IMG/VR virus record: IMGVR_UViG_3300025151_000024
Location: 1-64,000 of that record
Direction: 5' to 3' (one strand)
From: a virus
DNA: 64,000 bases
Part shown: positions 1 through 64,000 of the stretch, one piece after another
How the letters are laid out: every line of letters starts with the position of its first letter
Numbering within the stretch: the stretch's first letter is position 1
The notes under the pieces: model-generated
Told to the model about the DNA's origin: nothing
What the model saw: the letters and a program-made list of their open reading frames with translations, nothing else
The model's database searches: none
Translations under genes and position numbers: made by a program

Positions 1-1
1 A

Positions 2-682
2 CACAAGAATACTGTTTATGAAAGTGGTTTGAAGAAGGATTTTGATGGTGAAATCACCACAGGAAGATTCCCTGCGAATGTGATTATGGATAAGGAAGCG
101 GGCGAGATTCTTGACGAGCAAACAGGCGAATTGAGTGCCGGACACGCACCAAAGTTAAGCAAAGGCAACCCATTTTCAGGTGCTAATGATACTGAACGCC
201 AAGAAATACATTATGGAACAGGCGGTGCATCACGATTCTTCTATTGTGCCAAGCCATCACAGGCTGAGAGGCATGGTGGTTTAGAATCTTTAGAGGATAA
301 GGAAAAATATGCCGATTTTGGTTTGAGGAATAGAATACAAGATGGAGTTATTACTAATGATAGAACCAATAACGCTGCATACACATCAAAGAACAATCAT
401 CCAACGGTAAAGCCCATCAGTCTGATGACCTATTTGTGTCGTCTTGTGACTCCTAAGAATGGAACAGTACTTGACCCATTTATGGGAAGTGGCTCAACTG
501 GAATAGCGGCTTGTATGGAAAACTTCGATTTCATTGGGATAGACATGGAAGAAGAATATGTCGAAATCGCTCGTCATCGAATTACACATTGGAGTGATTA
601 CAAACTTGATGATTTAGAGGTCGGAGAAGAAACAGATTTCAAACCTGTTAGATTCAGAAATCAACCAGCAACGTATTGGTAA
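2..682 (+). CDS. DNA methyltransferase (N6-adenine or N4-cytosine type), 5' truncated by window edge
   Basis: This is the C-terminal part of an S-adenosylmethionine-dependent DNA methyltransferase. The frame is open to the left edge, so the true start lies outside the window; a TTG at 29 is not a convincing start. Near the end it has HPTVKP, then the SAM-binding motif DPFMGSGSTG (about nt 472-502), then a stretch GIDMEEEYVEIARHRI typical of the end of these enzymes. A SAM motif at the C-terminal side implies a beta-type order, with the catalytic (D/N/S)PPY motif upstream, not visible here. The target base and recognition site cannot be read. Its likely roles are protecting the viral genome from host restriction or marking it. 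The next gene starts 14 bases downstream with its own Shine-Dalgarno. Confidence 0.88.
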   Translation, partial: HKNTVYESGLKKDFDGEITTGRFPANVIMDKEAGEILDEQTGELSAGHAPKLSKGNPFSGANDTERQEIHYGTGGASRFFYCAKPSQAERHGGLESLEDKEKYADFGLRNRIQDGVITNDRTNNAAYTSKNNHPTVKPISLMTYLCRLVTPKNGTVLDPFMGSGSTGIAACMENFDFIGIDMEEEYVEIARHRITHWSDYKLDDLEVGEETDFKPVRFRNQPATYW

Positions 683-696
683 AAGGAGATAGAAAA

Positions 697-933
697 ATGG
701 AAAGAGAAATTAGGAACATTGTATGTCGTTTGGAACTTACAAGAAAGGACAAAGAATTGGCTTTGATTGAGGCATCATGTTATCGAACAATGGAGAACAA
801 ATATGCTTACGCATCGAAGATAACGAAGGCCGATGTTGAGGCTAACTGCATAACCGATGACGAAATCCAAGAGGGATTGGAAATGGTCGGTGAGTGGGGA
901 GTATGGGTTTCCGGTGTCGAGAGGGGTGAGTGA
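697..933 (+). CDS. Small hypothetical protein
   Basis: A 78-residue protein, rich in charged residues and probably helical. The ATG at 697 is chosen over an upstream TTG at 676 because it follows a good ribosome binding site (AAAAGGAG, about 681-688) and does not overlap the methyltransferase. The C-terminal half contains ITDDEIQEGLEMVGEWGVW, which looks like a short folded helix-turn region, but I do not recognise the family. It sits between the methyltransferase and a PC4-like protein in the same operon, three bases before the next start codon. No function is assigned. Confidence 0.6.
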   Translation: MEREIRNIVCRLELTRKDKELALIEASCYRTMENKYAYASKITKADVEANCITDDEIQEGLEMVGEWGVWVSGVERGE

Positions 934-936
934 ATA

Positions 937-1206
937 ATGGGAGAAGAAAACATTTGGCGAAGTCCTAGTATGGAAGGAAAGTGGATGAATGGTAAGGGAG
1001 ATGTGCTGGCTAGGCGCATTGACTACTATCAGAAGATTTGGTTAGACCTACGCATAATCAATGTGCAAGATGGAAAACACCAACCCACCCGACATGGAGT
1101 TAGATTAACAGTAGAACAATTGAAGGAGATTCTACCTAGACTCGTTGAGTTTGTAAACGAAGTCGAAGATGAGTTAGAACAAGAAGAGCGGAGTAGAGAG
1201 GAATGA
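937..1206 (+). CDS. PC4/Sub1-like single-stranded DNA-binding protein
   Basis: An 89-residue protein. Residues about 25-75 follow the pattern of the PC4 (transcriptional coactivator p15) domain: strand-forming IWLDLRIINVQDGK, then a basic turn QPTRHGVRLT, then an amphipathic helix VEQLKEILPRLVEFV. In PC4 proteins the equivalent 'DIREYW...GE.KPGRKGISL...QW' segment forms the dimeric ssDNA-binding groove. The C-terminus is acidic (EDELEQEERSREE). PC4 domains occur in phages and archaeal viruses as ssDNA-binding or transcription accessory proteins, and the replication neighbourhood fits. The ATG follows a TGAATA junction and the stop overlaps the next start. The call is by pattern only; a profile search would settle it. 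Confidence 0.55.
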   Translation: MGEENIWRSPSMEGKWMNGKGDVLARRIDYYQKIWLDLRIINVQDGKHQPTRHGVRLTVEQLKEILPRLVEFVNEVEDELEQEERSREE

Positions 1207-1640
1207 AAATTTGGCACATTGAATGTTCTGAGTGTGGTTTTAGGCAACGTGCTATTCAAGACCCAAAACCGAAAAGAAAATGCCCCAACAGACACACCAC
1301 TTGTACTAATTCACATTTAGATTTAGTTCATGAAATTGAGCATCTAAACCAATGGTACGACTTTAGTAGGGAAGAGAAAATTGATGACGGTTTCCATTTT
1401 GGGAAATATACTAATTACACAATTGTACCTGTTTGGGGTCATGTTGATGGTCATCTTGTAATGATTGGTAAAAGGAAGCGATACCATTTACAGGAATGCT
1501 GCGGTAAAAACCGATTCAATTCTCGTTGTCCAGTATGTAATTATAACTGGAAGTCTGAAAAGCAAATTCCTATAACTTTCCCTCCTACAAAAATAGATGA
1601 AGATGGTTATGAAGGATACACAATAAGCGGGGAAGAATAA
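1203..1640 (+). CDS. Cysteine-rich, probably zinc-binding hypothetical protein
   Basis: A 145-residue protein with a zinc-ribbon-like N-terminus (CSECGF, then CPNRHTTC) and a second cluster near residues 100-115 (CCGKN...CPVC). Two cysteine pairs with a CPxC-like second half suggest one or two structural zinc sites. The middle has aromatic and histidine-rich strands (HFGKYTNYTIVPVWGHVDGH). It overlaps the preceding gene by an ATGA junction and ends in a TAATG overlap with a 38-residue mini-protein, so it is translationally coupled in the replication operon. It is not recognised as a named family. Confidence 0.55.
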   Translation: MKIWHIECSECGFRQRAIQDPKPKRKCPNRHTTCTNSHLDLVHEIEHLNQWYDFSREEKIDDGFHFGKYTNYTIVPVWGHVDGHLVMIGKRKRYHLQECCGKNRFNSRCPVCNYNWKSEKQIPITFPPTKIDEDGYEGYTISGEE

Positions 1641-1756
1641 TGAAATTTATGGCAACAATCGGAAAAGAGAAAAGAGGAAAAACTGGATTTGTTTATGATA
1701 CTCTTAATAACGGAAAAGAGGAACTTTGGGTTTTAGATTTCGATGGTGAGGAATAA
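1640..1756 (+). CDS. 38-residue P-loop mini-protein, apparent partial duplicate of the RecA-fold ATPase gene
   Basis: A very short ORF coupled on both sides by one-base TAATG overlaps, which favours real translation. It carries a perfect Walker A (GKEKRGKT, residues 8-15) and ends in LWVLDFDGEE. The virus's full-length RecA-fold ATPase (6297-7298) has the same order: GHENTGKT, then NGKDQLWILDFDGGG. At the DNA level about 36 of 40 bases match between the segment starting AACGGAAAAGA here and in the ATPase gene, while the loop between the motifs is about 10 codons shorter. It cannot fold as a full ATPase. It may be a remnant of a duplication, a small regulator that mixes into the ATPase, or non-functional. 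Confidence 0.6.
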   Translation: MKFMATIGKEKRGKTGFVYDTLNNGKEELWVLDFDGEE

Positions 1757-3168
1757 TGAAATTCTCGTTAGCAGCGAGATTACATGAATCTCTCCTTCTT
1801 GGTAATGATAAGCGACAAGTACTATCATCAATTGATAATTACAAAGATGCACTAGAATTGTATCACTTGTTTTGCCCGCAAAGAAAAATTATTACCAAGG
1901 GCGATTTACATAATTTAGCAGCCGAAGAATTCGGTGTTTTCGTAGATGTTATCGCTGATGTGGTGGGTGAGCGTGAAACATGGCGAGTTTTAGCCCTAGA
2001 AAGCAACGTAAGCGGCTCTAGAGACTGGAAAGTATCTGAGGCTATCCAACACGCCGAGAGCCTCAAAGATGGCGCAATCGGCTTACTTGAAATTACGAGC
2101 CTTCTCGATGAAATCGAAGCCCGTTTGTTTTGGAGATTCATTATCGGTGAAAAAGTAATGAGAGAAACCGCTTTCTTGAATGCCGTAAGTCAGAATACTT
2201 CTATTCAAAGTCGAATTCTGAAACAACACATCGCTGTAAAAGACCCCGAAGAAATACTAGAGGCGTTATTCAATGACCCTGAATCGTTAGGTGCAGGTGT
2301 GTTATGGAGTGAAGAACCATCACTAGCATTAACACCACGCAGGTTTATTCCACATCTATCACAAAATGGCCCTACCAAAATTAAGAAATACAACGGTGGT
2401 TTTTATCAACGAATACTAGCCAAAGGTGCAACCAATATGTTGCATATCACAAATGAGCCTACTGGTTCTCGTTTCGTATGGCGGGATAGAACTGGTCGGT
2501 TAATACCGAAAGGTCTAGCGCCTAAGTTAGATTGGTCTATCAAAGGGCCAGTTATCTTAGAGGCGCTTGGTGAAAATAATACTATTCACGTTTATGATGC
2601 GATATACCCAAGATATCCTACATTAACATTACAAGAAAGGTTAGAGAAATTCCAATCTAGTCTTACAGATGAACCGATAGTGGTTCATTTCCCTACTGAA
2701 ATTGAACACTGGAGTGGTTTAGTTACAGTATTAGATGACGAGGAAATAATACGCTTCCCGAATTTTTCAGCATACGAACCATTTAGTGAAGGGGGGTACA
2801 CTTTGATGACATCTATGGCTCGCAAGATATTCAGATTACAACAGGTGAAACAAAACGAAGGTCGTTTATTTATTCGTGTAGCAGCACTTGATGGTCTAGA
2901 TGATTACGTCATCGTGGGTGAAATGGAAGCCTTCGATGATTTAACACCACAGTTGTTATTTTCTATCAAGAGAAGAACTGGTTTCATTCCAAAGGATACT
3001 TGGGAAAACGTGTCCGATACCGATTGTATAGCGGTAGAGGTGGTGACCCCACGAATAACTTATGAACCAATCAACATCGAAAGCCCTCTCCTTGTCGCTG
3101 TTCGTGACGACTTGGGGATATCTGATATCACACAAATAGTAGATTTAATGTTCGGAGATGATGAATAG
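1756..3168 (+). CDS. ATP-dependent DNA ligase-like nucleotidyltransferase
   Basis: A 470-residue protein with the layout of an archaeal/eukaryal-type DNA ligase. The N-terminal helical part includes LLDEIEARLFWRFIIGEKVM (about 116-135), like the DNA-binding domain. A nucleotidyltransferase core begins at about residue 205 with KKYNGGFYQRI, in the position of the adenylated-lysine motif KxDG. A motif-IIIa-like YDAIYPRYPTLTLQERLEKF (280-299) closely mimics ligase 'FDLLYL...LPLEERR'. A C-terminal beta-rich OB-like part follows (about 360-460). Odd points: KxNG replaces KxDG, and the later EG and KxK motifs are hard to place, so activity is uncertain. It would seal nicks during viral replication or repair. 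It lies two genes before RFC, and the next gene begins directly after its stop. Confidence 0.55.
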   Translation: MKFSLAARLHESLLLGNDKRQVLSSIDNYKDALELYHLFCPQRKIITKGDLHNLAAEEFGVFVDVIADVVGERETWRVLALESNVSGSRDWKVSEAIQHAESLKDGAIGLLEITSLLDEIEARLFWRFIIGEKVMRETAFLNAVSQNTSIQSRILKQHIAVKDPEEILEALFNDPESLGAGVLWSEEPSLALTPRRFIPHLSQNGPTKIKKYNGGFYQRILAKGATNMLHITNEPTGSRFVWRDRTGRLIPKGLAPKLDWSIKGPVILEALGENNTIHVYDAIYPRYPTLTLQERLEKFQSSLTDEPIVVHFPTEIEHWSGLVTVLDDEEIIRFPNFSAYEPFSEGGYTLMTSMARKIFRLQQVKQNEGRLFIRVAALDGLDDYVIVGEMEAFDDLTPQLLFSIKRRTGFIPKDTWENVSDTDCIAVEVVTPRITYEPINIESPLLVAVRDDLGISDITQIVDLMFGDDE

Positions 3169-3600
3169 ATGGATGATTGGTCATTTGCACTTGGGTTCAT
3201 CATTAGCGACTTGAAATTTCACGCTAGTATGACTAGGAGTACTCAAACCCCGACTGGTTTTAGGCTACGAAAATACATTTGGTGGAGAACTCTATTCGCA
3301 AAGCCTAGAGATGGATTATTAGAATTGGTTGAAGAGCAATTAGAGACAGTAGGTATTTCACTCAAGGAAGAATACCACAACAAAAAAGAAATTCAGATGT
3401 GGTTTTCTTTGATAGAAAAAGCCAATTTAGAAAATAAGTTATCCGACCAATTAGGAATTAAACAACTGAAATTTGTATTAGACAATCCCTTCCCAAAAAC
3501 ATTCGATAGTATAGTAGAATGGGCAAAAGAATTCGATAATATTGAGTTGGGGTATTTAAAGGAAACAATAAATGAGGTTGAAGCACATGGCATGGAATGA
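3169..3600 (+). CDS. Hypothetical protein between ligase-like gene and RFC
   Basis: A 143-residue protein starting immediately after the ligase-like stop codon and overlapping the RFC start by 14 bases. The N-terminal segment WSFALGFIISDLKFHAS has a faint resemblance to a LAGLIDADG helix followed by a beta strand, and it is followed by a basic stretch (RLRKYIWWRTLFAKPRD) and by LLELVEEQLETVGISL. The acidic catalytic residue pattern is not convincing. The rest is helical and charged. I do not assign a function; the strict coupling suggests a replication or repair accessory role. Confidence 0.5.
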   Translation: MDDWSFALGFIISDLKFHASMTRSTQTPTGFRLRKYIWWRTLFAKPRDGLLELVEEQLETVGISLKEEYHNKKEIQMWFSLIEKANLENKLSDQLGIKQLKFVLDNPFPKTFDSIVEWAKEFDNIELGYLKETINEVEAHGME

Positions 3601-4549
3601 AATTACACGACCAATCCACCTAGGTCAACTAGTTGGACAGAAGGAATTTGTTGACGAGGCTGGGCTTTGGGAAGCCAAACAAGAGTGGCCTGATGCTATT
3701 CTCCTTCAAGGACCACCCGGAGTAGGGAAAACTACTGCCGGAAGAATCATTGCTCGTTCCGCGCTTGGCGACTTTTTTGACCCAGTGAATTTTGTTGAAA
3801 CAAACGCTTCTGATGATAGAGGTCTTGAATTTGTTAGAACTGAATTGCGAACCTTAGCATCAAGTAGACCTCTTGGGGCAAAAAGAAGAGTGGTTTTACT
3901 TGACGAAGCCGATGGTTTGACATCAGCCGCCCAAGACGCTGCTCGACAGATTATTGAAAACCACGCTGGTAATTGTTTATTCATTCTCACGGCAAACAAT
4001 GTTGAGAAGATTAGACCAGCAATAAAGAGCAGATGTTCGATATACAATTTCAAACCACTTTCACCACAAGAAGGAGCAATACACCTTTCCAATGTATGTA
4101 AAACAGTCAATGTCTCACAAGATATCCTAGAGGACTGGCAACAGCATTTCCCTAGACTAATACATATGTTAGGTGGAGATTTGCGCTCTTGTGTTAATGT
4201 GTTGGAAAGCACACCTCAAGAAATAGGAGCATTAAAAAAAAAGGTTTCTGAATTAGATGTCATAACCGATGCGGCTATTGCCAGCACAGATAACGAGTGG
4301 ATGGAGATGAGAATCGGTTTCCATAAAGCGTTAGGATTAGGACGTGACCGCTTCTTTATCATGCGGTCTTTTTACAACAACATTTCAACATTCTTTGATA
4401 TTTCAGACGAAGATGGTAACAGCAAACTGTGGAGTGTTCTTGCAGTTTACGGAGATATGATGAGTCGAATCTATGAATGGCCGGACAGCGATGCCGCATT
4501 CATGGATTGTTTCGTAGCCCAACTTAGGCGGGAGATGATGATAAAATGA
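3587..4549 (+). CDS. rfcS: Replication factor C small subunit (clamp loader ATPase)
   Basis: A 320-residue AAA+ ATPase that loads the sliding clamp onto primed DNA. Walker A is GPPGVGKT (residues 42-49), Walker B is VVLLDEAD (102-109), sensor 1 is LTAN (134-137), and the RFC-signature SRC (148-150) supplies the arginine finger. The lid and C-terminal collar follow. Length is typical for archaeal RfcS. The ATG at 3587 gives MAWNEITRP, a normal RFC N-terminus (W..KYRP), and has GAGG about 10 bases upstream; an in-frame ATG at 3572 is possible but less likely. No large subunit is present in the window, so the complex is either a homo-oligomer or uses host RfcL. The stop overlaps the next ATG. 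Confidence 0.95.
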   Translation: MAWNEITRPIHLGQLVGQKEFVDEAGLWEAKQEWPDAILLQGPPGVGKTTAGRIIARSALGDFFDPVNFVETNASDDRGLEFVRTELRTLASSRPLGAKRRVVLLDEADGLTSAAQDAARQIIENHAGNCLFILTANNVEKIRPAIKSRCSIYNFKPLSPQEGAIHLSNVCKTVNVSQDILEDWQQHFPRLIHMLGGDLRSCVNVLESTPQEIGALKKKVSELDVITDAAIASTDNEWMEMRIGFHKALGLGRDRFFIMRSFYNNISTFFDISDEDGNSKLWSVLAVYGDMMSRIYEWPDSDAAFMDCFVAQLRREMMIK

Positions 4550-5895
4550 CAGACGAATATGAATATGAACAAATGGAAGAAGAAGAAACGAAAGTAGCCG
4601 GTTTTGCTCGTGAGGGTGGCGGTAAAACGCTACCCGAAGGGGTAATGCTACGGCTGAAAATGCACAGCGAGAGAGTTGGAGAGAGCATAGAGAAGGTAGA
4701 GAAATTCTATCTTGATTCTATCCGAGACGAATATGGCTGTGAAGATTGGGCTGATGAAGATGAAGACCTACTTGTTGATTGGTCGGAACAAATCTTAGTA
4801 CAAACCCGAAGAGCAACAATGGGTGGCGGTGCTAACACTGTTACTTTTGTAGGTTGCTTTATCGGTGTAGATGGTACAAAGAGAGACCGCAGACAAAACA
4901 TGAGGAATCGTGCAGCGATTGATTTCACAAGAGACCCAAATGCCGCCATTGATGGTGGTAGGATTGGTGTTTACGAAAAGAATGGCGACACATGGAAGAT
5001 TACCACAGCAAACGGCTCTATTGACACAGTAGAGCCAGTAGATGAACCTCCTGTACTTGGATTCCTAGCAGACGGTCAATACATCTGTTTGGTGGGTTCA
5101 TCCACTGGTCGTCCAATGCCTTCTACTTTGATGGGTAGGCATTACTATTTCCTAGGTAATGAAGAAGATAAGTTTGAGCAAGATATCAAGATGTGGCGTG
5201 TTGATTGTGTAGGAGACGCTACTAATATCGAAGTTAAAATTGGTGAGCCATGTAAGATATTCGTTAGACCACCAAACGAAAATGCTCCTGATGCATACAA
5301 GGATATTCTTGGAATTTCCGCTGGTTTTGAGGATTCTATTGAATACACTTACGACTTCGTTGGTGAAGATGAGAAGAAGTTCCTTCACCCCGGTCGCTTC
5401 TTGGTGAACCCTGATATGCATCCTTTCTATGCACCTCTTGAGGATTTAGAAGAAGCATACGAATCAGGCTCTCGTACCTTTGAGATAAACGGAGAGCAAG
5501 GTAGGGCTGGTCCTATTGTAATCACTAAGGGTACAGTTACACGACTTTCCACTGAACCTAGAGAAACTGAGTATGACGAGTCCGGTAGAAATTACGTATT
5601 CAATCTAACATCGGTTGCTCTACAAAGTCAATACGGACAAAGTAACTCATCTGAGGTTGCTTGCTGGGTTAGTAGCGCTTGCCACGATAACTCAAAGCCG
5701 TTCATTGCTCGTGATGATGTATCCGAAATTGAATGGGCTGAAAAGTCAACTGTCTACGTAATCGGTAGAATCGGTATGTCTGTAAGAGATGGAGAAAGAA
5801 ATCCGAAACTCACTGTCTTTGGTGTCTATGCAGACCCAAGAAGAATCCGCCGTAGAGTAAGCGGTGGTAACACTGGACAGGAGCAGTTTAACTGA
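4546..5895 (+). CDS. Candidate single-stranded DNA-binding (OB-fold) protein
   Basis: A 449-residue acidic protein starting at an ATGA overlap with RFC. The first 20 residues are strongly acidic (EYEYEQMEEEE). A helical segment at about 35-75 is followed by mostly predicted beta structure. The C-terminal region has strand patterns that would suit OB-folds (GPIVITKGTVTRLS; STVYVIGRIGMSV; LTVFGVYADP), ending in a basic, Gly/Asn-rich tail (RRIRRRVSGGNTGQEQFN). No zinc-finger cysteines typical of euryarchaeal RPA are obvious. Its position between the clamp loader and the RecA-fold ATPase/clamp/polymerase cluster, with no other replication SSB, suggests the viral RPA-like protein. This is an inference from context and rough fold pattern. 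Confidence 0.4.
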   Translation: MTDEYEYEQMEEEETKVAGFAREGGGKTLPEGVMLRLKMHSERVGESIEKVEKFYLDSIRDEYGCEDWADEDEDLLVDWSEQILVQTRRATMGGGANTVTFVGCFIGVDGTKRDRRQNMRNRAAIDFTRDPNAAIDGGRIGVYEKNGDTWKITTANGSIDTVEPVDEPPVLGFLADGQYICLVGSSTGRPMPSTLMGRHYYFLGNEEDKFEQDIKMWRVDCVGDATNIEVKIGEPCKIFVRPPNENAPDAYKDILGISAGFEDSIEYTYDFVGEDEKKFLHPGRFLVNPDMHPFYAPLEDLEEAYESGSRTFEINGEQGRAGPIVITKGTVTRLSTEPRETEYDESGRNYVFNLTSVALQSQYGQSNSSEVACWVSSACHDNSKPFIARDDVSEIEWAEKSTVYVIGRIGMSVRDGERNPKLTVFGVYADPRRIRRRVSGGNTGQEQFN

Positions 5896-5906
5896 GGTGA
5901 AAAAGA

Positions 5907-6101
5907 ATGAGTGAAGAAAGAATAGTGAGACTAATTAGGAATGAATTGGTTAATGCCGTCAACCACATAACGAAAGCGATGATGGAATCGGGACGTGTTA
6001 ATTTGGATAGAAATCTAGCACTAGACCGTCTGAATGAGACGTTGAAAGATATGATGGGGACACAAGAAGCAATTCTACAGGAGATGAAGAAAAATGAGTA
6101 A
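5907..6101 (+). CDS. Small helical hypothetical protein
   Basis: A 64-residue, almost entirely helical protein (RIVRLIRNELVNAVNHITKA, then LALDRLNETLKDMM). A strong Shine-Dalgarno GAGGTGA lies 7 bases before the ATG. It overlaps the next small coiled-coil gene by 8 bases. The two together may form a helical accessory pair for the neighbouring RecA-fold ATPase. The family is not recognised. Confidence 0.6.
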   Translation: MSEERIVRLIRNELVNAVNHITKAMMESGRVNLDRNLALDRLNETLKDMMGTQEAILQEMKKNE

Positions 6102-6297
6102 AACTAAGGTAGAATTAGAAGCAGAAAACGCAGCATTGAAAGCACAGGTAGAAAGAGTGGAGATGTTAGAGAAGCAGGTTGCTAGGCAACAATTACAATT
6201 ACAGTTGCTGGAACAATACGCCAACACAGTAATGGGTGCTGGGCAACAATTGATTTCTAACATTGAGGCTTTGAATAAAGCAAGTGGTGATGAGTGA
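6094..6297 (+). CDS. Small coiled-coil protein
   Basis: A 67-residue protein whose residues about 4-45 form a heptad coiled coil with leucine-zipper spacing (VELEAENAALKAQVERVEML, then EKQVARQQLQLQLLEQ). There is no basic DNA-binding region, so it is more likely an oligomerisation or adaptor protein than a bZIP-like regulator. It is preceded by AGGAGATGAAGAAAA, giving a usable ribosome site, and ends in a TGATG overlap with the RecA-fold ATPase gene, which suggests coupled synthesis and perhaps a shared complex. Confidence 0.6.
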   Translation: MSKTKVELEAENAALKAQVERVEMLEKQVARQQLQLQLLEQYANTVMGAGQQLISNIEALNKASGDE

Positions 6298-7298
6298 TGG
6301 CGGGTTTTGGCGCAGCGAAGCGCATTCAAGAAGATAGAGAAGAGAGCGGCGAGCCTCTACCTACTGCTGAGAATAAAACCACACCTGTTGTAAATAGCAA
6401 TGACCCATTCTCAGATTTGAGAAGCGAGTTACAATCACTTCACAAGAATCAACCGAAAACTACGGTTTTTGCTTTGATTGCTGGACATGAAAACACAGGA
6501 AAAACTGCGATTGTTTTAGATGCATTCGATAGGCATTGTAAAAATGATAGCAACGGAAAAGACCAACTTTGGATTCTAGATTTCGATGGTGGTGGGGTGG
6601 GTACTACAACCGCATTCCATTCAAACAACGATAGAATTAGATGTTGGAATCCTTGGGTAATGCAAACTGGAAACAGAACTGCATATGATTATCCGGGCAC
6701 TCACGACCGTGTTATGAATATCATGCAATTCGCTGTGGATACAGCCCGAAAGCAGAACGATGATGGTTATGATGGTGAAAGAATTTGGGGTCTTCTAGTA
6801 ACAGGGATAGACCTTTGGGATTCGATTGCGATTAACTGTATGAGAATCGAAGACCTAAATTTGGCTCGTGACGGTATCGAAGCGGCTGACTGGAACGTTA
6901 AGGTAGGCCATCAGTGGGATTGGGCGATACGCAAGACTAGATTCCATCAATTGACCGCTCTATCAAAGCAGTTAGTGTCAGCAGGTTGTCAGGTGTATTG
7001 GGAAACCCACTTACGAATGACAAACTATTCTTTCGGTAAAAACGAAGATGGTGCTAAGTGGCGACCTGATTGTGAGAAATCAACCAACAATTACGTGTAT
7101 CAAATTTTGATGTGCGAAAGAGTTGATACCTATGACGATGAACGGCGTGAAATTATCAAGAGCGAGTATACAGTCACCTTTGATAAGAGTAAAACTAATG
7201 CAGAACTACAGGGACAAAGAAGAACAATACTTGTTACAGAAACAGGAAAGCCAGCCCGATGGGTCGGTCTTCCTGAACTAAGTGATGGGAGTTTGTGA
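6297..7298 (+). CDS. RecA/RadA-fold P-loop ATPase
   Basis: A 333-residue ATPase. Walker A is GHENTGKT (residues 63-70), the next strand is LWILDFDGGG (91-100), and a Walker-B-like strand ends in LLVTGIDLWDS at about residue 170. The fold order matches RecA-superfamily ATPases, as in the phage Sak4-type or RadA-like proteins used in recombination and replication. There is no N-terminal HhH domain as in host RadA, and no obvious L2 loop motif. The ATG at 6297 (TGATG overlap) is preferred to GTG at 6294. It sits between two small helical proteins and the sliding clamp. A 38-codon ORF at 1640 copies its P-loop region. Confidence 0.75.
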   Translation: MAGFGAAKRIQEDREESGEPLPTAENKTTPVVNSNDPFSDLRSELQSLHKNQPKTTVFALIAGHENTGKTAIVLDAFDRHCKNDSNGKDQLWILDFDGGGVGTTTAFHSNNDRIRCWNPWVMQTGNRTAYDYPGTHDRVMNIMQFAVDTARKQNDDGYDGERIWGLLVTGIDLWDSIAINCMRIEDLNLARDGIEAADWNVKVGHQWDWAIRKTRFHQLTALSKQLVSAGCQVYWETHLRMTNYSFGKNEDGAKWRPDCEKSTNNYVYQILMCERVDTYDDERREIIKSEYTVTFDKSKTNAELQGQRRTILVTETGKPARWVGLPELSDGSL

Positions 7299-7301
7299 GA
7301 T

Positions 7302-8054
7302 ATGACAGAAGTAGAGTTAGATAGAAAAGATTTCCTTCAATTCCTTTCTTCTTTTGGGGAAACTGAGGATTTGAAAATTGTAGCATCTAAGGATTCTATT
7401 TCAGCAGAAGTAGGGTTTTCCACACACTATTTGAAAAAATCAATGGCTGTTGAGGCTAACTCAATAAAAACTGAAGGTGAAATAGATATTTCAGATTTGA
7501 AAAAGTTGGTTTCTTTTTGCAAAAAGATAAGCAAAGATAGTATCTTGGTAAGGCAAATGGGGTCAGGTAAGACTTTGTATGTTAATGGTGGTAGCACAAA
7601 GTTACAACTTCCAACAAGTAATACTATTATTTCACATACAAAAACGCCGTTGATAAATAAATTAATTTCTGAGGCGAAAGATACTATGTGGTCTACTTGG
7701 ACTCCGCAGAAACTTGAGATATCCACACATGGTGATATATCTGCATCTGAGTTACTCGATATTGCTAAGATGAAAGATATTGTCGGGAAACACGGAATTA
7801 CAGTATCAGTAAATGCTGATGAGAGTGAATTTGCTGTTGCTATGGGTAAGAAACATACCCCTCGTATTTTCTCCACGTTAAGCGTATCGAATTCTCAAGG
7901 ACCAATGGGTACTGTAGAGAGTGATTTCGGGCATTGGTTTACTGATTGTCTTGGTATGCTTGAAGAAAGCGCTGCTACTTTTCACATGGGTGAATCATTA
8001 CCTTTGATTATTGAACAAGAAAATACACTATTGATAATAATCCAAGAAGCGTGA
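7302..8054 (+). CDS. PCNA-like sliding clamp
   Basis: A 250-residue protein of clamp size. Two-fold repeated beta-rich halves are visible: a first half with IVASKDSISAEVGF and GEIDISDLKKLVSF, and a second with ISASELLDIAKMK, ITVSVNADESEFAVAM and a C-terminal SLPLIIEQENTLLIIIQ, which matches the usual PCNA ending (PL.I.Y...G...YLLAP). Sequence conservation is weak, as is common for viral clamps. The placement directly before PolB and downstream of RFC strongly supports the role. It would tether the viral DNA polymerase. It begins three bases after the ATPase gene and ends four bases before polymerase. Confidence 0.75.
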   Translation: MTEVELDRKDFLQFLSSFGETEDLKIVASKDSISAEVGFSTHYLKKSMAVEANSIKTEGEIDISDLKKLVSFCKKISKDSILVRQMGSGKTLYVNGGSTKLQLPTSNTIISHTKTPLINKLISEAKDTMWSTWTPQKLEISTHGDISASELLDIAKMKDIVGKHGITVSVNADESEFAVAMGKKHTPRIFSTLSVSNSQGPMGTVESDFGHWFTDCLGMLEESAATFHMGESLPLIIEQENTLLIIIQEA

Positions 8055-8058
8055 TTGG

Positions 8059-10536
8059 ATGATAGTGGATTACTTTACGCCTGAGTCTCGTGTATTCAAT
8101 ACACCTCGTGGCTCTCTTCGTATCGGAGAATGGAATTCAGATTCTGATAAACCATTCATCTATGAACGCACAAGAGACGCTGATGGCGTATTACATGAGC
8201 GGGTATTACAAGAGGGGGATGAAGACTACATATCTCCTTCTTGTTGGGTAGACGCAGCAATAACTGATGCTACCATACACAGAATAGAATCTAGATATCC
8301 GGGTGTAAGTATTGACAGAACAAAAACAGCAGTAGGAATAGATGGTGTACCGTTGATAAAACTGACAGCATCTCATCCTAACCATTTGTGGAATATCAAA
8401 GATGAGTACCCACATACATATGAAGCGGATTTAATCTATACAGACCAGTATTTGATACAAAACTATCCTGATGGTATCCCTGATTTCCATCCTCGTATTT
8501 GGTACTTCGATTTGGAGTGGGACCCCAAAGAGGATTTCACCACCGTAATGGCTGTTGTAGATAATCAAGCACCACACCCTGTGGTGTTCGCTTGGAAGCA
8601 AGATTTGATGAGTGAACATACAAAATGGATAGATAGGTATGGTGGGTATGAACTTAGATTATATCTAAACGAAGAATCAATGCATGAGGGATTCTTACAA
8701 TACCTTGACGAAAGAGACCCTGATATTCTTGTAGCACACGCCGGAAACTGGGCGGATATACCACATCTGTATAGAAGGCTGAAAGACCCGTCAAGATTGA
8801 GTCCGATTGGTGAAGTAATCGCTCCTAGAAAGGATACAGGGTACGATGAATCCGCTCAACCGATTAAGGGTAGGATAGTATTCGATAGTGCGGCTAGAGG
8901 GATTACAGGTAGTGGCTTTGAGGCGATATGGCAGAAGTCCGGTAGAGGGCAAATGTCTAGCCGTAGCCTTAACTGGGTGGCTCAAAGTTTAGACTTAGGA
9001 GAGAAACTAACAGATAGAATCGAAGGTATGACTGTACACAATGGATGGTATGATTACTTCGATGACTTCGTTGACTACTGTTTAGTGGATACAACCTTGC
9101 TAAGAGACATTGATGAGATGTTACACGCCGTTGAATTCCATGTAGCCATGATGAAACTATGTGGTGTTGGATTCCGTAGCACCTACAAAGTTACTAGATA
9201 CTTTAGGGGTCTAATTGGAAGAAGAACAGATTTGAAAGCACCATCGTCTAAAGCGCAGAATCGTGAAGAATTACAGGCGGCGTATATTCCTGACCCTATA
9301 CCGGGAAGACATGAAGGTGTAGCACTGGTAGACTACGCTTCTTTGTATCCGAATATTATACTGAGTCTGAATTTATCTTGGGAAACCAAAAAACAAAACG
9401 CCGGTAGTAATATTAAATCTCCCGGTAATGGAACTCACTGGTCACAAGACGAAGTGGGATTACTCCCAAGCGTTGTGAGTGAAATGCTCGCATTAAGAAA
9501 AGATTACAAAAAGAAAATGTACGAAGCGACAGATACTAATGAAAAATTAGGATATGATATGCTTCAAACAGCAACGAAAGTTGCAGTGAACGCCCTCTAC
9601 GGTATGGTATCTATGGGTAAAATAGGTGGTATGTGGTCTGATTTGGATATAGGCCGCACTATTACATACATGGGTAGAGAGAGCATCAAATTCCTACTTG
9701 CTGAAAGTGAAAGGCAAGGTTATCGCGGGTTGTATGGTCATACTGATTCCGCATTTATTCAAGTTCCATTCGATGAAGCAGAAAACCTAGCAGCACATCT
9801 AACTCAAGAATCTAGAAAACAACTGGATATGCCCTACATGGATGTAGAATTAGAAGCATACTTCGATTACTGGATTAGTGCTGAAACGAAAAATAGATAC
9901 TTTGGTATCAAGTCTTGGCCTGAGTCTGATAAAGGCAAAATGAAAGTTAGTGGTTTTGAAATCAAAGCATCTAACGCCGCACCAATCAGTAAAGAAACAC
10001 AAGGTGTTTTATTTGACTTAGTTGGTAAAGGCGCAGAAGAAGAAGAGGTTACTGCGGCTATACGCCCGATAGTAAAATCAATTCTAAATGGTGAAAGACC
10101 AATAAAAGATTTAAGCCCTTATGGTAGAATCAAGAAGAGTATGAATAACTACACAGCAAACGTTCCTATGCCTGTGAGGGCTGCTAAATACTACAATGAA
10201 AATATTGCAACTGATGACCCCTTTAGACCGGGAGATGGAGCACAATGGGTGTACATCAATGCAGTACCCGAAGGTTTACCCGATTCGGTATCATTTCCAA
10301 AAGAGAAGAAAAACGCAAGCGCTTCTCACTTTGTTGCTAAATCCGGTGAAACCAAAACATTCCCTGCTAACGTAGTGGCTTTCAGGGAAGAAGATGAAAT
10401 CAAAGACTTCTCAATTGACTATGATGTGGTCGTAGAAAAAATGGTGAAGGCCAAAATCCAACCAGTGTACAGTGTAATGGGTTGGGATATGGAAAAGGCC
10501 GCATCACCACAAGAACAACCGGCGGTGTATTGGTGA
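8059..10536 (+). CDS. polB: Family B DNA polymerase
   Basis: An 825-residue replicative polymerase with 3'-5' proofreading. Exo I is YFDLEWDP (D151, E153), Exo II HAGNWADIPHL (N230, D233), Exo III YCLVDTTLL (Y340, D344). Polymerase motif A is DYASLYPNII (D425), motif B KVAVNALYG (K507, N511, Y514, G515), motif C YGHTDS (559-564). All exonuclease acids are kept, so it should proofread. The oddity is motif C: the usual first aspartate of DTD is histidine (H561) while the metal-binding second aspartate D563 stays. The N-terminus has a normal archaeal-type domain. The gene follows the clamp by four bases and ends in a TGATG overlap with a zinc-ribbon mini-protein. Confidence 0.96.
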   Translation: MIVDYFTPESRVFNTPRGSLRIGEWNSDSDKPFIYERTRDADGVLHERVLQEGDEDYISPSCWVDAAITDATIHRIESRYPGVSIDRTKTAVGIDGVPLIKLTASHPNHLWNIKDEYPHTYEADLIYTDQYLIQNYPDGIPDFHPRIWYFDLEWDPKEDFTTVMAVVDNQAPHPVVFAWKQDLMSEHTKWIDRYGGYELRLYLNEESMHEGFLQYLDERDPDILVAHAGNWADIPHLYRRLKDPSRLSPIGEVIAPRKDTGYDESAQPIKGRIVFDSAARGITGSGFEAIWQKSGRGQMSSRSLNWVAQSLDLGEKLTDRIEGMTVHNGWYDYFDDFVDYCLVDTTLLRDIDEMLHAVEFHVAMMKLCGVGFRSTYKVTRYFRGLIGRRTDLKAPSSKAQNREELQAAYIPDPIPGRHEGVALVDYASLYPNIILSLNLSWETKKQNAGSNIKSPGNGTHWSQDEVGLLPSVVSEMLALRKDYKKKMYEATDTNEKLGYDMLQTATKVAVNALYGMVSMGKIGGMWSDLDIGRTITYMGRESIKFLLAESERQGYRGLYGHTDSAFIQVPFDEAENLAAHLTQESRKQLDMPYMDVELEAYFDYWISAETKNRYFGIKSWPESDKGKMKVSGFEIKASNAAPISKETQGVLFDLVGKGAEEEEVTAAIRPIVKSILNGERPIKDLSPYGRIKKSMNNYTANVPMPVRAAKYYNENIATDDPFRPGDGAQWVYINAVPEGLPDSVSFPKEKKNASASHFVAKSGETKTFPANVVAFREEDEIKDFSIDYDVVVEKMVKAKIQPVYSVMGWDMEKAASPQEQPAVYW

Positions 10537-10655
10537 TGGGTCATTACAGTAATTGCGCTGATTGCGGTAAATGCACTGCTGATAGTCAATGGTTAGTCCA
10601 AGGACTATGTACAGAATGTGGAGATAAATGGTACAAAAGCGAAATGAAATACTAA
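10536..10655 (+). CDS. 39-residue zinc-ribbon mini-protein
   Basis: A tiny ORF starting in a TGATG overlap with the polymerase stop. It has a complete four-cysteine zinc ribbon: CADCGKC at residues 7-13 and CTECG at 25-29. It ends GDKWYKSEMKY, just before the ribosome site of the next gene. Such small zinc proteins in viruses often modulate transcription or bind nucleic acids, but no specific family is recognised. Confidence 0.6.
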   Translation: MGHYSNCADCGKCTADSQWLVQGLCTECGDKWYKSEMKY

Positions 10656-10665
10656 GGTGGTTTTA

Positions 10666-10920
10666 ATGAGTAGAATAGAAGATGAAGTATGTAAGAAAAT
10701 ACAAGGAAGAGCAGAAGTTGGTAAGAGAAAGTATGGGGTCACAATGGAGACAGCACCTTTGTCCCAGTTAGAATGGTTGATTCATGCTCAGGAAGAAGCA
10801 ATGGACCTAGCAGTTTACTTACAGAAATTAATCGAGGCTGAAAGGGATAGGTTGGAACTTAAGAGTATTAGAAGAGATTATGTCAAAGCCAAGTTAAGAG
10901 AGATGGAGGAAAATGAATGA
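10666..10920 (+). CDS. MazG-like / phage nucleotide pyrophosphohydrolase-like protein
   Basis: An 84-residue helical protein. The segment KYGVTMETAPLSQLEWLIHA followed by QEEAMDLAVYLQKLIEA resembles the small phage MazG-type proteins (KYG...L...WL.HA.EE.LD...YL), whose paired acids (EE..D) bind magnesium and NTPs. If active it would hydrolyse nucleoside triphosphates, for example to adjust the dNTP pool. The ATG at 10666 follows AAGGTGG and is preferred to an in-frame GTG at 10657. It overlaps the next mini-ORF by four bases. Confidence 0.5.
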   Translation: MSRIEDEVCKKIQGRAEVGKRKYGVTMETAPLSQLEWLIHAQEEAMDLAVYLQKLIEAERDRLELKSIRRDYVKAKLREMEENE

Positions 10921-10973
10921 AGTGGGAAGAATACTTTAGAAGAATGAAAGAATACAGGAGAAAGAGGAAATGA
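10917..10973 (+). CDS. 18-residue basic mini-ORF
   Basis: An ATGA-coupled ORF encoding MKWEEYFRRMKEYRRKRK, whose stop overlaps the next ATG (AAATGAAG). It is very basic and helical. It may be a leader-like coupling ORF that carries ribosomes to the following zinc-ribbon gene and not a functional protein. Low confidence. Confidence 0.3.
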   Translation: MKWEEYFRRMKEYRRKRK

Positions 10974-11119
10974 AGAGATACAAGTGTCAAATTTGTAAAG
11001 AAATGAAACCTCGTACTAAAGGTCGCCATACGACTATTTGCGGTAAATGTATTCGATTAAGAAAAGAGGGGAAACACATGAGCGTCAAGAATTTTCCATA
11101 TCAAGGGGGTTTTTGGTGA
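10970..11119 (+). CDS. 49-residue zinc-ribbon mini-protein
   Basis: A basic mini-protein with a four-cysteine ribbon: CQIC at residues 6-9 and CGKC at 24-27, with a lysine/arginine-rich linker between. The start overlaps the preceding stop and the end forms TGATG with the nuclease gene, so it is tightly coupled. A different reading frame is also open here upstream of the nuclease, but the conserved coupling and cysteine pattern favour this ORF. The function is unknown, possibly nucleic-acid binding. Confidence 0.55.
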   Translation: MKRYKCQICKEMKPRTKGRHTTICGKCIRLRKEGKHMSVKNFPYQGGFW

Positions 11120-12066
11120 TGAGATGGAATCCTAATGGCGATGATAAGTTGGCTAAGGCTGACGATTATCCGTTTGAAGATATGAAAGAATCCTATGCGA
11201 AGAGTGACTACTCTTGGTCTCCTGACATGGAAGATAAAATTTTACGAGTTACGAAAAGTAGCAACGGTACATTTGATTGGTGTCCAAAACAATACTTTTT
11301 TCAATACATTATGAAACTAAAACAAGAAGAAAAGGACTACCATATTCGTGGGAACAATGTGCACGATATGACTGAATACTTTTGGAAAGAGGCGGTCAAT
11401 TACATAGATGATATTCTAGAGCAAATAGAGTCAGGTAATATGAACATGGCTCGCCAAATGCTACACGACATTATCCCAAAACCCCCATCCCCATATCTAT
11501 ATGGCGAAGATGAGCAAATCCAAACATGGGTTGATTGGCAATTCGATAGACTGGTAGCCACTAAAGGTATTGATTGGTTTCCAGTTGGGAACGAAGCCGA
11601 AGTACACGCTACTCGTATTGTAGAGGTTGATGGGACTCCAGTACCTATTCATATGCGGGGTTTTATTGACCGTATCTTTGAGGATGATAAAGGATACATC
11701 CTCATGGAATTGAAAACTGGAAAATGGAAGAAAGGAAAAACAGCAACTAAGTTAAGGGCTGAAATGCAATTTTACAAAATGATGCTTGAATGTAGTCAAC
11801 ACGGAGAATATCTCCCGATTACACATTGGGGTTGGGAATTTCCCGGCGGCAATATAAACAATGGTGATGCTGCTGCTTGGGAGTTTGAGTCAACTTCAGA
11901 TAGAAAGGCGAAGTATGCAGAAAGAACTGTTGAAAAGCGCCTGAAAAAATTAGTCAAGGCCCACCTTGACATGGATTTTCCTGCGGAAAGAAATGATTTC
12001 AAATGTGCGTGGTGTGATTTCATGCACATTTGCCCCGCATGGACACAACAGGAGTTGGAATTATGA
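11119..12066 (+). CDS. Cas4/RecB-like PD-(D/E)XK exonuclease with predicted Fe-S cluster
   Basis: A 315-residue nuclease. It has a first cysteine in FDWCPKQYFF (C55), a helix histidine GNNVHDMTE (H82), the core catalytic pattern with D184 in GFIDRIFEDD and E197-x-K199 in MELKTGKW, and three C-terminal cysteines in CAWCDFMHIC (C296, C299, C305). One cysteine before and three after the core is the 4Fe-4S arrangement of Cas4 and AddB nucleases. It would resect DNA ends in recombination or genome maturation. The ATG at 11119 (TGATG overlap) is used and not an in-frame ATG at 11047. The next gene starts inside its stop codon (ATGA). Confidence 0.85.
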   Translation: MRWNPNGDDKLAKADDYPFEDMKESYAKSDYSWSPDMEDKILRVTKSSNGTFDWCPKQYFFQYIMKLKQEEKDYHIRGNNVHDMTEYFWKEAVNYIDDILEQIESGNMNMARQMLHDIIPKPPSPYLYGEDEQIQTWVDWQFDRLVATKGIDWFPVGNEAEVHATRIVEVDGTPVPIHMRGFIDRIFEDDKGYILMELKTGKWKKGKTATKLRAEMQFYKMMLECSQHGEYLPITHWGWEFPGGNINNGDAAAWEFESTSDRKAKYAERTVEKRLKKLVKAHLDMDFPAERNDFKCAWCDFMHICPAWTQQELEL

Positions 12067-12344
12067 TAGAAGAGAGAACTGTAGAATTACTACTAAAGAA
12101 GACGATAGAAACAATGAACAGACATTATCAACCGCATAAAGAAGTGCTTGTTGATTTTGGAATATTAGGTGATAAAGATATGATTGTAAAGGAAACTTTG
12201 CAAACCACCTTGGATGATTATACTGAGTTAGGTATTGACAAAGTTGATGGCTACGACAGTTACCATTTCACTCTTAACAAGAGTAGGTTATCACCTAAAG
12301 AAATTGAGCGACTATTGGATAAAATCTTGACTAAGGTTGCATGA
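12063..12344 (+). CDS. Hypothetical protein between Cas4-like nuclease and primase
   Basis: A 93-residue protein starting at an ATGA overlap with the nuclease. It is alpha/beta and charged; the C-terminal helix pair SRLSPKEIERLLDKILTKVA looks like a small regulatory or oligomerisation element. The family is not recognised. Its tight coupling to nuclease and primase suggests a replication accessory role. Confidence 0.55.
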   Translation: MIEERTVELLLKKTIETMNRHYQPHKEVLVDFGILGDKDMIVKETLQTTLDDYTELGIDKVDGYDSYHFTLNKSRLSPKEIERLLDKILTKVA

Positions 12345-12348
12345 TATA

Positions 12349-13455
12349 ATGGCGTTCATCACGCTTGATTTCCCAAGAGAGGTATTGGAAATTGGGGCTG
12401 ATGGTGAAAAGGGTTATCGAAGATTAGTAAAAGATTGGAACGAACTAGAAAGATACTGGAAAGGGAAGAATGGAAGCGGTAACGTTTTCTTTACTGCTTA
12501 CGGTTATCGCGGTTTGACCCCGCCTAGAAACCATAGAGTAGATTACAATACACCGATTATACGTCACTTTGTTTGTGACTTTGATTGTAAGAATTTTAGA
12601 AAGAGAGGAGAAGATGTACCCTTTGAAGTGATGCATGAGCAAGTAAAAAGACTACATCTATTTCTTTCTGAAAAAGACTTACTGCATTACGTTTGGTTTA
12701 GTGGTGGGGGCTTCCATGTTTGGATACCACTCCAGCAGACTTTCACACCTAGTAATGGGTTTGACGTTGCTAGGGTAAAAGACGCTGGTAGAATTGTTCT
12801 TTCAAAGTGGCATAAAGAACTAGACTTGTTTTGTAATGACCCAACCGTGGCTTTTGATACCGCTGGTATGATTAGAATTCCTAATTCCTACAATAGCAAA
12901 AGAGGGTGTTGGAGTATACCAATGACCTCAGAAGTTTTACTCAATAGCACACACATGGATTTATTGGATAAAGCCCAAGAATCACAAGATGGATACATAC
13001 AGCATGGCTCTCAAGCATTAGAATTGGTTTTACCCGAAAGAAAAACCATCTTCAAATCTAAGAAGAGAGAAATTAGTGACTTACCTGATATGTCAATTGA
13101 CGGGTTTACAATTCTTCCATGCTTAGCGCAATCCGCTATGGGTGAAGGAAACCCACCTCACAGGGCTAGGTTGCATTTCGCCTCTTACTTAGCAAGTAGA
13201 CTACGGTGGTTTTTCCCACCTGATAGTGTGTCAAATGAAGAAAAGGCAAAGCACGTAGATTTCATTGTTGATGTAATCTCAAGGCAAGGTTGGGTGGATT
13301 ATGACTTATCTACTACTACTTTACAAGTCGAAAGTTTAGTTTTCGGTGGCTCTTCTAATAACGGATATAACGCAGGTATGTGTAGGACTATCATAACTGA
13401 TGGACTTTGCACTGGTAGATGCAAATTCTATGATGGGACGGCGGAGGATATCTGA
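12349..13455 (+). CDS. Archaeo-eukaryotic primase with fused PriL-like Fe-S domain
   Basis: A 368-residue primase. The AEP catalytic core shows FVCDFDCKNF (D77, D79), the SGxGxH motif WFSGGGFHVW (S118-H123) and a third acid in AFDTAGMIRIPNSYN (D170). The C-terminal third resembles the iron-sulfur domain of the large primase subunit: four cysteines at LPC (C258), MC (C345), LC (C354) and RC (C358), with helices between including HRARLHFASYLASRL. So both PriS-like and PriL-CTD-like functions are in one chain. It makes primers for PolB. The ATG at 12349 is preferred to an in-frame TTG at 12337. The stop forms TGATG with the next mini-gene. Confidence 0.88.
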   Translation: MAFITLDFPREVLEIGADGEKGYRRLVKDWNELERYWKGKNGSGNVFFTAYGYRGLTPPRNHRVDYNTPIIRHFVCDFDCKNFRKRGEDVPFEVMHEQVKRLHLFLSEKDLLHYVWFSGGGFHVWIPLQQTFTPSNGFDVARVKDAGRIVLSKWHKELDLFCNDPTVAFDTAGMIRIPNSYNSKRGCWSIPMTSEVLLNSTHMDLLDKAQESQDGYIQHGSQALELVLPERKTIFKSKKREISDLPDMSIDGFTILPCLAQSAMGEGNPPHRARLHFASYLASRLRWFFPPDSVSNEEKAKHVDFIVDVISRQGWVDYDLSTTTLQVESLVFGGSSNNGYNAGMCRTIITDGLCTGRCKFYDGTAEDI

Positions 13456-13610
13456 TGGATGAATTACCCCTTAATTGCTTAGAATGCGGTATAAAACTAA
13501 ACAGAAGTGGTTTAAAGAGAAGGAAGAGATTGCACAAATTCACTGGTCTTTGTATGGATTGTAGGAATAGAAGGAGGAAAGAAAATGCCAAAGCCAAATC
13601 TAATAATTGA
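13455..13610 (+). CDS. 51-residue basic zinc-ribbon mini-protein
   Basis: Starts in a TGATG overlap with the primase stop and runs 26 bases into the ERCC4 nuclease gene. It has CLEC (residues 8-11) and CMDC (33-36) separated by a highly basic linker, and a basic tail (RNRRRKENAKAK). A treble-clef or ribbon zinc finger that binds nucleic acid is likely; the exact role is unknown. It is one of several similar mini-proteins spaced through this operon. Confidence 0.55.
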   Translation: MDELPLNCLECGIKLNRSGLKRRKRLHKFTGLCMDCRNRRRKENAKAKSNN

Positions 13611-14283
13611 CTCCAATGAAAGAGGACCACTATACGATTCTGTTCTAAGAAAGGCTGAGAAAGCAGGTTTAGCAGTTTCACAACAACCACTAGTTGTAGG
13701 TGATTATCTTCTAGGTAATGCGTGTGTAGAGGCTAAGAGTATAACCGACTTTTTCCAGTCAAGCCATAGTGGTCATCTTTGGCGGCAATTAGAAAACATG
13801 GATTCAAACTACGAGCGTTTTTTCTTAGTGATTCATGGTACAATAGAAAAGTATGTTGCAATGGCTAAAAACAATGGACGTAAAGTTACCTACACTAGAG
13901 TGCAAAATGAACTACTCGGTACTATTGCTAGGGTAATGTCTGATTTTGAGTGTCAGGTTTTCTACACACCAAACATGAGCGAGGCTTCACTTTTCATAGT
14001 CAAACTTCATGATAAATTACACAAACCTGCGTCTTCTCATGGTGCAAGAGCAATCAGAAGAGTCGCTAGTAATGATGTGAGGGCTGATATGCTGTTAGCA
14101 ATACCCGGCTTGGGGAAAGAAACTGTGGATAATTTACTAGAAAAATGTGGTAGCCTAGAAGAAATGTGCTTCCCTGAATCATTGAAACAGGTGAAAGGGT
14201 TAGGAGAGGTACTGAGGAAACGCATAGTTCAGGCACTAACAAGCGAAGAACCAATGCACGTGGAGAGAAGAAAAAGGCGATGA
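13585..14283 (+). CDS. ERCC4/XPF-Hef family structure-specific nuclease
   Basis: A 232-residue nuclease. The ERCC4 core has LIIDSNERG (D9), VGDYLLG (39-44) and VEAKSITDF (48-56), corresponding to the family signature ERKxxxD, here with alanine for arginine. The C-terminus has tandem helix-hairpin-helix motifs (LLAIPGLGKETVDNLL and LKQVKGLGEVLRKRIVQAL). These nucleases cut branched DNA, for example stalled forks, flaps or packaging intermediates. A Shine-Dalgarno AGGAGG lies 7 bases before the ATG. It ends the first transcription block; the following 65 bases hold a promoter. Confidence 0.9.
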   Translation: MPKPNLIIDSNERGPLYDSVLRKAEKAGLAVSQQPLVVGDYLLGNACVEAKSITDFFQSSHSGHLWRQLENMDSNYERFFLVIHGTIEKYVAMAKNNGRKVTYTRVQNELLGTIARVMSDFECQVFYTPNMSEASLFIVKLHDKLHKPASSHGARAIRRVASNDVRADMLLAIPGLGKETVDNLLEKCGSLEEMCFPESLKQVKGLGEVLRKRIVQALTSEEPMHVERRKRR

Positions 14284-14313
14284 ATCCAACTGTCCGATGT
14301 ATAGTCCATACAA

Positions 14314-14323
14314 TATACTTATA
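14314..14323 (+). promoter_or_regulatory. Archaeal TATA-box promoter for the helicase-thermosome transcript
   Basis: TATACTTATA centred about 30 bases before the ATG at 14349. Archaeal transcription starts about 25 bases after the TATA centre, so the transcript would be leaderless or nearly so. No Shine-Dalgarno is visible before this ATG, in contrast with most genes here. This is the only real gap in the first 18 kb apart from the end of the block. Confidence 0.6.
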
Positions 14324-14326
14324 GGC

Positions 14327-14344
14327 TGACCTCTCTAGGGGTCA
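14327..14344 (+). promoter_or_regulatory. Operator-like palindrome over the predicted start site
   Basis: TGACCTCTCTAGGGGTCA is an 18-base imperfect palindrome: the outer 5 bases TGACC/GGTCA and an inner CT/AG pair match. It lies between the TATA box and the ATG, where a bound dimeric repressor would block initiation. Similar placements of different palindromes are seen at 18425 and 56516. Confidence 0.45.
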
Positions 14345-14348
14345 AATT

Positions 14349-15743
14349 ATGAGGAATTACACAGAATATGAGGCGGTGAAGAAGTTTCCAATTTTCCAAG
14401 GTTACTTGGAACATTTTGGACAGACATCAATGAAGAACGACATACCGGGAATGCTTTCCTTTTTCTTTTTACAAGGACAAGCAGCAGTACCGTATGTACG
14501 CATACCTTGGGGTGCTAGTCATATAGACCCAAGAGTGCACGTTTTTTGGATTCAACCTTCCCGAAGTGGTAAGTCTGTTGCTTGGGAATTTATGGGGGAT
14601 ATCTGTCGAGATGCTGAAATCCCTACTGATATGTACACAACTGGAACAGATGCCGCTTTGATTGGTGGTTGGGAAGAAAATATAGACGAAGACGGAGAAC
14701 ACGTTAAGACTTTGAAAGAGGGGCTTCTTGATGGGAGAAAGGTCTTGAATTTCGATGAAGGAAGTATCATTCTAAGCCCAAATAAGCATAGCCAAGAAAC
14801 CGTTCTTTATCTCCAATCAGCGTGTAACCCTGTAGGTAGTAACAACAACATTCTAGTCAAACACACAAAGGCTGGTAGAATCGAAACTGAATCATTGGTA
14901 TCTTTATGGATTACAACTTTCCCTCCAAAGGGTGTAAAAGATTACGTCTTAACAAAGGGTATTTTCCAAAGAGTTCTACTATATTGGGGCGAATGGGATA
15001 CTGAAAAGCGTAGAGAAGTTAGTAATCTAAGGATGAATGCTGCCTACAAAAAGATACCAAAATTAGCGGTTGATTACCAAGAGATTGTAGATTATTTCAA
15101 TAACTTGACCAAGAATCTACGAGACCGATTATTGAATTTGAGTGAAACTACTTTTATTGAATGGGAATCCATGCCTAGAAGTGAGCAAGAAGAATTAATT
15201 CAGAAGCATATGCATGAGATGTTTAACGCAGATGAAACATTTTATTCAGCCTGTTTCGATGCTATAGATGATTACTACACTCTTCTTAACGGTCTTGCAC
15301 CCGGTATAGGTGAGGTTGTGGCATCTTTCATGCCAGCAGTTGAAAATTATACGGTCATCTTCGCAACACATATGGCTATGTTAGATAATTCTTGGACTGT
15401 AACTGGTGAGCACGTAGATATGGCTAAAGATATTCTTTACGACCTTACAAGAAATCTAATCCTTTGGCTTGAAGATGAAGTCGAAGTTGGATTCAAAAAG
15501 ACAGAAGTTACAGAATACCGACAAAAATTCACTATATCATTCCAAAATACTGGTAAAGTTGACTTTGATGATTCTCGTGGTGAAGGGTGGGTTCGTAAAG
15601 AGAGAATGCTCAAGACCTATGAAGACCAAGCGAAGGTTACAAGAGGTACTGCTTGGAATCATTTCAATAAGTATGCTAAAGATATGTTTGAAACAACTAA
15701 AGAATCTAGGATAGTTTACCTTAGATTGAAACAGATGGATTGA
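14349..15743 (+). CDS. P-loop ATPase, candidate replicative helicase
   Basis: A 464-residue ATPase. The Walker A is QPSRSGKS (69-76) and Walker B VLNFDEGS (132-138). A sensor/arginine region follows (KGIFQRVLLYWGEWD, about 215), recalling the DUF3987 type of primase-associated helicases ('GLLQR'). The C-terminal 60 residues look like a winged-helix DNA-binding domain (RKERMLKTY, then TRGTAWNHFNKYAK). No other replicative helicase (MCM- or DnaB-like) is visible in the window, so this is the best candidate for fork unwinding. It is the first gene of the transcript starting at the TATA box at 14314. The assignment as helicase is an inference. Confidence 0.55.
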   Translation: MRNYTEYEAVKKFPIFQGYLEHFGQTSMKNDIPGMLSFFFLQGQAAVPYVRIPWGASHIDPRVHVFWIQPSRSGKSVAWEFMGDICRDAEIPTDMYTTGTDAALIGGWEENIDEDGEHVKTLKEGLLDGRKVLNFDEGSIILSPNKHSQETVLYLQSACNPVGSNNNILVKHTKAGRIETESLVSLWITTFPPKGVKDYVLTKGIFQRVLLYWGEWDTEKRREVSNLRMNAAYKKIPKLAVDYQEIVDYFNNLTKNLRDRLLNLSETTFIEWESMPRSEQEELIQKHMHEMFNADETFYSACFDAIDDYYTLLNGLAPGIGEVVASFMPAVENYTVIFATHMAMLDNSWTVTGEHVDMAKDILYDLTRNLILWLEDEVEVGFKKTEVTEYRQKFTISFQNTGKVDFDDSRGEGWVRKERMLKTYEDQAKVTRGTAWNHFNKYAKDMFETTKESRIVYLRLKQMD

Positions 15744-15770
15744 ATAAGTGACATATATTGAGGATTATAC

Positions 15771-16382
15771 ATGAGCGATATTCTTTCCTTAGATATTGAA
15801 ACCGCTAATTTCTCTTATGATATTGGTGGTTGGAATAATAGAACACTGTTTGAACCTAGTGTTATAGCAACTTGGGATGGTTCTGACGGTACTATTTTTT
15901 CCAAAGAAGACATTGAATTAGAAGGGGTAAACACATTACCACTTCACCCAAGAGATATAGGTGACCATTTGATTGATTTCATAAACAAAGGTGGTAAAAT
16001 TTTAGGCCATAATATATTGAAATTTGACCTACCAGTAATCAAAGATTCGCTTGATTGCTGGGCTGCGGGGGATGTTTTATCCAAACATTCTGAATCTATT
16101 ATAGACACTAAAGTAATTGTACAAAAGGCGGCTTTAAAACACCAAAGAGTCGCCACAGATTTGAATATGCTAGCCAGTCAAAACTTGAAAGCAGAAAAAA
16201 TGATGTCAAGTTTAGATGCGCCAGTTCAATGGCAAAACGGTAATTACAATGATGTTGCTGAGTATTGTCTTAAAGATGCACAATTGACTTATGATTTGTA
16301 TAAGCATATGCAAGATTATTCTTTCGTTAAATCACGCTCCCTTGAAACAGGAGAAATAGTAGAAATTGAAATTGAGTGGTAA
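15771..16382 (+). CDS. DnaQ-like (DEDD) 3'-5' exonuclease
   Basis: A 203-residue exonuclease with the three ribonuclease-H-fold motifs: LSLDIET (D8, E10), GHNILKFDLP (N81, D86) and AEYCLKDAQLTYDLY (Y165, D169). The tyrosine in motif III makes it a DEDDy-type enzyme, as in PolB proofreading domains. It may assist proofreading or degrade ssDNA. A ribosome site GAGG lies 7 bases before the ATG. A 27-base gap separates it from the helicase gene; it contains ATATAT but too close to the ATG to be a convincing leaderless promoter. Confidence 0.85.
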   Translation: MSDILSLDIETANFSYDIGGWNNRTLFEPSVIATWDGSDGTIFSKEDIELEGVNTLPLHPRDIGDHLIDFINKGGKILGHNILKFDLPVIKDSLDCWAAGDVLSKHSESIIDTKVIVQKAALKHQRVATDLNMLASQNLKAEKMMSSLDAPVQWQNGNYNDVAEYCLKDAQLTYDLYKHMQDYSFVKSRSLETGEIVEIEIEW

Positions 16383-16384
16383 AC

Positions 16385-16561
16385 ATGAATCAAGAGGAAG
16401 AAATAAAATTAAAATTAGGATTGCACAGATTATTAACAGCGATTACTCAAGGAGCGGCTTTGAGTGATATACAGCGTATGGCTGCGGTTATTGCTAACCA
16501 AGTAGAGTGGCCTTATGCATCAGAAGAAACCATAATAGAAGATACAGGGGAAGAAGAATGA
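16385..16561 (+). CDS. Small hypothetical protein before thermosome
   Basis: A 58-residue helical protein with an acidic tail (SEETIIEDTGEEE). The ATG at 16385 is preferred to an overlapping GTG at 16376. Its first codons (MNQEEE) are nearly the same as the first codons of the following thermosome (MNQEEK), which could reflect copying of a translation-start segment. It overlaps the thermosome start by an ATGA junction. The family is not recognised. Confidence 0.55.
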   Translation: MNQEEEIKLKLGLHRLLTAITQGAALSDIQRMAAVIANQVEWPYASEETIIEDTGEEE

Positions 16562-18057
16562 ATCAAGAAGAAAAGAAAGCAGACGCTCAATCTATGAATA
16601 TTAGAGCAGCAAAAATAATTGTCGAAACTTGCCAGTCTACACTCGGCCCTATGGGTATGGATAAGATGATGGTAGATGGGGCAGGTAATGTCATTGTAAC
16701 TAATGACGGTGCAACTATTCTTCGTGAATTAGATGTCAGTCACCCCGGTGCTAAAATGATGGTAGAAGTAGCAAAGACACAGGAATCTTTGTGTTACGAT
16801 GGTACAACCAGCACAGTAGTTCTAGCGGGTCAGTTACTTGCTAACAGCGAAAGTCTGTTCAGTAAGGGGCTCCATCCCAATGTAGTTTGTAGAGGATACC
16901 ACGAAGCCGCAACTATGGCTACAAAATATCTTCAAAGTGAAGTAGCATTTACTGGGGATGAAGAAGTACTGAAAAATATAGCAAAAACCGCAATTACTGG
17001 TAAAACTTTGGAAAGTGCTACTGAAGTTGTGAGTCAAATCTGTGTAGATGCTGTAATGCAAGCAGGAGAAGCAGACAAGGTAAGAGTAGTCAGTTTACCC
17101 GGTGGTAGCATAGAAGAATCATTCCTTTTCAATGGTGTAATTCTTAGCAAAGATTTCGTATTAGATTTCGCCCACGAAAAAGAAATGAAGGTAGTTTTAA
17201 TTAATACTGGATTGGAGAATGAGAAAACAGAAGAAAATATCTCAATTCAAATGGGGGCAGACGAGTATTCTCAATTCAAACAATCAAGCAGTGATAGTCT
17301 TCTAGACAAGGCAAAGAAGATAGTTTCTATGCTAGATGGTAAAGGCGTTGTATTCGTAAGAGATGGAGTACACGATAGTATCTGTGCCTATCTAAAGAAA
17401 AACGACATTGGTGTTGTAAGGCGAGTGCCTGAAAGTATGATGAAGGCTCTTAGCAGCGCACTAGAGTTACCTGTGGCTCAGACTGTAAACGACATAGAAA
17501 ATGTAACTGACATGGAACTTGTAAAGCAGAAGCATAACGATGTCTACTATCTCTTTGTTACTGGAAATGTCGAGAGCGACCAATCAACTCTAGTTCTTCG
17601 TGGTGCTACTCAATCAACACTTGATGAAGTGGAAAGAGGATTCGATGATGCACTGGGTGTAGTTGGTATGGTAAAAGACGAAAATAGTGTAGTGTATGGA
17701 GGAGGCTCTAGTTTTGTTGCTATGGCTTCACATCTACGCAATCATGCCGCTAAGATAGGGGGAAGGGCACAAATGGCAATAGAAGCCTTTGCAGACGCTC
17801 TAGAGGTTATTCCTGCTACCATAGCGGAGAATGCTGGGCATGACCCACTAGATACTGTTCTAGCGATGAGGACAAAAGTGTTAGAAGGCGATTTAACACA
17901 TGGACCTGATGTAACCGAAGGTGGTATTGTTTCAATGAAAGAAAATAATATTGTAGAACCTTCTAAATTGATTAAACAAGCAGTGCTTAGTGCAACAGAA
18001 GTAACTACTGCAATTTTGAGAATTGATGATATAGTTAGTAGAAGGCCGGTGGAGTAA
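16558..18057 (+). CDS. Group II chaperonin (thermosome subunit)
   Basis: A 499-residue thermosome homologue that folds proteins inside a double-ring chamber in the cytoplasm. Visible family signatures are STLGPMGMDKMMVD (28-40), VTNDGATIL (48-55), HPGAKMMVEVAKTQ (62-74), the catalytic DGTTST (81-86), the apical lid segment, and ENAGHDPLD near the C-terminus. Differences from cellular subunits are Y instead of G before the catalytic DGTT, no glutamate after GGG in VYGGGSS, and no Gly/Met-rich tail (it ends RRPVE). Length is slightly shorter than the usual 530-550. Magroviruses are known to carry such a gene; it probably helps fold capsid or the very large tail proteins. Confidence 0.95.
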   Translation: MNQEEKKADAQSMNIRAAKIIVETCQSTLGPMGMDKMMVDGAGNVIVTNDGATILRELDVSHPGAKMMVEVAKTQESLCYDGTTSTVVLAGQLLANSESLFSKGLHPNVVCRGYHEAATMATKYLQSEVAFTGDEEVLKNIAKTAITGKTLESATEVVSQICVDAVMQAGEADKVRVVSLPGGSIEESFLFNGVILSKDFVLDFAHEKEMKVVLINTGLENEKTEENISIQMGADEYSQFKQSSSDSLLDKAKKIVSMLDGKGVVFVRDGVHDSICAYLKKNDIGVVRRVPESMMKALSSALELPVAQTVNDIENVTDMELVKQKHNDVYYLFVTGNVESDQSTLVLRGATQSTLDEVERGFDDALGVVGMVKDENSVVYGGGSSFVAMASHLRNHAAKIGGRAQMAIEAFADALEVIPATIAENAGHDPLDTVLAMRTKVLEGDLTHGPDVTEGGIVSMKENNIVEPSKLIKQAVLSATEVTTAILRIDDIVSRRPVE

Positions 18058-18248
18058 TGGGGCGACTGATGGACAAGTTGAATGTAACTTGTCGAGCGTG
18101 TAGCCATAAGCACGTACCTCGTAGACTAAGTGCAAGATACCATGATGAATTTAAGAAAAGAATTCATCTTTGGCAATGTAAACAATGTGGGCATTTTTGG
18201 CAAGACTCTACTTTTAAGCCAAAGCGTTTATTTGGTGGGCGATGGTAG
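18057..18248 (+). CDS. Zinc-ribbon protein
   Basis: A 63-residue protein in TAATG overlap with the thermosome stop. It has CRACSHKH (residues 12-19) and CKQCGHFW (41-48), a clear four-cysteine ribbon with a basic, aromatic linker and basic C-terminus. The HLWQCKQCGHFWQD segment resembles zinc ribbons that bind RNA or transcription machinery. It is the last substantial gene of the replication block. Confidence 0.65.
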   Translation: MGRLMDKLNVTCRACSHKHVPRRLSARYHDEFKKRIHLWQCKQCGHFWQDSTFKPKRLFGGRW

Positions 18249-18413
18249 CATTGATAGGAGGTTTGCTACGCTAAACGGTGTATTTTTGGTTTCTACCCTC
18301 TTTAGGTCGTTCTGACGTTTGTGTTTTTCCTAGTAGCAAGTGCGTATCTCTTCATCTCCTAATTCTTCTTCGCACTTCACCGTACCTCCATTAAACACAC
18401 AAAAACGAAAGGG
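18249..18413 (+). other. Intergenic segment with T-tracts and inverted repeats
   Basis: No convincing gene. It contains an inverted repeat GTAGCA/TGCTAC (18245-18250 and 18264-18269), T5 tracts near 18282 and 18324, and a second inverted repeat AAGTGCG/CGCACTT (18338-18344 and 18371-18377). Archaeal terminators are T-rich, so transcription of the chaperonin operon probably ends here. A short structured RNA is possible but not demonstrated. Confidence 0.35.
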
Positions 18414-18423
18414 AAAAATACTA
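18414..18423 (+). promoter_or_regulatory. Weak TATA-like element before two mini-ORFs
   Basis: AAAAATACTA preceded by a purine-rich CGAAAGGG that could act as a BRE. Its centre is about 25 bases before the ATG at 18443. The match is weaker than the elements at 14314 and 56540. Confidence 0.3.
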
Positions 18424-18424
18424 G

Positions 18425-18443
18425 TGGTGTATTTTTTACACCA
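18425..18443 (+). promoter_or_regulatory. Perfect 7-bp inverted repeat abutting a start codon
   Basis: TGGTGTA-TTTTT-TACACCA, a perfect palindrome with a T5 spacer; its last A is the A of the ATG at 18443. It could be an operator or an RNA hairpin that hides the start codon. Confidence 0.5.
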
Positions 18444-18517
18444 TGACCCGACCAGCCTCGACTTGCAACATGATGATGAAATTTTTAGATGAACTATTTG
18501 AGGGGTGGGAAGATTGA
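18443..18517 (+). CDS. 24-residue mini-ORF
   Basis: A short ORF (MTRPASTCNMMMKFLDELFE, then GWED) beginning on the palindrome at 18425. It overlaps the start of the membrane mini-protein that follows and may be a coupling leader for it. Coding status is uncertain. Confidence 0.3.
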   Translation: MTRPASTCNMMMKFLDELFEGWED

Positions 18518-18657
18518 TTGACGTAAGCACAATTTCAAAAGTTTTAGAGGGTGAAATTGATACTTCATTTCTACCCGCTTACATTATGATAGGTTTTGTT
18601 TTTGTTATGGGAGCATATGCGGGTTGCTATGCACTTTATCAAAAGTCTAGAGTCTAA
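18514..18657 (+). CDS. Small single-pass membrane protein
   Basis: A 47-residue ORF with a single strong transmembrane segment (AYIMIGFVFVMGAYAGCYAL) followed by a short basic tail (YQKSRV). The start is TTG at 18514, or GTG at 18505. It overlaps the previous mini-ORF. It is the last plus-strand ORF before the converging virion genes. A small one-helix membrane protein could act in lysis or in membrane attachment, but nothing specific is recognisable. Confidence 0.4.
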   Translation: MIDVSTISKVLEGEIDTSFLPAYIMIGFVFVMGAYAGCYALYQKSRV

Positions 18658-18672
18658 AAATCACCCTTCTAT

Positions 18673-18960
18673 TTAACCTGTCAATTCGTTTTCCAATACC
18701 CAATCGGGTAGAACTGGTAGGTTTTCATATGCCTCATCAGCAGTATCATAATCAGTGATATCTCTCCATGCCTGTCTGTAAGTTTGGATATCTGATAACT
18801 GAGAGTCTGTAAGCCCTCTATCGGGGAGAACGAATGAGTCAGTATTCTTCATCATCATTTCTCTTTCGATAAATATTTCTTCCCATGTTATAGTTATCTC
18901 TAAAGTTTCGACTGTTACTGTTCCGTCTTCTTCGTATATTTCACGCCTTACACTTACCAT
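18673..18960 (-). CDS. Phage tail fibre assembly chaperone-like protein
   Basis: A 95-residue protein. The C-terminal half, DRGLTDSQLSDIQTYRQAWR then DITDYD and PVLPDWV, fits the pattern of small phage tail/fibre chaperones (D..L..SQ...YRQALRD....P..P.WP). The N-terminal half is beta-like (REIYEEDGTVTVETLEITIT). It is the final gene of the virion operon, downstream of the fibres it may assist. An SD AAGGAGAG precedes the ATG. Confidence 0.5.
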   Translation of the reverse strand: MVSVRREIYEEDGTVTVETLEITITWEEIFIEREMMMKNTDSFVLPDRGLTDSQLSDIQTYRQAWRDITDYDTADEAYENLPVLPDWVLENELTG

Positions 18961-18972
18961 ACATCTCTCTCC

Positions 18973-19668
18973 TTAACTATAATTTAAATTGAATAGTATA
19001 TACCTACTACTTGGTGTTCCCATTTTGTATTGCATGCCCGAACCACCCGTTGCGAATGTTGCGGGTGGGTCACCACTAAATGTTCCCCACCTTGATACAC
19101 CGGAAAAGGGTTGGTTGCTATATGAGCCACCTGTTACCCTACCGGATAAATTAGGTAATCCTCCTATTGATGTTTTCATCTTACAAGTGCCGGGAAAATC
19201 AGAAAAAGTCGCTTTACACACAAACCAATATATATCTCCGCCTGTAACAGTAGGACTTGATATTGAAGTTATATTCTTATATCCGGTTGTCGAAACATCA
19301 ATATCTGTTTTACGAAGAATAGCCGTTTGCCCGCTACAGTCACCATTAGCATCACTTGGATAAATTGCTACTGCTATTTCATCTCCCGATGCGCCCGCCG
19401 TTCCTACTTGTAATTCAATAGAGGCTAATGTTCCGTCTTTCGGCATAACAAAGGGATAAGCGTACCATGCGTTACTTTGCATAAAATAATTCATAGTGTA
19501 ACCTGTTGATTGCCCATCCACACCAAAAACACCGTAAGATTTGTGAAATGAATGGTCATAGTTTGCATCCATATCTATCGTTTTATATCCGGGTGGGTCG
19601 CCAGCAGAAGCCCCTGCATCTTGCATTGTTCCATCGCTTTTCATTTGTCTAAACGGTTGTCTGCCCAT
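18973..19668 (-). CDS. Putative fibre or receptor-binding virion protein
   Basis: A 231-residue, Gly/Ser/Thr-rich beta protein with no recognised domain. The centre (GTLASIELQVGTAGASGDEIAVAIY region) looks like a beta-sandwich carbohydrate-binding or jelly-roll fold. The final part is aromatic and Gly-rich. A perfect extended Shine-Dalgarno GAGGTGATTA precedes the ATG. Its position at the end of the fibre cassette suggests a tip or host-recognition protein. Confidence 0.5.
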   Translation of the reverse strand: MGRQPFRQMKSDGTMQDAGASAGDPPGYKTIDMDANYDHSFHKSYGVFGVDGQSTGYTMNYFMQSNAWYAYPFVMPKDGTLASIELQVGTAGASGDEIAVAIYPSDANGDCSGQTAILRKTDIDVSTTGYKNITSISSPTVTGGDIYWFVCKATFSDFPGTCKMKTSIGGLPNLSGRVTGGSYSNQPFSGVSRWGTFSGDPPATFATGGSGMQYKMGTPSSRYILFNLNYS

Positions 19669-19679
19669 TCTTAATCACC

Positions 19680-21161
19680 TCATGGATGCAAAGTAGCGTA
19701 TACAGAACCCGCTAATGTTGCTGTTGAACCTTGTGTATTTTGGAATCGTATTAACATTTTACTCCCTACTGGAACATAAGTTGCTTCTAAAACTCCAATA
19801 GCCGCAGCACCATCAAATATTTGCCCGTAAGTAGTATAATTCACGGTTGTTCCATCGAAATGAGCAACAATCATTTCTGTTTGAACCTCATTATTTGTTG
19901 AATCTGTAATATGTACACTTGCGGTTATTGCTTTATGGTCTGCACTTGCTACTTCTATTAAACTCAAATAAGCGGTGTTTGCAGTAGATGTACCGCTAAC
20001 TACTGCACCTGTTTGTGATACACCCATTAAAGTCATTTTAGCACCCGCTTGTGCATCAGACTCTAATTGCATTACTTCTGTTTGTGTTCCATTAGCAAAT
20101 ACTCTAAATTCAAGCGAGCCATCATTTGAACCGCTTGTTACATTATCTGATACTGCTCGTATTCTTGCATAACTTCTTTCGCCTCCTGCTGAATCTTCTC
20201 CATCAAAACCAATAGCACCTAAAGCATCACCATCAGCAGGGGAATCTGTATTTCTATACATTTTGAGAATTGGCCCATTGTTAGCATCACTATCGCCATC
20301 AACCAACATTAGAGTTGGGCCTGTATCTGAGCCTTCTGTTTCATCTCTTGTTACTGTTAATTTTCCTGTTGTTACACCGCTTGGATTGTATGTAGTATCT
20401 CCGATTTGTACTTTACCCGAACCATTAGGTTCTATTACTATATTACCATTAGATACTGATGTTATTTTATTCCCATTAACATCTAAATTCCCACCTAATT
20501 GTGGGGTTGTATCATCCACAACATCGGAAATACCACCACTAACAGTAGTCCATGATACAGCCGCCCCACTACCACCGGAAGTTAAAACTTGACCTGCTGT
20601 ACCATAGTTAGCACCTTGAAGACCCCATTCATCATTCGGAGTTATTCTAAACGCTTCTGACGCGCCTAGACCGCCCGCTTTTGCATAAAATTTCAATCCT
20701 TGAGTTGATTGAAAACCTAAAGCAGCCTTTGAGTTATCACTTGCATCTCTAAACTCTAAATAAGCATTAGTTCCGTTAAGTCTTAGTCTAGTATAGTTAG
20801 TTGTACCGTCAGAAAGACCGAATTTCAAAACAGATGTACTACCTGACCCACCTAAAGCGGCAGTAAATCCTGCTGAACCTTCTATTTCATCGGCTGTGGT
20901 TGAACCTACTCCTACTTGGTCTTCTGAAATTGAACCTCCGACACCACCACTAACAGCATCAGCAACCCACTTCGACCCATCCCATTTGAGAAACTCACCG
21001 CTGCTAGGAGAGTCTTGACCTATCTTTGTGACATTACCTGAGCCATCGAAAGTAAAAGCGGCTGTGCCACCTGCTTCTTTCAACGAACCCCCATCATCAA
21101 GAGTTATGTCGTCAGTCACTATAAGTCCATTTTTTACCTTAAAATCCTTTTTTGTCGCCAA
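19680..21161 (-). CDS. Tail fibre protein (short paralogue)
   Basis: A 493-residue fibre. It begins TKKDFKVKNGLIVTDDITLD, the same N-terminal design as the neighbouring 992-residue fibre (TKLDFKVKKGIDVEGGDITV), which should be the attachment end. The shaft is low-complexity Gly/Ser/Thr/Asp with repeats such as GSGNVTKIG and NGNIVIEPNGSGKVQIGDTT. The last 100 residues form a compact beta domain also found at the ends of the next two fibres. The start is TTG with GGTGAT five bases upstream; an ATG is not available. Confidence 0.75.
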   Translation of the reverse strand: MATKKDFKVKNGLIVTDDITLDDGGSLKEAGGTAAFTFDGSGNVTKIGQDSPSSGEFLKWDGSKWVADAVSGGVGGSISEDQVGVGSTTADEIEGSAGFTAALGGSGSTSVLKFGLSDGTTNYTRLRLNGTNAYLEFRDASDNSKAALGFQSTQGLKFYAKAGGLGASEAFRITPNDEWGLQGANYGTAGQVLTSGGSGAAVSWTTVSGGISDVVDDTTPQLGGNLDVNGNKITSVSNGNIVIEPNGSGKVQIGDTTYNPSGVTTGKLTVTRDETEGSDTGPTLMLVDGDSDANNGPILKMYRNTDSPADGDALGAIGFDGEDSAGGERSYARIRAVSDNVTSGSNDGSLEFRVFANGTQTEVMQLESDAQAGAKMTLMGVSQTGAVVSGTSTANTAYLSLIEVASADHKAITASVHITDSTNNEVQTEMIVAHFDGTTVNYTTYGQIFDGAAAIGVLEATYVPVGSKMLIRFQNTQGSTATLAGSVYATLHP

Positions 21162-21186
21162 ATTATCACCATGATTTCACTTTCCA

Positions 21187-24165
21187 TCATTTGATTAGAA
21201 GTGTGTTTACCACACTGTAAGAGTATGTCCCTGTAGAAGCCGGAGTAAATTGCAGGTCAATTGTAGAAGTGCCCTTCACTGCATCAATTGTACCTAAATC
21301 ACTAGCGGCTGTTGTAATGTACGCATAAGTTGTTAAGAAAATATTAGCGGAAGCCGCTGGAGCAGAAGCACCCTCGTATGTAACTAAAACTTCCATACAA
21401 TCTGTATCAGTTCCATCGCTAACCTGAACTATGAATTTAGCAGTTCTATATGTTCCGAATGCATAGTTAGCAATATCATAAGCGGTACTTCCTGTCCAAG
21501 ATTGACCAGTTGCTTCTGAAACGTCCATTATGGCTACTACTGTGGCTGAATCTGCGGCGGAATTAGCACCACCAGTCAATTGTAAACCGTCTGCTTCAAG
21601 AGCACCAGTAGCGGTTAAATCTCGCAAATCGCCTATGTCTTTGTTAGAATCAACAACTAATGCCTTACTAGCCGTTACAGTACCGGCTGTGACTCCATCT
21701 AAAACACTCAGTTCGGCAGCAGAAATTGTGTTTGTACCGTTGTTAAGGCTCAAAGTGCCTGTACATTCTATGTTTCCTGAAACATCCAAACTTGTACCTA
21801 CGATACTTCCACCAGTCAAAGTCCCTGTAGTAGAGATTGCTGATGAACCAGTATTTATTGTGCCAAAGCCGGAAGTAATGCTACCACTGTTTAAAGCACC
21901 AACTGTTGTTAGAGAAGATGTAGTAACTCCACTTCCTAATGTTGAGGCAGACAAAACACTAGCGTTGTTTATTTTGAATACTTTTCCTGTAACTAAATTC
22001 CAATGCTCACTACTTGTCCAGTTATCATTTGAGTTATCCCAAGTAATTGTGTGGTCAGTTGAACCCTTTAGAGTAATACCACCACCATCGGCAGTTGTGT
22101 CACTAGGAGAATCAACTGTTCCTAATTCTATATTCTTATCATCAACTTGTAAAGTAGTAGAATTCATTGTTGTAGTAGTTCCATCTACTGTTAAATTTCC
22201 TGTTACGGTTAGATTATCGTTAATTGTTACTTCAGATGTAGTATGACCTATAGAAATTGGAACTCCACTTGTTGCTGTACCGATTGTAATTCCATTTGTG
22301 GTGTTTGAGTTATCTATGTTTAGAGAAGTGGTTGCATCAAGAGAAATTGTAGCACCATCAACTGTTAGATTGTTGTTGAGGTCTGTTGCGCCACTTACAG
22401 TAAGACCTGTGAGAGTTCCAACTGCTGTAATTTGGCTACTTTGGTCTGCATCCACAGCAATTACAGCGTTAGTTGCAGTAAGACCAGCACCAGCCAATAG
22501 TGTAGCAATTCTATCTACTGTTGTTTTTCGGTTGGTTCCACCTGCACCATCATCTACTATGAACAAATCACCTGACGCAAGCCCCCCACCAATGTCGGTC
22601 ATTCCGTCAATGTCCAAAGAGAAAGTTAAGTCGTAAGGGTCTCCGTCAGAGCCCGTTGATACATCAGTCCAGTTAATTTCTATTCCATCCCCATCAATGA
22701 ACTTCACTTCTTTATTTTCATCAATTGTGACTTCTGTACCGTCCCCATCCTCTAAAACGAAACCGCTTCCCATTCCGTCTGCGCCACCTGCGGCGGCTAT
22801 CCAAGTCATTACTCCGCCTGTTGTAGAAGAAAGTACGTATCCGTTGGAAGCAGGACCAGCAGGTGGTAATGTGTAACTTACAGAAGCGGAAGACGAACCG
22901 CTAGCCTTGATTTTTGTAGTTTGAGAATTGTTGTTAAATTCCAATGTCGCTCCGTCTTTAGACAAACTAGCATTACCGCTTACATCTAATTCAAACATCA
23001 AATTAGCAGGTAATAAAGCGGCATTAGAACCGGGTGAATCATCAAAGTTTGTACCTGCATATCCAATACCGAAATATTCTGTTGAAGAAGCACCTTGAAT
23101 TACCCTACCTACACCGAAATGGTCGCCTGTGCCGCTTCTACCTACAGTGAACATCACACCTTGACCTGTACCGGGTACATCTTCTGCGTTATCAAGAAGA
23201 AACATATTACCTAATTTATTGTAGGTAGTACCGTTTATGTCGTCATTTGAAACATCAGTATGCAATCTTGCTTCAACGTAATTTAATGTTGTACCACTCG
23301 TACCCGAAAGTGGGTCACCATTAACTTGGAGTCTAGTATTAGTTTCTCTAGCAGTACCATTTACTCTAAGCCAACCCTCGCCTCCTGCTTTTTCTACTGT
23401 AAGAGATGTAAATGTACCTCCAGCGGCACTACTACCACCAATTACCGCACCATCTATTGTACCACCGTTAATATCGGCTGTAGTAACCGTACCCAAATTT
23501 GCAATAGTAGTGCCGCTAAAAGTTGAATTCTTACCAAAAACAATTTGCTCACTTGAATTTGTTGTTATGAATTTGATATAAGAATTTGAACCTTCTGTAA
23601 TATTTAGAGCATCAGCAAGGTTATCTCCTAATGATATTTTAGCAGTAGTTGATGCAGCACCGCTAAAATCAACATTTAACCCAGCAGCAGAAGCATCAAC
23701 ACTAATACTATCGGCGTTTATATCACCAACATTAGTGATATTGTTATCACCAAGACTCAAATCTCCAGCGAGTGCGGTAATTGTAGTTGTACCGATAGTA
23801 CCTCCCGATACCTTATCACCACTAATTTGGTCGTCAGCGAGGGTAAGTGTACCTGCTGAAACATCTAAAGTCTTACCGCTGCCTACTGTAATATCAGATG
23901 TGTTTATTGTAGTACCATCAATAGTTCCACCATCAATGTCTACCTTTGTGATATCTACTTCTCCACTACCTTTTGGAGTAATTGCAATGTTGATGTTGGT
24001 GTCAGTACCGTCTGCTTGTAGAGTAGTACCTGAAAGTGTTACACCTGCTGCGGCTACATTGGTATCAAATGTGGGAGCGTACACAACATTTCCGCTGGCT
24101 ACGGTTATGTCGCCACCCTCAACATCTATACCTTTCTTTACTTTGAAATCTAGTTTTGTGCCCAT
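21187..24165 (-). CDS. Long tail fibre protein
   Basis: A 992-residue fibre made of repeating 20-40-residue beta units rich in GTIDGTTI, LTVDGATI and LTVTGNLTVDGTTTT-type segments. It contains the widespread marine-phage fibre module (TVDGTTTTMNSTTLQVDDKN, then IELG, then GGGITLKGSTDHTITWD). The N-terminus matches the 493-residue fibre and the C-terminal 100 residues belong to the shared end domain (YRTAKFIVQVSDGT...). An SD AAGGTGA precedes the ATG. It should bind host surface glycans or proteins as a trimer. Confidence 0.8.
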   Translation of the reverse strand: MGTKLDFKVKKGIDVEGGDITVASGNVVYAPTFDTNVAAAGVTLSGTTLQADGTDTNINIAITPKGSGEVDITKVDIDGGTIDGTTINTSDITVGSGKTLDVSAGTLTLADDQISGDKVSGGTIGTTTITALAGDLSLGDNNITNVGDINADSISVDASAAGLNVDFSGAASTTAKISLGDNLADALNITEGSNSYIKFITTNSSEQIVFGKNSTFSGTTIANLGTVTTADINGGTIDGAVIGGSSAAGGTFTSLTVEKAGGEGWLRVNGTARETNTRLQVNGDPLSGTSGTTLNYVEARLHTDVSNDDINGTTYNKLGNMFLLDNAEDVPGTGQGVMFTVGRSGTGDHFGVGRVIQGASSTEYFGIGYAGTNFDDSPGSNAALLPANLMFELDVSGNASLSKDGATLEFNNNSQTTKIKASGSSSASVSYTLPPAGPASNGYVLSSTTGGVMTWIAAAGGADGMGSGFVLEDGDGTEVTIDENKEVKFIDGDGIEINWTDVSTGSDGDPYDLTFSLDIDGMTDIGGGLASGDLFIVDDGAGGTNRKTTVDRIATLLAGAGLTATNAVIAVDADQSSQITAVGTLTGLTVSGATDLNNNLTVDGATISLDATTSLNIDNSNTTNGITIGTATSGVPISIGHTTSEVTINDNLTVTGNLTVDGTTTTMNSTTLQVDDKNIELGTVDSPSDTTADGGGITLKGSTDHTITWDNSNDNWTSSEHWNLVTGKVFKINNASVLSASTLGSGVTTSSLTTVGALNSGSITSGFGTINTGSSAISTTGTLTGGSIVGTSLDVSGNIECTGTLSLNNGTNTISAAELSVLDGVTAGTVTASKALVVDSNKDIGDLRDLTATGALEADGLQLTGGANSAADSATVVAIMDVSEATGQSWTGSTAYDIANYAFGTYRTAKFIVQVSDGTDTDCMEVLVTYEGASAPAASANIFLTTYAYITTAASDLGTIDAVKGTSTIDLQFTPASTGTYSYSVVNTLLIK

Positions 24166-24178
24166 TTAATTCACCTTA

Positions 24179-26617
24179 TCATATTGTTATTGCTTGCCAC
24201 GACACCTTCACGGTCATATTCTTTAAATTATGCAGGGGGGTGACTTGTAATTCAACGTTGCTCCCGTTTATACCGGCATCATATGTTCCTTGTGCGGTCT
24301 CTGATGCATCAGATTGCGCCACAGCGTAGGTTGTTAGTGATGCTCCAGTAGCACCTGCGCCTGATGTACCGTTGTGTGTTAAAATCATTTCAGCAACTTC
24401 AAAAACGCCGTCAGTAGTATTCTCAACTTCTACTAACAATTTTGCTGCTCTAAATTTTGTTCTATCAAATAACGTAACATCAATTGCCGTGGAAGTGCTT
24501 GTGCTAGCATCAGTCGTGCTACCATACCCGAATCCTGTTTCTTTCACTTGGAAAGTTGCATCGGGAGAAGCCTGTCCTACACCGACTCTATCTGTAGTAG
24601 TATTTACTTTCAACACATTCGTGTCTATTGTTACATCTCCACTACCAGTAATTGTAGTGAAATTTCCAGCACCATAAACCGTATCGAAATATCCTGCTCT
24701 CCAGCGAATTAGAGTTGTACCTAAATCGTAAGTGCTATCTGCACTAGGCAGGGTATGGAGATTTAATTCCCAAGCATCGTTAGTATCACTGAAAAGAATA
24801 GTTTTATCGCCATCTGAAGAATCTAAGGTAATTCCACCACCATTTACAGCGGCATCATTTCCAACACCATTTCCTAAAGTTAAATTGATATCTTCAACAT
24901 TTAGAGTGGCTGTGTCAACAGTAGTGGTAGTACCGCTTACTGTGAGATTCCCTGTTATGGTTAAATCTTGATTTACAGTAAGTGTTCCTGCCGGACCTAT
25001 GCTAGTGATACCGGCCTGATTAGCATCTAAATTGAATGCACCACTAGATGCAGTTATTCCTGTACCAGCCATAGCGGTTGCTAAATCCGCAATTGTTTCT
25101 TTCTTAGAATTATTAGAATCATTAGAATCAATAAAGCCAAAAGAATCTGTGGCTACATCTACAACACCGGCTGATAGCGAATTTAAATCGCTGGCAACAG
25201 AATCTCCATCTTGTAAAATTTTAGTTGAGCCTTGATACAATCTATTAGAATCTGTACTATCTAACCAAAGTGTATTTCCAGCAGTACCACCCGTTACAGG
25301 ATTAGACGACTGTGGTGTTAATTCTAAGCCAGTAGGGTCAATAAGCCCAGTTACGGTTAATTTTCCATTTACAGTTAACTCGTTTGAACTAGTATTGAAA
25401 GATAAGTTAGCAGAACTTGTAAAACCTGAAGACCCATCACTCAGTTGCACCCTACCTGATGCGCCGTCTGAAGATGTACTAGTTGTTGTAGAATTGAACA
25501 TTCTAACCCAAGCAGACCCATCAGCATTGTACGAATAAATAGCAGATTCTGTAGGTACGATAGTATCATTCAAACCTGAAGCATCGAATGTGATGTTATT
25601 AGTAGCGCCACTTGAATTAGCGTTTGCTACTGCTATGGTATGCCCACTAGGGAAAGTGCCTGTTGGATTGAGAGTCGTAGCCACATCTGTTGCTAATCTG
25701 TAACTTGTACCTGCATCAAAAGTGAAAGTCGTTGTTCCGCCACTAGAAGGAAGATTGACTAATTTATCAGGCCCAAGCCTAAATGTTCGCCTGTTACCAT
25801 CTTGGAAACCGGAGAAATACAATACATCGTTAGTTTCAGACTGGCCGGGGTCATCCGGCCCTCTGCTCATCCACATAGCACCAAGAGAAGATGCGGTGAG
25901 GTCTCCAGTTTCGGTACTAGCAGAAGCGTGGAAGTTATCTAAATCGGTGTGTGAATCAACAGAAGCACTAGAATCTCCAGTTAATGGTGCGAAATAAATA
26001 GGCGAAGGTCGGATGTAACCTCTCTTATCATTTATTTCTGAAATTGTAATTTTCAAATCATTAGCAGCAGCGGCGCTTCCATTGTAAGTTGCTCTAATAG
26101 TGGCTATAACAAAAGATTGTTTTGAAGTAAGAGAAGATAGTGGGTCTTTCAAAAACGCTTTTGGTGTTGTAGGAAATGCGGATGCTGTTGTAACAGGTGT
26201 CCCTTGTTCAAATCTTAAAGAATTATTATTGCCATCTGTACATAAATATACAACGAAAATACACTCTTGACCACTAGTTAAAGCGGTTGTTGAACCTTGT
26301 AAATTAGAACTACTGCTGTTTATAGTAATGTTAGCGGTACTCCCATCCCCGCCACAAAAGTTGTACAGAACATTGTCAATAACAGCATGACCGCCCCTCA
26401 CTTGAACGATATGGGCATCTCCGGTAGTCGCAATAGCACCCGGCAAGTTAGCAGGTGTGTTTCTATCACCGTCATCTGCGACAGCATCTTCTAACAGAAG
26501 AATTCCATTACCCCTCGCTAATTCGTAAAGATTAGTAAAACTAGGACTTACGATGTGACTTCCATCCACTAATCCTTCATTTGCGCCGTCTGTATGTCCG
26601 TCTAGTGAGTTAGCCAT
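24179..26617 (-). CDS. Tail fibre protein with baseplate-anchoring N-terminus
   Basis: An 812-residue fibre with a different N-terminal 200 residues (starting MANSLDGHTDGANEGLVDGS) that look like a folded anchor domain, followed by a shaft. It shares with the long fibre the module LTVSGTTTTVDTATLNVEDI...GGGITLDSSDGDKTILF and the C-terminal end domain (FRAAKLLVEVENTTDGVFEV). The start overlaps the stop of the preceding gene by one base (TAATG) and has GGAAGTGA upstream. It may be the connector between baseplate and the other fibres. Confidence 0.75.
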   Translation of the reverse strand: MANSLDGHTDGANEGLVDGSHIVSPSFTNLYELARGNGILLLEDAVADDGDRNTPANLPGAIATTGDAHIVQVRGGHAVIDNVLYNFCGGDGSTANITINSSSSNLQGSTTALTSGQECIFVVYLCTDGNNNSLRFEQGTPVTTASAFPTTPKAFLKDPLSSLTSKQSFVIATIRATYNGSAAAANDLKITISEINDKRGYIRPSPIYFAPLTGDSSASVDSHTDLDNFHASASTETGDLTASSLGAMWMSRGPDDPGQSETNDVLYFSGFQDGNRRTFRLGPDKLVNLPSSGGTTTFTFDAGTSYRLATDVATTLNPTGTFPSGHTIAVANANSSGATNNITFDASGLNDTIVPTESAIYSYNADGSAWVRMFNSTTTSTSSDGASGRVQLSDGSSGFTSSANLSFNTSSNELTVNGKLTVTGLIDPTGLELTPQSSNPVTGGTAGNTLWLDSTDSNRLYQGSTKILQDGDSVASDLNSLSAGVVDVATDSFGFIDSNDSNNSKKETIADLATAMAGTGITASSGAFNLDANQAGITSIGPAGTLTVNQDLTITGNLTVSGTTTTVDTATLNVEDINLTLGNGVGNDAAVNGGGITLDSSDGDKTILFSDTNDAWELNLHTLPSADSTYDLGTTLIRWRAGYFDTVYGAGNFTTITGSGDVTIDTNVLKVNTTTDRVGVGQASPDATFQVKETGFGYGSTTDASTSTSTAIDVTLFDRTKFRAAKLLVEVENTTDGVFEVAEMILTHNGTSGAGATGASLTTYAVAQSDASETAQGTYDAGINGSNVELQVTPLHNLKNMTVKVSWQAITI

Positions 26618-26961
26618 TATTTCACTTCCATAAGTATCTGAACGCTCATTTCATTTTCAGTAGTTTTCAATATAGGTCGAATTGCGTGTCTTGATATCGG
26701 CGTAAAGCCGTTGCTATCTTTTAGTCGGAGGTGTACCTCCTTGATAGATTCATTGAAAGATTCAGTGATTGGAAGGTTCGCTTCAATCAAAATTGTCGAA
26801 GTATCGAGTACCGTAATCGTAGGTGTTACAGTTACGGCTGGCCTTCCTACTGAGCCGTCACTGCTGGTTGCCGGTGTCCCATCAAAACCGAACACAACTT
26901 CGTTTATGTTAGAAGCAATTGTATCAATTAAAATTCTTTTCAAATTATCAGAAGCCGACAT
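26617..26961 (-). CDS. Small baseplate/tail protein
   Basis: A 114-residue beta-rich protein (TVTPTITVLDTSTILIEANL, then KEVHLRLKDSNGFTPISRHA). The pattern of a helical start followed by antiparallel strands resembles small baseplate or fibre-connector proteins, but the family is not recognised. It overlaps the hub-like gene upstream by 14 bases and the fibre downstream by one. Confidence 0.5.
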   Translation of the reverse strand: MSASDNLKRILIDTIASNINEVVFGFDGTPATSSDGSVGRPAVTVTPTITVLDTSTILIEANLPITESFNESIKEVHLRLKDSNGFTPISRHAIRPILKTTENEMSVQILMEVK

Positions 26962-28384
26962 CTAAATCCTCCGTGAAACTAATTACTTTTTTCTTTGCTG
27001 TACCTAGAGATTCTTTTCCTATACCGGGTAGGCTTCGCCCAGCATTCTTTCCGATGATATACCCGCTATTAGATACATCTCTTGTTTTTACTACTGTAAA
27101 GAATGAAATGTCTAGTTCATCGAATAAACTCAAATCTTCTTTTTGAATTTGTATTGTCGTATCCTTATTGGATAAATTACCTTCAGCAACAAATCCTTCA
27201 CTTACACCCTGAATAGCACCTTCAAGCCCAACATCTAAAGCGAGGAATTTGAAATTTGAAAGATTAGAATTGAAAGAATGTTCCGCTTCCATAATTGCAT
27301 ATTTTTTCCCTTTGTAAGTTACTAAATTACCCGGCCTTAAATCCCAACTGTTTGGATGCCCATCTGTTTCAATTGCACCTTTCATTAGAGCGGTGGCTTT
27401 CAAAATTTGACGAGCGACTCTTCTAGCGGCTCTTTCAGTTTTTATCGAAGAATCGAAAACAGGTGTATTAGTTGATTGAATAAAAGAGTCAAATTTACCC
27501 TGTTGTCTTGAACCATCATCAACTGTAACTTCGACATTACTGTTTAACGCTAAAGGAATACCCGCTACTGTAACTCGATTTACTACGCTATCAACTGGAT
27601 TTGTTCTTTCAGTACCTTGTCTTAAACTAGATTTTACCATTCTAGAAGCGTCTGAAAAATTGAAAGGTACATAGATAATATTACCAAACCTGTCAAAATA
27701 CACCACTCTATTATCATGTCTTGAGACAAATTTCAAAGCAGAAAGTATTGGGATGTTCTTTACATCTTCAGCCAAGAAACTAGTACTATGTTTTCTTCTC
27801 GTTGAGGTAGCATTAGTAATAGTTCTAGGCATTGCTATGTTTACAGATGTTACATCACTTGTAATTTCTTTAGTTAATTGTAAGGCGTAATCGGTGGTTC
27901 TTAGCCCAATATCTACTGGTTGTCCCAAATATACTTCATTTCCTGTAAAACCGATATCCTGTAATGTTTTACCCTGCATATTAGAGAGATTCGCTTTAAT
28001 GCCTCTAGTATGAGTTTCAAAACTATTCAATTGTAGTCTTTCTTTTTGCTTTTCTTTTCCGTAAATTAATATCCTTTTATCTGAAGATGAAGATAGTTTT
28101 GAATTTTCATACCAAGGGGCATTTTCGTATCTATGTCCTGCTCTTTCAGAATGAGTTATTTCTAGTGTAGAATTATTTTCTACAATTTCATACGAAGAAT
28201 TTGAAGCGGTGTGATATGTAGCATTCTTTCTATTTTCAATCGTAACTTTTTGTTTGTTAGAAGTTTGGGGATTGATTAAACTGTAGTGAACTGCGTTATC
28301 AACAAAAACAGGTTTCCTTGTCTCAGTCATTATAGCGTCAGGACTCACATTGAAGTGACCAGCCGAATCTTCAACTAGTGTCAT
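26948..28384 (-). CDS. Baseplate hub-like tail protein
   Basis: A 478-residue protein. A hub-type (gpD/gp27-like) design is suggested by a region ILSALKFVSRHDNRVVYFDR followed by FGNIIYVPF, a DSVVNRVTVAG strand region, and a C-terminal segment WDLRPGNLVTYKGKKYAIME, typical of the 'PG..v.l.g.....y.V..v.H' element in late-control D proteins. It begins in an ATGA overlap with the giant tail gene. It would sit at the tail tip between the tube and fibres. Assigned by pattern and position only. Confidence 0.5.
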   Translation of the reverse strand: MTLVEDSAGHFNVSPDAIMTETRKPVFVDNAVHYSLINPQTSNKQKVTIENRKNATYHTASNSSYEIVENNSTLEITHSERAGHRYENAPWYENSKLSSSSDKRILIYGKEKQKERLQLNSFETHTRGIKANLSNMQGKTLQDIGFTGNEVYLGQPVDIGLRTTDYALQLTKEITSDVTSVNIAMPRTITNATSTRRKHSTSFLAEDVKNIPILSALKFVSRHDNRVVYFDRFGNIIYVPFNFSDASRMVKSSLRQGTERTNPVDSVVNRVTVAGIPLALNSNVEVTVDDGSRQQGKFDSFIQSTNTPVFDSSIKTERAARRVARQILKATALMKGAIETDGHPNSWDLRPGNLVTYKGKKYAIMEAEHSFNSNLSNFKFLALDVGLEGAIQGVSEGFVAEGNLSNKDTTIQIQKEDLSLFDELDISFFTVVKTRDVSNSGYIIGKNAGRSLPGIGKESLGTAKKKVISFTEDLDVGF

Positions 28385-31300
28385 GCGGCATCACCTGTAT
28401 GGTCCGAAGTTCCAAAGTCCACATCTGCCTTGTGACCTTTTGGATGTAAAGATTGGCTAAATCTCGGTTTTATATTGTAGTCTATTAATTCAGAATTCTT
28501 TCTTCTCGGTGCATCGCTTCTGTGGTGGAGAAGTGTATTTTCAGTAATTACTAATCTACAAACAGTATTGAACAATGTATCCTTATTGAAATTTGTAACT
28601 TCTGTACCTAGTAAATTAGCACCCATAGAAGACGGCACAGCATCATTGCCAGTGGACATATAGATGATAGGCATATACGGTCCATTTGCATTTGGAATAG
28701 CACGTGTATCAGGTAAGTTGGTAGTCGCAGTTCTTCCGCTTGGGGTGTTGTAAACAAACAGTCCGTATTTTCCACCGGCGCTACCTTGGAAGTAATCCCC
28801 GTCACTTTGTTTCAATGCTGAGAATTTACTTCTAAATATTTCAACGTGGTTTTTATCTAAGACTCTAACTGGTCTTACTAAGAATTGAATTGTTTTATCA
28901 GTATCATTATTTCTTCTAGTATCTGCGGTGTAAGTTGTAGTATCTTGGTATGGATTTGTTGTTTTATTTGAACCAGTTAAGGATGTTACACCCCAACCAG
29001 TATCATCGAAAAGACCAGCAAAATTTCTTGCTTCCAAAATATAGTCGCCGCCTAAAGGTCTCATGTTAGATGTGTGACTAAATTTCAAGACACCAGCGTT
29101 TGCACCATTTGTGTTATTGAAAGAGAAGTTTGTATAATCGGCGTAACCAAGTGACTGAGAGCCTATGGAGTAAGCACCATGCAGTACGGTTCTCTGACCA
29201 ACATTTCTATCAGTATGCAAACTGTGGGCTTCTGTATTAATCACAATATGGGATTTTTCTGTTCCTTCGATAGTTTCTGCATCAATACCAATTCTTGGGC
29301 TAGAGCGAGAAACTGCATCTTTGTGGGGGCTAGAACCTGAAATTTCTTCTACTCTATCACTTACAACAGCCTCCGGCTTCAACAAACCATCCTCTGCAAT
29401 TTCTAGTCTAGCGCTAATCCCACGAGGGATTTCATCGGCTTGCAGTACATCGTTACGGGGGCGTAACAGACCTTCTCCAAAGGTTGGCTCGGCAGTGTTA
29501 TGACTGAGAACCATACCTGTTGTATGGATAGGTGCTGAAATTTCAGTTAGCAAATCTTCATTGAATGCTGTTGGGTATCTAACACCCCTTCCGCCACCCA
29601 TATCACCAATTCTTAATGCGTGTGTGGGAGCAAAGACATCTACTAAGATTGTAGATAAATTTGTATTATCGTCGTTTAATCTTCCACCAAATCTAGGGAT
29701 TGTAAAGTTTGTAGTCACGCTTACTTCGCCGTTTGAATTAACAACATTCTTCAAATTGAAAATTGGTTTTCCATTATTCCAAACCCTCTGATATGGTGTT
29801 CTGCCGTTTGTTCTATCATATTCGTAAGCATCCCCACAGTCCCATGCTGGTCTAATACCGAATCCACGCACTGGAGCACGTCTTACAGCCTCTCCACGAG
29901 TATTACCCCACCAATCCACCATATAGTACTGAGAGGCCTCTACGAGCCTTGTAATGCCCTTCCCTTCTTCATCTCCCCACCAGTCTCTTTCTACCTTGTT
30001 GTTATTTCTTAGAGTTCTAACTGGAGAACCAAAAGGTCTAGTCATCCTTCGACCATCACTTCTTCTAACTTGAACTTCGTATTTGTCTGTACCCAACTGA
30101 CCAGCGAAATTAGTCAATCTTTCCATTATTCCAACATAAGTTGTAGGATATGTTTTCGACCCACCACCGTCTGCTTCGTTCCAAGTTCTTGTTTCGATTT
30201 GTACAAGTGGACCTGCCTTAAACCCAACACTAGTAGCAGAAACGCCGGAAATAGCATCTTCAAGAGCAGCACGAGTTGGGATTAGCCCCCATCTAGGTTT
30301 GTTAATCGCTTGACGCAAACTTATACGATAACCAAACGGTAATCTGTAAGATTGGCCTGTTGTGATTTTTGCTTTTGTTATTCCATTAGTTCTTGAGTAA
30401 GCAGCACCTATTGTGGTGTTATCATACCAGCGATACAAATCATCTGAACCGTAAGCCCTCGGAACTATCCAACTAGCAGCAGCCTGTACGAATACATCGG
30501 GTCTGCTACTATGAGGGCCACCACGACTACCACAAGGCCAAAACCGATTCAACATGATGTAATTTGATGCTTGGTCTTGTCCTGCTTGTGAATGTGTGCT
30601 ATTTGCAACTGTAACACTTCCATCTTTAGTTGAATTAGGAGTCTTTATTTTCAAATCAAATGGCCCAAGACTCATTCCATAAATTGCATCTTGATATCTA
30701 AACGTTTCAAAATGTTCGGGCATTGAATTGTAAGATTGCTTATCTATTGCCCTATCATTTGTATCACCATTCCATGTTCTTGTAGAATCAGAATAGAATG
30801 TATATGGTCGGCCTAAGTTATGATGCCACATACATAAATATGCATCAGGTATATGTAAATTAGATGTATCTTTTGTACCTGTTTTTAATCTATCTAAATT
30901 AGTTGCAAATATACTCTTATCTATTTTTGTAAATATATCAACTGAAGGCATTGTATCATATGCTCTAGTTAATCTAATTACAGTTTCACCATCTACAATA
31001 TTAGATACAAACCCTGTTGCAGATACCCCAGTAAATTGATTTGCTACATTGACAGTTCCATTTTGAAGACCACTTCTTCTCGTATAATCTGAAGTTCTGC
31101 GTTTTCCATTAGAATCTACATATTCTAATTTCTGTCCATAATATGGTGTCTCAGGGAATATACTAGCATCATCAACAGTTACAGTTGTACCTGTACTACT
31201 TACAACAGTTGCTTTTGGATTTAGAGATGTATTTTGTAATATATGCGAATATATGTCAGGATATACAGATGGATATCCTGCAATTGTTAATTGCATTCCT

Positions 31301-34300
31301 ATATTACCAAAAGTACTTCTCGATACTTCATAGTAATTATCTAATTTAATTTGAGATAAATGTCTAAATCCATTTGCACTTGAATCATCAGGTGCTACTT
31401 TATGTAAAATACTCCACCAAGGTATATTCAAAGTAATACTTGGTGTGGCGTTTGAGAACATTTTACTATACGGGAATGCTCTTCTTGTAAACGAAGGGCT
31501 TTCACTCATTTCAACTCCGAATGGATTGAATAAAGACAATGGTGGTATTTTGTTAAATTGTGAACCAAAGTCAGGCTCTTGGTCAAGAATAATCTCATTG
31601 ATGAATACTTCACAACCTCTAACATCTGCTTGTGTCGCTTCATCTAAGTATAGAACTAAAGCACCAACAGCGGCAACATACTCAGTTCCAATAACTGTGT
31701 GTACTTGTTGACTTGTTAATTTCTGTACACTATTGTAATAGTGATACCCTATGATTTGACTATCGAATAAATTCGGCTGTATTACAATTTGATAAGCCCC
31801 GACTTCACGAGGGTCAGGGAAATGATGTTGAAGTGAATACTTCTTAGCAGCCTCCAAAACAACGGTATGTCCACCTGCTTTGTTAATTACACCTGCATTT
31901 CCTCTAGAGCCTAAAACACCGTAACCATCCCATTTTACGCTAGTTTCAAACATTAAGGTGAAAGCACCGCCGTGTATATCGCTAGGTGTGCTAGGTGTAG
32001 CGGTCATTCCACTAAAGAAAATTTCAGGTTCTAAAGGATTCATTTTGTCCGTAACATTTGAAGAAATATCTGAAGAAACAGAAAGAGGAGTTTTTTCTTC
32101 GTTGAATAATTCTCTGTCTCTAAACCCTTTGACTGAAGAATTTTCAGCAAGATGCTTCCTATACACACTTTGGTAGGCAGGGTGAGCCCAATGCCCCGGT
32201 AACATTGGCATAGTGGCTGAAACAAAATGATGACCCATTCTAGGATAAGGCATTGGTGTAAGAACTGGCTTTGTGTAAATTGTGTGGGCTTCTGTATCTG
32301 AATTCACACCTGTGAAATATTGAGTATGAGCCATATCAGGCGAAGCACCACTTACTTCTGCATGGTCTCTCATACGCTGTGCAGCATAGAATCTAGCACT
32401 TCCCGCTGGCATATAGTAAGATGGCACTATCTTCAAATCAGTAATAGTTTGAGCAGCAATAAAGTCTGTAAAGTCCACATCGCCAACAACACCCGTAAAG
32501 GTAGTTCCTGAAATTCCAGTATATGATGCAACCACCGATTCTTCAGTTGTAGGATTGTAAATGCGAATGAATCTTCTATCGTCACTTACTTCTTTAGTAC
32601 CAAAGTCAGCATCGTAAATTCTTGTATTTATTGTAGCATTCACCGTAAGTACTGAAGTTGAAGAATTCCAAGAAGAACCTGTAAGAACTTGATTTTCAAC
32701 ACCATTTGAATGGGTGTAAGTGGTTGGGTATCTGTGGGTATGGCTGTGACCCATTTTTGTTACATGGAAGAAAAGAGTTCTATCATGTAATTCGTATGTG
32801 GTTTTTAATGGTGCATTTTCTGTAGCATCCACCCAGCCAGTTTTGATACTATCATTTGAAACTGGGTCAATATGTTCCCAATTCAAATTTTCATAAGTTG
32901 GTCCTAGTCGTAATTCTCCACCATTATCATTTGAATCGAAAAGATGCTTTAATTCGGTTTCATCGAGGTTTGCTTGTAATACCCCTCCACTACCGAAAGT
33001 TTCGTTTTGATGTGCCATAATAGGGTCAAACCCTGAACGAACTAGGATATTACCCGGAATAGTTTCAGGGTCAGGTAAAGAGACCATTAGTGCTGGCTTA
33101 TTGCCGCTGTTTGCAAGAGAAGGAGAACTGCCTTTTACACCTCTATCGTCTAATACTCTAAAAGTTCTAATTACAGTTCCTAATGGGCTTCCACCTTCTA
33201 CAATATGAGTTTCTCCTGAATCATCAACTACAGAAATTTCTTCAAATTGAATTTCTTCATTTGGTATCACCAAAACATTACCAGTAATTTCTCTATGCTT
33301 ATCTGCAAGTTGTGGTTGCTGTAATTCTTGAGTTTGAATTAGAGGGAACATGGCGCTATTTGTAGTCTCAAAACTAAATCGTACATTGCCGTATATTTTC
33401 TCCCCATGTGTGTAGGCTGTATCAGATTCAACTCTTGTAGTCCAAGGTACAGCGCCTAAACCTCTAGCATTCAAAGCAGGAAGAGATAAATTACCACCAT
33501 CCATTCTTTTCCAAACAATATGCTCAGTTGAAAAGTTTAGGGCAGAGGTACGTTTGTACAAATCAAAAGCGTGAACATCTCCTTTCCAAAAATCATCAGG
33601 ATAATCTGAATCTGAAGTATATGCAGTACCAGTATAAAATTCAGGAACTACATTTCTTTCAGTGGTGATACCTGATTCTAAATTTTTAGAGCCAAGAGAG
33701 AAGTCTAAATCTGTAATTAAATCACCAGTTTTCGCCCTATCAGGATTTGCATTTTCTAATCTTAAATCTGTAACACTTCCAGTGTGGAAGGTGTAAGCGC
33801 CCAAATCTGTGGCGTAACTAGGCAAAGCGGTGTTATCCACAATTAACGCTTCAACATTAGGACCAGCATGGGCTGGTGCAATGAAACGGTCTTGAGAATG
33901 GAATCTTTCATCCCATTTTGTTGTCCCAGCATATTGTAATTTATTATTTGCAACACCTTTAGAAATTAAGAAATCCCCAACAGCAATAGAACCATCTCTA
34001 TCTTTTTTCGCTATCAAAGCAAATTCAGATTCAGATGCTACTACTAAAAATGCGTGTCCAAATAACCCTTGTGGGTGTGCTAAGTCTGCCGGTAGTGTTG
34101 ATGTGATATCATAATGTACAGGTTTAGAGTGAAGGGTATCCGGTGCATTATCATCTGTATCTTTTCTAGCGTATGTTAAATTATTAGTGGTATAAGTTAC
34201 ACCTGTGCTGCTATCGTAAGGGTCGTTAATGTAAGTCATCAAACTAGAACCAATACCGTCTACTGGTGGTAAACTTTCAGGAGACCTCGCTAATGGCGCT

Positions 34301-37300
34301 ACAATAGGCATATGGCTCAGGGTTTCAAGCATACCGGAACTTATACCATAGGGTGAAAATGCTAGTTCTGAATGCCAAGCACCTAAACCAGCAGAATACC
34401 CTTCTGTACCTATTTTTAGGCTGTTTAGATAGGAGTATCTCTCGCCATGCCAACCCACTGCACCAATTGGTCTAGTGCGGTCTATTGCGTCTACAAGACC
34501 CGAAAAGTGAGTTTGACACATATGGTCTCTAGATGATGCATTTTCGTTATTGAATCTGTGAACACCCGCTTTAGACCACACATACAAATTGGTATCTGTA
34601 CCTCCAATTGTAGGGTTAGCAGATGGATTTGCTAATGTAACGTAACTTTCAAATTCAGCGTTATTTGAAACTCTATTAGGTGCAAGATAGAATCTAACTT
34701 TCCAAGTACCACTATCCTCAAACACTTCTCTAGAATGATAAGAAGCCCAAGCAGGGACAGTTGTACTTGAACTTCTATCGGCTTTTAGCCACCCACAAGC
34801 GGGTATCTGTTCTAGTGCAGTTTTTGTTGTAATAGTTGAACTTGAGAAATCTAAATAATTAGGCGCAGAAGAATTATTGTATGACTCAAAAGTGTCTAAC
34901 TCGACCCAACCATATCTATCTTGACGCATAGCGTTACCCATAGAAGGCATATGAGTGCCGCCAATGGCTTTCAAAGCACCAGCGCCGGGGAAAGAATTGA
35001 TTGCTGCTCCTAAAACAGTGGCTAATTCATTACCATTTTGACACCTAGTAGCATCCACAATAATATACTCCATATCAACATCTGAAGAAACTAAAGCACC
35101 TTCTGATGCTGCGTAATCTAGAACTTTAGTGGTAATAGGTCCAGCCACTCTATACGCTGTTGGGTGTAATTGTGATGAAGCACCCCAAGTTGTTAGAATA
35201 GTATCAGATTTAGGATGTGGTGGGTTGAATGTAATTTGGTTATCCATCCAATTACCGCCCGGATGATAACCACCATCCATATGGAAAACCATATCTGCGC
35301 CAGTAGCGATTCCAAATCCTAAAAGTGAATTATGTCGTAAAGGCATAGAACGTTTAGTATCATCATTGTTCGCAGTAGAACCGCCATCTACGAACATTTG
35401 ACCATACATTCTGCCGCTTTCAGGTCTTTGATTTAAAACGCCAACTATTGTTTTTCCTGCTGCCGTTTCCCAGTTTAATTGAGTTCTCCAGTGGAAGCGA
35501 TTCCTTGCAGTATGGTAAGTTGAAGATAGAGGCATATAATCGCCTTCATCGTTTTCAATATGGTTAGGCAGGAAAGTACCTTCGGGAACAGAAGTCCAAC
35601 CGTTTCCAGCAGTAACTACTCTACCCGGATGTGGTTGTGCTGTATTGTAATTGATAGAACTAGAGTCTGCTATTTCTTGTGTGAAAGGAAATGATTGCCC
35701 CGGTCCAAATATAATGTAAGTAGTTTTATTTTCAGTTCCATTAACATGGTCTTCGTATCTAGCAGTAGGGTGTGCAAATCTCAGAACTAGTGGGCTTGGT
35801 TTCTGCACAACAGTGTTATTTGTTGAATACGGAACAGAATTAGGATGGTCGCTGTTAATAGTCCCTGCGCCTGAATCTAAATCAGGAGATAATATGTTAT
35901 CTCTATTATGTGCTGGTGGAACTAAAGAACCTCTATGTTGATTCAAAAGTGGAGTACCGGGGAAGAAAGCCATCATAGCGTTAGCATCTAAAATCGCGTG
36001 GCTTGTAACAATCTCATTTGCGTTTTGAATACCAGCAACCCCTGTAGGACCACTTGCGTATGGATGGGTATAGAAGTCTGAATAATCATTCATAGTGCCG
36101 TCATTTACATCTAAAACGACACCACTAAACCCACCACCAAAGAAGACTGGTACACTATGGTCAGCACTACTTCTACCTCCTGAGAATTTTACAATAAGAG
36201 GTGAATCTACACTACCTATGGAGCGAATACCATCTATTTGTTGTGTAGTATCTAAATCACCCTTTACAGAAATAACACCTTCTGAAGAATTATCAATATC
36301 TCCTTCTCTAAATGCTTGTGTAAGTTCTATACTCTGTGTACCTGCAATCGGTATTAAAGTAGTTAAAACTGTTCGATATGAGTTAATATTAGCACCTTGA
36401 TGACCTTCTACTGTAACTCTAGCGCCCGGCCAAAAAGATACTGTTTTAACTTCTGATACTGATTTTACAGTCCCTGTATCTTTACAGGCTGGTGCTAAGA
36501 ATCCCCAAATAGAATTATTTAAACCTGAAGTTGCCATATAAATATGGGTTAAAGTGTTAGAAGAAGAATTTAACCCTTGATAGAATAATGAAGGGTTATC
36601 AATTGCGGGTAAGATGTGGTCTCCTGAAGTTTTCGTAAAATTATCTCCATTGAGATTTTTACGCCATGTATCAATAAAAGTATTATTTACTGGTTCATTT
36701 AATGAATCTATTAAGGTAGGAGAATTTGAATTTGAATTTGGCCCAAATGATTTACTCTTTATCTGTAACAAAGTCATAGGGATGTACCCACAATCAACCC
36801 TTCTTCCAGCATCTAAATTAGCATCAGTAACTGCTCTACTTGTACCAAAAGCCCATTCTGCGCTATTTTCTAAGGATTTTTCTATTTCTCCATATTCTAA
36901 ATGTGCAGCCCTAATACCGTAATCTTGGTGTACTTCTGCTGTGAAATATTCACTGATTGGTATAATTTTTCTATTAGGATTAAACGCTCTTATCCTTATA
37001 CTATCGGCCTTAACTCCCCATTCTCCAAAAGTACGACCATCTGCTGCAAGCATTTCTCTACAATCAAAAGATACTCCGCTTTCTTCATTTACATCTACAG
37101 CGTTTATTGCAGCGGCGGTTACAGCACAAAGGAGTTCATCTGTAACTAGAGTAGTCCAATTTAATGATGGAGAAATTAGATAATTAGAAAATGAGGTATC
37201 TGATGATAATTCAGAAGTTATGCCGTAAAACTCATGAGGGCCATTAAAGTCATTTTGTGTTCTATTTTCATAGTATAGAGTAAGACCAGTATTCCCACTA

Positions 37301-40300
37301 CCTGAAGTATTTGTTAACTGTATTCTACCATTAGTTTTTGGGAATCCTAGATAACCTAACAAATCTGTATGTGTTAAATCTTGAGTAGGTGTTGAATCAT
37401 ATGGGTCAGAAAGAACAGCAACTAATTTTTTGGGAGCATGGATATATTCTGAATTAGTTGTCATATGCAATGCTATATTTTTAGCAGGTACAGGATTCCA
37501 AAGACCGCCGTAATATTCTTTTTTAGTATCACTAGAAAAACCAGTTAATCGCCCAGTTGCATCCCCTGTCCCTACCATATGATGACCTAGAGTGAAACCA
37601 CCCTGCCCTACACCTCTATCATCGAAAAAGACACAAACTTCCTCATCAATGGATTCGGGTAGTTTTGTATTATCATTTTCAAACGGTGTACCCATTTGTG
37701 AATAAATAAATCTAATTCTAGATTTTTGGCCTTTGTGATTTTCTAATTCTATTCCGTAAAGTTGTTTATCACCAATTTTTTCGTTGCTAATTTCTGAGGC
37801 AGGTACATAACTTCCATAACTAGTTAATGAAGAATTACCGTATCTTCTAGCAATTGAATTATCACCAGTTCTACCCATTCCCCAATTTCCTGCTAATGGC
37901 TTCCAACCCGGTACTCCCGCTTGTGTTAAACCACCAAAATTAACTCTAGCAAAAGCGTGAGTTCCTGTTCTCAAACCTTCTGTGAAAGTTTGCTCTTTGG
38001 AACTTTCAAAAGATTCTGCATTTACAGAATTGAAGCCTGAGCCACCAGTCGCATTCGATATTGCTCTCAAAACTGGGCTACTGGTATTATCATCTCTAGG
38101 TGCAAAATCAGAATTTACAGATGTTTGGATATCGTTTTCTTCATTAGTTAATTGATGAAGAGTTGTAATTGGGGCAAAAGGTCTTCCATTTTTATCTAAA
38201 GGCATAGGTGCAGGGTGCATATTTTCTCCATCTATTTCATCAGGCTGTCCCCAAAATGAACGCCATCTACCACCATGACCTACAATAAATTCAGGTCTGT
38301 ATGGTGATTGCCCTTTGCTGTTATCTAACCAAACACAAAAATTCCTTCCGCTAGCACCGGGAACTGTGCTGTGTATTACAATCGTAAAACCCTTATTTCC
38401 GTCTGTATCTTGAACTTCTCTTCCAATATGTGCCCTAATGTAACCCATATGTGTGCCTCTATCTTTAGAGGCGAAAGCCCTGTTTTCATCCCACCAAGGC
38501 GCAGGGTCGTGAGCACTACCACCTTCTTGGAAACTAGACTTAGGAGCAGCGGCTTGGTTGATTTTTCTAATTACCTCATTAGCGGCACTTTGAATATTTG
38601 TTACACCCTCTGATTCTCCAACCTCACCCAAATCAATGGTTAATCTTCTTACAAAGTCCATTTGAGTCCAATGTGGTAAATGCTCAAGTCTACTTTCATC
38701 ATGATTAGATAAATCCAAAGTGGTATTTCTTACACCCTTTAGAGAAAGGAAGGCCGGAATTACTCTAGTTCCATCAGGTGTGTCAAAAAAGGTACTAGGT
38801 TCTCTTAATGAGGCATTTGAAGTGCCTACTCTTAATTTCTTTAAAGCAACAACAAAAGAAGATTCAAAACTTCTAATTCTTGAAAATTCATGTTTTACAG
38901 TAGCGAAAACCGATAGTAATGTTTCATCAGATGTTCTACGCTGAATGCTATCCCCAACTGCGTAGTTTTTGTCTCCACCTGAAATTGAATATCCTAGATG
39001 CACATGGTGACCATGAGCCTTTCCGTAAATTGAAGGAGAAGTAGCACCTGCACTAGATGTTGCTAAATTTGCTGGTAATGAGCCGCTTAACGGCGTTAAA
39101 ACATCAGTTCCTATTCTATTCGCAATGTCATGTGCATAAGCAGATTCAATGAATTTAGATTGTTGAGTTGCTCTCAAATATGGATTTTGTGAAGGGAAGC
39201 CGTTCGCTACATCTAATTGAGTTGTAGTCCAAGAAGGACCACCACCAGTAAGAGTTGCTGTGTATTCTGCTAAATCAATCAGAGAACCGTCTTTAACAAA
39301 TTTACGAGGCCATCCAATTTCTGCTGTTGCTGCTGAAGACTGAACTTGCATATGTATATCTTGGAAAGCGATAAACTCTCTATCATGACCTACATCATAA
39401 AGTAAAACTCTAGCATGACCTTCAGCAGCAAGATATGGGTCAAGATAGGCTATTGTTGGTGCTTCGGCAGCAGTAAGACCGAGAGCCTTGTAATTTTCTT
39501 CAATGGTCTTATTGACGTGTTGAACATAATTTCTTGCGGTTTCTAAACAATTTTCCCCAATCAAGAAATTTTCTAACGGTACACTATCTCTTGGCTCATC
39601 CGAAAGTGTGCCTGTGCCCCCAGTAAATCCTTTCCAAACCCGATTTTCGTTTAAAACACCTCTAGATTTAGAAAATAATCCCTCCATCGCATGAGGATTA
39701 TTCAAAGTCATGTTACACCAAATAGTGTCCCCATTCCTTAAACCACCAGCAGCGTAAGGATAAACCCAAGAGCGATTTAAAATTGCATCAGGGTCCTCAA
39801 CAAAGGCATTACTGAATGAAACATATAATTGACAACCAGTGGCAGTAGCGCCAGCATTTGCAGTTAATGTTACAGTGTAATCATTAGAACCTGAAAAATC
39901 TCTAGCACTAATTTCTGAAATTGTTCCAATAGGAGTTAGAGCAGTATAACCTTGAGTACCACCTGTAGCAAAAACATGGTCTCCTACACGTAAGTTCGCC
40001 CCTAGTGTGTTAGAGGTTAGAGGTGTTGTTTCAGTCGAAGTGATAGTCACTGACGTGCTGCCAGCAGTAGAATTGATTCCCCAATCAGTCGCAATTGCAC
40101 AATATGTTTCGTATTCTTCATCAAGAATTGAATCTGCTGCAATTGCACTGATATTAGTTCTGTTGAAATTAATAATCGCTCTACTTCTTCTACTTAGTGT
40201 GATTTGTTTCCCAGCAGCCAGCCATGACGGAACAGTAGTTCCGGTAGCATTGTAAAACCCTAAAGCGATTGTGTTTTCTGCAACATTCTGACTGTCTGCT

Positions 40301-43300
40301 GTTCTTATTCGACCGTAATAATGCAATCTACGGGTAGTACCATCATCATCTAGTTCTATTTCGTAAAGGAAATCTCCAACTGAAAAATTAACTGAAGTGA
40401 GATAATCAAAACCAAAATCAGGGAATAATTCTAACTCTTCGGGTAATAAACTAACTAGAGCAATACCCATTCCATCACTACCGTCATTATCTTCTACTAC
40501 TCCTACAATACTTTGGATTTCACCAGTGGCTCTTTTTGGCTTAATACGGTCAGCGTGAGGGTTACTTTCAGGCCCAGCCTTGAATTCTACAGCGCTAACA
40601 TATTGTCTAAGGCCGTAATCTACATTCCCACCTTGTGTTTGAGCACTAGCAGCGTCATAGTAAAAATTACTTCTATTTTCATATCCTACGCTCTTTGTGA
40701 AAGGTTCATGTCCAATTGGTGCTAATGTTTCTTTAGGGATAGAGCCGCTCATAAAAACGGGTAATCCTATATCATATTCCTCTCTAAAAGCGTCAGTAGC
40801 CCCCCATTTATAGTCAGGAATTCTAAGATATCCATCTGTTGCTGGGTCATTGTCATACAAAGCCCAAGCGCCACTTCTTAGGAAGATTCTTCTAAATCTA
40901 GGAACGTTATCAATAGATTGGTACATATCAGTATAGGCTGTACCCGCAGCAGCGGTATTTGCCGCAGGGAATTGCGTATGGTTAGTGACGTATAATTTTA
41001 GATAATTAGACAAAGAAGTATCAAACCTTTGAGTGATAATCGCATCATTTACAGATTCATCTTTAGAAATTGAATACGAATATGCTTCGTGTTTAGCCCT
41101 GTCAGAATTAAATCCAGCGCCCGGTCTTTTTCCAACTGGAGAAGGATTCCAAGAATGTGCAGTGTAAGTGGCATCAATGTGGAATTTCAAAGAATTATCA
41201 GGACCGGGATGTGTATGTGTTAGAATGTTATCAAAAATTTGTTGTTCAAAAATAGGTATTTCCACCATAGCCCTTGTACTAGCATACTGCGTTCCTAATT
41301 GATAATCATGATTCACACTACTTCCTGACTGAAACATTCTGTCGTTTACAGTCGTTCCATCTGCACTGAAAGAATCTGTACCAAAATGTGGGTCTGCACA
41401 AAGAACGAAAGAAACACTAGTTGCCGTTGAACTAAGCGTTACATTGGATGTTTTCCCAATACCTTTTAGCCAATTTTCAAAAGAAGAATAGACTTTTCCT
41501 ACTGCATCTGTGTATTTTTGCACATTCACACTAGACTCAAGTGTATGCGTGAAAGTTCTAGTTGCGGTGCTGCTTCCTGTAGCGGCATTATTCATAGTCA
41601 AAGTTGTAGCAGAATCAATAGACTCAATGATTGTATTTGCTGGTATTTGAGAGCCGCTAACACTCATACCTACTACTAAATTAGTAGTATCAACACTAGT
41701 TAGAGATGTAGATGTATTAGTTGCTGACGATAAACTGTAAGAATCTGTGAAAGTAAAACTAGTGCCGTTTTTAGAATCGTATAGGGCGTTACTTCCATCC
41801 TCAAGATACACTCTTCCAATTTTTGCAAACCCATAAGTTCCCCAACTAGCCATATCTGTTGAGTTATTATTGATTGGAACTACATTCAAAGTTCCTACAC
41901 TACTAGCATAAGAAACAGATTTGGTATTTACATGGAATGACCTTTGTGTAGAAAACGGATGCCTAGATAGAATACTAGGGTCATAGGTTGGGCGTATATC
42001 GCTACCACCTTGTCCAAGCCCACCAAGAGTTACTGTAACCACTGGTGCATTCGGCTCAATTTCCTTTACCACATGAGAATCAGGGCTTCCCTTACCTGTT
42101 TTTGAAACATTTTGGTTTACAATGTTTTGATTTGAACCGTAACAGGTGATTACTGTCTTCTTCACCCCATCGTCTTCTTTCTCATCAACAGAACTAATGC
42201 GAGCCTTAGACATCAAGAAATACAAAGAAACATTATTTGTTTCGTCAATATCTTCTGCTAAACTTCTCAAACGATACAATTGATTAATTCTTTCTCGATT
42301 TGATGGTTGAATGTAAAATCGTAAATTTGCAGAGGCATTCCCCTCTATCGCTACATTATCTATAACGTCAAACATTTCATGGATTTGGGTATGGCTAGAT
42401 GTTGTTCCTAAATCGAATTCACCATTAGAAGGAGAACTAATTACAGTAGAAGGCTCTCTTCTTGAATAAGTTGTTTTATCATTTAGATTTCTATTCTTAG
42501 GAGATACTCTTTCTAAGAGAATACGATGGAATACGCTGTCATGGTCAGTAGTTGTAGTGTGACTTGCGGTAACTATCTGTGGGGGCGTATTAGGTTGAGC
42601 GGTAGCAACGGAAACTGGAGTATAGTTTGCAGGGGTAAAGGATTCATCTAATTCATCATCGGCTTCATAACCCTCACTTGTATCACCCACTAAATTATGC
42701 GATTTTCCTACAATTGATACCCCATCTGATGTTGGGTTGGCTGCGACATCAATGTACCCACCCGGTGAATAAAGTGTACAATTTGCTATATCTCCATTAA
42801 TAATATCAAAAACAGTACTTCCCCCACCCACAGAAGTTATTCCGGCAGGAATTGTCTTTTCAACCATCAAATACGCATTTTCAGATTCATCCCCCATACT
42901 ATCTCCATTCAAGTCAATAGCGTTATAGTAAACTAAAACGGTAGATGTAAAGCCTGTATAACTAGATAGTGCTGGGCAATTTAGTACTGCTATTCTAGAT
43001 TCTTTACTTGGTCTAATATGGTAATCTCGTGTTTCGGTGTTTATCGCTCCAGCATAGGGAACTGGCCCTTTCAAAACAAAAGGTCTGTAATCAAAATCTG
43101 CTCCACCAATACCAATAAGTTCTCTACTACCTGTTGGTAATCCATTACTTACAATAGCAGCAATGGAAGAAGAATTATTGAAATCTGTAATTCTGTAAGA
43201 ACTAATATTACGATAGACATCAATTCTAGAATTAGGTAAAATTTGATTTTCAATGCCGGGTTGTGTAGTATCATAATTAATCTCTACAATATCAGGGCTA

Positions 43301-44832
43301 CCATCTATTTGTTGGATAACTAATTCTTCATTAGCCTCCGGTAACATTCGCATAAACTCATGACCAGTAACGTGATTTAGTGTATGCCTACCATTATGCC
43401 CTAATCTAAAACTATCATCAACTGAAGTAGGCCACGTTACAGCGAAAGGATTGTTTGTATCGTCAACAGTATTAGCCATTCGACTAGAATAAACAATACC
43501 ATGTTGCTCAAACGGCCCTTCATCTATCGTCATTTGACCTGTTCTATCTATCATTTGTGTAGCGTAATGGAGCGGCTGGTATGGATATCCTGAAGCCCCA
43601 TCAATTAGTAAATCAGCACTAATAATTACGAAATGATTGTCTACAGAAGTTCTTGAATGTAAAACTGGCCTCAAACCGTTCCCAAGAGATGAATTTGCAA
43701 AGTCTAGATGAATACTAGAAACCAGCATATACGGCGTGGTGTCAATATCATTTATCGAATGTAATCTAACTCTTTCAGGGGGTGAAGTGTTAAGGAGTTT
43801 AGTAGAATGGTCGTAAGCACCCGGATTTATTAACAAATTAAACGGTACATGAGGGATACTTCTTGTGTTTGTTGTGCCCGGTGAAGTAACTGCATCTGCG
43901 ACCTTGTAATCTCCACTAGAATAAGTGCTAGATGTGAAATCAATAGTCCCGCTAGAAACAGTCTTTCCAGTTAATTCACTAGCGAGAGTAGCGGCATCAG
44001 CGTTATTTGAAAACAAAATTTTCGTTAATCCACTCACGGTAGAAGTTGAAGAATTAAACTCGTAAACAGTTGTGAAGGGTGAAATCGGCTCTTCAAATCT
44101 ATACAAAGCAACTGTGCCGGAATTTTTCAAAGGTGCACTCCTTTGCACCATCGAATCATCAAATTTTGTAGAAAGATGTAAAGATTCCATTATTCCTCTA
44201 AATTCACCACCTTTTCCACCGATATACATATGCTCTTCACTATGTTGAATATTGTAATCAGGGTTGATTTCTTTCCTAACAACTAACTCACCATTAATGT
44301 AAATAACAGCATCTTTAGGTCTAAGAGCGGCCACAATATGAATTAGAGGTCTATGTTGAAGATTTAGAATAGAGCCAGTATCATAAGAAGAGTTGAATCT
44401 ATTGTAAGGCTCGTGAGGCCCACCAAAATCAGGTGGAGGGTAAACCATACCATCATAACCGTTGGTTTCACTCTCCGCAGTTGAAAGTTTTACCACTTGT
44501 TTTCCATTTGGTCTTTCTAGATGAACTTGGAAAACACAAGGACCGGGTGTATCTACTGTACCTATCTTTAAACTAAACTGGTTTTCTTTTTCGATTATAG
44601 TTCCACCACAATCCGGCATCACCCATGCTTCAATCGTTAAACTACTATTGAATCTATTACTCAAAACTGTGGATGTTTGCGAACCTTTAGGGTTACTAGC
44701 AAGAAAAGTAGAGGCAGTATTTCCATCAGGTGTAGTATCACCTAATTTTGTATTTCTTCCTTGAGGAACAACTACGCTATCGCTCACTCCATCAAACAAA
44801 AGCCCATGAGAAGAAGTAGCGATAATCGGCAT
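28381..44832 (-). CDS. Giant 5,483-residue tail/virion protein
   Basis: One uninterrupted 16.5-kb gene, about a quarter of the window. The N-terminal 240 residues look like a LamG/concanavalin-type lectin domain (GLLFDGVSDSVVVPQG; SLTIEAWVMPD; VIYINGELVVRKE; MYIGGKGGEFRGIMESLHLS). At about residues 1040-1085 is a common phage beta module (VVGMSVSGSQIPANTIIESI, then ATTLTMNNAATG). Near 1600-1640 a similar segment occurs (LRVGDHVFATGG), and near 4550 another (TVTVDDASIFPETPYYG). The rest is beta-rich, high in Asn, His, Tyr and Trp and low in Cys. The ATG at 44832 follows GGGTGG and lies two bases after the previous stop; an upstream TTG is less likely. Its position between the distal-tail and hub-like genes points to a tail-tip or side-fibre organiser. 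No enzyme motif was recognised. Confidence 0.8.
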   Translation of the reverse strand: MPIIATSSHGLLFDGVSDSVVVPQGRNTKLGDTTPDGNTASTFLASNPKGSQTSTVLSNRFNSSLTIEAWVMPDCGGTIIEKENQFSLKIGTVDTPGPCVFQVHLERPNGKQVVKLSTAESETNGYDGMVYPPPDFGGPHEPYNRFNSSYDTGSILNLQHRPLIHIVAALRPKDAVIYINGELVVRKEINPDYNIQHSEEHMYIGGKGGEFRGIMESLHLSTKFDDSMVQRSAPLKNSGTVALYRFEEPISPFTTVYEFNSSTSTVSGLTKILFSNNADAATLASELTGKTVSSGTIDFTSSTYSSGDYKVADAVTSPGTTNTRSIPHVPFNLLINPGAYDHSTKLLNTSPPERVRLHSINDIDTTPYMLVSSIHLDFANSSLGNGLRPVLHSRTSVDNHFVIISADLLIDGASGYPYQPLHYATQMIDRTGQMTIDEGPFEQHGIVYSSRMANTVDDTNNPFAVTWPTSVDDSFRLGHNGRHTLNHVTGHEFMRMLPEANEELVIQQIDGSPDIVEINYDTTQPGIENQILPNSRIDVYRNISSYRITDFNNSSSIAAIVSNGLPTGSRELIGIGGADFDYRPFVLKGPVPYAGAINTETRDYHIRPSKESRIAVLNCPALSSYTGFTSTVLVYYNAIDLNGDSMGDESENAYLMVEKTIPAGITSVGGGSTVFDIINGDIANCTLYSPGGYIDVAANPTSDGVSIVGKSHNLVGDTSEGYEADDELDESFTPANYTPVSVATAQPNTPPQIVTASHTTTTDHDSVFHRILLERVSPKNRNLNDKTTYSRREPSTVISSPSNGEFDLGTTSSHTQIHEMFDVIDNVAIEGNASANLRFYIQPSNRERINQLYRLRSLAEDIDETNNVSLYFLMSKARISSVDEKEDDGVKKTVITCYGSNQNIVNQNVSKTGKGSPDSHVVKEIEPNAPVVTVTLGGLGQGGSDIRPTYDPSILSRHPFSTQRSFHVNTKSVSYASSVGTLNVVPINNNSTDMASWGTYGFAKIGRVYLEDGSNALYDSKNGTSFTFTDSYSLSSATNTSTSLTSVDTTNLVVGMSVSGSQIPANTIIESIDSATTLTMNNAATGSSTATRTFTHTLESSVNVQKYTDAVGKVYSSFENWLKGIGKTSNVTLSSTATSVSFVLCADPHFGTDSFSADGTTVNDRMFQSGSSVNHDYQLGTQYASTRAMVEIPIFEQQIFDNILTHTHPGPDNSLKFHIDATYTAHSWNPSPVGKRPGAGFNSDRAKHEAYSYSISKDESVNDAIITQRFDTSLSNYLKLYVTNHTQFPAANTAAAGTAYTDMYQSIDNVPRFRRIFLRSGAWALYDNDPATDGYLRIPDYKWGATDAFREEYDIGLPVFMSGSIPKETLAPIGHEPFTKSVGYENRSNFYYDAASAQTQGGNVDYGLRQYVSAVEFKAGPESNPHADRIKPKRATGEIQSIVGVVEDNDGSDGMGIALVSLLPEELELFPDFGFDYLTSVNFSVGDFLYEIELDDDGTTRRLHYYGRIRTADSQNVAENTIALGFYNATGTTVPSWLAAGKQITLSRRSRAIINFNRTNISAIAADSILDEEYETYCAIATDWGINSTAGSTSVTITSTETTPLTSNTLGANLRVGDHVFATGGTQGYTALTPIGTISEISARDFSGSNDYTVTLTANAGATATGCQLYVSFSNAFVEDPDAILNRSWVYPYAAGGLRNGDTIWCNMTLNNPHAMEGLFSKSRGVLNENRVWKGFTGGTGTLSDEPRDSVPLENFLIGENCLETARNYVQHVNKTIEENYKALGLTAAEAPTIAYLDPYLAAEGHARVLLYDVGHDREFIAFQDIHMQVQSSAATAEIGWPRKFVKDGSLIDLAEYTATLTGGGPSWTTTQLDVANGFPSQNPYLRATQQSKFIESAYAHDIANRIGTDVLTPLSGSLPANLATSSAGATSPSIYGKAHGHHVHLGYSISGGDKNYAVGDSIQRRTSDETLLSVFATVKHEFSRIRSFESSFVVALKKLRVGTSNASLREPSTFFDTPDGTRVIPAFLSLKGVRNTTLDLSNHDESRLEHLPHWTQMDFVRRLTIDLGEVGESEGVTNIQSAANEVIRKINQAAAPKSSFQEGGSAHDPAPWWDENRAFASKDRGTHMGYIRAHIGREVQDTDGNKGFTIVIHSTVPGASGRNFCVWLDNSKGQSPYRPEFIVGHGGRWRSFWGQPDEIDGENMHPAPMPLDKNGRPFAPITTLHQLTNEENDIQTSVNSDFAPRDDNTSSPVLRAISNATGGSGFNSVNAESFESSKEQTFTEGLRTGTHAFARVNFGGLTQAGVPGWKPLAGNWGMGRTGDNSIARRYGNSSLTSYGSYVPASEISNEKIGDKQLYGIELENHKGQKSRIRFIYSQMGTPFENDNTKLPESIDEEVCVFFDDRGVGQGGFTLGHHMVGTGDATGRLTGFSSDTKKEYYGGLWNPVPAKNIALHMTTNSEYIHAPKKLVAVLSDPYDSTPTQDLTHTDLLGYLGFPKTNGRIQLTNTSGSGNTGLTLYYENRTQNDFNGPHEFYGITSELSSDTSFSNYLISPSLNWTTLVTDELLCAVTAAAINAVDVNEESGVSFDCREMLAADGRTFGEWGVKADSIRIRAFNPNRKIIPISEYFTAEVHQDYGIRAAHLEYGEIEKSLENSAEWAFGTSRAVTDANLDAGRRVDCGYIPMTLLQIKSKSFGPNSNSNSPTLIDSLNEPVNNTFIDTWRKNLNGDNFTKTSGDHILPAIDNPSLFYQGLNSSSNTLTHIYMATSGLNNSIWGFLAPACKDTGTVKSVSEVKTVSFWPGARVTVEGHQGANINSYRTVLTTLIPIAGTQSIELTQAFREGDIDNSSEGVISVKGDLDTTQQIDGIRSIGSVDSPLIVKFSGGRSSADHSVPVFFGGGFSGVVLDVNDGTMNDYSDFYTHPYASGPTGVAGIQNANEIVTSHAILDANAMMAFFPGTPLLNQHRGSLVPPAHNRDNILSPDLDSGAGTINSDHPNSVPYSTNNTVVQKPSPLVLRFAHPTARYEDHVNGTENKTTYIIFGPGQSFPFTQEIADSSSINYNTAQPHPGRVVTAGNGWTSVPEGTFLPNHIENDEGDYMPLSSTYHTARNRFHWRTQLNWETAAGKTIVGVLNQRPESGRMYGQMFVDGGSTANNDDTKRSMPLRHNSLLGFGIATGADMVFHMDGGYHPGGNWMDNQITFNPPHPKSDTILTTWGASSQLHPTAYRVAGPITTKVLDYAASEGALVSSDVDMEYIIVDATRCQNGNELATVLGAAINSFPGAGALKAIGGTHMPSMGNAMRQDRYGWVELDTFESYNNSSAPNYLDFSSSTITTKTALEQIPACGWLKADRSSSTTVPAWASYHSREVFEDSGTWKVRFYLAPNRVSNNAEFESYVTLANPSANPTIGGTDTNLYVWSKAGVHRFNNENASSRDHMCQTHFSGLVDAIDRTRPIGAVGWHGERYSYLNSLKIGTEGYSAGLGAWHSELAFSPYGISSGMLETLSHMPIVAPLARSPESLPPVDGIGSSLMTYINDPYDSSTGVTYTTNNLTYARKDTDDNAPDTLHSKPVHYDITSTLPADLAHPQGLFGHAFLVVASESEFALIAKKDRDGSIAVGDFLISKGVANNKLQYAGTTKWDERFHSQDRFIAPAHAGPNVEALIVDNTALPSYATDLGAYTFHTGSVTDLRLENANPDRAKTGDLITDLDFSLGSKNLESGITTERNVVPEFYTGTAYTSDSDYPDDFWKGDVHAFDLYKRTSALNFSTEHIVWKRMDGGNLSLPALNARGLGAVPWTTRVESDTAYTHGEKIYGNVRFSFETTNSAMFPLIQTQELQQPQLADKHREITGNVLVIPNEEIQFEEISVVDDSGETHIVEGGSPLGTVIRTFRVLDDRGVKGSSPSLANSGNKPALMVSLPDPETIPGNILVRSGFDPIMAHQNETFGSGGVLQANLDETELKHLFDSNDNGGELRLGPTYENLNWEHIDPVSNDSIKTGWVDATENAPLKTTYELHDRTLFFHVTKMGHSHTHRYPTTYTHSNGVENQVLTGSSWNSSTSVLTVNATINTRIYDADFGTKEVSDDRRFIRIYNPTTEESVVASYTGISGTTFTGVVGDVDFTDFIAAQTITDLKIVPSYYMPAGSARFYAAQRMRDHAEVSGASPDMAHTQYFTGVNSDTEAHTIYTKPVLTPMPYPRMGHHFVSATMPMLPGHWAHPAYQSVYRKHLAENSSVKGFRDRELFNEEKTPLSVSSDISSNVTDKMNPLEPEIFFSGMTATPSTPSDIHGGAFTLMFETSVKWDGYGVLGSRGNAGVINKAGGHTVVLEAAKKYSLQHHFPDPREVGAYQIVIQPNLFDSQIIGYHYYNSVQKLTSQQVHTVIGTEYVAAVGALVLYLDEATQADVRGCEVFINEIILDQEPDFGSQFNKIPPLSLFNPFGVEMSESPSFTRRAFPYSKMFSNATPSITLNIPWWSILHKVAPDDSSANGFRHLSQIKLDNYYEVSRSTFGNIGMQLTIAGYPSVYPDIYSHILQNTSLNPKATVVSSTGTTVTVDDASIFPETPYYGQKLEYVDSNGKRRTSDYTRRSGLQNGTVNVANQFTGVSATGFVSNIVDGETVIRLTRAYDTMPSVDIFTKIDKSIFATNLDRLKTGTKDTSNLHIPDAYLCMWHHNLGRPYTFYSDSTRTWNGDTNDRAIDKQSYNSMPEHFETFRYQDAIYGMSLGPFDLKIKTPNSTKDGSVTVANSTHSQAGQDQASNYIMLNRFWPCGSRGGPHSSRPDVFVQAAASWIVPRAYGSDDLYRWYDNTTIGAAYSRTNGITKAKITTGQSYRLPFGYRISLRQAINKPRWGLIPTRAALEDAISGVSATSVGFKAGPLVQIETRTWNEADGGGSKTYPTTYVGIMERLTNFAGQLGTDKYEVQVRRSDGRRMTRPFGSPVRTLRNNNKVERDWWGDEEGKGITRLVEASQYYMVDWWGNTRGEAVRRAPVRGFGIRPAWDCGDAYEYDRTNGRTPYQRVWNNGKPIFNLKNVVNSNGEVSVTTNFTIPRFGGRLNDDNTNLSTILVDVFAPTHALRIGDMGGGRGVRYPTAFNEDLLTEISAPIHTTGMVLSHNTAEPTFGEGLLRPRNDVLQADEIPRGISARLEIAEDGLLKPEAVVSDRVEEISGSSPHKDAVSRSSPRIGIDAETIEGTEKSHIVINTEAHSLHTDRNVGQRTVLHGAYSIGSQSLGYADYTNFSFNNTNGANAGVLKFSHTSNMRPLGGDYILEARNFAGLFDDTGWGVTSLTGSNKTTNPYQDTTTYTADTRRNNDTDKTIQFLVRPVRVLDKNHVEIFRSKFSALKQSDGDYFQGSAGGKYGLFVYNTPSGRTATTNLPDTRAIPNANGPYMPIIYMSTGNDAVPSSMGANLLGTEVTNFNKDTLFNTVCRLVITENTLLHHRSDAPRRKNSELIDYNIKPRFSQSLHPKGHKADVDFGTSDHTGDAA

Positions 44833-44834
44833 AT

Positions 44835-46010
44835 TCAGGCCACCCAATCCGCAGGTAAGAATACCATATTGAACCCATAAACCGACTCACCAGCATCGTG
44901 GGTGATATCTATTTTCTTCATTATACCTTGAATCCCGGTATATTCATCTCCGGTATCAAAAGTAACTCCGGCAGGTAATGTGTTTGCGTCACTAGATTTT
45001 CCAAAAGCACCTTTACCAAGACCAGTAGGCATGAAAAAATTTCTAGCAACATAAGTATCTCCACCAGCACTTATCGTGCTATTATAGGGAATTTGAATAC
45101 CGCTAATAAAATCCCCATCAGATTCTCCAGTTATTCCACTTACAAGAGAAAGCCCACCACTAGCGATTGCGGCCACTAATATGCCTAAACTTTGACCCAC
45201 AGCATCTCCTAAAGAATCTATATCTGTACCGAATTCACGAGTAGAGTTATTCATAATCCCGTAAATATCTGCTACTTTATCTCCTGCACTCTTTTTTGTT
45301 CCATCTACTCCACCTGAAAACGGCTCTATGTAAGAATCATTCCATGAATAATGCCTACTATTAACATCCCATTTTGGATAAGCAGTTTGATTCCCAAGCC
45401 TACCGGCTGTTTTTTGAGTTATCAAAACGGCAGTACCAGTACGATTGGACTGTTCACTAGTTATAGTAGATGCTGTAAATTTTGCAGTAGCATCCGTATT
45501 TATCCAAGATGTTACAGCAGTAGCGAATTGAGCGTCAGTAATATTAGTACCACCAGTTGTTCTTACTACGATAGTATTAGCAGTTCCTGAATCATAACCA
45601 ACACTAGCACCAGTAGTAAAAGCAAGCGAGTACACCGTACCATCAGTAGACTTGAGTTTTAAACGATTAGAAGAGTCTGCTAATAAAGCAGTTATGTAAG
45701 TATTTGCAGCACCAGTTGTTTTTGCCCAATTTCTTCTATCTCCATTTGGTGTATAATAAGAAGAAAAATCAATTAGTGCTGTTGCTGCGGTAGCATCACT
45801 AGTTTTCCTGTCATCAGTAAAAACACCTTCAATAACAATAATTGAGCGATTTTTGTTTAAATCAATAGCATATCTTCTACCCCCACTAACAGGGAGAGGA
45901 GTCACATCCACATCTCTATCAACAGTAAGGGCTATCGAAGTGGCTTCTAATTCGATTAGTTCCTTGTTATCTTTTACAAGGCGAATTGGAGTGCCATTTG
46001 CTTCAGCCAT
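44835..46010 (-). CDS. Distal tail / baseplate-like protein
   Basis: A 391-residue protein located just after the tape-measure-like gene, where distal tail proteins usually lie. The N-terminus has strands resembling a tail-tube-like fold (IRLVKDNKELIELEATSIAL, RRYAIDLNKNRSIIVIEGVF). A central insert (about 100-200) is Thr/Ala-rich. A hydrophobic stretch QSLGILVAAIASGGLSLVSG is near residue 285. The C-terminal KKIDITHDAGESVYGFNMVF is strand-rich. The ATG at 46010 forms TGATG with the preceding stop; a GTG at 46013 is less likely. The giant protein starts two bases after its end. Confidence 0.5.
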   Translation of the reverse strand: MAEANGTPIRLVKDNKELIELEATSIALTVDRDVDVTPLPVSGGRRYAIDLNKNRSIIVIEGVFTDDRKTSDATAATALIDFSSYYTPNGDRRNWAKTTGAANTYITALLADSSNRLKLKSTDGTVYSLAFTTGASVGYDSGTANTIVVRTTGGTNITDAQFATAVTSWINTDATAKFTASTITSEQSNRTGTAVLITQKTAGRLGNQTAYPKWDVNSRHYSWNDSYIEPFSGGVDGTKKSAGDKVADIYGIMNNSTREFGTDIDSLGDAVGQSLGILVAAIASGGLSLVSGITGESDGDFISGIQIPYNSTISAGGDTYVARNFFMPTGLGKGAFGKSSDANTLPAGVTFDTGDEYTGIQGIMKKIDITHDAGESVYGFNMVFLPADWVA

Positions 46011-46648
46011 CACAGATACCTCGTAGCCCTTTGTTGTGTCCCCGTCTTCCTATTGGCTTCTTCTGCGATTATATTCCCTACAGCCATTGCTGCTCTTCTT
46101 TCCATAAAACCACCATGAACATTCACAGTAACATTAGTTTCTCCGGCTTTCCGATTAATAGCCTGTACAAGCCCACCTTCATTTTCAATAAGATATCTTA
46201 GCCCATCTAAAGTAGATTCTAAACCGGCTAAAGGGTTTCTTGCAGAACCGGCCATAGCAGCCAAATCTGTACCTAATTGGGCCGAGCCGTAACTAGCAGT
46301 AGGAGTAGGAGCAACATAGCCGGGAATATATGCATTCGCTGGCTTTCTTGGCCCTGAACCACCTCCCGCTACATTCTTTGGGTCAAAAGATAGCGTAGGA
46401 GAAGCATAACCACCAGCCAAGGCGGAACTAACAGAACCTAATGCATCTTTACCTTTATCTTCTAGAGAAGAAAAGAAAGAATCTACTTGCGTTTTGAAAT
46501 TTTCAAAGGCAACAAGCCCTGTTGAAAACGCACCCGCAAGTGCGCTACCAAGACCTCCAATCAAAGAAGAAATACTTGTTAAACCCGATGAAATAAGAGA
46601 AATAGATGAACTCACAGATGCTAAAGAGGAAATAATTGGAAGTACCAT
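46010..46648 (-). CDS. Short tape-measure-like tail protein
   Basis: A 212-residue protein right after the tail chaperone pair, the standard position of the tape measure. The first 50 residues are an Ala/Ser/Gly/Leu-rich hydrophobic helix (SSISLISSGLTSISSLIGGL, GSALAGAF) like the membrane-inserting parts of tape measures. Middle Gly/Pro-rich, C-terminal helix FMERRAAMAVGNIIAEEANR. It is unusually short. If it really sets tail length at about 1.5 angstroms per residue, the tail would be only about 30 nm, so it may be only part of the system. SD GGAGG precedes the ATG. Confidence 0.45.
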   Translation of the reverse strand: MVLPIISSLASVSSSISLISSGLTSISSLIGGLGSALAGAFSTGLVAFENFKTQVDSFFSSLEDKGKDALGSVSSALAGGYASPTLSFDPKNVAGGGSGPRKPANAYIPGYVAPTPTASYGSAQLGTDLAAMAGSARNPLAGLESTLDGLRYLIENEGGLVQAINRKAGETNVTVNVHGGFMERRAAMAVGNIIAEEANRKTGTQQRATRYL

Positions 46649-46926
46649 CAGAAGTCCTCCAATTCTAAGAATGTGTAATCAAGTGTCACGGTTTCGTTCC
46701 CCGTATTGCTTTGTGCAGAAGCCCGTTCTTGTTCTTTCCTATTTTTAGAATCAATAGCAAGCGCCCAAGAAAGCGATTGATTGAAAATTTCAGGAGACAT
46801 TTGTGAGACCTCGGTTAATGATATGCCGTAATGTTTTGCGACTAAATAGGCGAACATTTGAGATTGCAGTTCTATATCTTCAGCAGTTTCTATACTGTTT
46901 TTCGATAAGAAAGTCTGCACTTTCAA
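46648..46926 (-). CDS. Tail assembly chaperone, frameshift extension (T-like)
   Basis: A 92-residue helical reading frame (MFAYLVAKHYGISLTEVSQM) that follows and overlaps the G-like chaperone. Its only start near the beginning is a TTG without a good ribosome site. The frame is, however, open upstream in -1 phase to a run of six G residues, so it is probably made as a G-T fusion by -1 frameshifting, as in lambda and many tailed phages. It would recruit the tape-measure-like protein and the tail-tube protein during tail assembly. Confidence 0.6.
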   Translation of the reverse strand: MKVQTFLSKNSIETAEDIELQSQMFAYLVAKHYGISLTEVSQMSPEIFNQSLSWALAIDSKNRKEQERASAQSNTGNETVTLDYTFLELEDF

Positions 46927-46943
46927 TTGCTCGCTTTCGTAAA

Positions 46944-46949
46944 CCCCCC
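46944..46949 (-). promoter_or_regulatory. Candidate -1 ribosomal frameshift site (G6 run)
   Basis: On the minus strand the sequence reads CAA GGG GGG TTT ACG in the chaperone frame. A tRNA on the second GGG can slip back one base and still pair perfectly with GGG, continuing as GTT TAC GAA AGC GAG CAA TTG, which is open into the 92-residue frame. The shift occurs about seven codons before the stop of the first frame. Confidence 0.55.
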
Positions 46950-47241
46950 TTGCATCATCTGTGCTATTTCATCGGGATTAGGTAAAACTGCGCTTATTTG
47001 CTCGCCTACATATGCTGAAAGATTGAGCAACTCGTCAGGAGAAAGTTGTGGATTTGTGCGTGTAACCCAGTTACTGAAAGCGTAACGCCAATACGCCTGT
47101 AAATCAAGCGTAACATCACCTTTTGTTACAATAAACATCTCTTGTGCTGCTTTCTGTACATCGAAAAACGACATACCTCTCACCCATATTTCCATGACCT
47201 GTTCAGGGTCATCAGGGTCTACTTGTATTTCGTATCGTCTT

Positions 47242-47967
<726 letters not shown>

Positions 47968-47976
47968 CTTCTCACC

Positions 47977-49968
47977 TCATGAATGTAACAATGTATCCTT
48001 CGCAATAACGTGCATAGACTTAGGCATAATACGCATCATAGAGCGTAGCGGCCCTTTGTCTTCAGGTATAGGGAGAGGCGCTTCAGTAATGTAGTAATCA
48101 TCTATTACGATATCTAGAGATTCTCTTGTAGCACCAGTTCCTTGTTTTGTAAATGAGAGGCGTATCATATCTGCATCGGTTGTGTCGCTGGTATCGTCAT
48201 CAAAATTATCTATAGAACGGCGCATTTTGTGGTAAAATACGGGGTCATCTACGATTATTTCCATTTCTAAATCGTATTCTGTCTTACCTTCAACCGCTAA
48301 AGATGCATTTCTTGTACCAGCGAAAGGAACTTGGTCGGTCTCTGCATCTGCTACGTTTGCTCCATTTATCGTGTAGTATTGCTGTACACCAGTTGAACCA
48401 TTTAGTGTAAAACTGACTACTTGACCAACTTGTACACCGGCAACTTGTATTGTACCATTGTAGAACATAAACGGCTTTTGTGTGCGCTTTGCCACCCCAG
48501 CCTCTTTTCTCTTTTGCTCTGTATTGGCTGTGTCTTCAAACAGGCGATGAGTGTCATATCGGTCACCCTTTGTGGTCTCTAACCGACCTGTATCTGTATA
48601 AACTAAGGTAGAATCAAAATCTACACTCAATCTTAAGGCAGCATCAGTATCGGCAACTAAGGAGAAATTTTTGACTTTACAGCCCCTAAATACACGAGTA
48701 AGTTGCTTTGAATCGGATGCTCCTCCGTCAAATGAACCCTCATCACTATCAGCATCAGTTCTTCTTACACTAACTTCCATTGCGAAAGAAGGAACTGTAG
48801 TTCTTGAAAACAGCAATCTTTCGACTGGATTTGTTAGGTTTCCGGTAGATGTATCCATGTGTGGTGTTCCACGAGTTGAATCACTTTCAAATCTCATAAA
48901 TTTCATGGCGGTATTATCTGCATGAGAAAAATTGAATGGGTCGTCAACCCAAATCCTACCACTTCCGCTGCTATCAGAAATAGCCACTACTCTTCTAATC
49001 TCTTGCTTTATCGCCCTACTAAGTATAGAATTAGCACCATTAGTAGGCCATGTACCGTCACTTTGAGTTTCTCTGTTTACCTTAATGTCCGTTGTGGTAG
49101 CATCATTAATGACTACATAATCACCAACGTCAATATCTACACTGTTTATTGCCGGTGCAGCAGAACCACCGTCATATGTAAAAGAAGAATCTCCAGCAGA
49201 GATAATGCCATTTGTTAGGAAGGTTGCACCACCTGTATTACCTAATGTGTCGCCAGTAGCATAAGTTACCTCGTGCCCAAGGCAGTAGTATAGCCATCTA
49301 GCGTTATGGATATTACACTCAAAAGAGCCATTTGTGTTGAGGAAACGACCCGGCACTTGGACCGCAACATCTCTTCCTAGACCAACGACATGAAATCGCT
49401 TCAAATCTACTTTAGTTTCAGGCAAAGTTACGGTATTCACCAAACCTACAAATTGGTCTGTAAGAACTCTTTCTTTACTTAGTAAAGCGTTATTTCCATC
49501 AGAAGTCATGGTCGCATCCATAGAGGGTGTGGCGAAAGGAAGAATTCGCATTACTTCGGCTGCTAAAGAAGAATCTATGTCACTTGAACTATGGTCGGTT
49601 CTCAAAGCGGGAGTAATTGTTAATTCTGTTACATCTGAAGCGGTTACAGCGTGTTTTACTATGGTAAAAGTTCGACCTGCTTTGGCATAATCGTCATTTA
49701 TATCGAAATTACCTCCTGCTAAATTAGTAAAAATAACCCTAGAACCTACTAGCATACCTACTGGATAATGAAGAAGCCCAGCATGAACTGGAGTATCATC
49801 AGCCCCTCCACTAAAAGTAATCACACTAGTATCCTTGACTAAATCTCTAGCACCACTTTTAGCAGTGAATTTGAAAGAGCCAGCATAACCATGTGGCAAA
49901 TCCATACCACTTTCATGTCCGAAAGTGACTTCTGTAAGGTCTCCCTTGTACACAGTTGACGGCGGCAT
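47977..49968 (-). CDS. Major tail (tube) protein candidate
   Basis: A 663-residue beta-rich protein. The region VQVPGRFLNTNGSFECNIHN followed by ARWLYYCLGHE resembles the tail-tube pattern where a strand pair is followed by 'L.y.lG'. The C-terminal part VEGKTEYDLEMEIIVDDPVF then YHKM is similar to the closing strands of tube proteins. It lies between the tail terminator candidate and the chaperones, the normal place for the tube gene. It is larger than classical tube proteins (150-400 residues), with a probable inserted domain at about 230-430. SD GAGGTGAGAG precedes the ATG. Confidence 0.6.
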   Translation of the reverse strand: MPPSTVYKGDLTEVTFGHESGMDLPHGYAGSFKFTAKSGARDLVKDTSVITFSGGADDTPVHAGLLHYPVGMLVGSRVIFTNLAGGNFDINDDYAKAGRTFTIVKHAVTASDVTELTITPALRTDHSSSDIDSSLAAEVMRILPFATPSMDATMTSDGNNALLSKERVLTDQFVGLVNTVTLPETKVDLKRFHVVGLGRDVAVQVPGRFLNTNGSFECNIHNARWLYYCLGHEVTYATGDTLGNTGGATFLTNGIISAGDSSFTYDGGSAAPAINSVDIDVGDYVVINDATTTDIKVNRETQSDGTWPTNGANSILSRAIKQEIRRVVAISDSSGSGRIWVDDPFNFSHADNTAMKFMRFESDSTRGTPHMDTSTGNLTNPVERLLFSRTTVPSFAMEVSVRRTDADSDEGSFDGGASDSKQLTRVFRGCKVKNFSLVADTDAALRLSVDFDSTLVYTDTGRLETTKGDRYDTHRLFEDTANTEQKRKEAGVAKRTQKPFMFYNGTIQVAGVQVGQVVSFTLNGSTGVQQYYTINGANVADAETDQVPFAGTRNASLAVEGKTEYDLEMEIIVDDPVFYHKMRRSIDNFDDDTSDTTDADMIRLSFTKQGTGATRESLDIVIDDYYITEAPLPIPEDKGPLRSMMRIMPKSMHVIAKDTLLHS

Positions 49969-49982
49969 GGTTCTCTCTCACC

Positions 49983-50432
49983 TCATGGGATTAGTTCTGC
50001 AAAGATAACTACTTCGACTTGGAACGTGGTTCTGAATAGAAATTTAGTTCTATCAGACAAGTCGGTACGAGTTTTGTAAACCAACCTATCCATATTCACA
50101 CCATCACCTTTTCTCTTGAGGTGTATTATTCTTCTGATTTCATTTTCCATCAGTTGCTGTTGTTTTCGACTCTTCATTGTTCTAGCATCTAATGTGATAT
50201 TTATACGAGTTGTGACGAAATCGTACAATAATTCAGGAGTTTCTTCGTTGTGTGCAGTTTCAAACACCATAACGTAATCGTGCTTTTTCATATCAATACG
50301 CTTACCGCGCTCAGGACTTGTGTCAGCCATATCAATAATAATCGGCTTGATGCCGTTAGTATTGCCTCTATTCCAGTTGTCTTGTAACAACTTGATGACT
50401 AAATCAATTCCTTCTAGGAACGTTGCGACCAC
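49983..50432 (-). CDS. Tail terminator/completion-like protein
   Basis: A 149-residue alpha/beta protein: an N-terminal helix FLEGIDLVIKLLQDNWN, strands KPIIIDM and DYVMVFETAH, a helix-rich ARTMKSRKQQQLMENEIRRI, and a strand-rich end (FRTTFQVEVVIFAELIP). This order matches tail terminator (gpU-like) folds. The GTG start at 50432 is set by a near-perfect AGGAGGT eight bases upstream. It is placed between neck and tube genes. Confidence 0.55.
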   Translation of the reverse strand: MVATFLEGIDLVIKLLQDNWNRGNTNGIKPIIIDMADTSPERGKRIDMKKHDYVMVFETAHNEETPELLYDFVTTRINITLDARTMKSRKQQQLMENEIRRIIHLKRKGDGVNMDRLVYKTRTDLSDRTKFLFRTTFQVEVVIFAELIP

Positions 50433-50787
50433 TTCGCTCTACCTCCTTTAGATGATATCGAACATCAGGTACGATTACTCCGCCTCGATATTCTACGTGA
50501 TTTCGATATAATTCAGGGCTTTCAGTAAGCATTCTCTTATCTACAAACCCATCAATAAGTTCAACATACTCTTCGTCTACTGGATTTCCAAAATTATCTT
50601 CTATTTCACCAGTAGGAGTCTCTCTAATTTGTGCAAGAGTCATCTCTTCTCTTTTGATTCGGTCTCTGTAATCGGGATTTTCTCGCTTAAACGCAGACTG
50701 TAAATCGTTTTGCATTTCTTTATCCTTAGCGAATGCCTTTACGACTTGCTCAAGAAATATTTTAGTTTCAGCAGAAGGCTTACTCAA
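50404..50787 (-). CDS. Neck / head-completion-like hypothetical protein
   Basis: A 127-residue, largely helical N-terminal half (TKIFLEQVVKAFAKDKEMQN) and a C-terminal part with VEYRGGVIVPDVRYHLKEVE. The TTG start at 50787 is supported by GAGGTGG six bases upstream; no ATG is available. It overlaps its neighbours on both sides. Position between adaptor and terminator suggests a head-completion or neck role; the family is not recognised. Confidence 0.45.
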   Translation of the reverse strand: MSKPSAETKIFLEQVVKAFAKDKEMQNDLQSAFKRENPDYRDRIKREEMTLAQIRETPTGEIEDNFGNPVDEEYVELIDGFVDKRMLTESPELYRNHVEYRGGVIVPDVRYHLKEVERSGRNVPRRN

Positions 50788-52351
50788 AGGCTACCACCTC
50801 AATATATCGGGGTAGCGTTGCATCAATATCTTGACGATAAAGTTGAATTTTAGACGATAAATCCACATTTTGTGTGCCTTCAGGGATTAAAACACTTCTA
50901 TCATCGTTCATTAATAAATCAATAGCAACCATTTTTGTACAAACATCTTCAATGGCTTTTTCTAGATATCTTTCACCGTAAATGTATGAAACTTTTACAG
51001 CGTTCCACTCAAAGAAAGGATAGGAATTGTTGAAGTAAATAATACCCATTTCGTTGTCAATCCACCAATCTCTTAGTCTTCCTTTATCCCCACTGGCACT
51101 TCCTCCTTGCAAATCAATAGCAAGACGATGCTGTTTTAATGAAGTACCAGCAGAGGCGAGGGTAGTTAGTGGTGTACCGCTAACATTTGTACACCCAGTA
51201 AAAGTTGTAGATGTTTTACCAGTGTATGCAAGAACTTCATTTCCTACCATAATCAGACCAGCGTTCACGAACCCTTCAGTAGAAGCGACTGTGACAGTTG
51301 TGGAAACAACAGAAACACTGGTAGTAGTTTCTTCATGAGTTTGAGATATTGTAATTGCAGAGGTATCTGTACACGCTATTGTGCTAGTTTCACCACCAAC
51401 AGTATCCCTCATACTACTAATTTTGACAATACCAGTACCATAGTCAGCATTTGCAGTTGCTAAGAATTCATTGTGAACCGCAACATTAGATGTACTTCCC
51501 GGTAGGGTAAAAGCAGGAGCAAACTCAATTGCATCTCTTGAAACACGGTCTTCTTTATTGATTAAATCAGCAAGAGCCTGTGCTGTTGAAACCTTATCAA
51601 AATCTGCTCTCCATGTAGAAGTAGTTGTACCAACAGAAAGAGTAGCGTAACTTCCACCAGCACTCAGATAGACTGAATCGCCACTTAGAGCAGTGTAATC
51701 TGCAATTTCCACTCTTGCTTCAGCAGCGCCAATTTCACGATAGTCATCACCCTGCCACAATTCTATACGCAACATTTGTTGAATATTCCTGAATAATAGG
51801 GGGGTTGTACCCACATAATCGGTATAATATCGCCTTCTATACGGCTTATATGTGTCGAAATTGATATATTCGGCTGTAACTAGATTCGGTCTCCAAGAAT
51901 TATGTGTGATGTTATCTATCCTATCTTGTGCCCTTTTAATCAGTTCTTCGACCTTACTTTTCTTGACTCCTCTTGTCCTTCCATTAGTAAAAGAGGCTTG
52001 ATTCTGAACGTAAGTATTGTCAGCCGATTGATAATCAGCGGCAGTTATACTTGAAGTGAAATTTAATTTTACACCATTTACAGATGTAGTAATAGATGTA
52101 ATTGTGCGGTCAATCCCTAATGGGTCTGCGTCTGAATAAATTAGAATGGTATCTCCAACTGACCAACCACAGTTTCGATAATCCGACCCGGTGATATATA
52201 CACCATCTGAATCACTATCTGCTGCAACTGCTACTGCTTCTTGAGGTCCAATCTCAAGTAAGTCTGCTACCTTTTGAGCGGTTGTATAGACGATAGCATC
52301 AGGGTCTAAGGGGCGTGTTTCAGCCTCACCCGGACTGAACACTTGTGGCAT
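50780..52351 (-). CDS. Head-tail connector adaptor-like protein with beta insert
   Basis: A 523-residue protein. Pieces of an adaptor are visible: an N-terminal helix pattern TAQKVADLLEI, a helix KVEELIKRAQDRIDNITHNS, and a C-terminal bundle VKVSYIYGERYLEKAIEDVC then TKMVAIDLLM. Between them sits a large beta-rich insert (about 220-430) that contains the common phage module VASTEGFVNAGLIMVGNEVL, AYTGKTSTTFTGC. Normal adaptors are 100-180 residues, so the insertion more than doubles the size. It may form outward decorations of the neck. Confidence 0.5.
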   Translation of the reverse strand: MPQVFSPGEAETRPLDPDAIVYTTAQKVADLLEIGPQEAVAVAADSDSDGVYITGSDYRNCGWSVGDTILIYSDADPLGIDRTITSITTSVNGVKLNFTSSITAADYQSADNTYVQNQASFTNGRTRGVKKSKVEELIKRAQDRIDNITHNSWRPNLVTAEYINFDTYKPYRRRYYTDYVGTTPLLFRNIQQMLRIELWQGDDYREIGAAEARVEIADYTALSGDSVYLSAGGSYATLSVGTTTSTWRADFDKVSTAQALADLINKEDRVSRDAIEFAPAFTLPGSTSNVAVHNEFLATANADYGTGIVKISSMRDTVGGETSTIACTDTSAITISQTHEETTTSVSVVSTTVTVASTEGFVNAGLIMVGNEVLAYTGKTSTTFTGCTNVSGTPLTTLASAGTSLKQHRLAIDLQGGSASGDKGRLRDWWIDNEMGIIYFNNSYPFFEWNAVKVSYIYGERYLEKAIEDVCTKMVAIDLLMNDDRSVLIPEGTQNVDLSSKIQLYRQDIDATLPRYIEVVAFE

Positions 52352-52650
52352 TACTCTCTAGCCTCCTCACTTCTCTCTGCTAAATTATATTCCATAGGCT
52401 TTTCACACGCACCGCAAGTTTCTCGGTACATGAAATGCAAGAAGCCGCAGTAGCGACAACGAGTACCACATCCTATGTTTAGGATATCGCCAATGTTCTT
52501 ATTTCGTTGTCGCTGCTGCGAAACCACTCCTGCTAGTGGTTTTTCCGTGTTGAAAACAGAACCCTCTCCGATAGATGACGACAAGCGAACATTCTGCTTT
52601 TGTGCCGTTTCTAAGTCATCTATCTCAAGTGTTCGGAGTTCAAATCCCAT
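52351..52650 (-). CDS. Zinc-finger small head/neck protein
   Basis: A 99-residue protein with a four-cysteine zinc site in its C-terminal half (CRYCGFLHFMYRETCGAC) after an N-terminal extended part. A leucine/charge-rich tail follows. The start ATG is clear; it overlaps the adaptor start by one base. No family is recognised; probably structural. Confidence 0.5.
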   Translation of the reverse strand: MGFELRTLEIDDLETAQKQNVRLSSSIGEGSVFNTEKPLAGVVSQQRQRNKNIGDILNIGCGTRCRYCGFLHFMYRETCGACEKPMEYNLAERSEEARE

Positions 52651-52669
52651 GTAGTGCCGCCTCCCCTCA

Positions 52670-52837
52670 TCAGGAAGTGTGCGTTACTACAATGAAAACA
52701 TTACCCAAAACAACTACTGGTTCAGCACCGACTAGCGTTCCCGAAGGAAGAGCCGACGTTAAATCACTGTTGAGTGTGGTCAAGTCCGAGAATTCTTTCG
52801 GACTAAATGGACCAAGAACTGTAACGCCTCGTGCCAT
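52670..52837 (-). CDS. 55-residue virion-cluster mini-protein
   Basis: A short ORF (MARGVTVLGPFSPKEFSDLT...) with a beta-rich C-terminus (GAEPVVVLGNVFIVVTHTS). A good ribosome site (GGTGATTA) lies immediately upstream, inside the same conserved design as other genes of this operon. It fills the gap between two other small head-cluster genes. The function is unknown. Confidence 0.5.
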   Translation of the reverse strand: MARGVTVLGPFSPKEFSDLTTLNSDLTSALPSGTLVGAEPVVVLGNVFIVVTHTS

Positions 52838-52851
52838 GCCTAATCACCGCC

Positions 52852-53133
52852 TCAGTTGCGGCGACCAAATGCATACCATGTGCCGTCTTGTCCTGCCACT
52901 GATTGCACTACTAGAGTGCTGCCGTTGATTAGGGCAAAAACCCCGTCAACACCAGCACCAGTACCAGCAGTACTACTTCCAGCGTTAGCACCACATCCGA
53001 TGATTCCTGATAGATAGGCGGAAAGGTCAATGTTTCCTCCTGTATCAGAACCACCGTTAGTGAATGTGCCAGTCACCATAAGTAGGTCTCCTATGTAGTG
53101 CGGTCTTGTGTCAATTGTACTTGCAAATGCCAT
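52852..53133 (-). CDS. Small virion protein (possible decoration)
   Basis: A 93-residue Gly/Ser/Thr-rich beta protein (HYIGDLLMVTGTFTNGGSDT, GALINGSTLVVQSVAG-like end). It is one of several small beta proteins between capsid and neck genes, which are often capsid decoration proteins or fibres on the head. No specific family is recognised. Confidence 0.5.
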   Translation of the reverse strand: MAFASTIDTRPHYIGDLLMVTGTFTNGGSDTGGNIDLSAYLSGIIGCGANAGSSTAGTGAGVDGVFALINGSTLVVQSVAGQDGTWYAFGRRN

Positions 53134-53139
53134 TTATTA

Positions 53140-53577
53140 TCACTCCGTAATTGTTTCAGTTGTTTCTTCGGTTGCTGTTTCTTCAACCACTGGCTCTTCG
53201 ACTACAACCTCTTCCTCAACCACTGGGGGTTCAGGTACAGGCTCAGGCTCAGGTGCTGGTGGATTGATTACTTCATCAACCATAGTTAGTAGTGTTCCTT
53301 TTGTTCGATACGAACCGGATAGGTCAACACCGTTATCGGTTAACCAAGTAACGATTTGACCCCTTCTCCATGAAGAATCAGGGATACCATCGTTGCCTTC
53401 GTCCACATGAGGTGCTTCATCCCCATCAAGGGTGAAGTAAGGAAGTACGAGGTATCGGCGGAATTCATCCACCCATTCCTGCGATACTTCCCGTACTTCA
53501 CCACGAGAAAAGTCCGGCGTGTACGCATCGGGACTCCTTCGGTAGAAGGAAGGACCGTTATATCGTACAGTCGGCAT
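53140..53577 (-). CDS. Head-region protein with HeH/SAP-like domain and Pro/Glu tail
   Basis: A 145-residue protein. Residues about 66-105 form a HeH/SAP-like helix-extension-helix (SSWRRGQIVTWLTDNGVDLS, then GSYRTKGTLLTMVDEVI). The last 40 residues are Pro/Glu/Val repeats (PAPEPEPVPEPPVVEEEVVV). The same combination, SAP-like domain plus acidic low-complexity part, is found in the tail-cluster protein at 47242. SD GAGGTGA precedes the ATG. Possibly a DNA-facing head or head-completion protein. Confidence 0.5.
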   Translation of the reverse strand: MPTVRYNGPSFYRRSPDAYTPDFSRGEVREVSQEWVDEFRRYLVLPYFTLDGDEAPHVDEGNDGIPDSSWRRGQIVTWLTDNGVDLSGSYRTKGTLLTMVDEVINPPAPEPEPVPEPPVVEEEVVVEEPVVEETATEETTETITE

Positions 53578-53588
53578 AGGTAGTCACC

Positions 53589-53984
53589 TCAGTTGTACAT
53601 TACCAATACGTTGGTAGTGTTTGCTGAACCACTTAGGTACTGTAGTGTGATGGTAAGGCTACTTACACTCGCACCAACGGATACTGCTGCTGTTCCTGAG
53701 TCAGTTGTGAAAACTGAAAGGATGCTGCTGATTCCGCCAGCCAAAATGATAGTCTCACCGTCTGCACCGCCTGTTACACTGATTAACGCCATTTTTGGCG
53801 CTGCATCATATCCGTTTGCTCCATCGCTGTTAGAAGCGTTGAATGTACCCGGACCACCGCCCGGATAAGATACGTCTGCTGCTCCGTCTAACCATTCAGT
53901 GGTGTCGTGAGAACCCGCTCGGAGTTCCCATGCACCGACTAATGTTGCTGTTGCTGTTCCGCTTAATGTTAATTCACTTGCCAT
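53589..53984 (-). CDS. Small capsid-associated protein
   Basis: A 131-residue Gly/Ala/Ser/Thr-rich beta protein directly downstream of the major capsid gene (MASELTLSGTATATLVGAWE...). A perfect extended ribosome site GAGGTGATTA suggests high expression. This size, composition and position suit a capsid decoration protein, but no signature is visible. Confidence 0.55.
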   Translation of the reverse strand: MASELTLSGTATATLVGAWELRAGSHDTTEWLDGAADVSYPGGGPGTFNASNSDGANGYDAAPKMALISVTGGADGETIILAGGISSILSVFTTDSGTAAVSVGASVSSLTITLQYLSGSANTTNVLVMYN

Positions 53985-53995
53985 ACTTAATCACC

Positions 53996-55126
53996 TCACT
54001 GCAAATCCCTGACGCTTCCATGCGCCCCAAAGAACGTTGTCCAAATCTCACCCATAGTTCGGTATAGACCTTCCTGACCGAGACGGTTGATGGCGAATGG
54101 GTCACCAGTTTCAATTCCACTCTCGTAATACTGGGTTGGGATTGCTGTACTGAAATATACATAATCTGTGTCTAGGAAATACATCCTGCTGATTCCGTCC
54201 TTGACTACATCCTTGGATGGAATGATTGGAACTCCGTTGTAGGTTGCTACAATGAATCCAGCCTCGATACCGGGTACACCCTTTACACCGTTGTAGGTTG
54301 GGGTGACTCTCTTTTCTTCCATAAAGCGCTGTTGGCTTTGTAGGAGTTGCTGAAGGCGCATTAGAGTGTCATATCCAGTTAGGATGACCTTCGGGTTGCC
54401 TCCTCGCTCCCATATGTTTTGGAACAAAGTGTCAAGTTGGTCAAGACTTAGATTTCTGTTGTTGCTTGAAGCATCTGCGTTGTCTTCAGCGAAAGCCCAA
54501 GTGTTAGCACTTCGGTCAATCGAGTAGATATCTTCGTCACCAGCATCGTAGTGAGTACCGGAAGCCATCTGATTGTTTCCAACAGTGATTCTGTCTAGAG
54601 ACTCAAAGTTGTTACCTGCAACAGTTGATGCATCGGTTAGAAGCATCTTGTTGACCATCTCAGCGTGGTGCTTACCCATTTCTTCCTTCATGACTGAGCG
54701 GATGTCGCCTAGTCCGTCATCCTTGTCAGCAAGGAAAATTGCTGTCTCAGACATATCGAAGGTGTGAGCGATGGTCTTCGGTTTTGCTGCTACGTGCTGG
54801 AAAGTTGGCTTTACAGTCTCAGGTAGTGTTGCGTTTTCTGCAACTCCACCGTGAAGTGCGCCACCGTTTGGCTTTCCAGTAATAACTCTCCAACCGGACC
54901 TGTCCCAAGGCCTCTTTGGTAGAATGCTGAATGCGTTGAACTCTTGGTTCAACTGCGACCATACCTTGCGTCCGTAGATTGCTTGGTATGTTCCAGCGGT
55001 TGTGGATAGCATCGGGCTGTCAGCCTTCAGCAACTCGCTACCGGAGTAGGAGTATCCCATTGCGTTCCCAGCGCCATAGTAATAGCGCTCCATGTCAGTT
55101 ATTGTGCGTACGTAATCTCTTGCCAT
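53996..55126 (-). CDS. HK97-fold major capsid protein
   Basis: A 376-residue protein. Features of HK97-type capsids include the spine-helix region IRSVMKEEMGKHHAEMVNKM then LL and TDAS, the P-domain segment LDQLDTLFQNIWERGGNPKV then ILTGYDTLMRLQ, and the late strands VATYNGVPIIPSKDV and RMYFLDTDYVYF. It forms the icosahedral shell. It follows the protease-scaffold by 18 bases with SD GGAAGGTGATTA. There is no obvious long N-terminal delta domain; scaffold function appears to be in the preceding gene. Confidence 0.85.
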   Translation of the reverse strand: MARDYVRTITDMERYYYGAGNAMGYSYSGSELLKADSPMLSTTAGTYQAIYGRKVWSQLNQEFNAFSILPKRPWDRSGWRVITGKPNGGALHGGVAENATLPETVKPTFQHVAAKPKTIAHTFDMSETAIFLADKDDGLGDIRSVMKEEMGKHHAEMVNKMLLTDASTVAGNNFESLDRITVGNNQMASGTHYDAGDEDIYSIDRSANTWAFAEDNADASSNNRNLSLDQLDTLFQNIWERGGNPKVILTGYDTLMRLQQLLQSQQRFMEEKRVTPTYNGVKGVPGIEAGFIVATYNGVPIIPSKDVVKDGISRMYFLDTDYVYFSTAIPTQYYESGIETGDPFAINRLGQEGLYRTMGEIWTTFFGAHGSVRDLQ

Positions 55127-55144
55127 TCATAATCACCTTCCTAT

Positions 55145-56515
55145 TCAGACACTCCTAAATGCGCTGTTTGCGAGGTTATGTACCTCATCCCAAGACATAT
55201 TCCCAAGGTCTTCAGTGGATGGAACGTCAATTGCTGGAACGGAGGTCTCGCTCTTTGCGATTGTTGTTCCACTCTCAGCAGGAGCAGTTAGACTATCAAT
55301 TCGCTCTCCTAGAGCGCCGATAGCCTTTGAAATCTCATCTAGAGGTCCACGAGCATCAAACTCAAGAACTTCATTCTTGGTGATTTCTGCTTGTCTCTCT
55401 GTAGCATATCGGTCTGCGAATTGTGCTTCTAGAGAGGAGCGTAGTTCAGTCTCAGCCATTGCAGCCTTGTAGACTTCGTATGCAGCCTCTACATCAGCAG
55501 TGCCTACCATGTCAGGAGTTAGGAAATCGCCCTTCTCCACTTTTCCGCTGCCGGTAGTCTTACCGAGAGCATTAGTGGATGGCTTTCCGCCTTCCTGAGC
55601 ACGACCCTTTACCTGTCCGGCAAAGTAGTCAGCACCGTCACCGATTGCTTCAGGGGTTGAACCAAGGTTTGCCTTTTCTAGACCATCGAAGTGTGCTCTT
55701 GCACCCTCAATGTCTACTCCAGCAGACTTTAGAGTTCCTTCCATCCAGTCGAGGTACTCAGATGTTATTACATCCGAATACTCGTCTGACTTCTTGGACT
55801 CATCCTTGGACTCAGCCTCAGCATCGTCTTTCTTATCCTCGTCTTTGCCTTTCTTGTCATCTATGGCCTCTTTCAAAGCAGGAGGCATTTCGCCCTTCTC
55901 CATAGCGTCAAGGCGACCTTCAAGACGGGATAACACGTCAGTCATCTGTGTCATCATATCATTTTCGTCAGTCATTTTACTTACTTCCTTGTTTTCTATA
56001 TCGTGTTTTAGTATGCGAAAAGTGGCTTCAGGATTGATGCCACGCTCACAAATCGTGATTTCATGCAGTTCCAGTTTGCTGATTTCTTGGTAATCACCAT
56101 GCTCAGCATCGGACTTTCGGACACGCTTGAAAGCCTGACCTCCAATACTAAAACCACGAAGAGACCCCTTACGAATTTCTGCGGCGACTTCTTTCGCCTT
56201 TTCTATATCATCACGAAGTGCAACTACAACGAACATTCCGACATCATCTACTTCGGACTTCCATAGTCTTCCTTCACTGTCGGTGTAAGAAGGGATAACT
56301 TCACCGACTTGGATATTTGAGTGTGCTAGTTGGACGTTTCTGTATTTTTCATCGCCCATGTATTTTGCAAAAGCGTCTTTCAAAGCATCTTTAGTGATTT
56401 TGTCACCTTGCTTGTCAACGACTTCTACGCTTGCATAACCCGCTACAACGAGGTCTCCACCCTTCAATAGATGGATAGACTTCTCACCCGAACTTCTAAG
56501 CGGGGCTGAAAGCAT
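55145..56515 (-). CDS. Prohead protease fused to scaffold-like region
   Basis: A 456-residue protein. Residues 1-170 are an HK97-type (U35) prohead protease with probable catalytic H65 (VQLAHSN), S123 (RGFSIGG) and E152 (ELHEITICERG). Residues about 185-456 are acidic, helical and coiled-coil rich (DAEAESKDESKKSDEYSD region, RLEGRLDAMEKGEMP), as expected for an internal scaffold that is cleaved during maturation. The last residues, GNMSWDEVHNLANSAF, match the C-terminus of a small portal-proximal protein (62425-62763). The gene has its own TATA promoter at 56540. Confidence 0.88.
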   Translation of the reverse strand: MLSAPLRSSGEKSIHLLKGGDLVVAGYASVEVVDKQGDKITKDALKDAFAKYMGDEKYRNVQLAHSNIQVGEVIPSYTDSEGRLWKSEVDDVGMFVVVALRDDIEKAKEVAAEIRKGSLRGFSIGGQAFKRVRKSDAEHGDYQEISKLELHEITICERGINPEATFRILKHDIENKEVSKMTDENDMMTQMTDVLSRLEGRLDAMEKGEMPPALKEAIDDKKGKDEDKKDDAEAESKDESKKSDEYSDVITSEYLDWMEGTLKSAGVDIEGARAHFDGLEKANLGSTPEAIGDGADYFAGQVKGRAQEGGKPSTNALGKTTGSGKVEKGDFLTPDMVGTADVEAAYEVYKAAMAETELRSSLEAQFADRYATERQAEITKNEVLEFDARGPLDEISKAIGALGERIDSLTAPAESGTTIAKSETSVPAIDVPSTEDLGNMSWDEVHNLANSAFRSV

Positions 56516-56534
56516 AATTAAAACAACTTTAATT
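56516..56534 (-). promoter_or_regulatory. Operator-like inverted repeat before the capsid operon
   Basis: AATTAAA-ACAAC-TTTAATT, a perfect 7-base inverted repeat with 5-base spacer, lying between the TATA box and the ATG at 56515 and overlapping the expected start of transcription. Confidence 0.5.
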
Positions 56535-56539
56535 CTTAC

Positions 56540-56548
56540 TATTTATAT
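56540..56548 (-). promoter_or_regulatory. Archaeal TATA-box promoter of the protease-capsid operon
   Basis: On the minus strand CATATAAATAG, centred about 30 bases before the ATG, which predicts a nearly leaderless mRNA. It lies in a 41-base gap that is the only clear promoter-bearing gap in the virion block. Confidence 0.6.
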
Positions 56549-56556
56549 GCAACGGA

Positions 56557-59500
56557 TTAAGACAACTTTTGTTTTTTCTCTTTCAATCGCTTTCTTTCTG
56601 CTTCAGGATATGGTTCTTCAGGGTCTTCAGTGGACCGTTCTCGCATATCCCAATCAGGTACTGTTTGTTCAGAATTCAAAGTAGTCGGACCTCTAGGTGA
56701 AGAATTGGGTGTGCCCACATCTATACCCATACCTTTAGCGCCAGTTGTGTTGAACATTTGTTCTTTTTCTATCAAATCCATAGCCCTTTCCATAACTTCT
56801 AAGGCTTTCTGCATTTTAGGTTTTAAGAGTCTAGATTCGTCTTTAGGCTTCAAAATCCCAGCACTTTGCTCTTCTGAAATCTTTTTTCGATGTTCTGTTT
56901 CTTCTTCAGAAGGGATTGCTTCTTCAGTTTCTATGGGTAATTTTTCGACTTTTCCTTTCAACATCAAACTAGCAACTTGTCCCCAATATGGTTTGAGGCT
57001 TTCACTTAATTCAATACTGTAATCGCCTAAACCAACATCAGATAGAACAGTTGTAGGACTATCTACCCAATATCCAAGAGATGATTTGTTTAAGGTGTAA
57101 TATACTTCATCTTGCGGAAGTGTAATCTTTAGTTTATCATCTTCAATATCTATGTCGTGTGGTACATGGATTGGCGGTAATGCTTTTGCAATGATAGACA
57201 AAGTTTCCATCGAAACCCCACCTTCTCCCACACCTTCCCCTACTAAACGGCTAATTTGAACATCGTAAACATCTCTATCATATCTAGAAACTCGGCTAAC
57301 TCCGCTGAATCTAACTCTAACAACATCTCCTTCTTCAAACGGCTTATTGCTAGTTACAGTCCCAACATCAACAAATGTTTCCCCTTCTTTCTCAACTGCT
57401 CTATTCCCTAGACCTTCTGAATCTATTACAGGGCCAGCACCTAATCTGTAAGTGTAAGGATTATTTCCTCTTCTATCTAAAACAACGAGGTTCATATCCT
57501 TATTACGCCTTAACAAAACCCACTTTGGATGTCTTTTCTCACCACGCATATAGGTACTCTTACCATCTTTCAAAATCACAGCAGGATGTTCTTTGAGTAG
57601 AGTTTCTACTGCATCTTTCAATCCTTCATCGTCTGTAAATCTAGTATCATGAGGTCCAGCAATTAACACTTTTTCGTGACTATCAAATTGACCTCTTAGA
57701 ATTTTGAAACGCTCTCTAACAGTCATTTCCATAACATCTGAACCGTCATAATGAAGGATATCGCTAATGTGTAAATTTTCTTTTGTTAGCACACCATCTA
57801 ATGTACAATCTCTCTCACCTAGATTTTTGACTCCATTTCTAGCCCAATCAGGAATTGCAGTTCTTGTACCGCTTTCATCATAAGCAGTAACCCTATTTCC
57901 TTTCTTTGTAAGTATCAATCTTTTACCTTCGTAATACTTAGAAATAGCCCAAGACCCAGTAAAACCTCTTAATTCCTGTAACTGTTTTAATTTGAAAATC
58001 CTATGCATTGGTCTGATTGGGGGTATCCAACTTGGTTCTTTATCACCTTTTAGCAAAGAATCAGGATTCAGTAATGCTACTGCGTATTCAGCAGGTTCAC
58101 TTGCTAATAATCTAGCAGGGTCATCTAAGATACTCATACTAGTTTGACCTAAAGCGGTTGTAGGGATTTCGACATTACTAAGTGGTTGCTGAAGTGGCTC
58201 CCCTTCAGTTAAAGCATATTGATTACCATAATCTGCCCCAAAAGCAGCAGTTATATGGTTAGGGTTTGCTGGTCTAAGTGATTCAGTTTGATTTGTAGAG
58301 TGGAATGTAGGAGTACCTGTTTCAAAAGAAAAACGCCCTTGAGGAGTTACATTTACTCCACTTTTATGTGAAGCGCCGTAGATATTAGTAACCTTAGCAC
58401 CTTCTTCATTAAATGGAGTAACTGGTTGAATTACACTACCTTTGGCTCTGCGTTTTTCAGTTACATAATCGTCAGTTAACTGAGTACCATCATAAAGAAC
58501 TAAACCTCTAGAAGCATGAATAGCATCACCATGTTGGTGTTTTCTGTTAGTGTATCTGTGTCCTAATGAACTAGTAAATGGTGTAGTTCCATCATCATTC
58601 ATATCCGCTTCAATTAATGATAACCCATGCTCACCAAAACCAGCAGTGTTTTTGATATCAGTAATTTTGTTTAAATTATTTAGCGGTGTTGATGCCCTGT
58701 ATTCAAATGGTGTCTCTTCGTCTATTAGAGTGATAAGTTCTCCTACTTTTCCTTGAACAGCGTAAATCATTTCATCTAAATTATTAACATCAGCATCTAT
58801 TCCTAATTCTTCTACTTTCCTTGCAATCCTTCTTTTTGCTAATTCGGGATTTCTTTCTTTAGTGTTTTGAACGGATGTAAGTAACCCAATTAGACCTTGC
58901 ATTTCTCTTTCAGTTGGTCTTAATTTATTCATTCTTTCAAATTCAGGAGTATCTCTTTTACCTCTTTTTACTGCCTCCTTCATTCTATCTTCTATTGTAG
59001 TGTATTTGCTAAATTGACCATGATTATCATAAATTTCAGAATCATAATCTTCTTCAATCCCTGACGCTTCATGGGCTATATTCTTTACAGATTGAATAAA
59101 TCTCTCTTCACCATCAGGGATTGTTGAAAGTGTTTTATTCAAATGTTCTCTATGCTCAGAATCATTTGGAAAACCTAAATTTTCAATAATATCAGAAATA
59201 GGGGTTTTGTTAGTTACTATGAAACCATCTCGCATTTTTTGTGATAAACCTCTTACATTTTCATGAACAGGTAAAGAAGTAGTTTCTAGCCCGAAATCTC
59301 TAGTAGTGGGTGAAAGACCCTCAACACCCTCATAATAATCACTGGGTAAACGATGTAAGGCTAAATTAGCATCAGCAAACAAAGCGGCCATATTTTGTTT
59401 AAATTTAGGATTATCTACGCTCAAATAATCAGGTGGTAATAATTCAGCAAGATGTTTTACCATATTTATGATGGTTAATGTATCATAATCTAATTTATCA

Positions 59501-61980
59501 TTGAACGGACCTGACCTTATTTCTCTACTAGTTTTAATTTTATCTTCTAATTTAGCCTTATGGTCATCATTTATTCTTGACATTATATTTGCTTCATGTA
59601 AAGCATTTCTACCTGAAATACTATCTCGGTATATTTGATTATCAAAAGTCTTAGCATAAATATCTTCAGCCCTTCTAGTTTCACCAGTATCATAATCGGT
59701 ATATAATTCATAGGGGTCTAAAATATAAGGTAAACTCATTGATATTTGCCCGCCATAAGGCTGTCTGCTATCTTTGTGTTTACTATTTAACCAATCATTC
59801 ACCATATGAGCAGCAGTACTTTTTCCAAACTTTTCAAAAGCCTCTTGAGGTGTAAGACCACTTAAAGCATCAATAAAATTAGGATGAGTTGATTCTGTTA
59901 AATTTGTATTTTGAAGTCTTTTTGACGTACTTAACTGTCTTTTAGGGTGTTGAAGAGAGTGTAATGAAAGGGTAGAAGATTCAGGATGTGGGTGAATTAA
60001 GAATCCAAATAATCCCTCCAATCCGTCCTTTACTGAAAATCTAGTTCCATCTATATTAGCGAATAACCCCTCTTCTGTCCCATACGCCGGGTCACTCACC
60101 ATAGTTGGGCCGAGTAAAGAGTCAGCGAGAATATGCCTATCTATCCCAGCAGCCGGTCCTAAAAATGGAGTAGCAAAATCATTAGCGGGGTAAACACCAC
60201 CTAATTCTCTAACAGCATCTTGTATTTCAGGTGGTAAAGTGTGTAATTCTTTGTGAGGTTTATTACTACTAAAGAAAGAAAAACCGTCTTCTATTGAGCC
60301 TCTTTGAGCACCTATTTTTTGAAAATCTCCAATATTACCAAGAATTTCATTCATATGTCTTGAATCTATCAGTGGGCCACTATGGTTTGGATAATGATGT
60401 TCACCCGCCTCAATTTCTTTTCCATTTTTATCAAACCCTAATGAATACAAAAGAGACTCTTTGCTATGTTCTTTTTTCTCAGCCTCTTTTTCTTTTAATG
60501 TTGAAAACAAAGAGCCCCCAAAACCTTCACCTAAATCTCTTTTTAATTTGTCAAAATCACTCTTTGTGAGTTTAGGAATATGACTTAAACTTCCTGTAAA
60601 TTCTTCATCTAATCCTAAAGCGTCATGGATATTTTCTATGGCTCTTTCAACTAGAGGTGTGGTTTCTTCCCCTTCTTGAAAAGATATTTTTCCTTCATTA
60701 TCAATATGTGCAGAATGTAAAGCCGCTAATAAGGAGGAGGATTCTTCGTAAATTTCGGGTTGTAAGGAATGTAAATTAGGTTTTACGTTATTTGGTCCTG
60801 AATGAATAGTCGAATTTTCAACATGACCTAGCATATTCGTTGCTCTCATACGCATATTTCGCTTTAGTCTACCCATAGGTAACTCAAAATTATCATCAAA
60901 TTTTACAAATTGGTCTTTAGAATCTGATGTTTTATCAATAAGATGTTCAAAAACTTTAGTTCGCTCTTCGGGGTTTAACCATTCTAAACCCATATGCCAT
61001 GCTAAATCAGACAAATAAGATGGATGAGCCAAATCTTTGGGCGTTCCGGTAGCAATTCCATAATAATCTGCTAATAACGGGTCAACCCCACCTTCAAACT
61101 CAGGTGTTACTTCTTCATTTTGCCATCCCTGCATTCTATCAGCAAAATGACGTTTTCTTAAATCAAAATCGCTAGATAAACCATCATCATTTTCCTCTTT
61201 CCATCTCTCAAAATCTCTTTGATACATATCTTCTTCATGAGAAAGGGTATTTGCTGATTTTCCTGTATGTAATGAACCTAAAAATGGAATTTTGCCACTA
61301 CTAAATTTGTGTGTACTGGCTTGTGTATGTGGAGTATTTTTATCGAGCCAAGACTCTACAGCGGTTTCAAAACTTTTCACTTTAGATGCACGATTAGGCT
61401 CTCCTTCTACTGGTGGTAAAAACCTCTTTGCAAGAATATGATATTTCCAAGGCAAACCGCTAGATGGTTCAATTTTATTTAATGGATTATGTTTTTTATC
61501 TAAAGGGTGTGAACCCCCAAAATGCCTTGACGAATCTGCTTGAACTTCAAATGGGTAACCGTGAGAACGAGCGAGTCTATGTTTTATGTGCCCTTCCCTA
61601 TCATCTAAAGGTAAATCCTTCTCAACGTGAGAAACTATTCTTTTGTGCCAATGACTTGAAGGTGAGCCTTCTCTTCTTGAAGCGTGACCTTGGTGACGAG
61701 CAGACCTAAGTTCTCTTTTCTGTTGTCTAGTTAGTTTAGGTCTAGCCTCAGTAGAACTTATTCTCAAATAACCCTTCCTTTCTTTTTTAATTATGCTGTC
61801 GGCTAAAAAATCACAAACATCTTCTTTCCAAGTCTTTTCTAATTCAAACTCATGAGCATCTAAATTAGCCTTAGCGAAAGTGTATTCCACTAAGGAAGAT
61901 TCTATGTCAGTGAAGTCATTAATGGAAGCAAGAAGGTTATCTCTTGCCCTCACAAATGTGTCGGTAGCATCTTCACGCAC
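56557..61980 (-). CDS. 1,807-residue head-cluster protein with embedded DNA-ligase-like domain
   Basis: A very large protein encoded between portal-proximal genes and the prohead protease. Residues 1-1300 have no recognised domain; they are charged and His/Asp-rich, with a basic stretch near 80-130 (KLTRQQKRELRSARHQGHAS). Residues about 1318-1560 follow the nucleotidyltransferase plus OB-fold order of ATP-dependent ligases: motif-I-like WAISKYYEGKRLILTKKG (1346-), motif-III-like TLDGVL (1393-1398), motif-IIIa-like ISDILHYDGSDVMEMTVRER, motif-IV-like PAVILKDGK, motif-V-like KWVLLRRNKD, and an OB strand VGTVTSNKPFEEGDVVRVRF. The adenylation lysine may be K1348, one residue out of register. A C-terminal helical, charged tail follows. 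The GTG start has GGGTGGG upstream. Its cluster position suggests a head-associated or ejected protein. Confidence 0.7.
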   Translation of the reverse strand: MREDATDTFVRARDNLLASINDFTDIESSLVEYTFAKANLDAHEFELEKTWKEDVCDFLADSIIKKERKGYLRISSTEARPKLTRQQKRELRSARHQGHASRREGSPSSHWHKRIVSHVEKDLPLDDREGHIKHRLARSHGYPFEVQADSSRHFGGSHPLDKKHNPLNKIEPSSGLPWKYHILAKRFLPPVEGEPNRASKVKSFETAVESWLDKNTPHTQASTHKFSSGKIPFLGSLHTGKSANTLSHEEDMYQRDFERWKEENDDGLSSDFDLRKRHFADRMQGWQNEEVTPEFEGGVDPLLADYYGIATGTPKDLAHPSYLSDLAWHMGLEWLNPEERTKVFEHLIDKTSDSKDQFVKFDDNFELPMGRLKRNMRMRATNMLGHVENSTIHSGPNNVKPNLHSLQPEIYEESSSLLAALHSAHIDNEGKISFQEGEETTPLVERAIENIHDALGLDEEFTGSLSHIPKLTKSDFDKLKRDLGEGFGGSLFSTLKEKEAEKKEHSKESLLYSLGFDKNGKEIEAGEHHYPNHSGPLIDSRHMNEILGNIGDFQKIGAQRGSIEDGFSFFSSNKPHKELHTLPPEIQDAVRELGGVYPANDFATPFLGPAAGIDRHILADSLLGPTMVSDPAYGTEEGLFANIDGTRFSVKDGLEGLFGFLIHPHPESSTLSLHSLQHPKRQLSTSKRLQNTNLTESTHPNFIDALSGLTPQEAFEKFGKSTAAHMVNDWLNSKHKDSRQPYGGQISMSLPYILDPYELYTDYDTGETRRAEDIYAKTFDNQIYRDSISGRNALHEANIMSRINDDHKAKLEDKIKTSREIRSGPFNDKLDYDTLTIINMVKHLAELLPPDYLSVDNPKFKQNMAALFADANLALHRLPSDYYEGVEGLSPTTRDFGLETTSLPVHENVRGLSQKMRDGFIVTNKTPISDIIENLGFPNDSEHREHLNKTLSTIPDGEERFIQSVKNIAHEASGIEEDYDSEIYDNHGQFSKYTTIEDRMKEAVKRGKRDTPEFERMNKLRPTEREMQGLIGLLTSVQNTKERNPELAKRRIARKVEELGIDADVNNLDEMIYAVQGKVGELITLIDEETPFEYRASTPLNNLNKITDIKNTAGFGEHGLSLIEADMNDDGTTPFTSSLGHRYTNRKHQHGDAIHASRGLVLYDGTQLTDDYVTEKRRAKGSVIQPVTPFNEEGAKVTNIYGASHKSGVNVTPQGRFSFETGTPTFHSTNQTESLRPANPNHITAAFGADYGNQYALTEGEPLQQPLSNVEIPTTALGQTSMSILDDPARLLASEPAEYAVALLNPDSLLKGDKEPSWIPPIRPMHRIFKLKQLQELRGFTGSWAISKYYEGKRLILTKKGNRVTAYDESGTRTAIPDWARNGVKNLGERDCTLDGVLTKENLHISDILHYDGSDVMEMTVRERFKILRGQFDSHEKVLIAGPHDTRFTDDEGLKDAVETLLKEHPAVILKDGKSTYMRGEKRHPKWVLLRRNKDMNLVVLDRRGNNPYTYRLGAGPVIDSEGLGNRAVEKEGETFVDVGTVTSNKPFEEGDVVRVRFSGVSRVSRYDRDVYDVQISRLVGEGVGEGGVSMETLSIIAKALPPIHVPHDIDIEDDKLKITLPQDEVYYTLNKSSLGYWVDSPTTVLSDVGLGDYSIELSESLKPYWGQVASLMLKGKVEKLPIETEEAIPSEEETEHRKKISEEQSAGILKPKDESRLLKPKMQKALEVMERAMDLIEKEQMFNTTGAKGMGIDVGTPNSSPRGPTTLNSEQTVPDWDMRERSTEDPEEPYPEAERKRLKEKKQKLS

Positions 61981-61994
61981 ACACTACCCACCCT

Positions 61995-62423
61995 TCATTC
62001 AGTTGTTGGTGTTTTCCCACCACTGGTTATCTCGTGACTCTCTACTGGTCGGTCATGAGTATTAACACGAGCAGACAAAGCATCCATGTTATAGGATTCA
62101 GATGTTGCTCCCTTATTTGCCACATCTTCTGCATCTAAAGTGTAGTTGTTAGTGGTATAGTAAGCGTTTCTTGTTTGACCGCCGGATTCTGCGACAAAAG
62201 TTACATCTTGAGGCTCTGTGTTAAAAGAAGTAGAGAAATCAGGCTGAGCCTTAGCCATAGTGCCACAACCAGCCTTCATGCAACCCATTTTATTGACGGT
62301 TTCGCCACATTCAGGGCAAACTTTAGCCTTCTCTAAGGCGTCTGCTCTTTCTAATAATTGCTGTGCTTTTTGAAACATAGCAACTGCTTCGTCACTTACA
62401 TCAGTATATCTCGGTCTTACCAT
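61995..62423 (-). CDS. Portal-proximal zinc protein
   Basis: A 142-residue protein with an N-terminal helix (DEAVAMFQKAQQLLERADAL) followed by a zinc-ribbon CPECGETVNKMGCMKAGCG and a polar, disordered-looking C-terminus rich in Thr, Asn and Ser. The gene starts one base after the preceding one. Unknown function; may be a head-internal or scaffold partner. Confidence 0.5.
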   Translation of the reverse strand: MVRPRYTDVSDEAVAMFQKAQQLLERADALEKAKVCPECGETVNKMGCMKAGCGTMAKAQPDFSTSFNTEPQDVTFVAESGGQTRNAYYTTNNYTLDAEDVANKGATSESYNMDALSARVNTHDRPVESHEITSGGKTPTTE

Positions 62424-62424
62424 A

Positions 62425-62763
62425 TCAGTACAACTCCAGCGGCGGTTTTACATTTTCAGCCATTTCGTGAATGTCTTCCCAACTCATTTCATGAATTTCT
62501 TCGTTGGTATAATTGTTCAAATCTGAGTTATCACTCTTCATTATAGCCTCATCATTTCGGAATGGGTCGGCTTCAACATCTTCCGAAAGTGGGGTATTTA
62601 CCCTAACAAAGCCTGATTTTCTTAGGATTGCAGTAGGGTTGTTGAGCATTTTCTTAAGTTGTTGATTTTCCCTTTGCACAGCCTTGATATCGTTATCCAT
62701 AGTTTCCATTTTGGAAATCAGAGCACTCATAAGTTGCTCTTCTGTGCTAGGTTCTTCACTCAT
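62425..62763 (-). CDS. Small head-region protein with C-terminal SWxxxH motif
   Basis: A 112-residue protein with an N-terminal coiled coil (LMSALISKMETMDNDIKAVQ, RENQQLKKML) and a C-terminal motif EMSWEDIHEMAENV. The same motif (NMSWDEVHNLANSAF) ends the protease-scaffold protein, suggesting a shared docking peptide. It lies between portal and the large ligase-domain protein. Ribosome site AGGTGAAGTAA. Confidence 0.55.
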   Translation of the reverse strand: MSEEPSTEEQLMSALISKMETMDNDIKAVQRENQQLKKMLNNPTAILRKSGFVRVNTPLSEDVEADPFRNDEAIMKSDNSDLNNYTNEEIHEMSWEDIHEMAENVKPPLELY

Positions 62764-62772
62764 TTACTTCAC

Positions 62773-63126
62773 CTACTGTGGTCTAAATCCGCCATATGTT
62801 CCTGTATGTGGGCGCATTTGGTGGTTAGTACGAGCAGGGATGACTGTACCGGGTAAAACTCGGTCTCTTTGTGCTGTGTCGAAATTTGCACCTCTTTCAT
62901 TGAATTTCATTACTGGAACTCCACTAGCGAATTCATTTAGTGGGTTTTCGTTCTCAGCCTTTTCAATTGTGAAATGCAAGTCATCGTTCAAGAAAGTTCC
63001 AACTTTTAGAACCTCTTGGAGATGTGATTTTGCTAGTTCAGCATCACCATCATCAATTGCTCTAGAGAGCGCTTTTACGTGTACATCCATCTTTCTTGCA
63101 AACGAGTCCATCTTGGCTATGTCCAT
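62773..63126 (-). CDS. Portal-downstream hypothetical protein
   Basis: A 117-residue protein; N-terminal two-helix bundle (SFARKMDVHVKALSRAIDDG, DAELAKSHLQEVLKVG) and a C-terminal extended Gly/Arg-rich part. The ATG at 63126 with GGTGG about 10 bases upstream is preferred to TTG at 63135, which lies too close to it. Probable head-assembly accessory; no family recognised. Confidence 0.5.
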   Translation of the reverse strand: MDIAKMDSFARKMDVHVKALSRAIDDGDAELAKSHLQEVLKVGTFLNDDLHFTIEKAENENPLNEFASGVPVMKFNERGANFDTAQRDRVLPGTVIPARTNHQMRPHTGTYGGFRPQ

Positions 63127-63165
63127 GATACTCAACCCACCGACTACATACTCACTTAATTACAC

Positions 63166-64000
63166 TTATGCTCCACGAGGCCTTCTAGAGTCTATCAAAG
63201 CGTTAGAAACGTTCTGTGCTAAAGTAGGGTCGCCACCTCTTTGTTGGACACTTGAGACTGGTGAACCCGAACCTGCGGTCGCTCTTCTTTCAGGAGAGGC
63301 TGGTCCCCTTGGAGTTCTTAGACCGACCCCTTCCCCACCGGGTTGTGAACCGGGCATCACTCGTTGCATTACTTGTGGAGGGACTCCTTGTGGAGGCATT
63401 CCTTGTGGCATTCCTCCTTGCGGTGGCATACCAGTCATAGGTGGTGCACCACCAGCAGGTTGCTGTTGCATTTCAGCACCTTCTTGTTTTCGATAAACGA
63501 ATCTAATATCACGCTTTCCTTCTTCCAATAATTCAGGTTGATAACCTAGCATCATCATTCTTTGTGCCAAGTTAGCCTCCATCTCATCACGGCGTAATCT
63601 AGTAATTTCGTCTTCTTCTTCGTTTGGATACAATGTTAGTTTCCAATCGTAAACATTCATTTCCTTTAGCATACGAGGGAATAGAACCTCAGTGTACACT
63701 TTCTGTCCAAATTCAACTGCCCTATTGGTAACTAAGATTTGCATACCTTCGTTGTTTAACCCACCTGATTTACCATTATCAATCATAAATATAGCACTCA
63801 CACCATAATAAGCGGCTATTCTGTTACGAATTTCATCTCTTACGGCGATATACTGCATCTCTTCAAGAGTATCCATGAACTTAACCCAGTTCACACCGCC
63901 ACGGCCTGAAGAAGATTCAATACCAACTTTAGGAACATAATGTGGGTCTCTTTCCATCTTTTCGTCAACAGACTTCCAAAAAGACTTCATTGATTCAAGA
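63166..64000 (-). CDS. Portal protein, 5' truncated by window edge
   Basis: At least 277 residues; the frame is open past the right edge, so the N-terminal part is missing. The segment MQYIAVRDEIRNRIAAYYGV followed by SAIFMIDNGK, LNNEGMQILVTNRAVEFGQK and VYTEVLFPRMLKEM has the pattern of the clip/stem region of tailed-virus portals ('R..IA..fgVP..ll', 'e.....f....l.P.l..ie'). The C-terminus is low-complexity Gly/Pro/Met/Gln (GMPPQGGMPQGMPPQGVPPQ). It forms the dodecameric DNA gate. The large terminase is expected further right. Confidence 0.8.
   Translation of the reverse strand, partial: LESMKSFWKSVDEKMERDPHYVPKVGIESSSGRGGVNWVKFMDTLEEMQYIAVRDEIRNRIAAYYGVSAIFMIDNGKSGGLNNEGMQILVTNRAVEFGQKVYTEVLFPRMLKEMNVYDWKLTLYPNEEEDEITRLRRDEMEANLAQRMMMLGYQPELLEEGKRDIRFVYRKQEGAEMQQQPAGGAPPMTGMPPQGGMPQGMPPQGVPPQVMQRVMPGSQPGGEGVGLRTPRGPASPERRATAGSGSPVSSVQQRGGDPTLAQNVSNALIDSRRPRGA

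What the first reader, a model, noticed from the sequence alone, without database searches (positions are those of the whole stretch)
1640..1756. 38-residue P-loop mini-ORF copied from the RecA-fold ATPase gene
It has a perfect Walker A and the following LDFDG strand, and about 36 of 40 bases match the ATPase gene 4.6 kb downstream, while being tightly coupled by TAATG on both sides. A short P-loop decoy or a seed for recombination between gene blocks is possible.
Basis: seen in the sequence. Interest (0 to 1): 0.6.

Follow-up and report, generated by a model that had tools for sequence, protein, structure and literature searches.

The report
Stray ATPase-gene fragment in variable slot
A tiny reading frame in a marine archaeal virus is a real partial copy of the virus's own RecA-like ATPase gene, but it occurs in only one virus species or its nearest kin, has changed its amino acids as freely as unconstrained DNA would, and is most likely a recombination leftover rather than a working decoy protein.

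Summary
ORF 1640-1756 (38 codons, GKEKRGKT) matches the ATPase gene at 36 of 40 bases in one block and 29 of 39 in the Walker A block. The blocks are separated by a 21-nt in-frame deletion. It is the only dispersed repeat in the window, and the own-lineage ATPase is the best donor.

Among about 50 related virus contigs it occurs in two only, both of the same or a near species. In one (99.85% identical) it is unchanged. In the other (about 95-98%) it is fused in frame to the first 47 residues of the upstream zinc-finger ORF, giving an 86-residue protein. All other relatives lack it. There the same slot, just before a conserved 470-aa gene, holds a TFIIB-like ORF, other small ORFs, or nothing.

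The copy shows 9 amino-acid changes in 26 codons against 9.25 expected without constraint. Keeping an open frame and the Walker A by chance has P about 0.12. The Walker-A helix is cut short, and a low-confidence fold shows three strands, no P-loop.

Best reading: an ectopic fragment in a hypervariable slot, kept open mainly because translation runs through it into the overlapping downstream gene. A decoy is not supported; a recombination seed has no evidence.

The parts
1640..1756 (+). 38-codon ORF derived from the ATPase gene (P-loop fragment); start overlaps the stop of the upstream ORF and its stop overlaps the start of the downstream gene (TAATG at both ends)
1661..1699 (+). block 1, Walker A codons GKEKRGKTGFVYD; 29/39 nt to ATPase 6483-6521 (GHENTGKTAIVLD)
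1709..1748 (+). block 2, NGKEELWVLDFDG; 36/40 nt to ATPase 6552-6591
6294..7298 (+). source gene: RecA-fold ATPase (334 aa), conserved in all relatives that cover the locus
1635..1647 (+). left copy of the 13-nt direct repeat GAATAATGAAATT flanking the mini-ORF
1751..1763 (+). right copy of GAATAATGAAATT, at the start of the 470-aa gene
1203..1343 (+). first 47 codons of the upstream zinc-finger-like ORF; in relative L002 this part is fused in frame to the P-loop fragment
1344..1640 (+). remaining 98 codons of the upstream 145-aa ORF and its stop (second CxxC-type module), absent in L002
1756..3168 (+). conserved 470-aa gene of unknown function; right border of the variable slot
937..1206 (+). 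conserved 89-aa ORF; left border of the variable slot

Best explanation
The mini-ORF is an ectopic partial copy of the virus's own ATPase gene: about 110 bases covering strand 1, P-loop, helix 1 and strand 2, with 21 bases lost from the helix. It sits in a hypervariable slot between two conserved genes (89 aa and 470 aa). The copy was made by illegitimate recombination or template switching in the ancestor of one virus species, after that lineage split from its nearest other sequenced relatives. Its left side has since been reshuffled: one lineage reads it as the tail of a zinc-finger protein, the other as a separate ORF behind a duplicated GAATAATGAAATT start junction. It most likely has no P-loop or decoy function. 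Its frame stays open because it lies in a translated, tightly coupled operon in which ribosomes pass through the slot and stop at the start of the 470-aa gene. Shown: homology, donor, distribution, fusion, overlap. Inferred: the copying mechanism, the translational-bridge role, absence of P-loop function.
For: Homology and donor. Present in only two other contigs of the same or a near species, found by DNA-pattern scans, protein scans and a search of 15 whole virus records. L002 carries an in-frame 86-aa fusion and lacks the 98-codon module. Slot contents vary: a TFIIB-like ORF in L005, L009 and L013, nothing in L007/L008, with no match to the L009 TFIIB-like protein in the window's own record. 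A 13-nt direct repeat flanks the mini-ORF, rare at that distance outside tandem arrays. Neutral-level change: 9 amino-acid changes in 26 codons, expected 9.25 (sd 1.5); P(open and Walker A kept) 0.12. In 27 of 29 rows checked the 470-aa gene starts inside or at the stop of the preceding ORF, whatever that ORF is. RNA fold ordinary (z 0.94); no Rfam family.
Against: The Walker A residues G, G, K and T are all retained, with identical codons. The frame is open in both configurations, and the copy has at most one internal change between window and L002. None of these is statistically strong. Only three contigs carry it, so selection since the split cannot be measured. The order of events at the left border (insertion of the 98-codon module or its deletion) is not resolved.
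Confidence: 0.62

Rival explanations
1. A new small protein that is functional but not as a P-loop: the copied piece has been turned into a short three-stranded segment that serves alone or as the tail of the zinc-finger protein.
For: Open in both configurations; in L002 fused in frame to a zinc-finger N-terminus; AlphaFold2 of the 38 residues gives three strands.
Against: The model is single-sequence with modest confidence (pLDDT 73, pTM 0.33). Amino-acid change is at the neutral level. Found in one species or its nearest kin only.
Confidence: 0.18
2. A P-loop microprotein that acts as decoy, dominant-negative subunit or phosphate/DNA binder towards the full ATPase.
For: Perfect Walker A and following strand; synthetic P-loop polypeptides of about 50 residues have weak phosphoryl-transfer activity (PMC10119929).
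Against: Helix 1 of the ATPase (residues 66-83 in the model) is cut by 7 residues, and family-invariant residues next to the motif are lost. The fold model shows no helix. Disembodied Walker A peptides behaved like composition controls in simulations (PMC11959459). No sign of selection.
Confidence: 0.07
3. Remnant of a complete second ATPase gene that once lay in the slot and decayed.
For: A full paralogue would also give a fragment with drifted codons; block 1 is more diverged than block 2 (10/39 against 4/40, p 0.08).
Against: No flanking ATPase sequence survives on either side, and no relative has a second ATPase copy: in each record searched the remaining hit is the ATPase itself.
Confidence: 0.1
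4. A seed for homologous recombination between gene blocks.
For: 40 bases at 90% identity in the same orientation 4.8 kb apart.
Against: Gene order between the two sites is the same in all relatives that cover it; the identity is short and interrupted.
Confidence: 0.03

Closest known systems
Partial (ectopic) gene duplications and fragment ORFs in variable slots of tailed-virus genomes
   Same: Short in-frame piece of a resident gene, single-lineage distribution, fused to a neighbour in one relative, no conserved family.
   Different: The piece happens to span a Walker A motif and is a free-standing coupled ORF in the window.
RecA-fold ATPases of archaeal tailed viruses (the window's own ATPase; Foldseek matches RecA, UvsX, KaiC)
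   Same: Source of the sequence; shares G-x4-GKT and L-D-F-D-G.
   Different: The fragment is 38 residues, has a truncated helix 1, and lacks everything after strand 2, including any Walker B.
Synthetic P-loop prototypes (Vyas et al. 2023, PMC10119929)
   Same: Short polypeptide with one Walker A.
   Different: Prototypes are about 50 residues with an ancestrally inferred P-loop; here the fold model is all-strand and no function is shown.

Membership tests
RecA-fold / P-loop NTPase | Walker A GxxxxGK[ST] | tested here: met
   GKEKRGKT
RecA-fold / P-loop NTPase | Strand - P-loop - full helix - strand unit | tested here: inconclusive
   7 residues deleted from helix 1 relative to the ATPase model; fold model of the mini-ORF is three strands, low confidence
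RecA-fold / P-loop NTPase | Walker B and the rest of the core | tested here: not met
   ORF ends after LDFDGEE
RecA-fold / P-loop NTPase | Family-specific conserved residues of the source ATPase around the P-loop (GH[ED]N-GK-AIV-DA) | tested here: not met
   H, N and A replaced
Functional microprotein (conserved small gene) | Presence across related genomes | tested here: not met
   only the window and two contigs of the same or a near species
Functional microprotein (conserved small gene) | Purifying selection on the amino-acid sequence | tested here: inconclusive
   change relative to the ATPase is at the neutral expectation, but with low power (26 codons); too few differences within the species
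Partial gene duplication | Significant nucleotide identity to a resident gene, best donor within the same genome lineage | tested here: met
Magrovirus-like archaeal tailed virus (host genome) | Replication genes RFC, PolB and thermosome with a tailed-virus structural module | tested here: inconclusive
   PolB, clamp loader and Cpn60/thermosome found; structural module and other hallmark genes not checked by family search; compared with PMC10768690

The most novel reading that the evidence does not exclude
A naturally encoded minimal P-loop polypeptide, split off from a modern RecA-fold ATPase and either free or attached to a zinc finger, that still binds phosphate or ssDNA or interferes with the full ATPase.
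Probability: 0.05. Interest if true: 0.7.

Novelty: new member of a known kind. Interest (0 to 1): 0.24.

Why it matters
As it stands it is a clean small example of how virus genomes recycle pieces of resident genes in a variable slot and how such pieces become the tail of a neighbouring protein or a new coupled ORF. It also warns that a perfect Walker A in a short ORF need not mean nucleotide binding. If the peptide did bind phosphate or the ATPase, it would be a rare natural counterpart of the synthetic P-loop prototypes.

Tried and rejected
The first pattern scan listed L001 only although L002 also holds the matching 30 bases, so single pattern scans of the collection are not exhaustive. 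No relative by DNA in the phage collection and none of the ATPase by protein. No genome-contig relative of the 470-aa gene. dN/dS within the species is impossible: 1-2 differences between window and L002. RNA element rejected: fold z 0.94, no Rfam hit. Thought at first that other 30-45-base repeats in relatives were further gene-fragment copies; they are a promoter-like element before transcription units. Considered that the Walker A half might be chance; rejected. Assembly artefact rejected because the right junction is the same in three contigs. The paper on magroviruses by Philosof et al. was not held.

Full report
Observation. The 38-codon ORF at 1640-1756 is there exactly as described. 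A self-comparison of the 64-kb window gives one dispersed repeat: 1709-1748 against 6552-6591, 36 of 40 bases, E 8.7e-8. Extending upstream, the Walker A codons 1661-1699 match 6483-6521 at 29 of 39 bases. No other 39-mer of the window reaches more than 26 at the allowed offsets, and 20,000 shuffles reach at most 27. The offset implies that 21 bases (7 codons) were lost between the two blocks. The mini-ORF from codon 8 to 36 is therefore a shortened copy of the strand 1 / P-loop / helix 1 / strand 2 part of the ATPase gene. Of the ATPases compared, the window's own lineage is closest (36/42 in block 2 for the window, L001 and L002; at most 29 for the rest), so the copy was made within this lineage.

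Source gene and genome. The ATPase has no Pfam family and only weak PHROG hits, among them Sak4-like. A model built from 24 orthologues has moderate confidence overall and a better core (block means of pLDDT 71-91 over residues 71-180), and Foldseek puts it with RecA, UvsX and KaiC (E 6e-6 and weaker), so 'RecA-fold ATPase' is reasonable. The neighbours are a clamp loader and a family B polymerase, with a thermosome further on. The layout resembles the magroviruses described for marine Poseidoniales archaea (PMC10768690). I did not test the taxonomy formally.

Distribution. Scans with the ATPase found 38 loci from related viruses; a scan with the 89-aa ORF added about 15 more contigs. Scans with the 470-aa neighbour, the upstream 145-aa ORF and degenerate DNA patterns for both halves of the mini-ORF found only two contigs with the fragment. 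A search of 15 whole virus records gave the fragment in the same two, and otherwise only the ATPase itself. One contig (L001) is 99.85% identical to the window over 13 kb. The other (L002) is about 95-98% identical.

What L002 shows. In L002 the fragment is not a separate ORF. The first 47 codons of the upstream zinc-finger-like ORF run through about seven new codons straight into the P-loop fragment, giving an 86-residue ORF that ends at the same TAATG before the 470-aa gene. The remaining 98 codons of the window's 145-aa ORF are missing there. That 98-codon module weakly resembles small stand-alone ORFs near this place in more distant relatives (E about 0.003-0.009), so it may be a module that comes and goes. 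I could not decide whether the window gained it or L002 lost it. The window has a second copy of the 13-base junction GAATAATGAAATT in front of the mini-ORF (1635) as well as at the 470-aa gene (1751). Such close exact repeats are rare in the window outside tandem arrays, which suggests that the TAATG at the left border is a duplicated junction.

The slot. Between the conserved 89-aa and 470-aa genes, relatives carry different things: a TFIIB-like ORF directly before the 470-aa gene (L005, L009, L013; weak TFIIB repeat hit for the L009 protein, E 0.0019), extra small ORFs, or nothing (L007, L008). A protein search with the L009 TFIIB-like ORF found no match in the window's record, though that search had no positive control. 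In 27 of 29 rows checked the 470-aa gene starts inside or at the stop of the preceding ORF. So an open frame ending at this start codon is a property of the place, whatever sequence fills it.

Selection. Relative to the ATPase, the 26 aligned codons hold 14 base differences and 9 amino-acid changes. Random substitution of the same number gives 9.25 (sd 1.5) changes among frames that stay open. The chance that the frame stays open is 0.57, and that it also keeps GxxxxGK[ST] is 0.12. The retained Walker A is therefore weak evidence. The residues that the ATPase family conserves around the motif are lost. Within the species there are too few differences to test anything.

Structure. AlphaFold2 on the 38 residues alone gives three strands at modest confidence (pLDDT 73, pTM 0.33). 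In the ATPase model the helix after the P-loop spans residues 66-83; the copy has lost seven residues there. A working strand-loop-helix unit is unlikely, though the models do not exclude it. Published work cuts both ways: synthetic P-loop polypeptides of about 50 residues have weak phosphoryl-transfer activity (PMC10119929), whereas simulated disembodied Walker A peptides behaved like controls (PMC11959459).

Conclusion. The finding is real but most likely an evolutionary leftover: an ectopic ATPase-gene fragment in a hypervariable slot, read as a coupled mini-ORF in one lineage and as the tail of a zinc-finger protein in another. The decoy and recombination-seed ideas are not supported. The bridge role in translating the downstream gene is my inference from the overlap pattern and has not been tested.

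Noticed in passing
window 3546-3571; L001 1309-1340 and 1990-2025; copies before the clamp-loader gene in most relatives: A dispersed 25-45-base element (GTTGGGGTATTTAAAGGAAACAATAA in this species; TATATAAAG/ATTTAAAGG variants in relatives) sits just upstream of the clamp-loader gene and of other genes: probably the virus's TATA-type promoter, conserved across the group although its letters differ by lineage.
   Followed up: partly
slot before the 470-aa gene, e.g. L009 5063-5440, L013 5695-6033: Many relatives carry a 110-125-aa ORF, TFIIB-like by a weak single-repeat hit, overlapping the start of the 470-aa gene; no match to the L009 protein was found in the records of the window, L001, L002, L007 and L008.
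   Followed up: partly
window 29-712 compared with L002 3076-3802: The methyltransferase gene upstream is mosaic: 59% protein identity in the matched segment of L002 but 91% DNA identity over its 3' part, and the 85-aa ORF at 676-933 is missing in L002; a second recombination site near the slot.
   Followed up: no
window 7302-8054: 250-aa protein in the position of a sliding clamp (between ATPase and PolB) with no significant Pfam or PHROG family.
   Followed up: no
window 28381-44847 (minus strand): A single 5488-codon ORF in the structural half of the genome.
   Followed up: no
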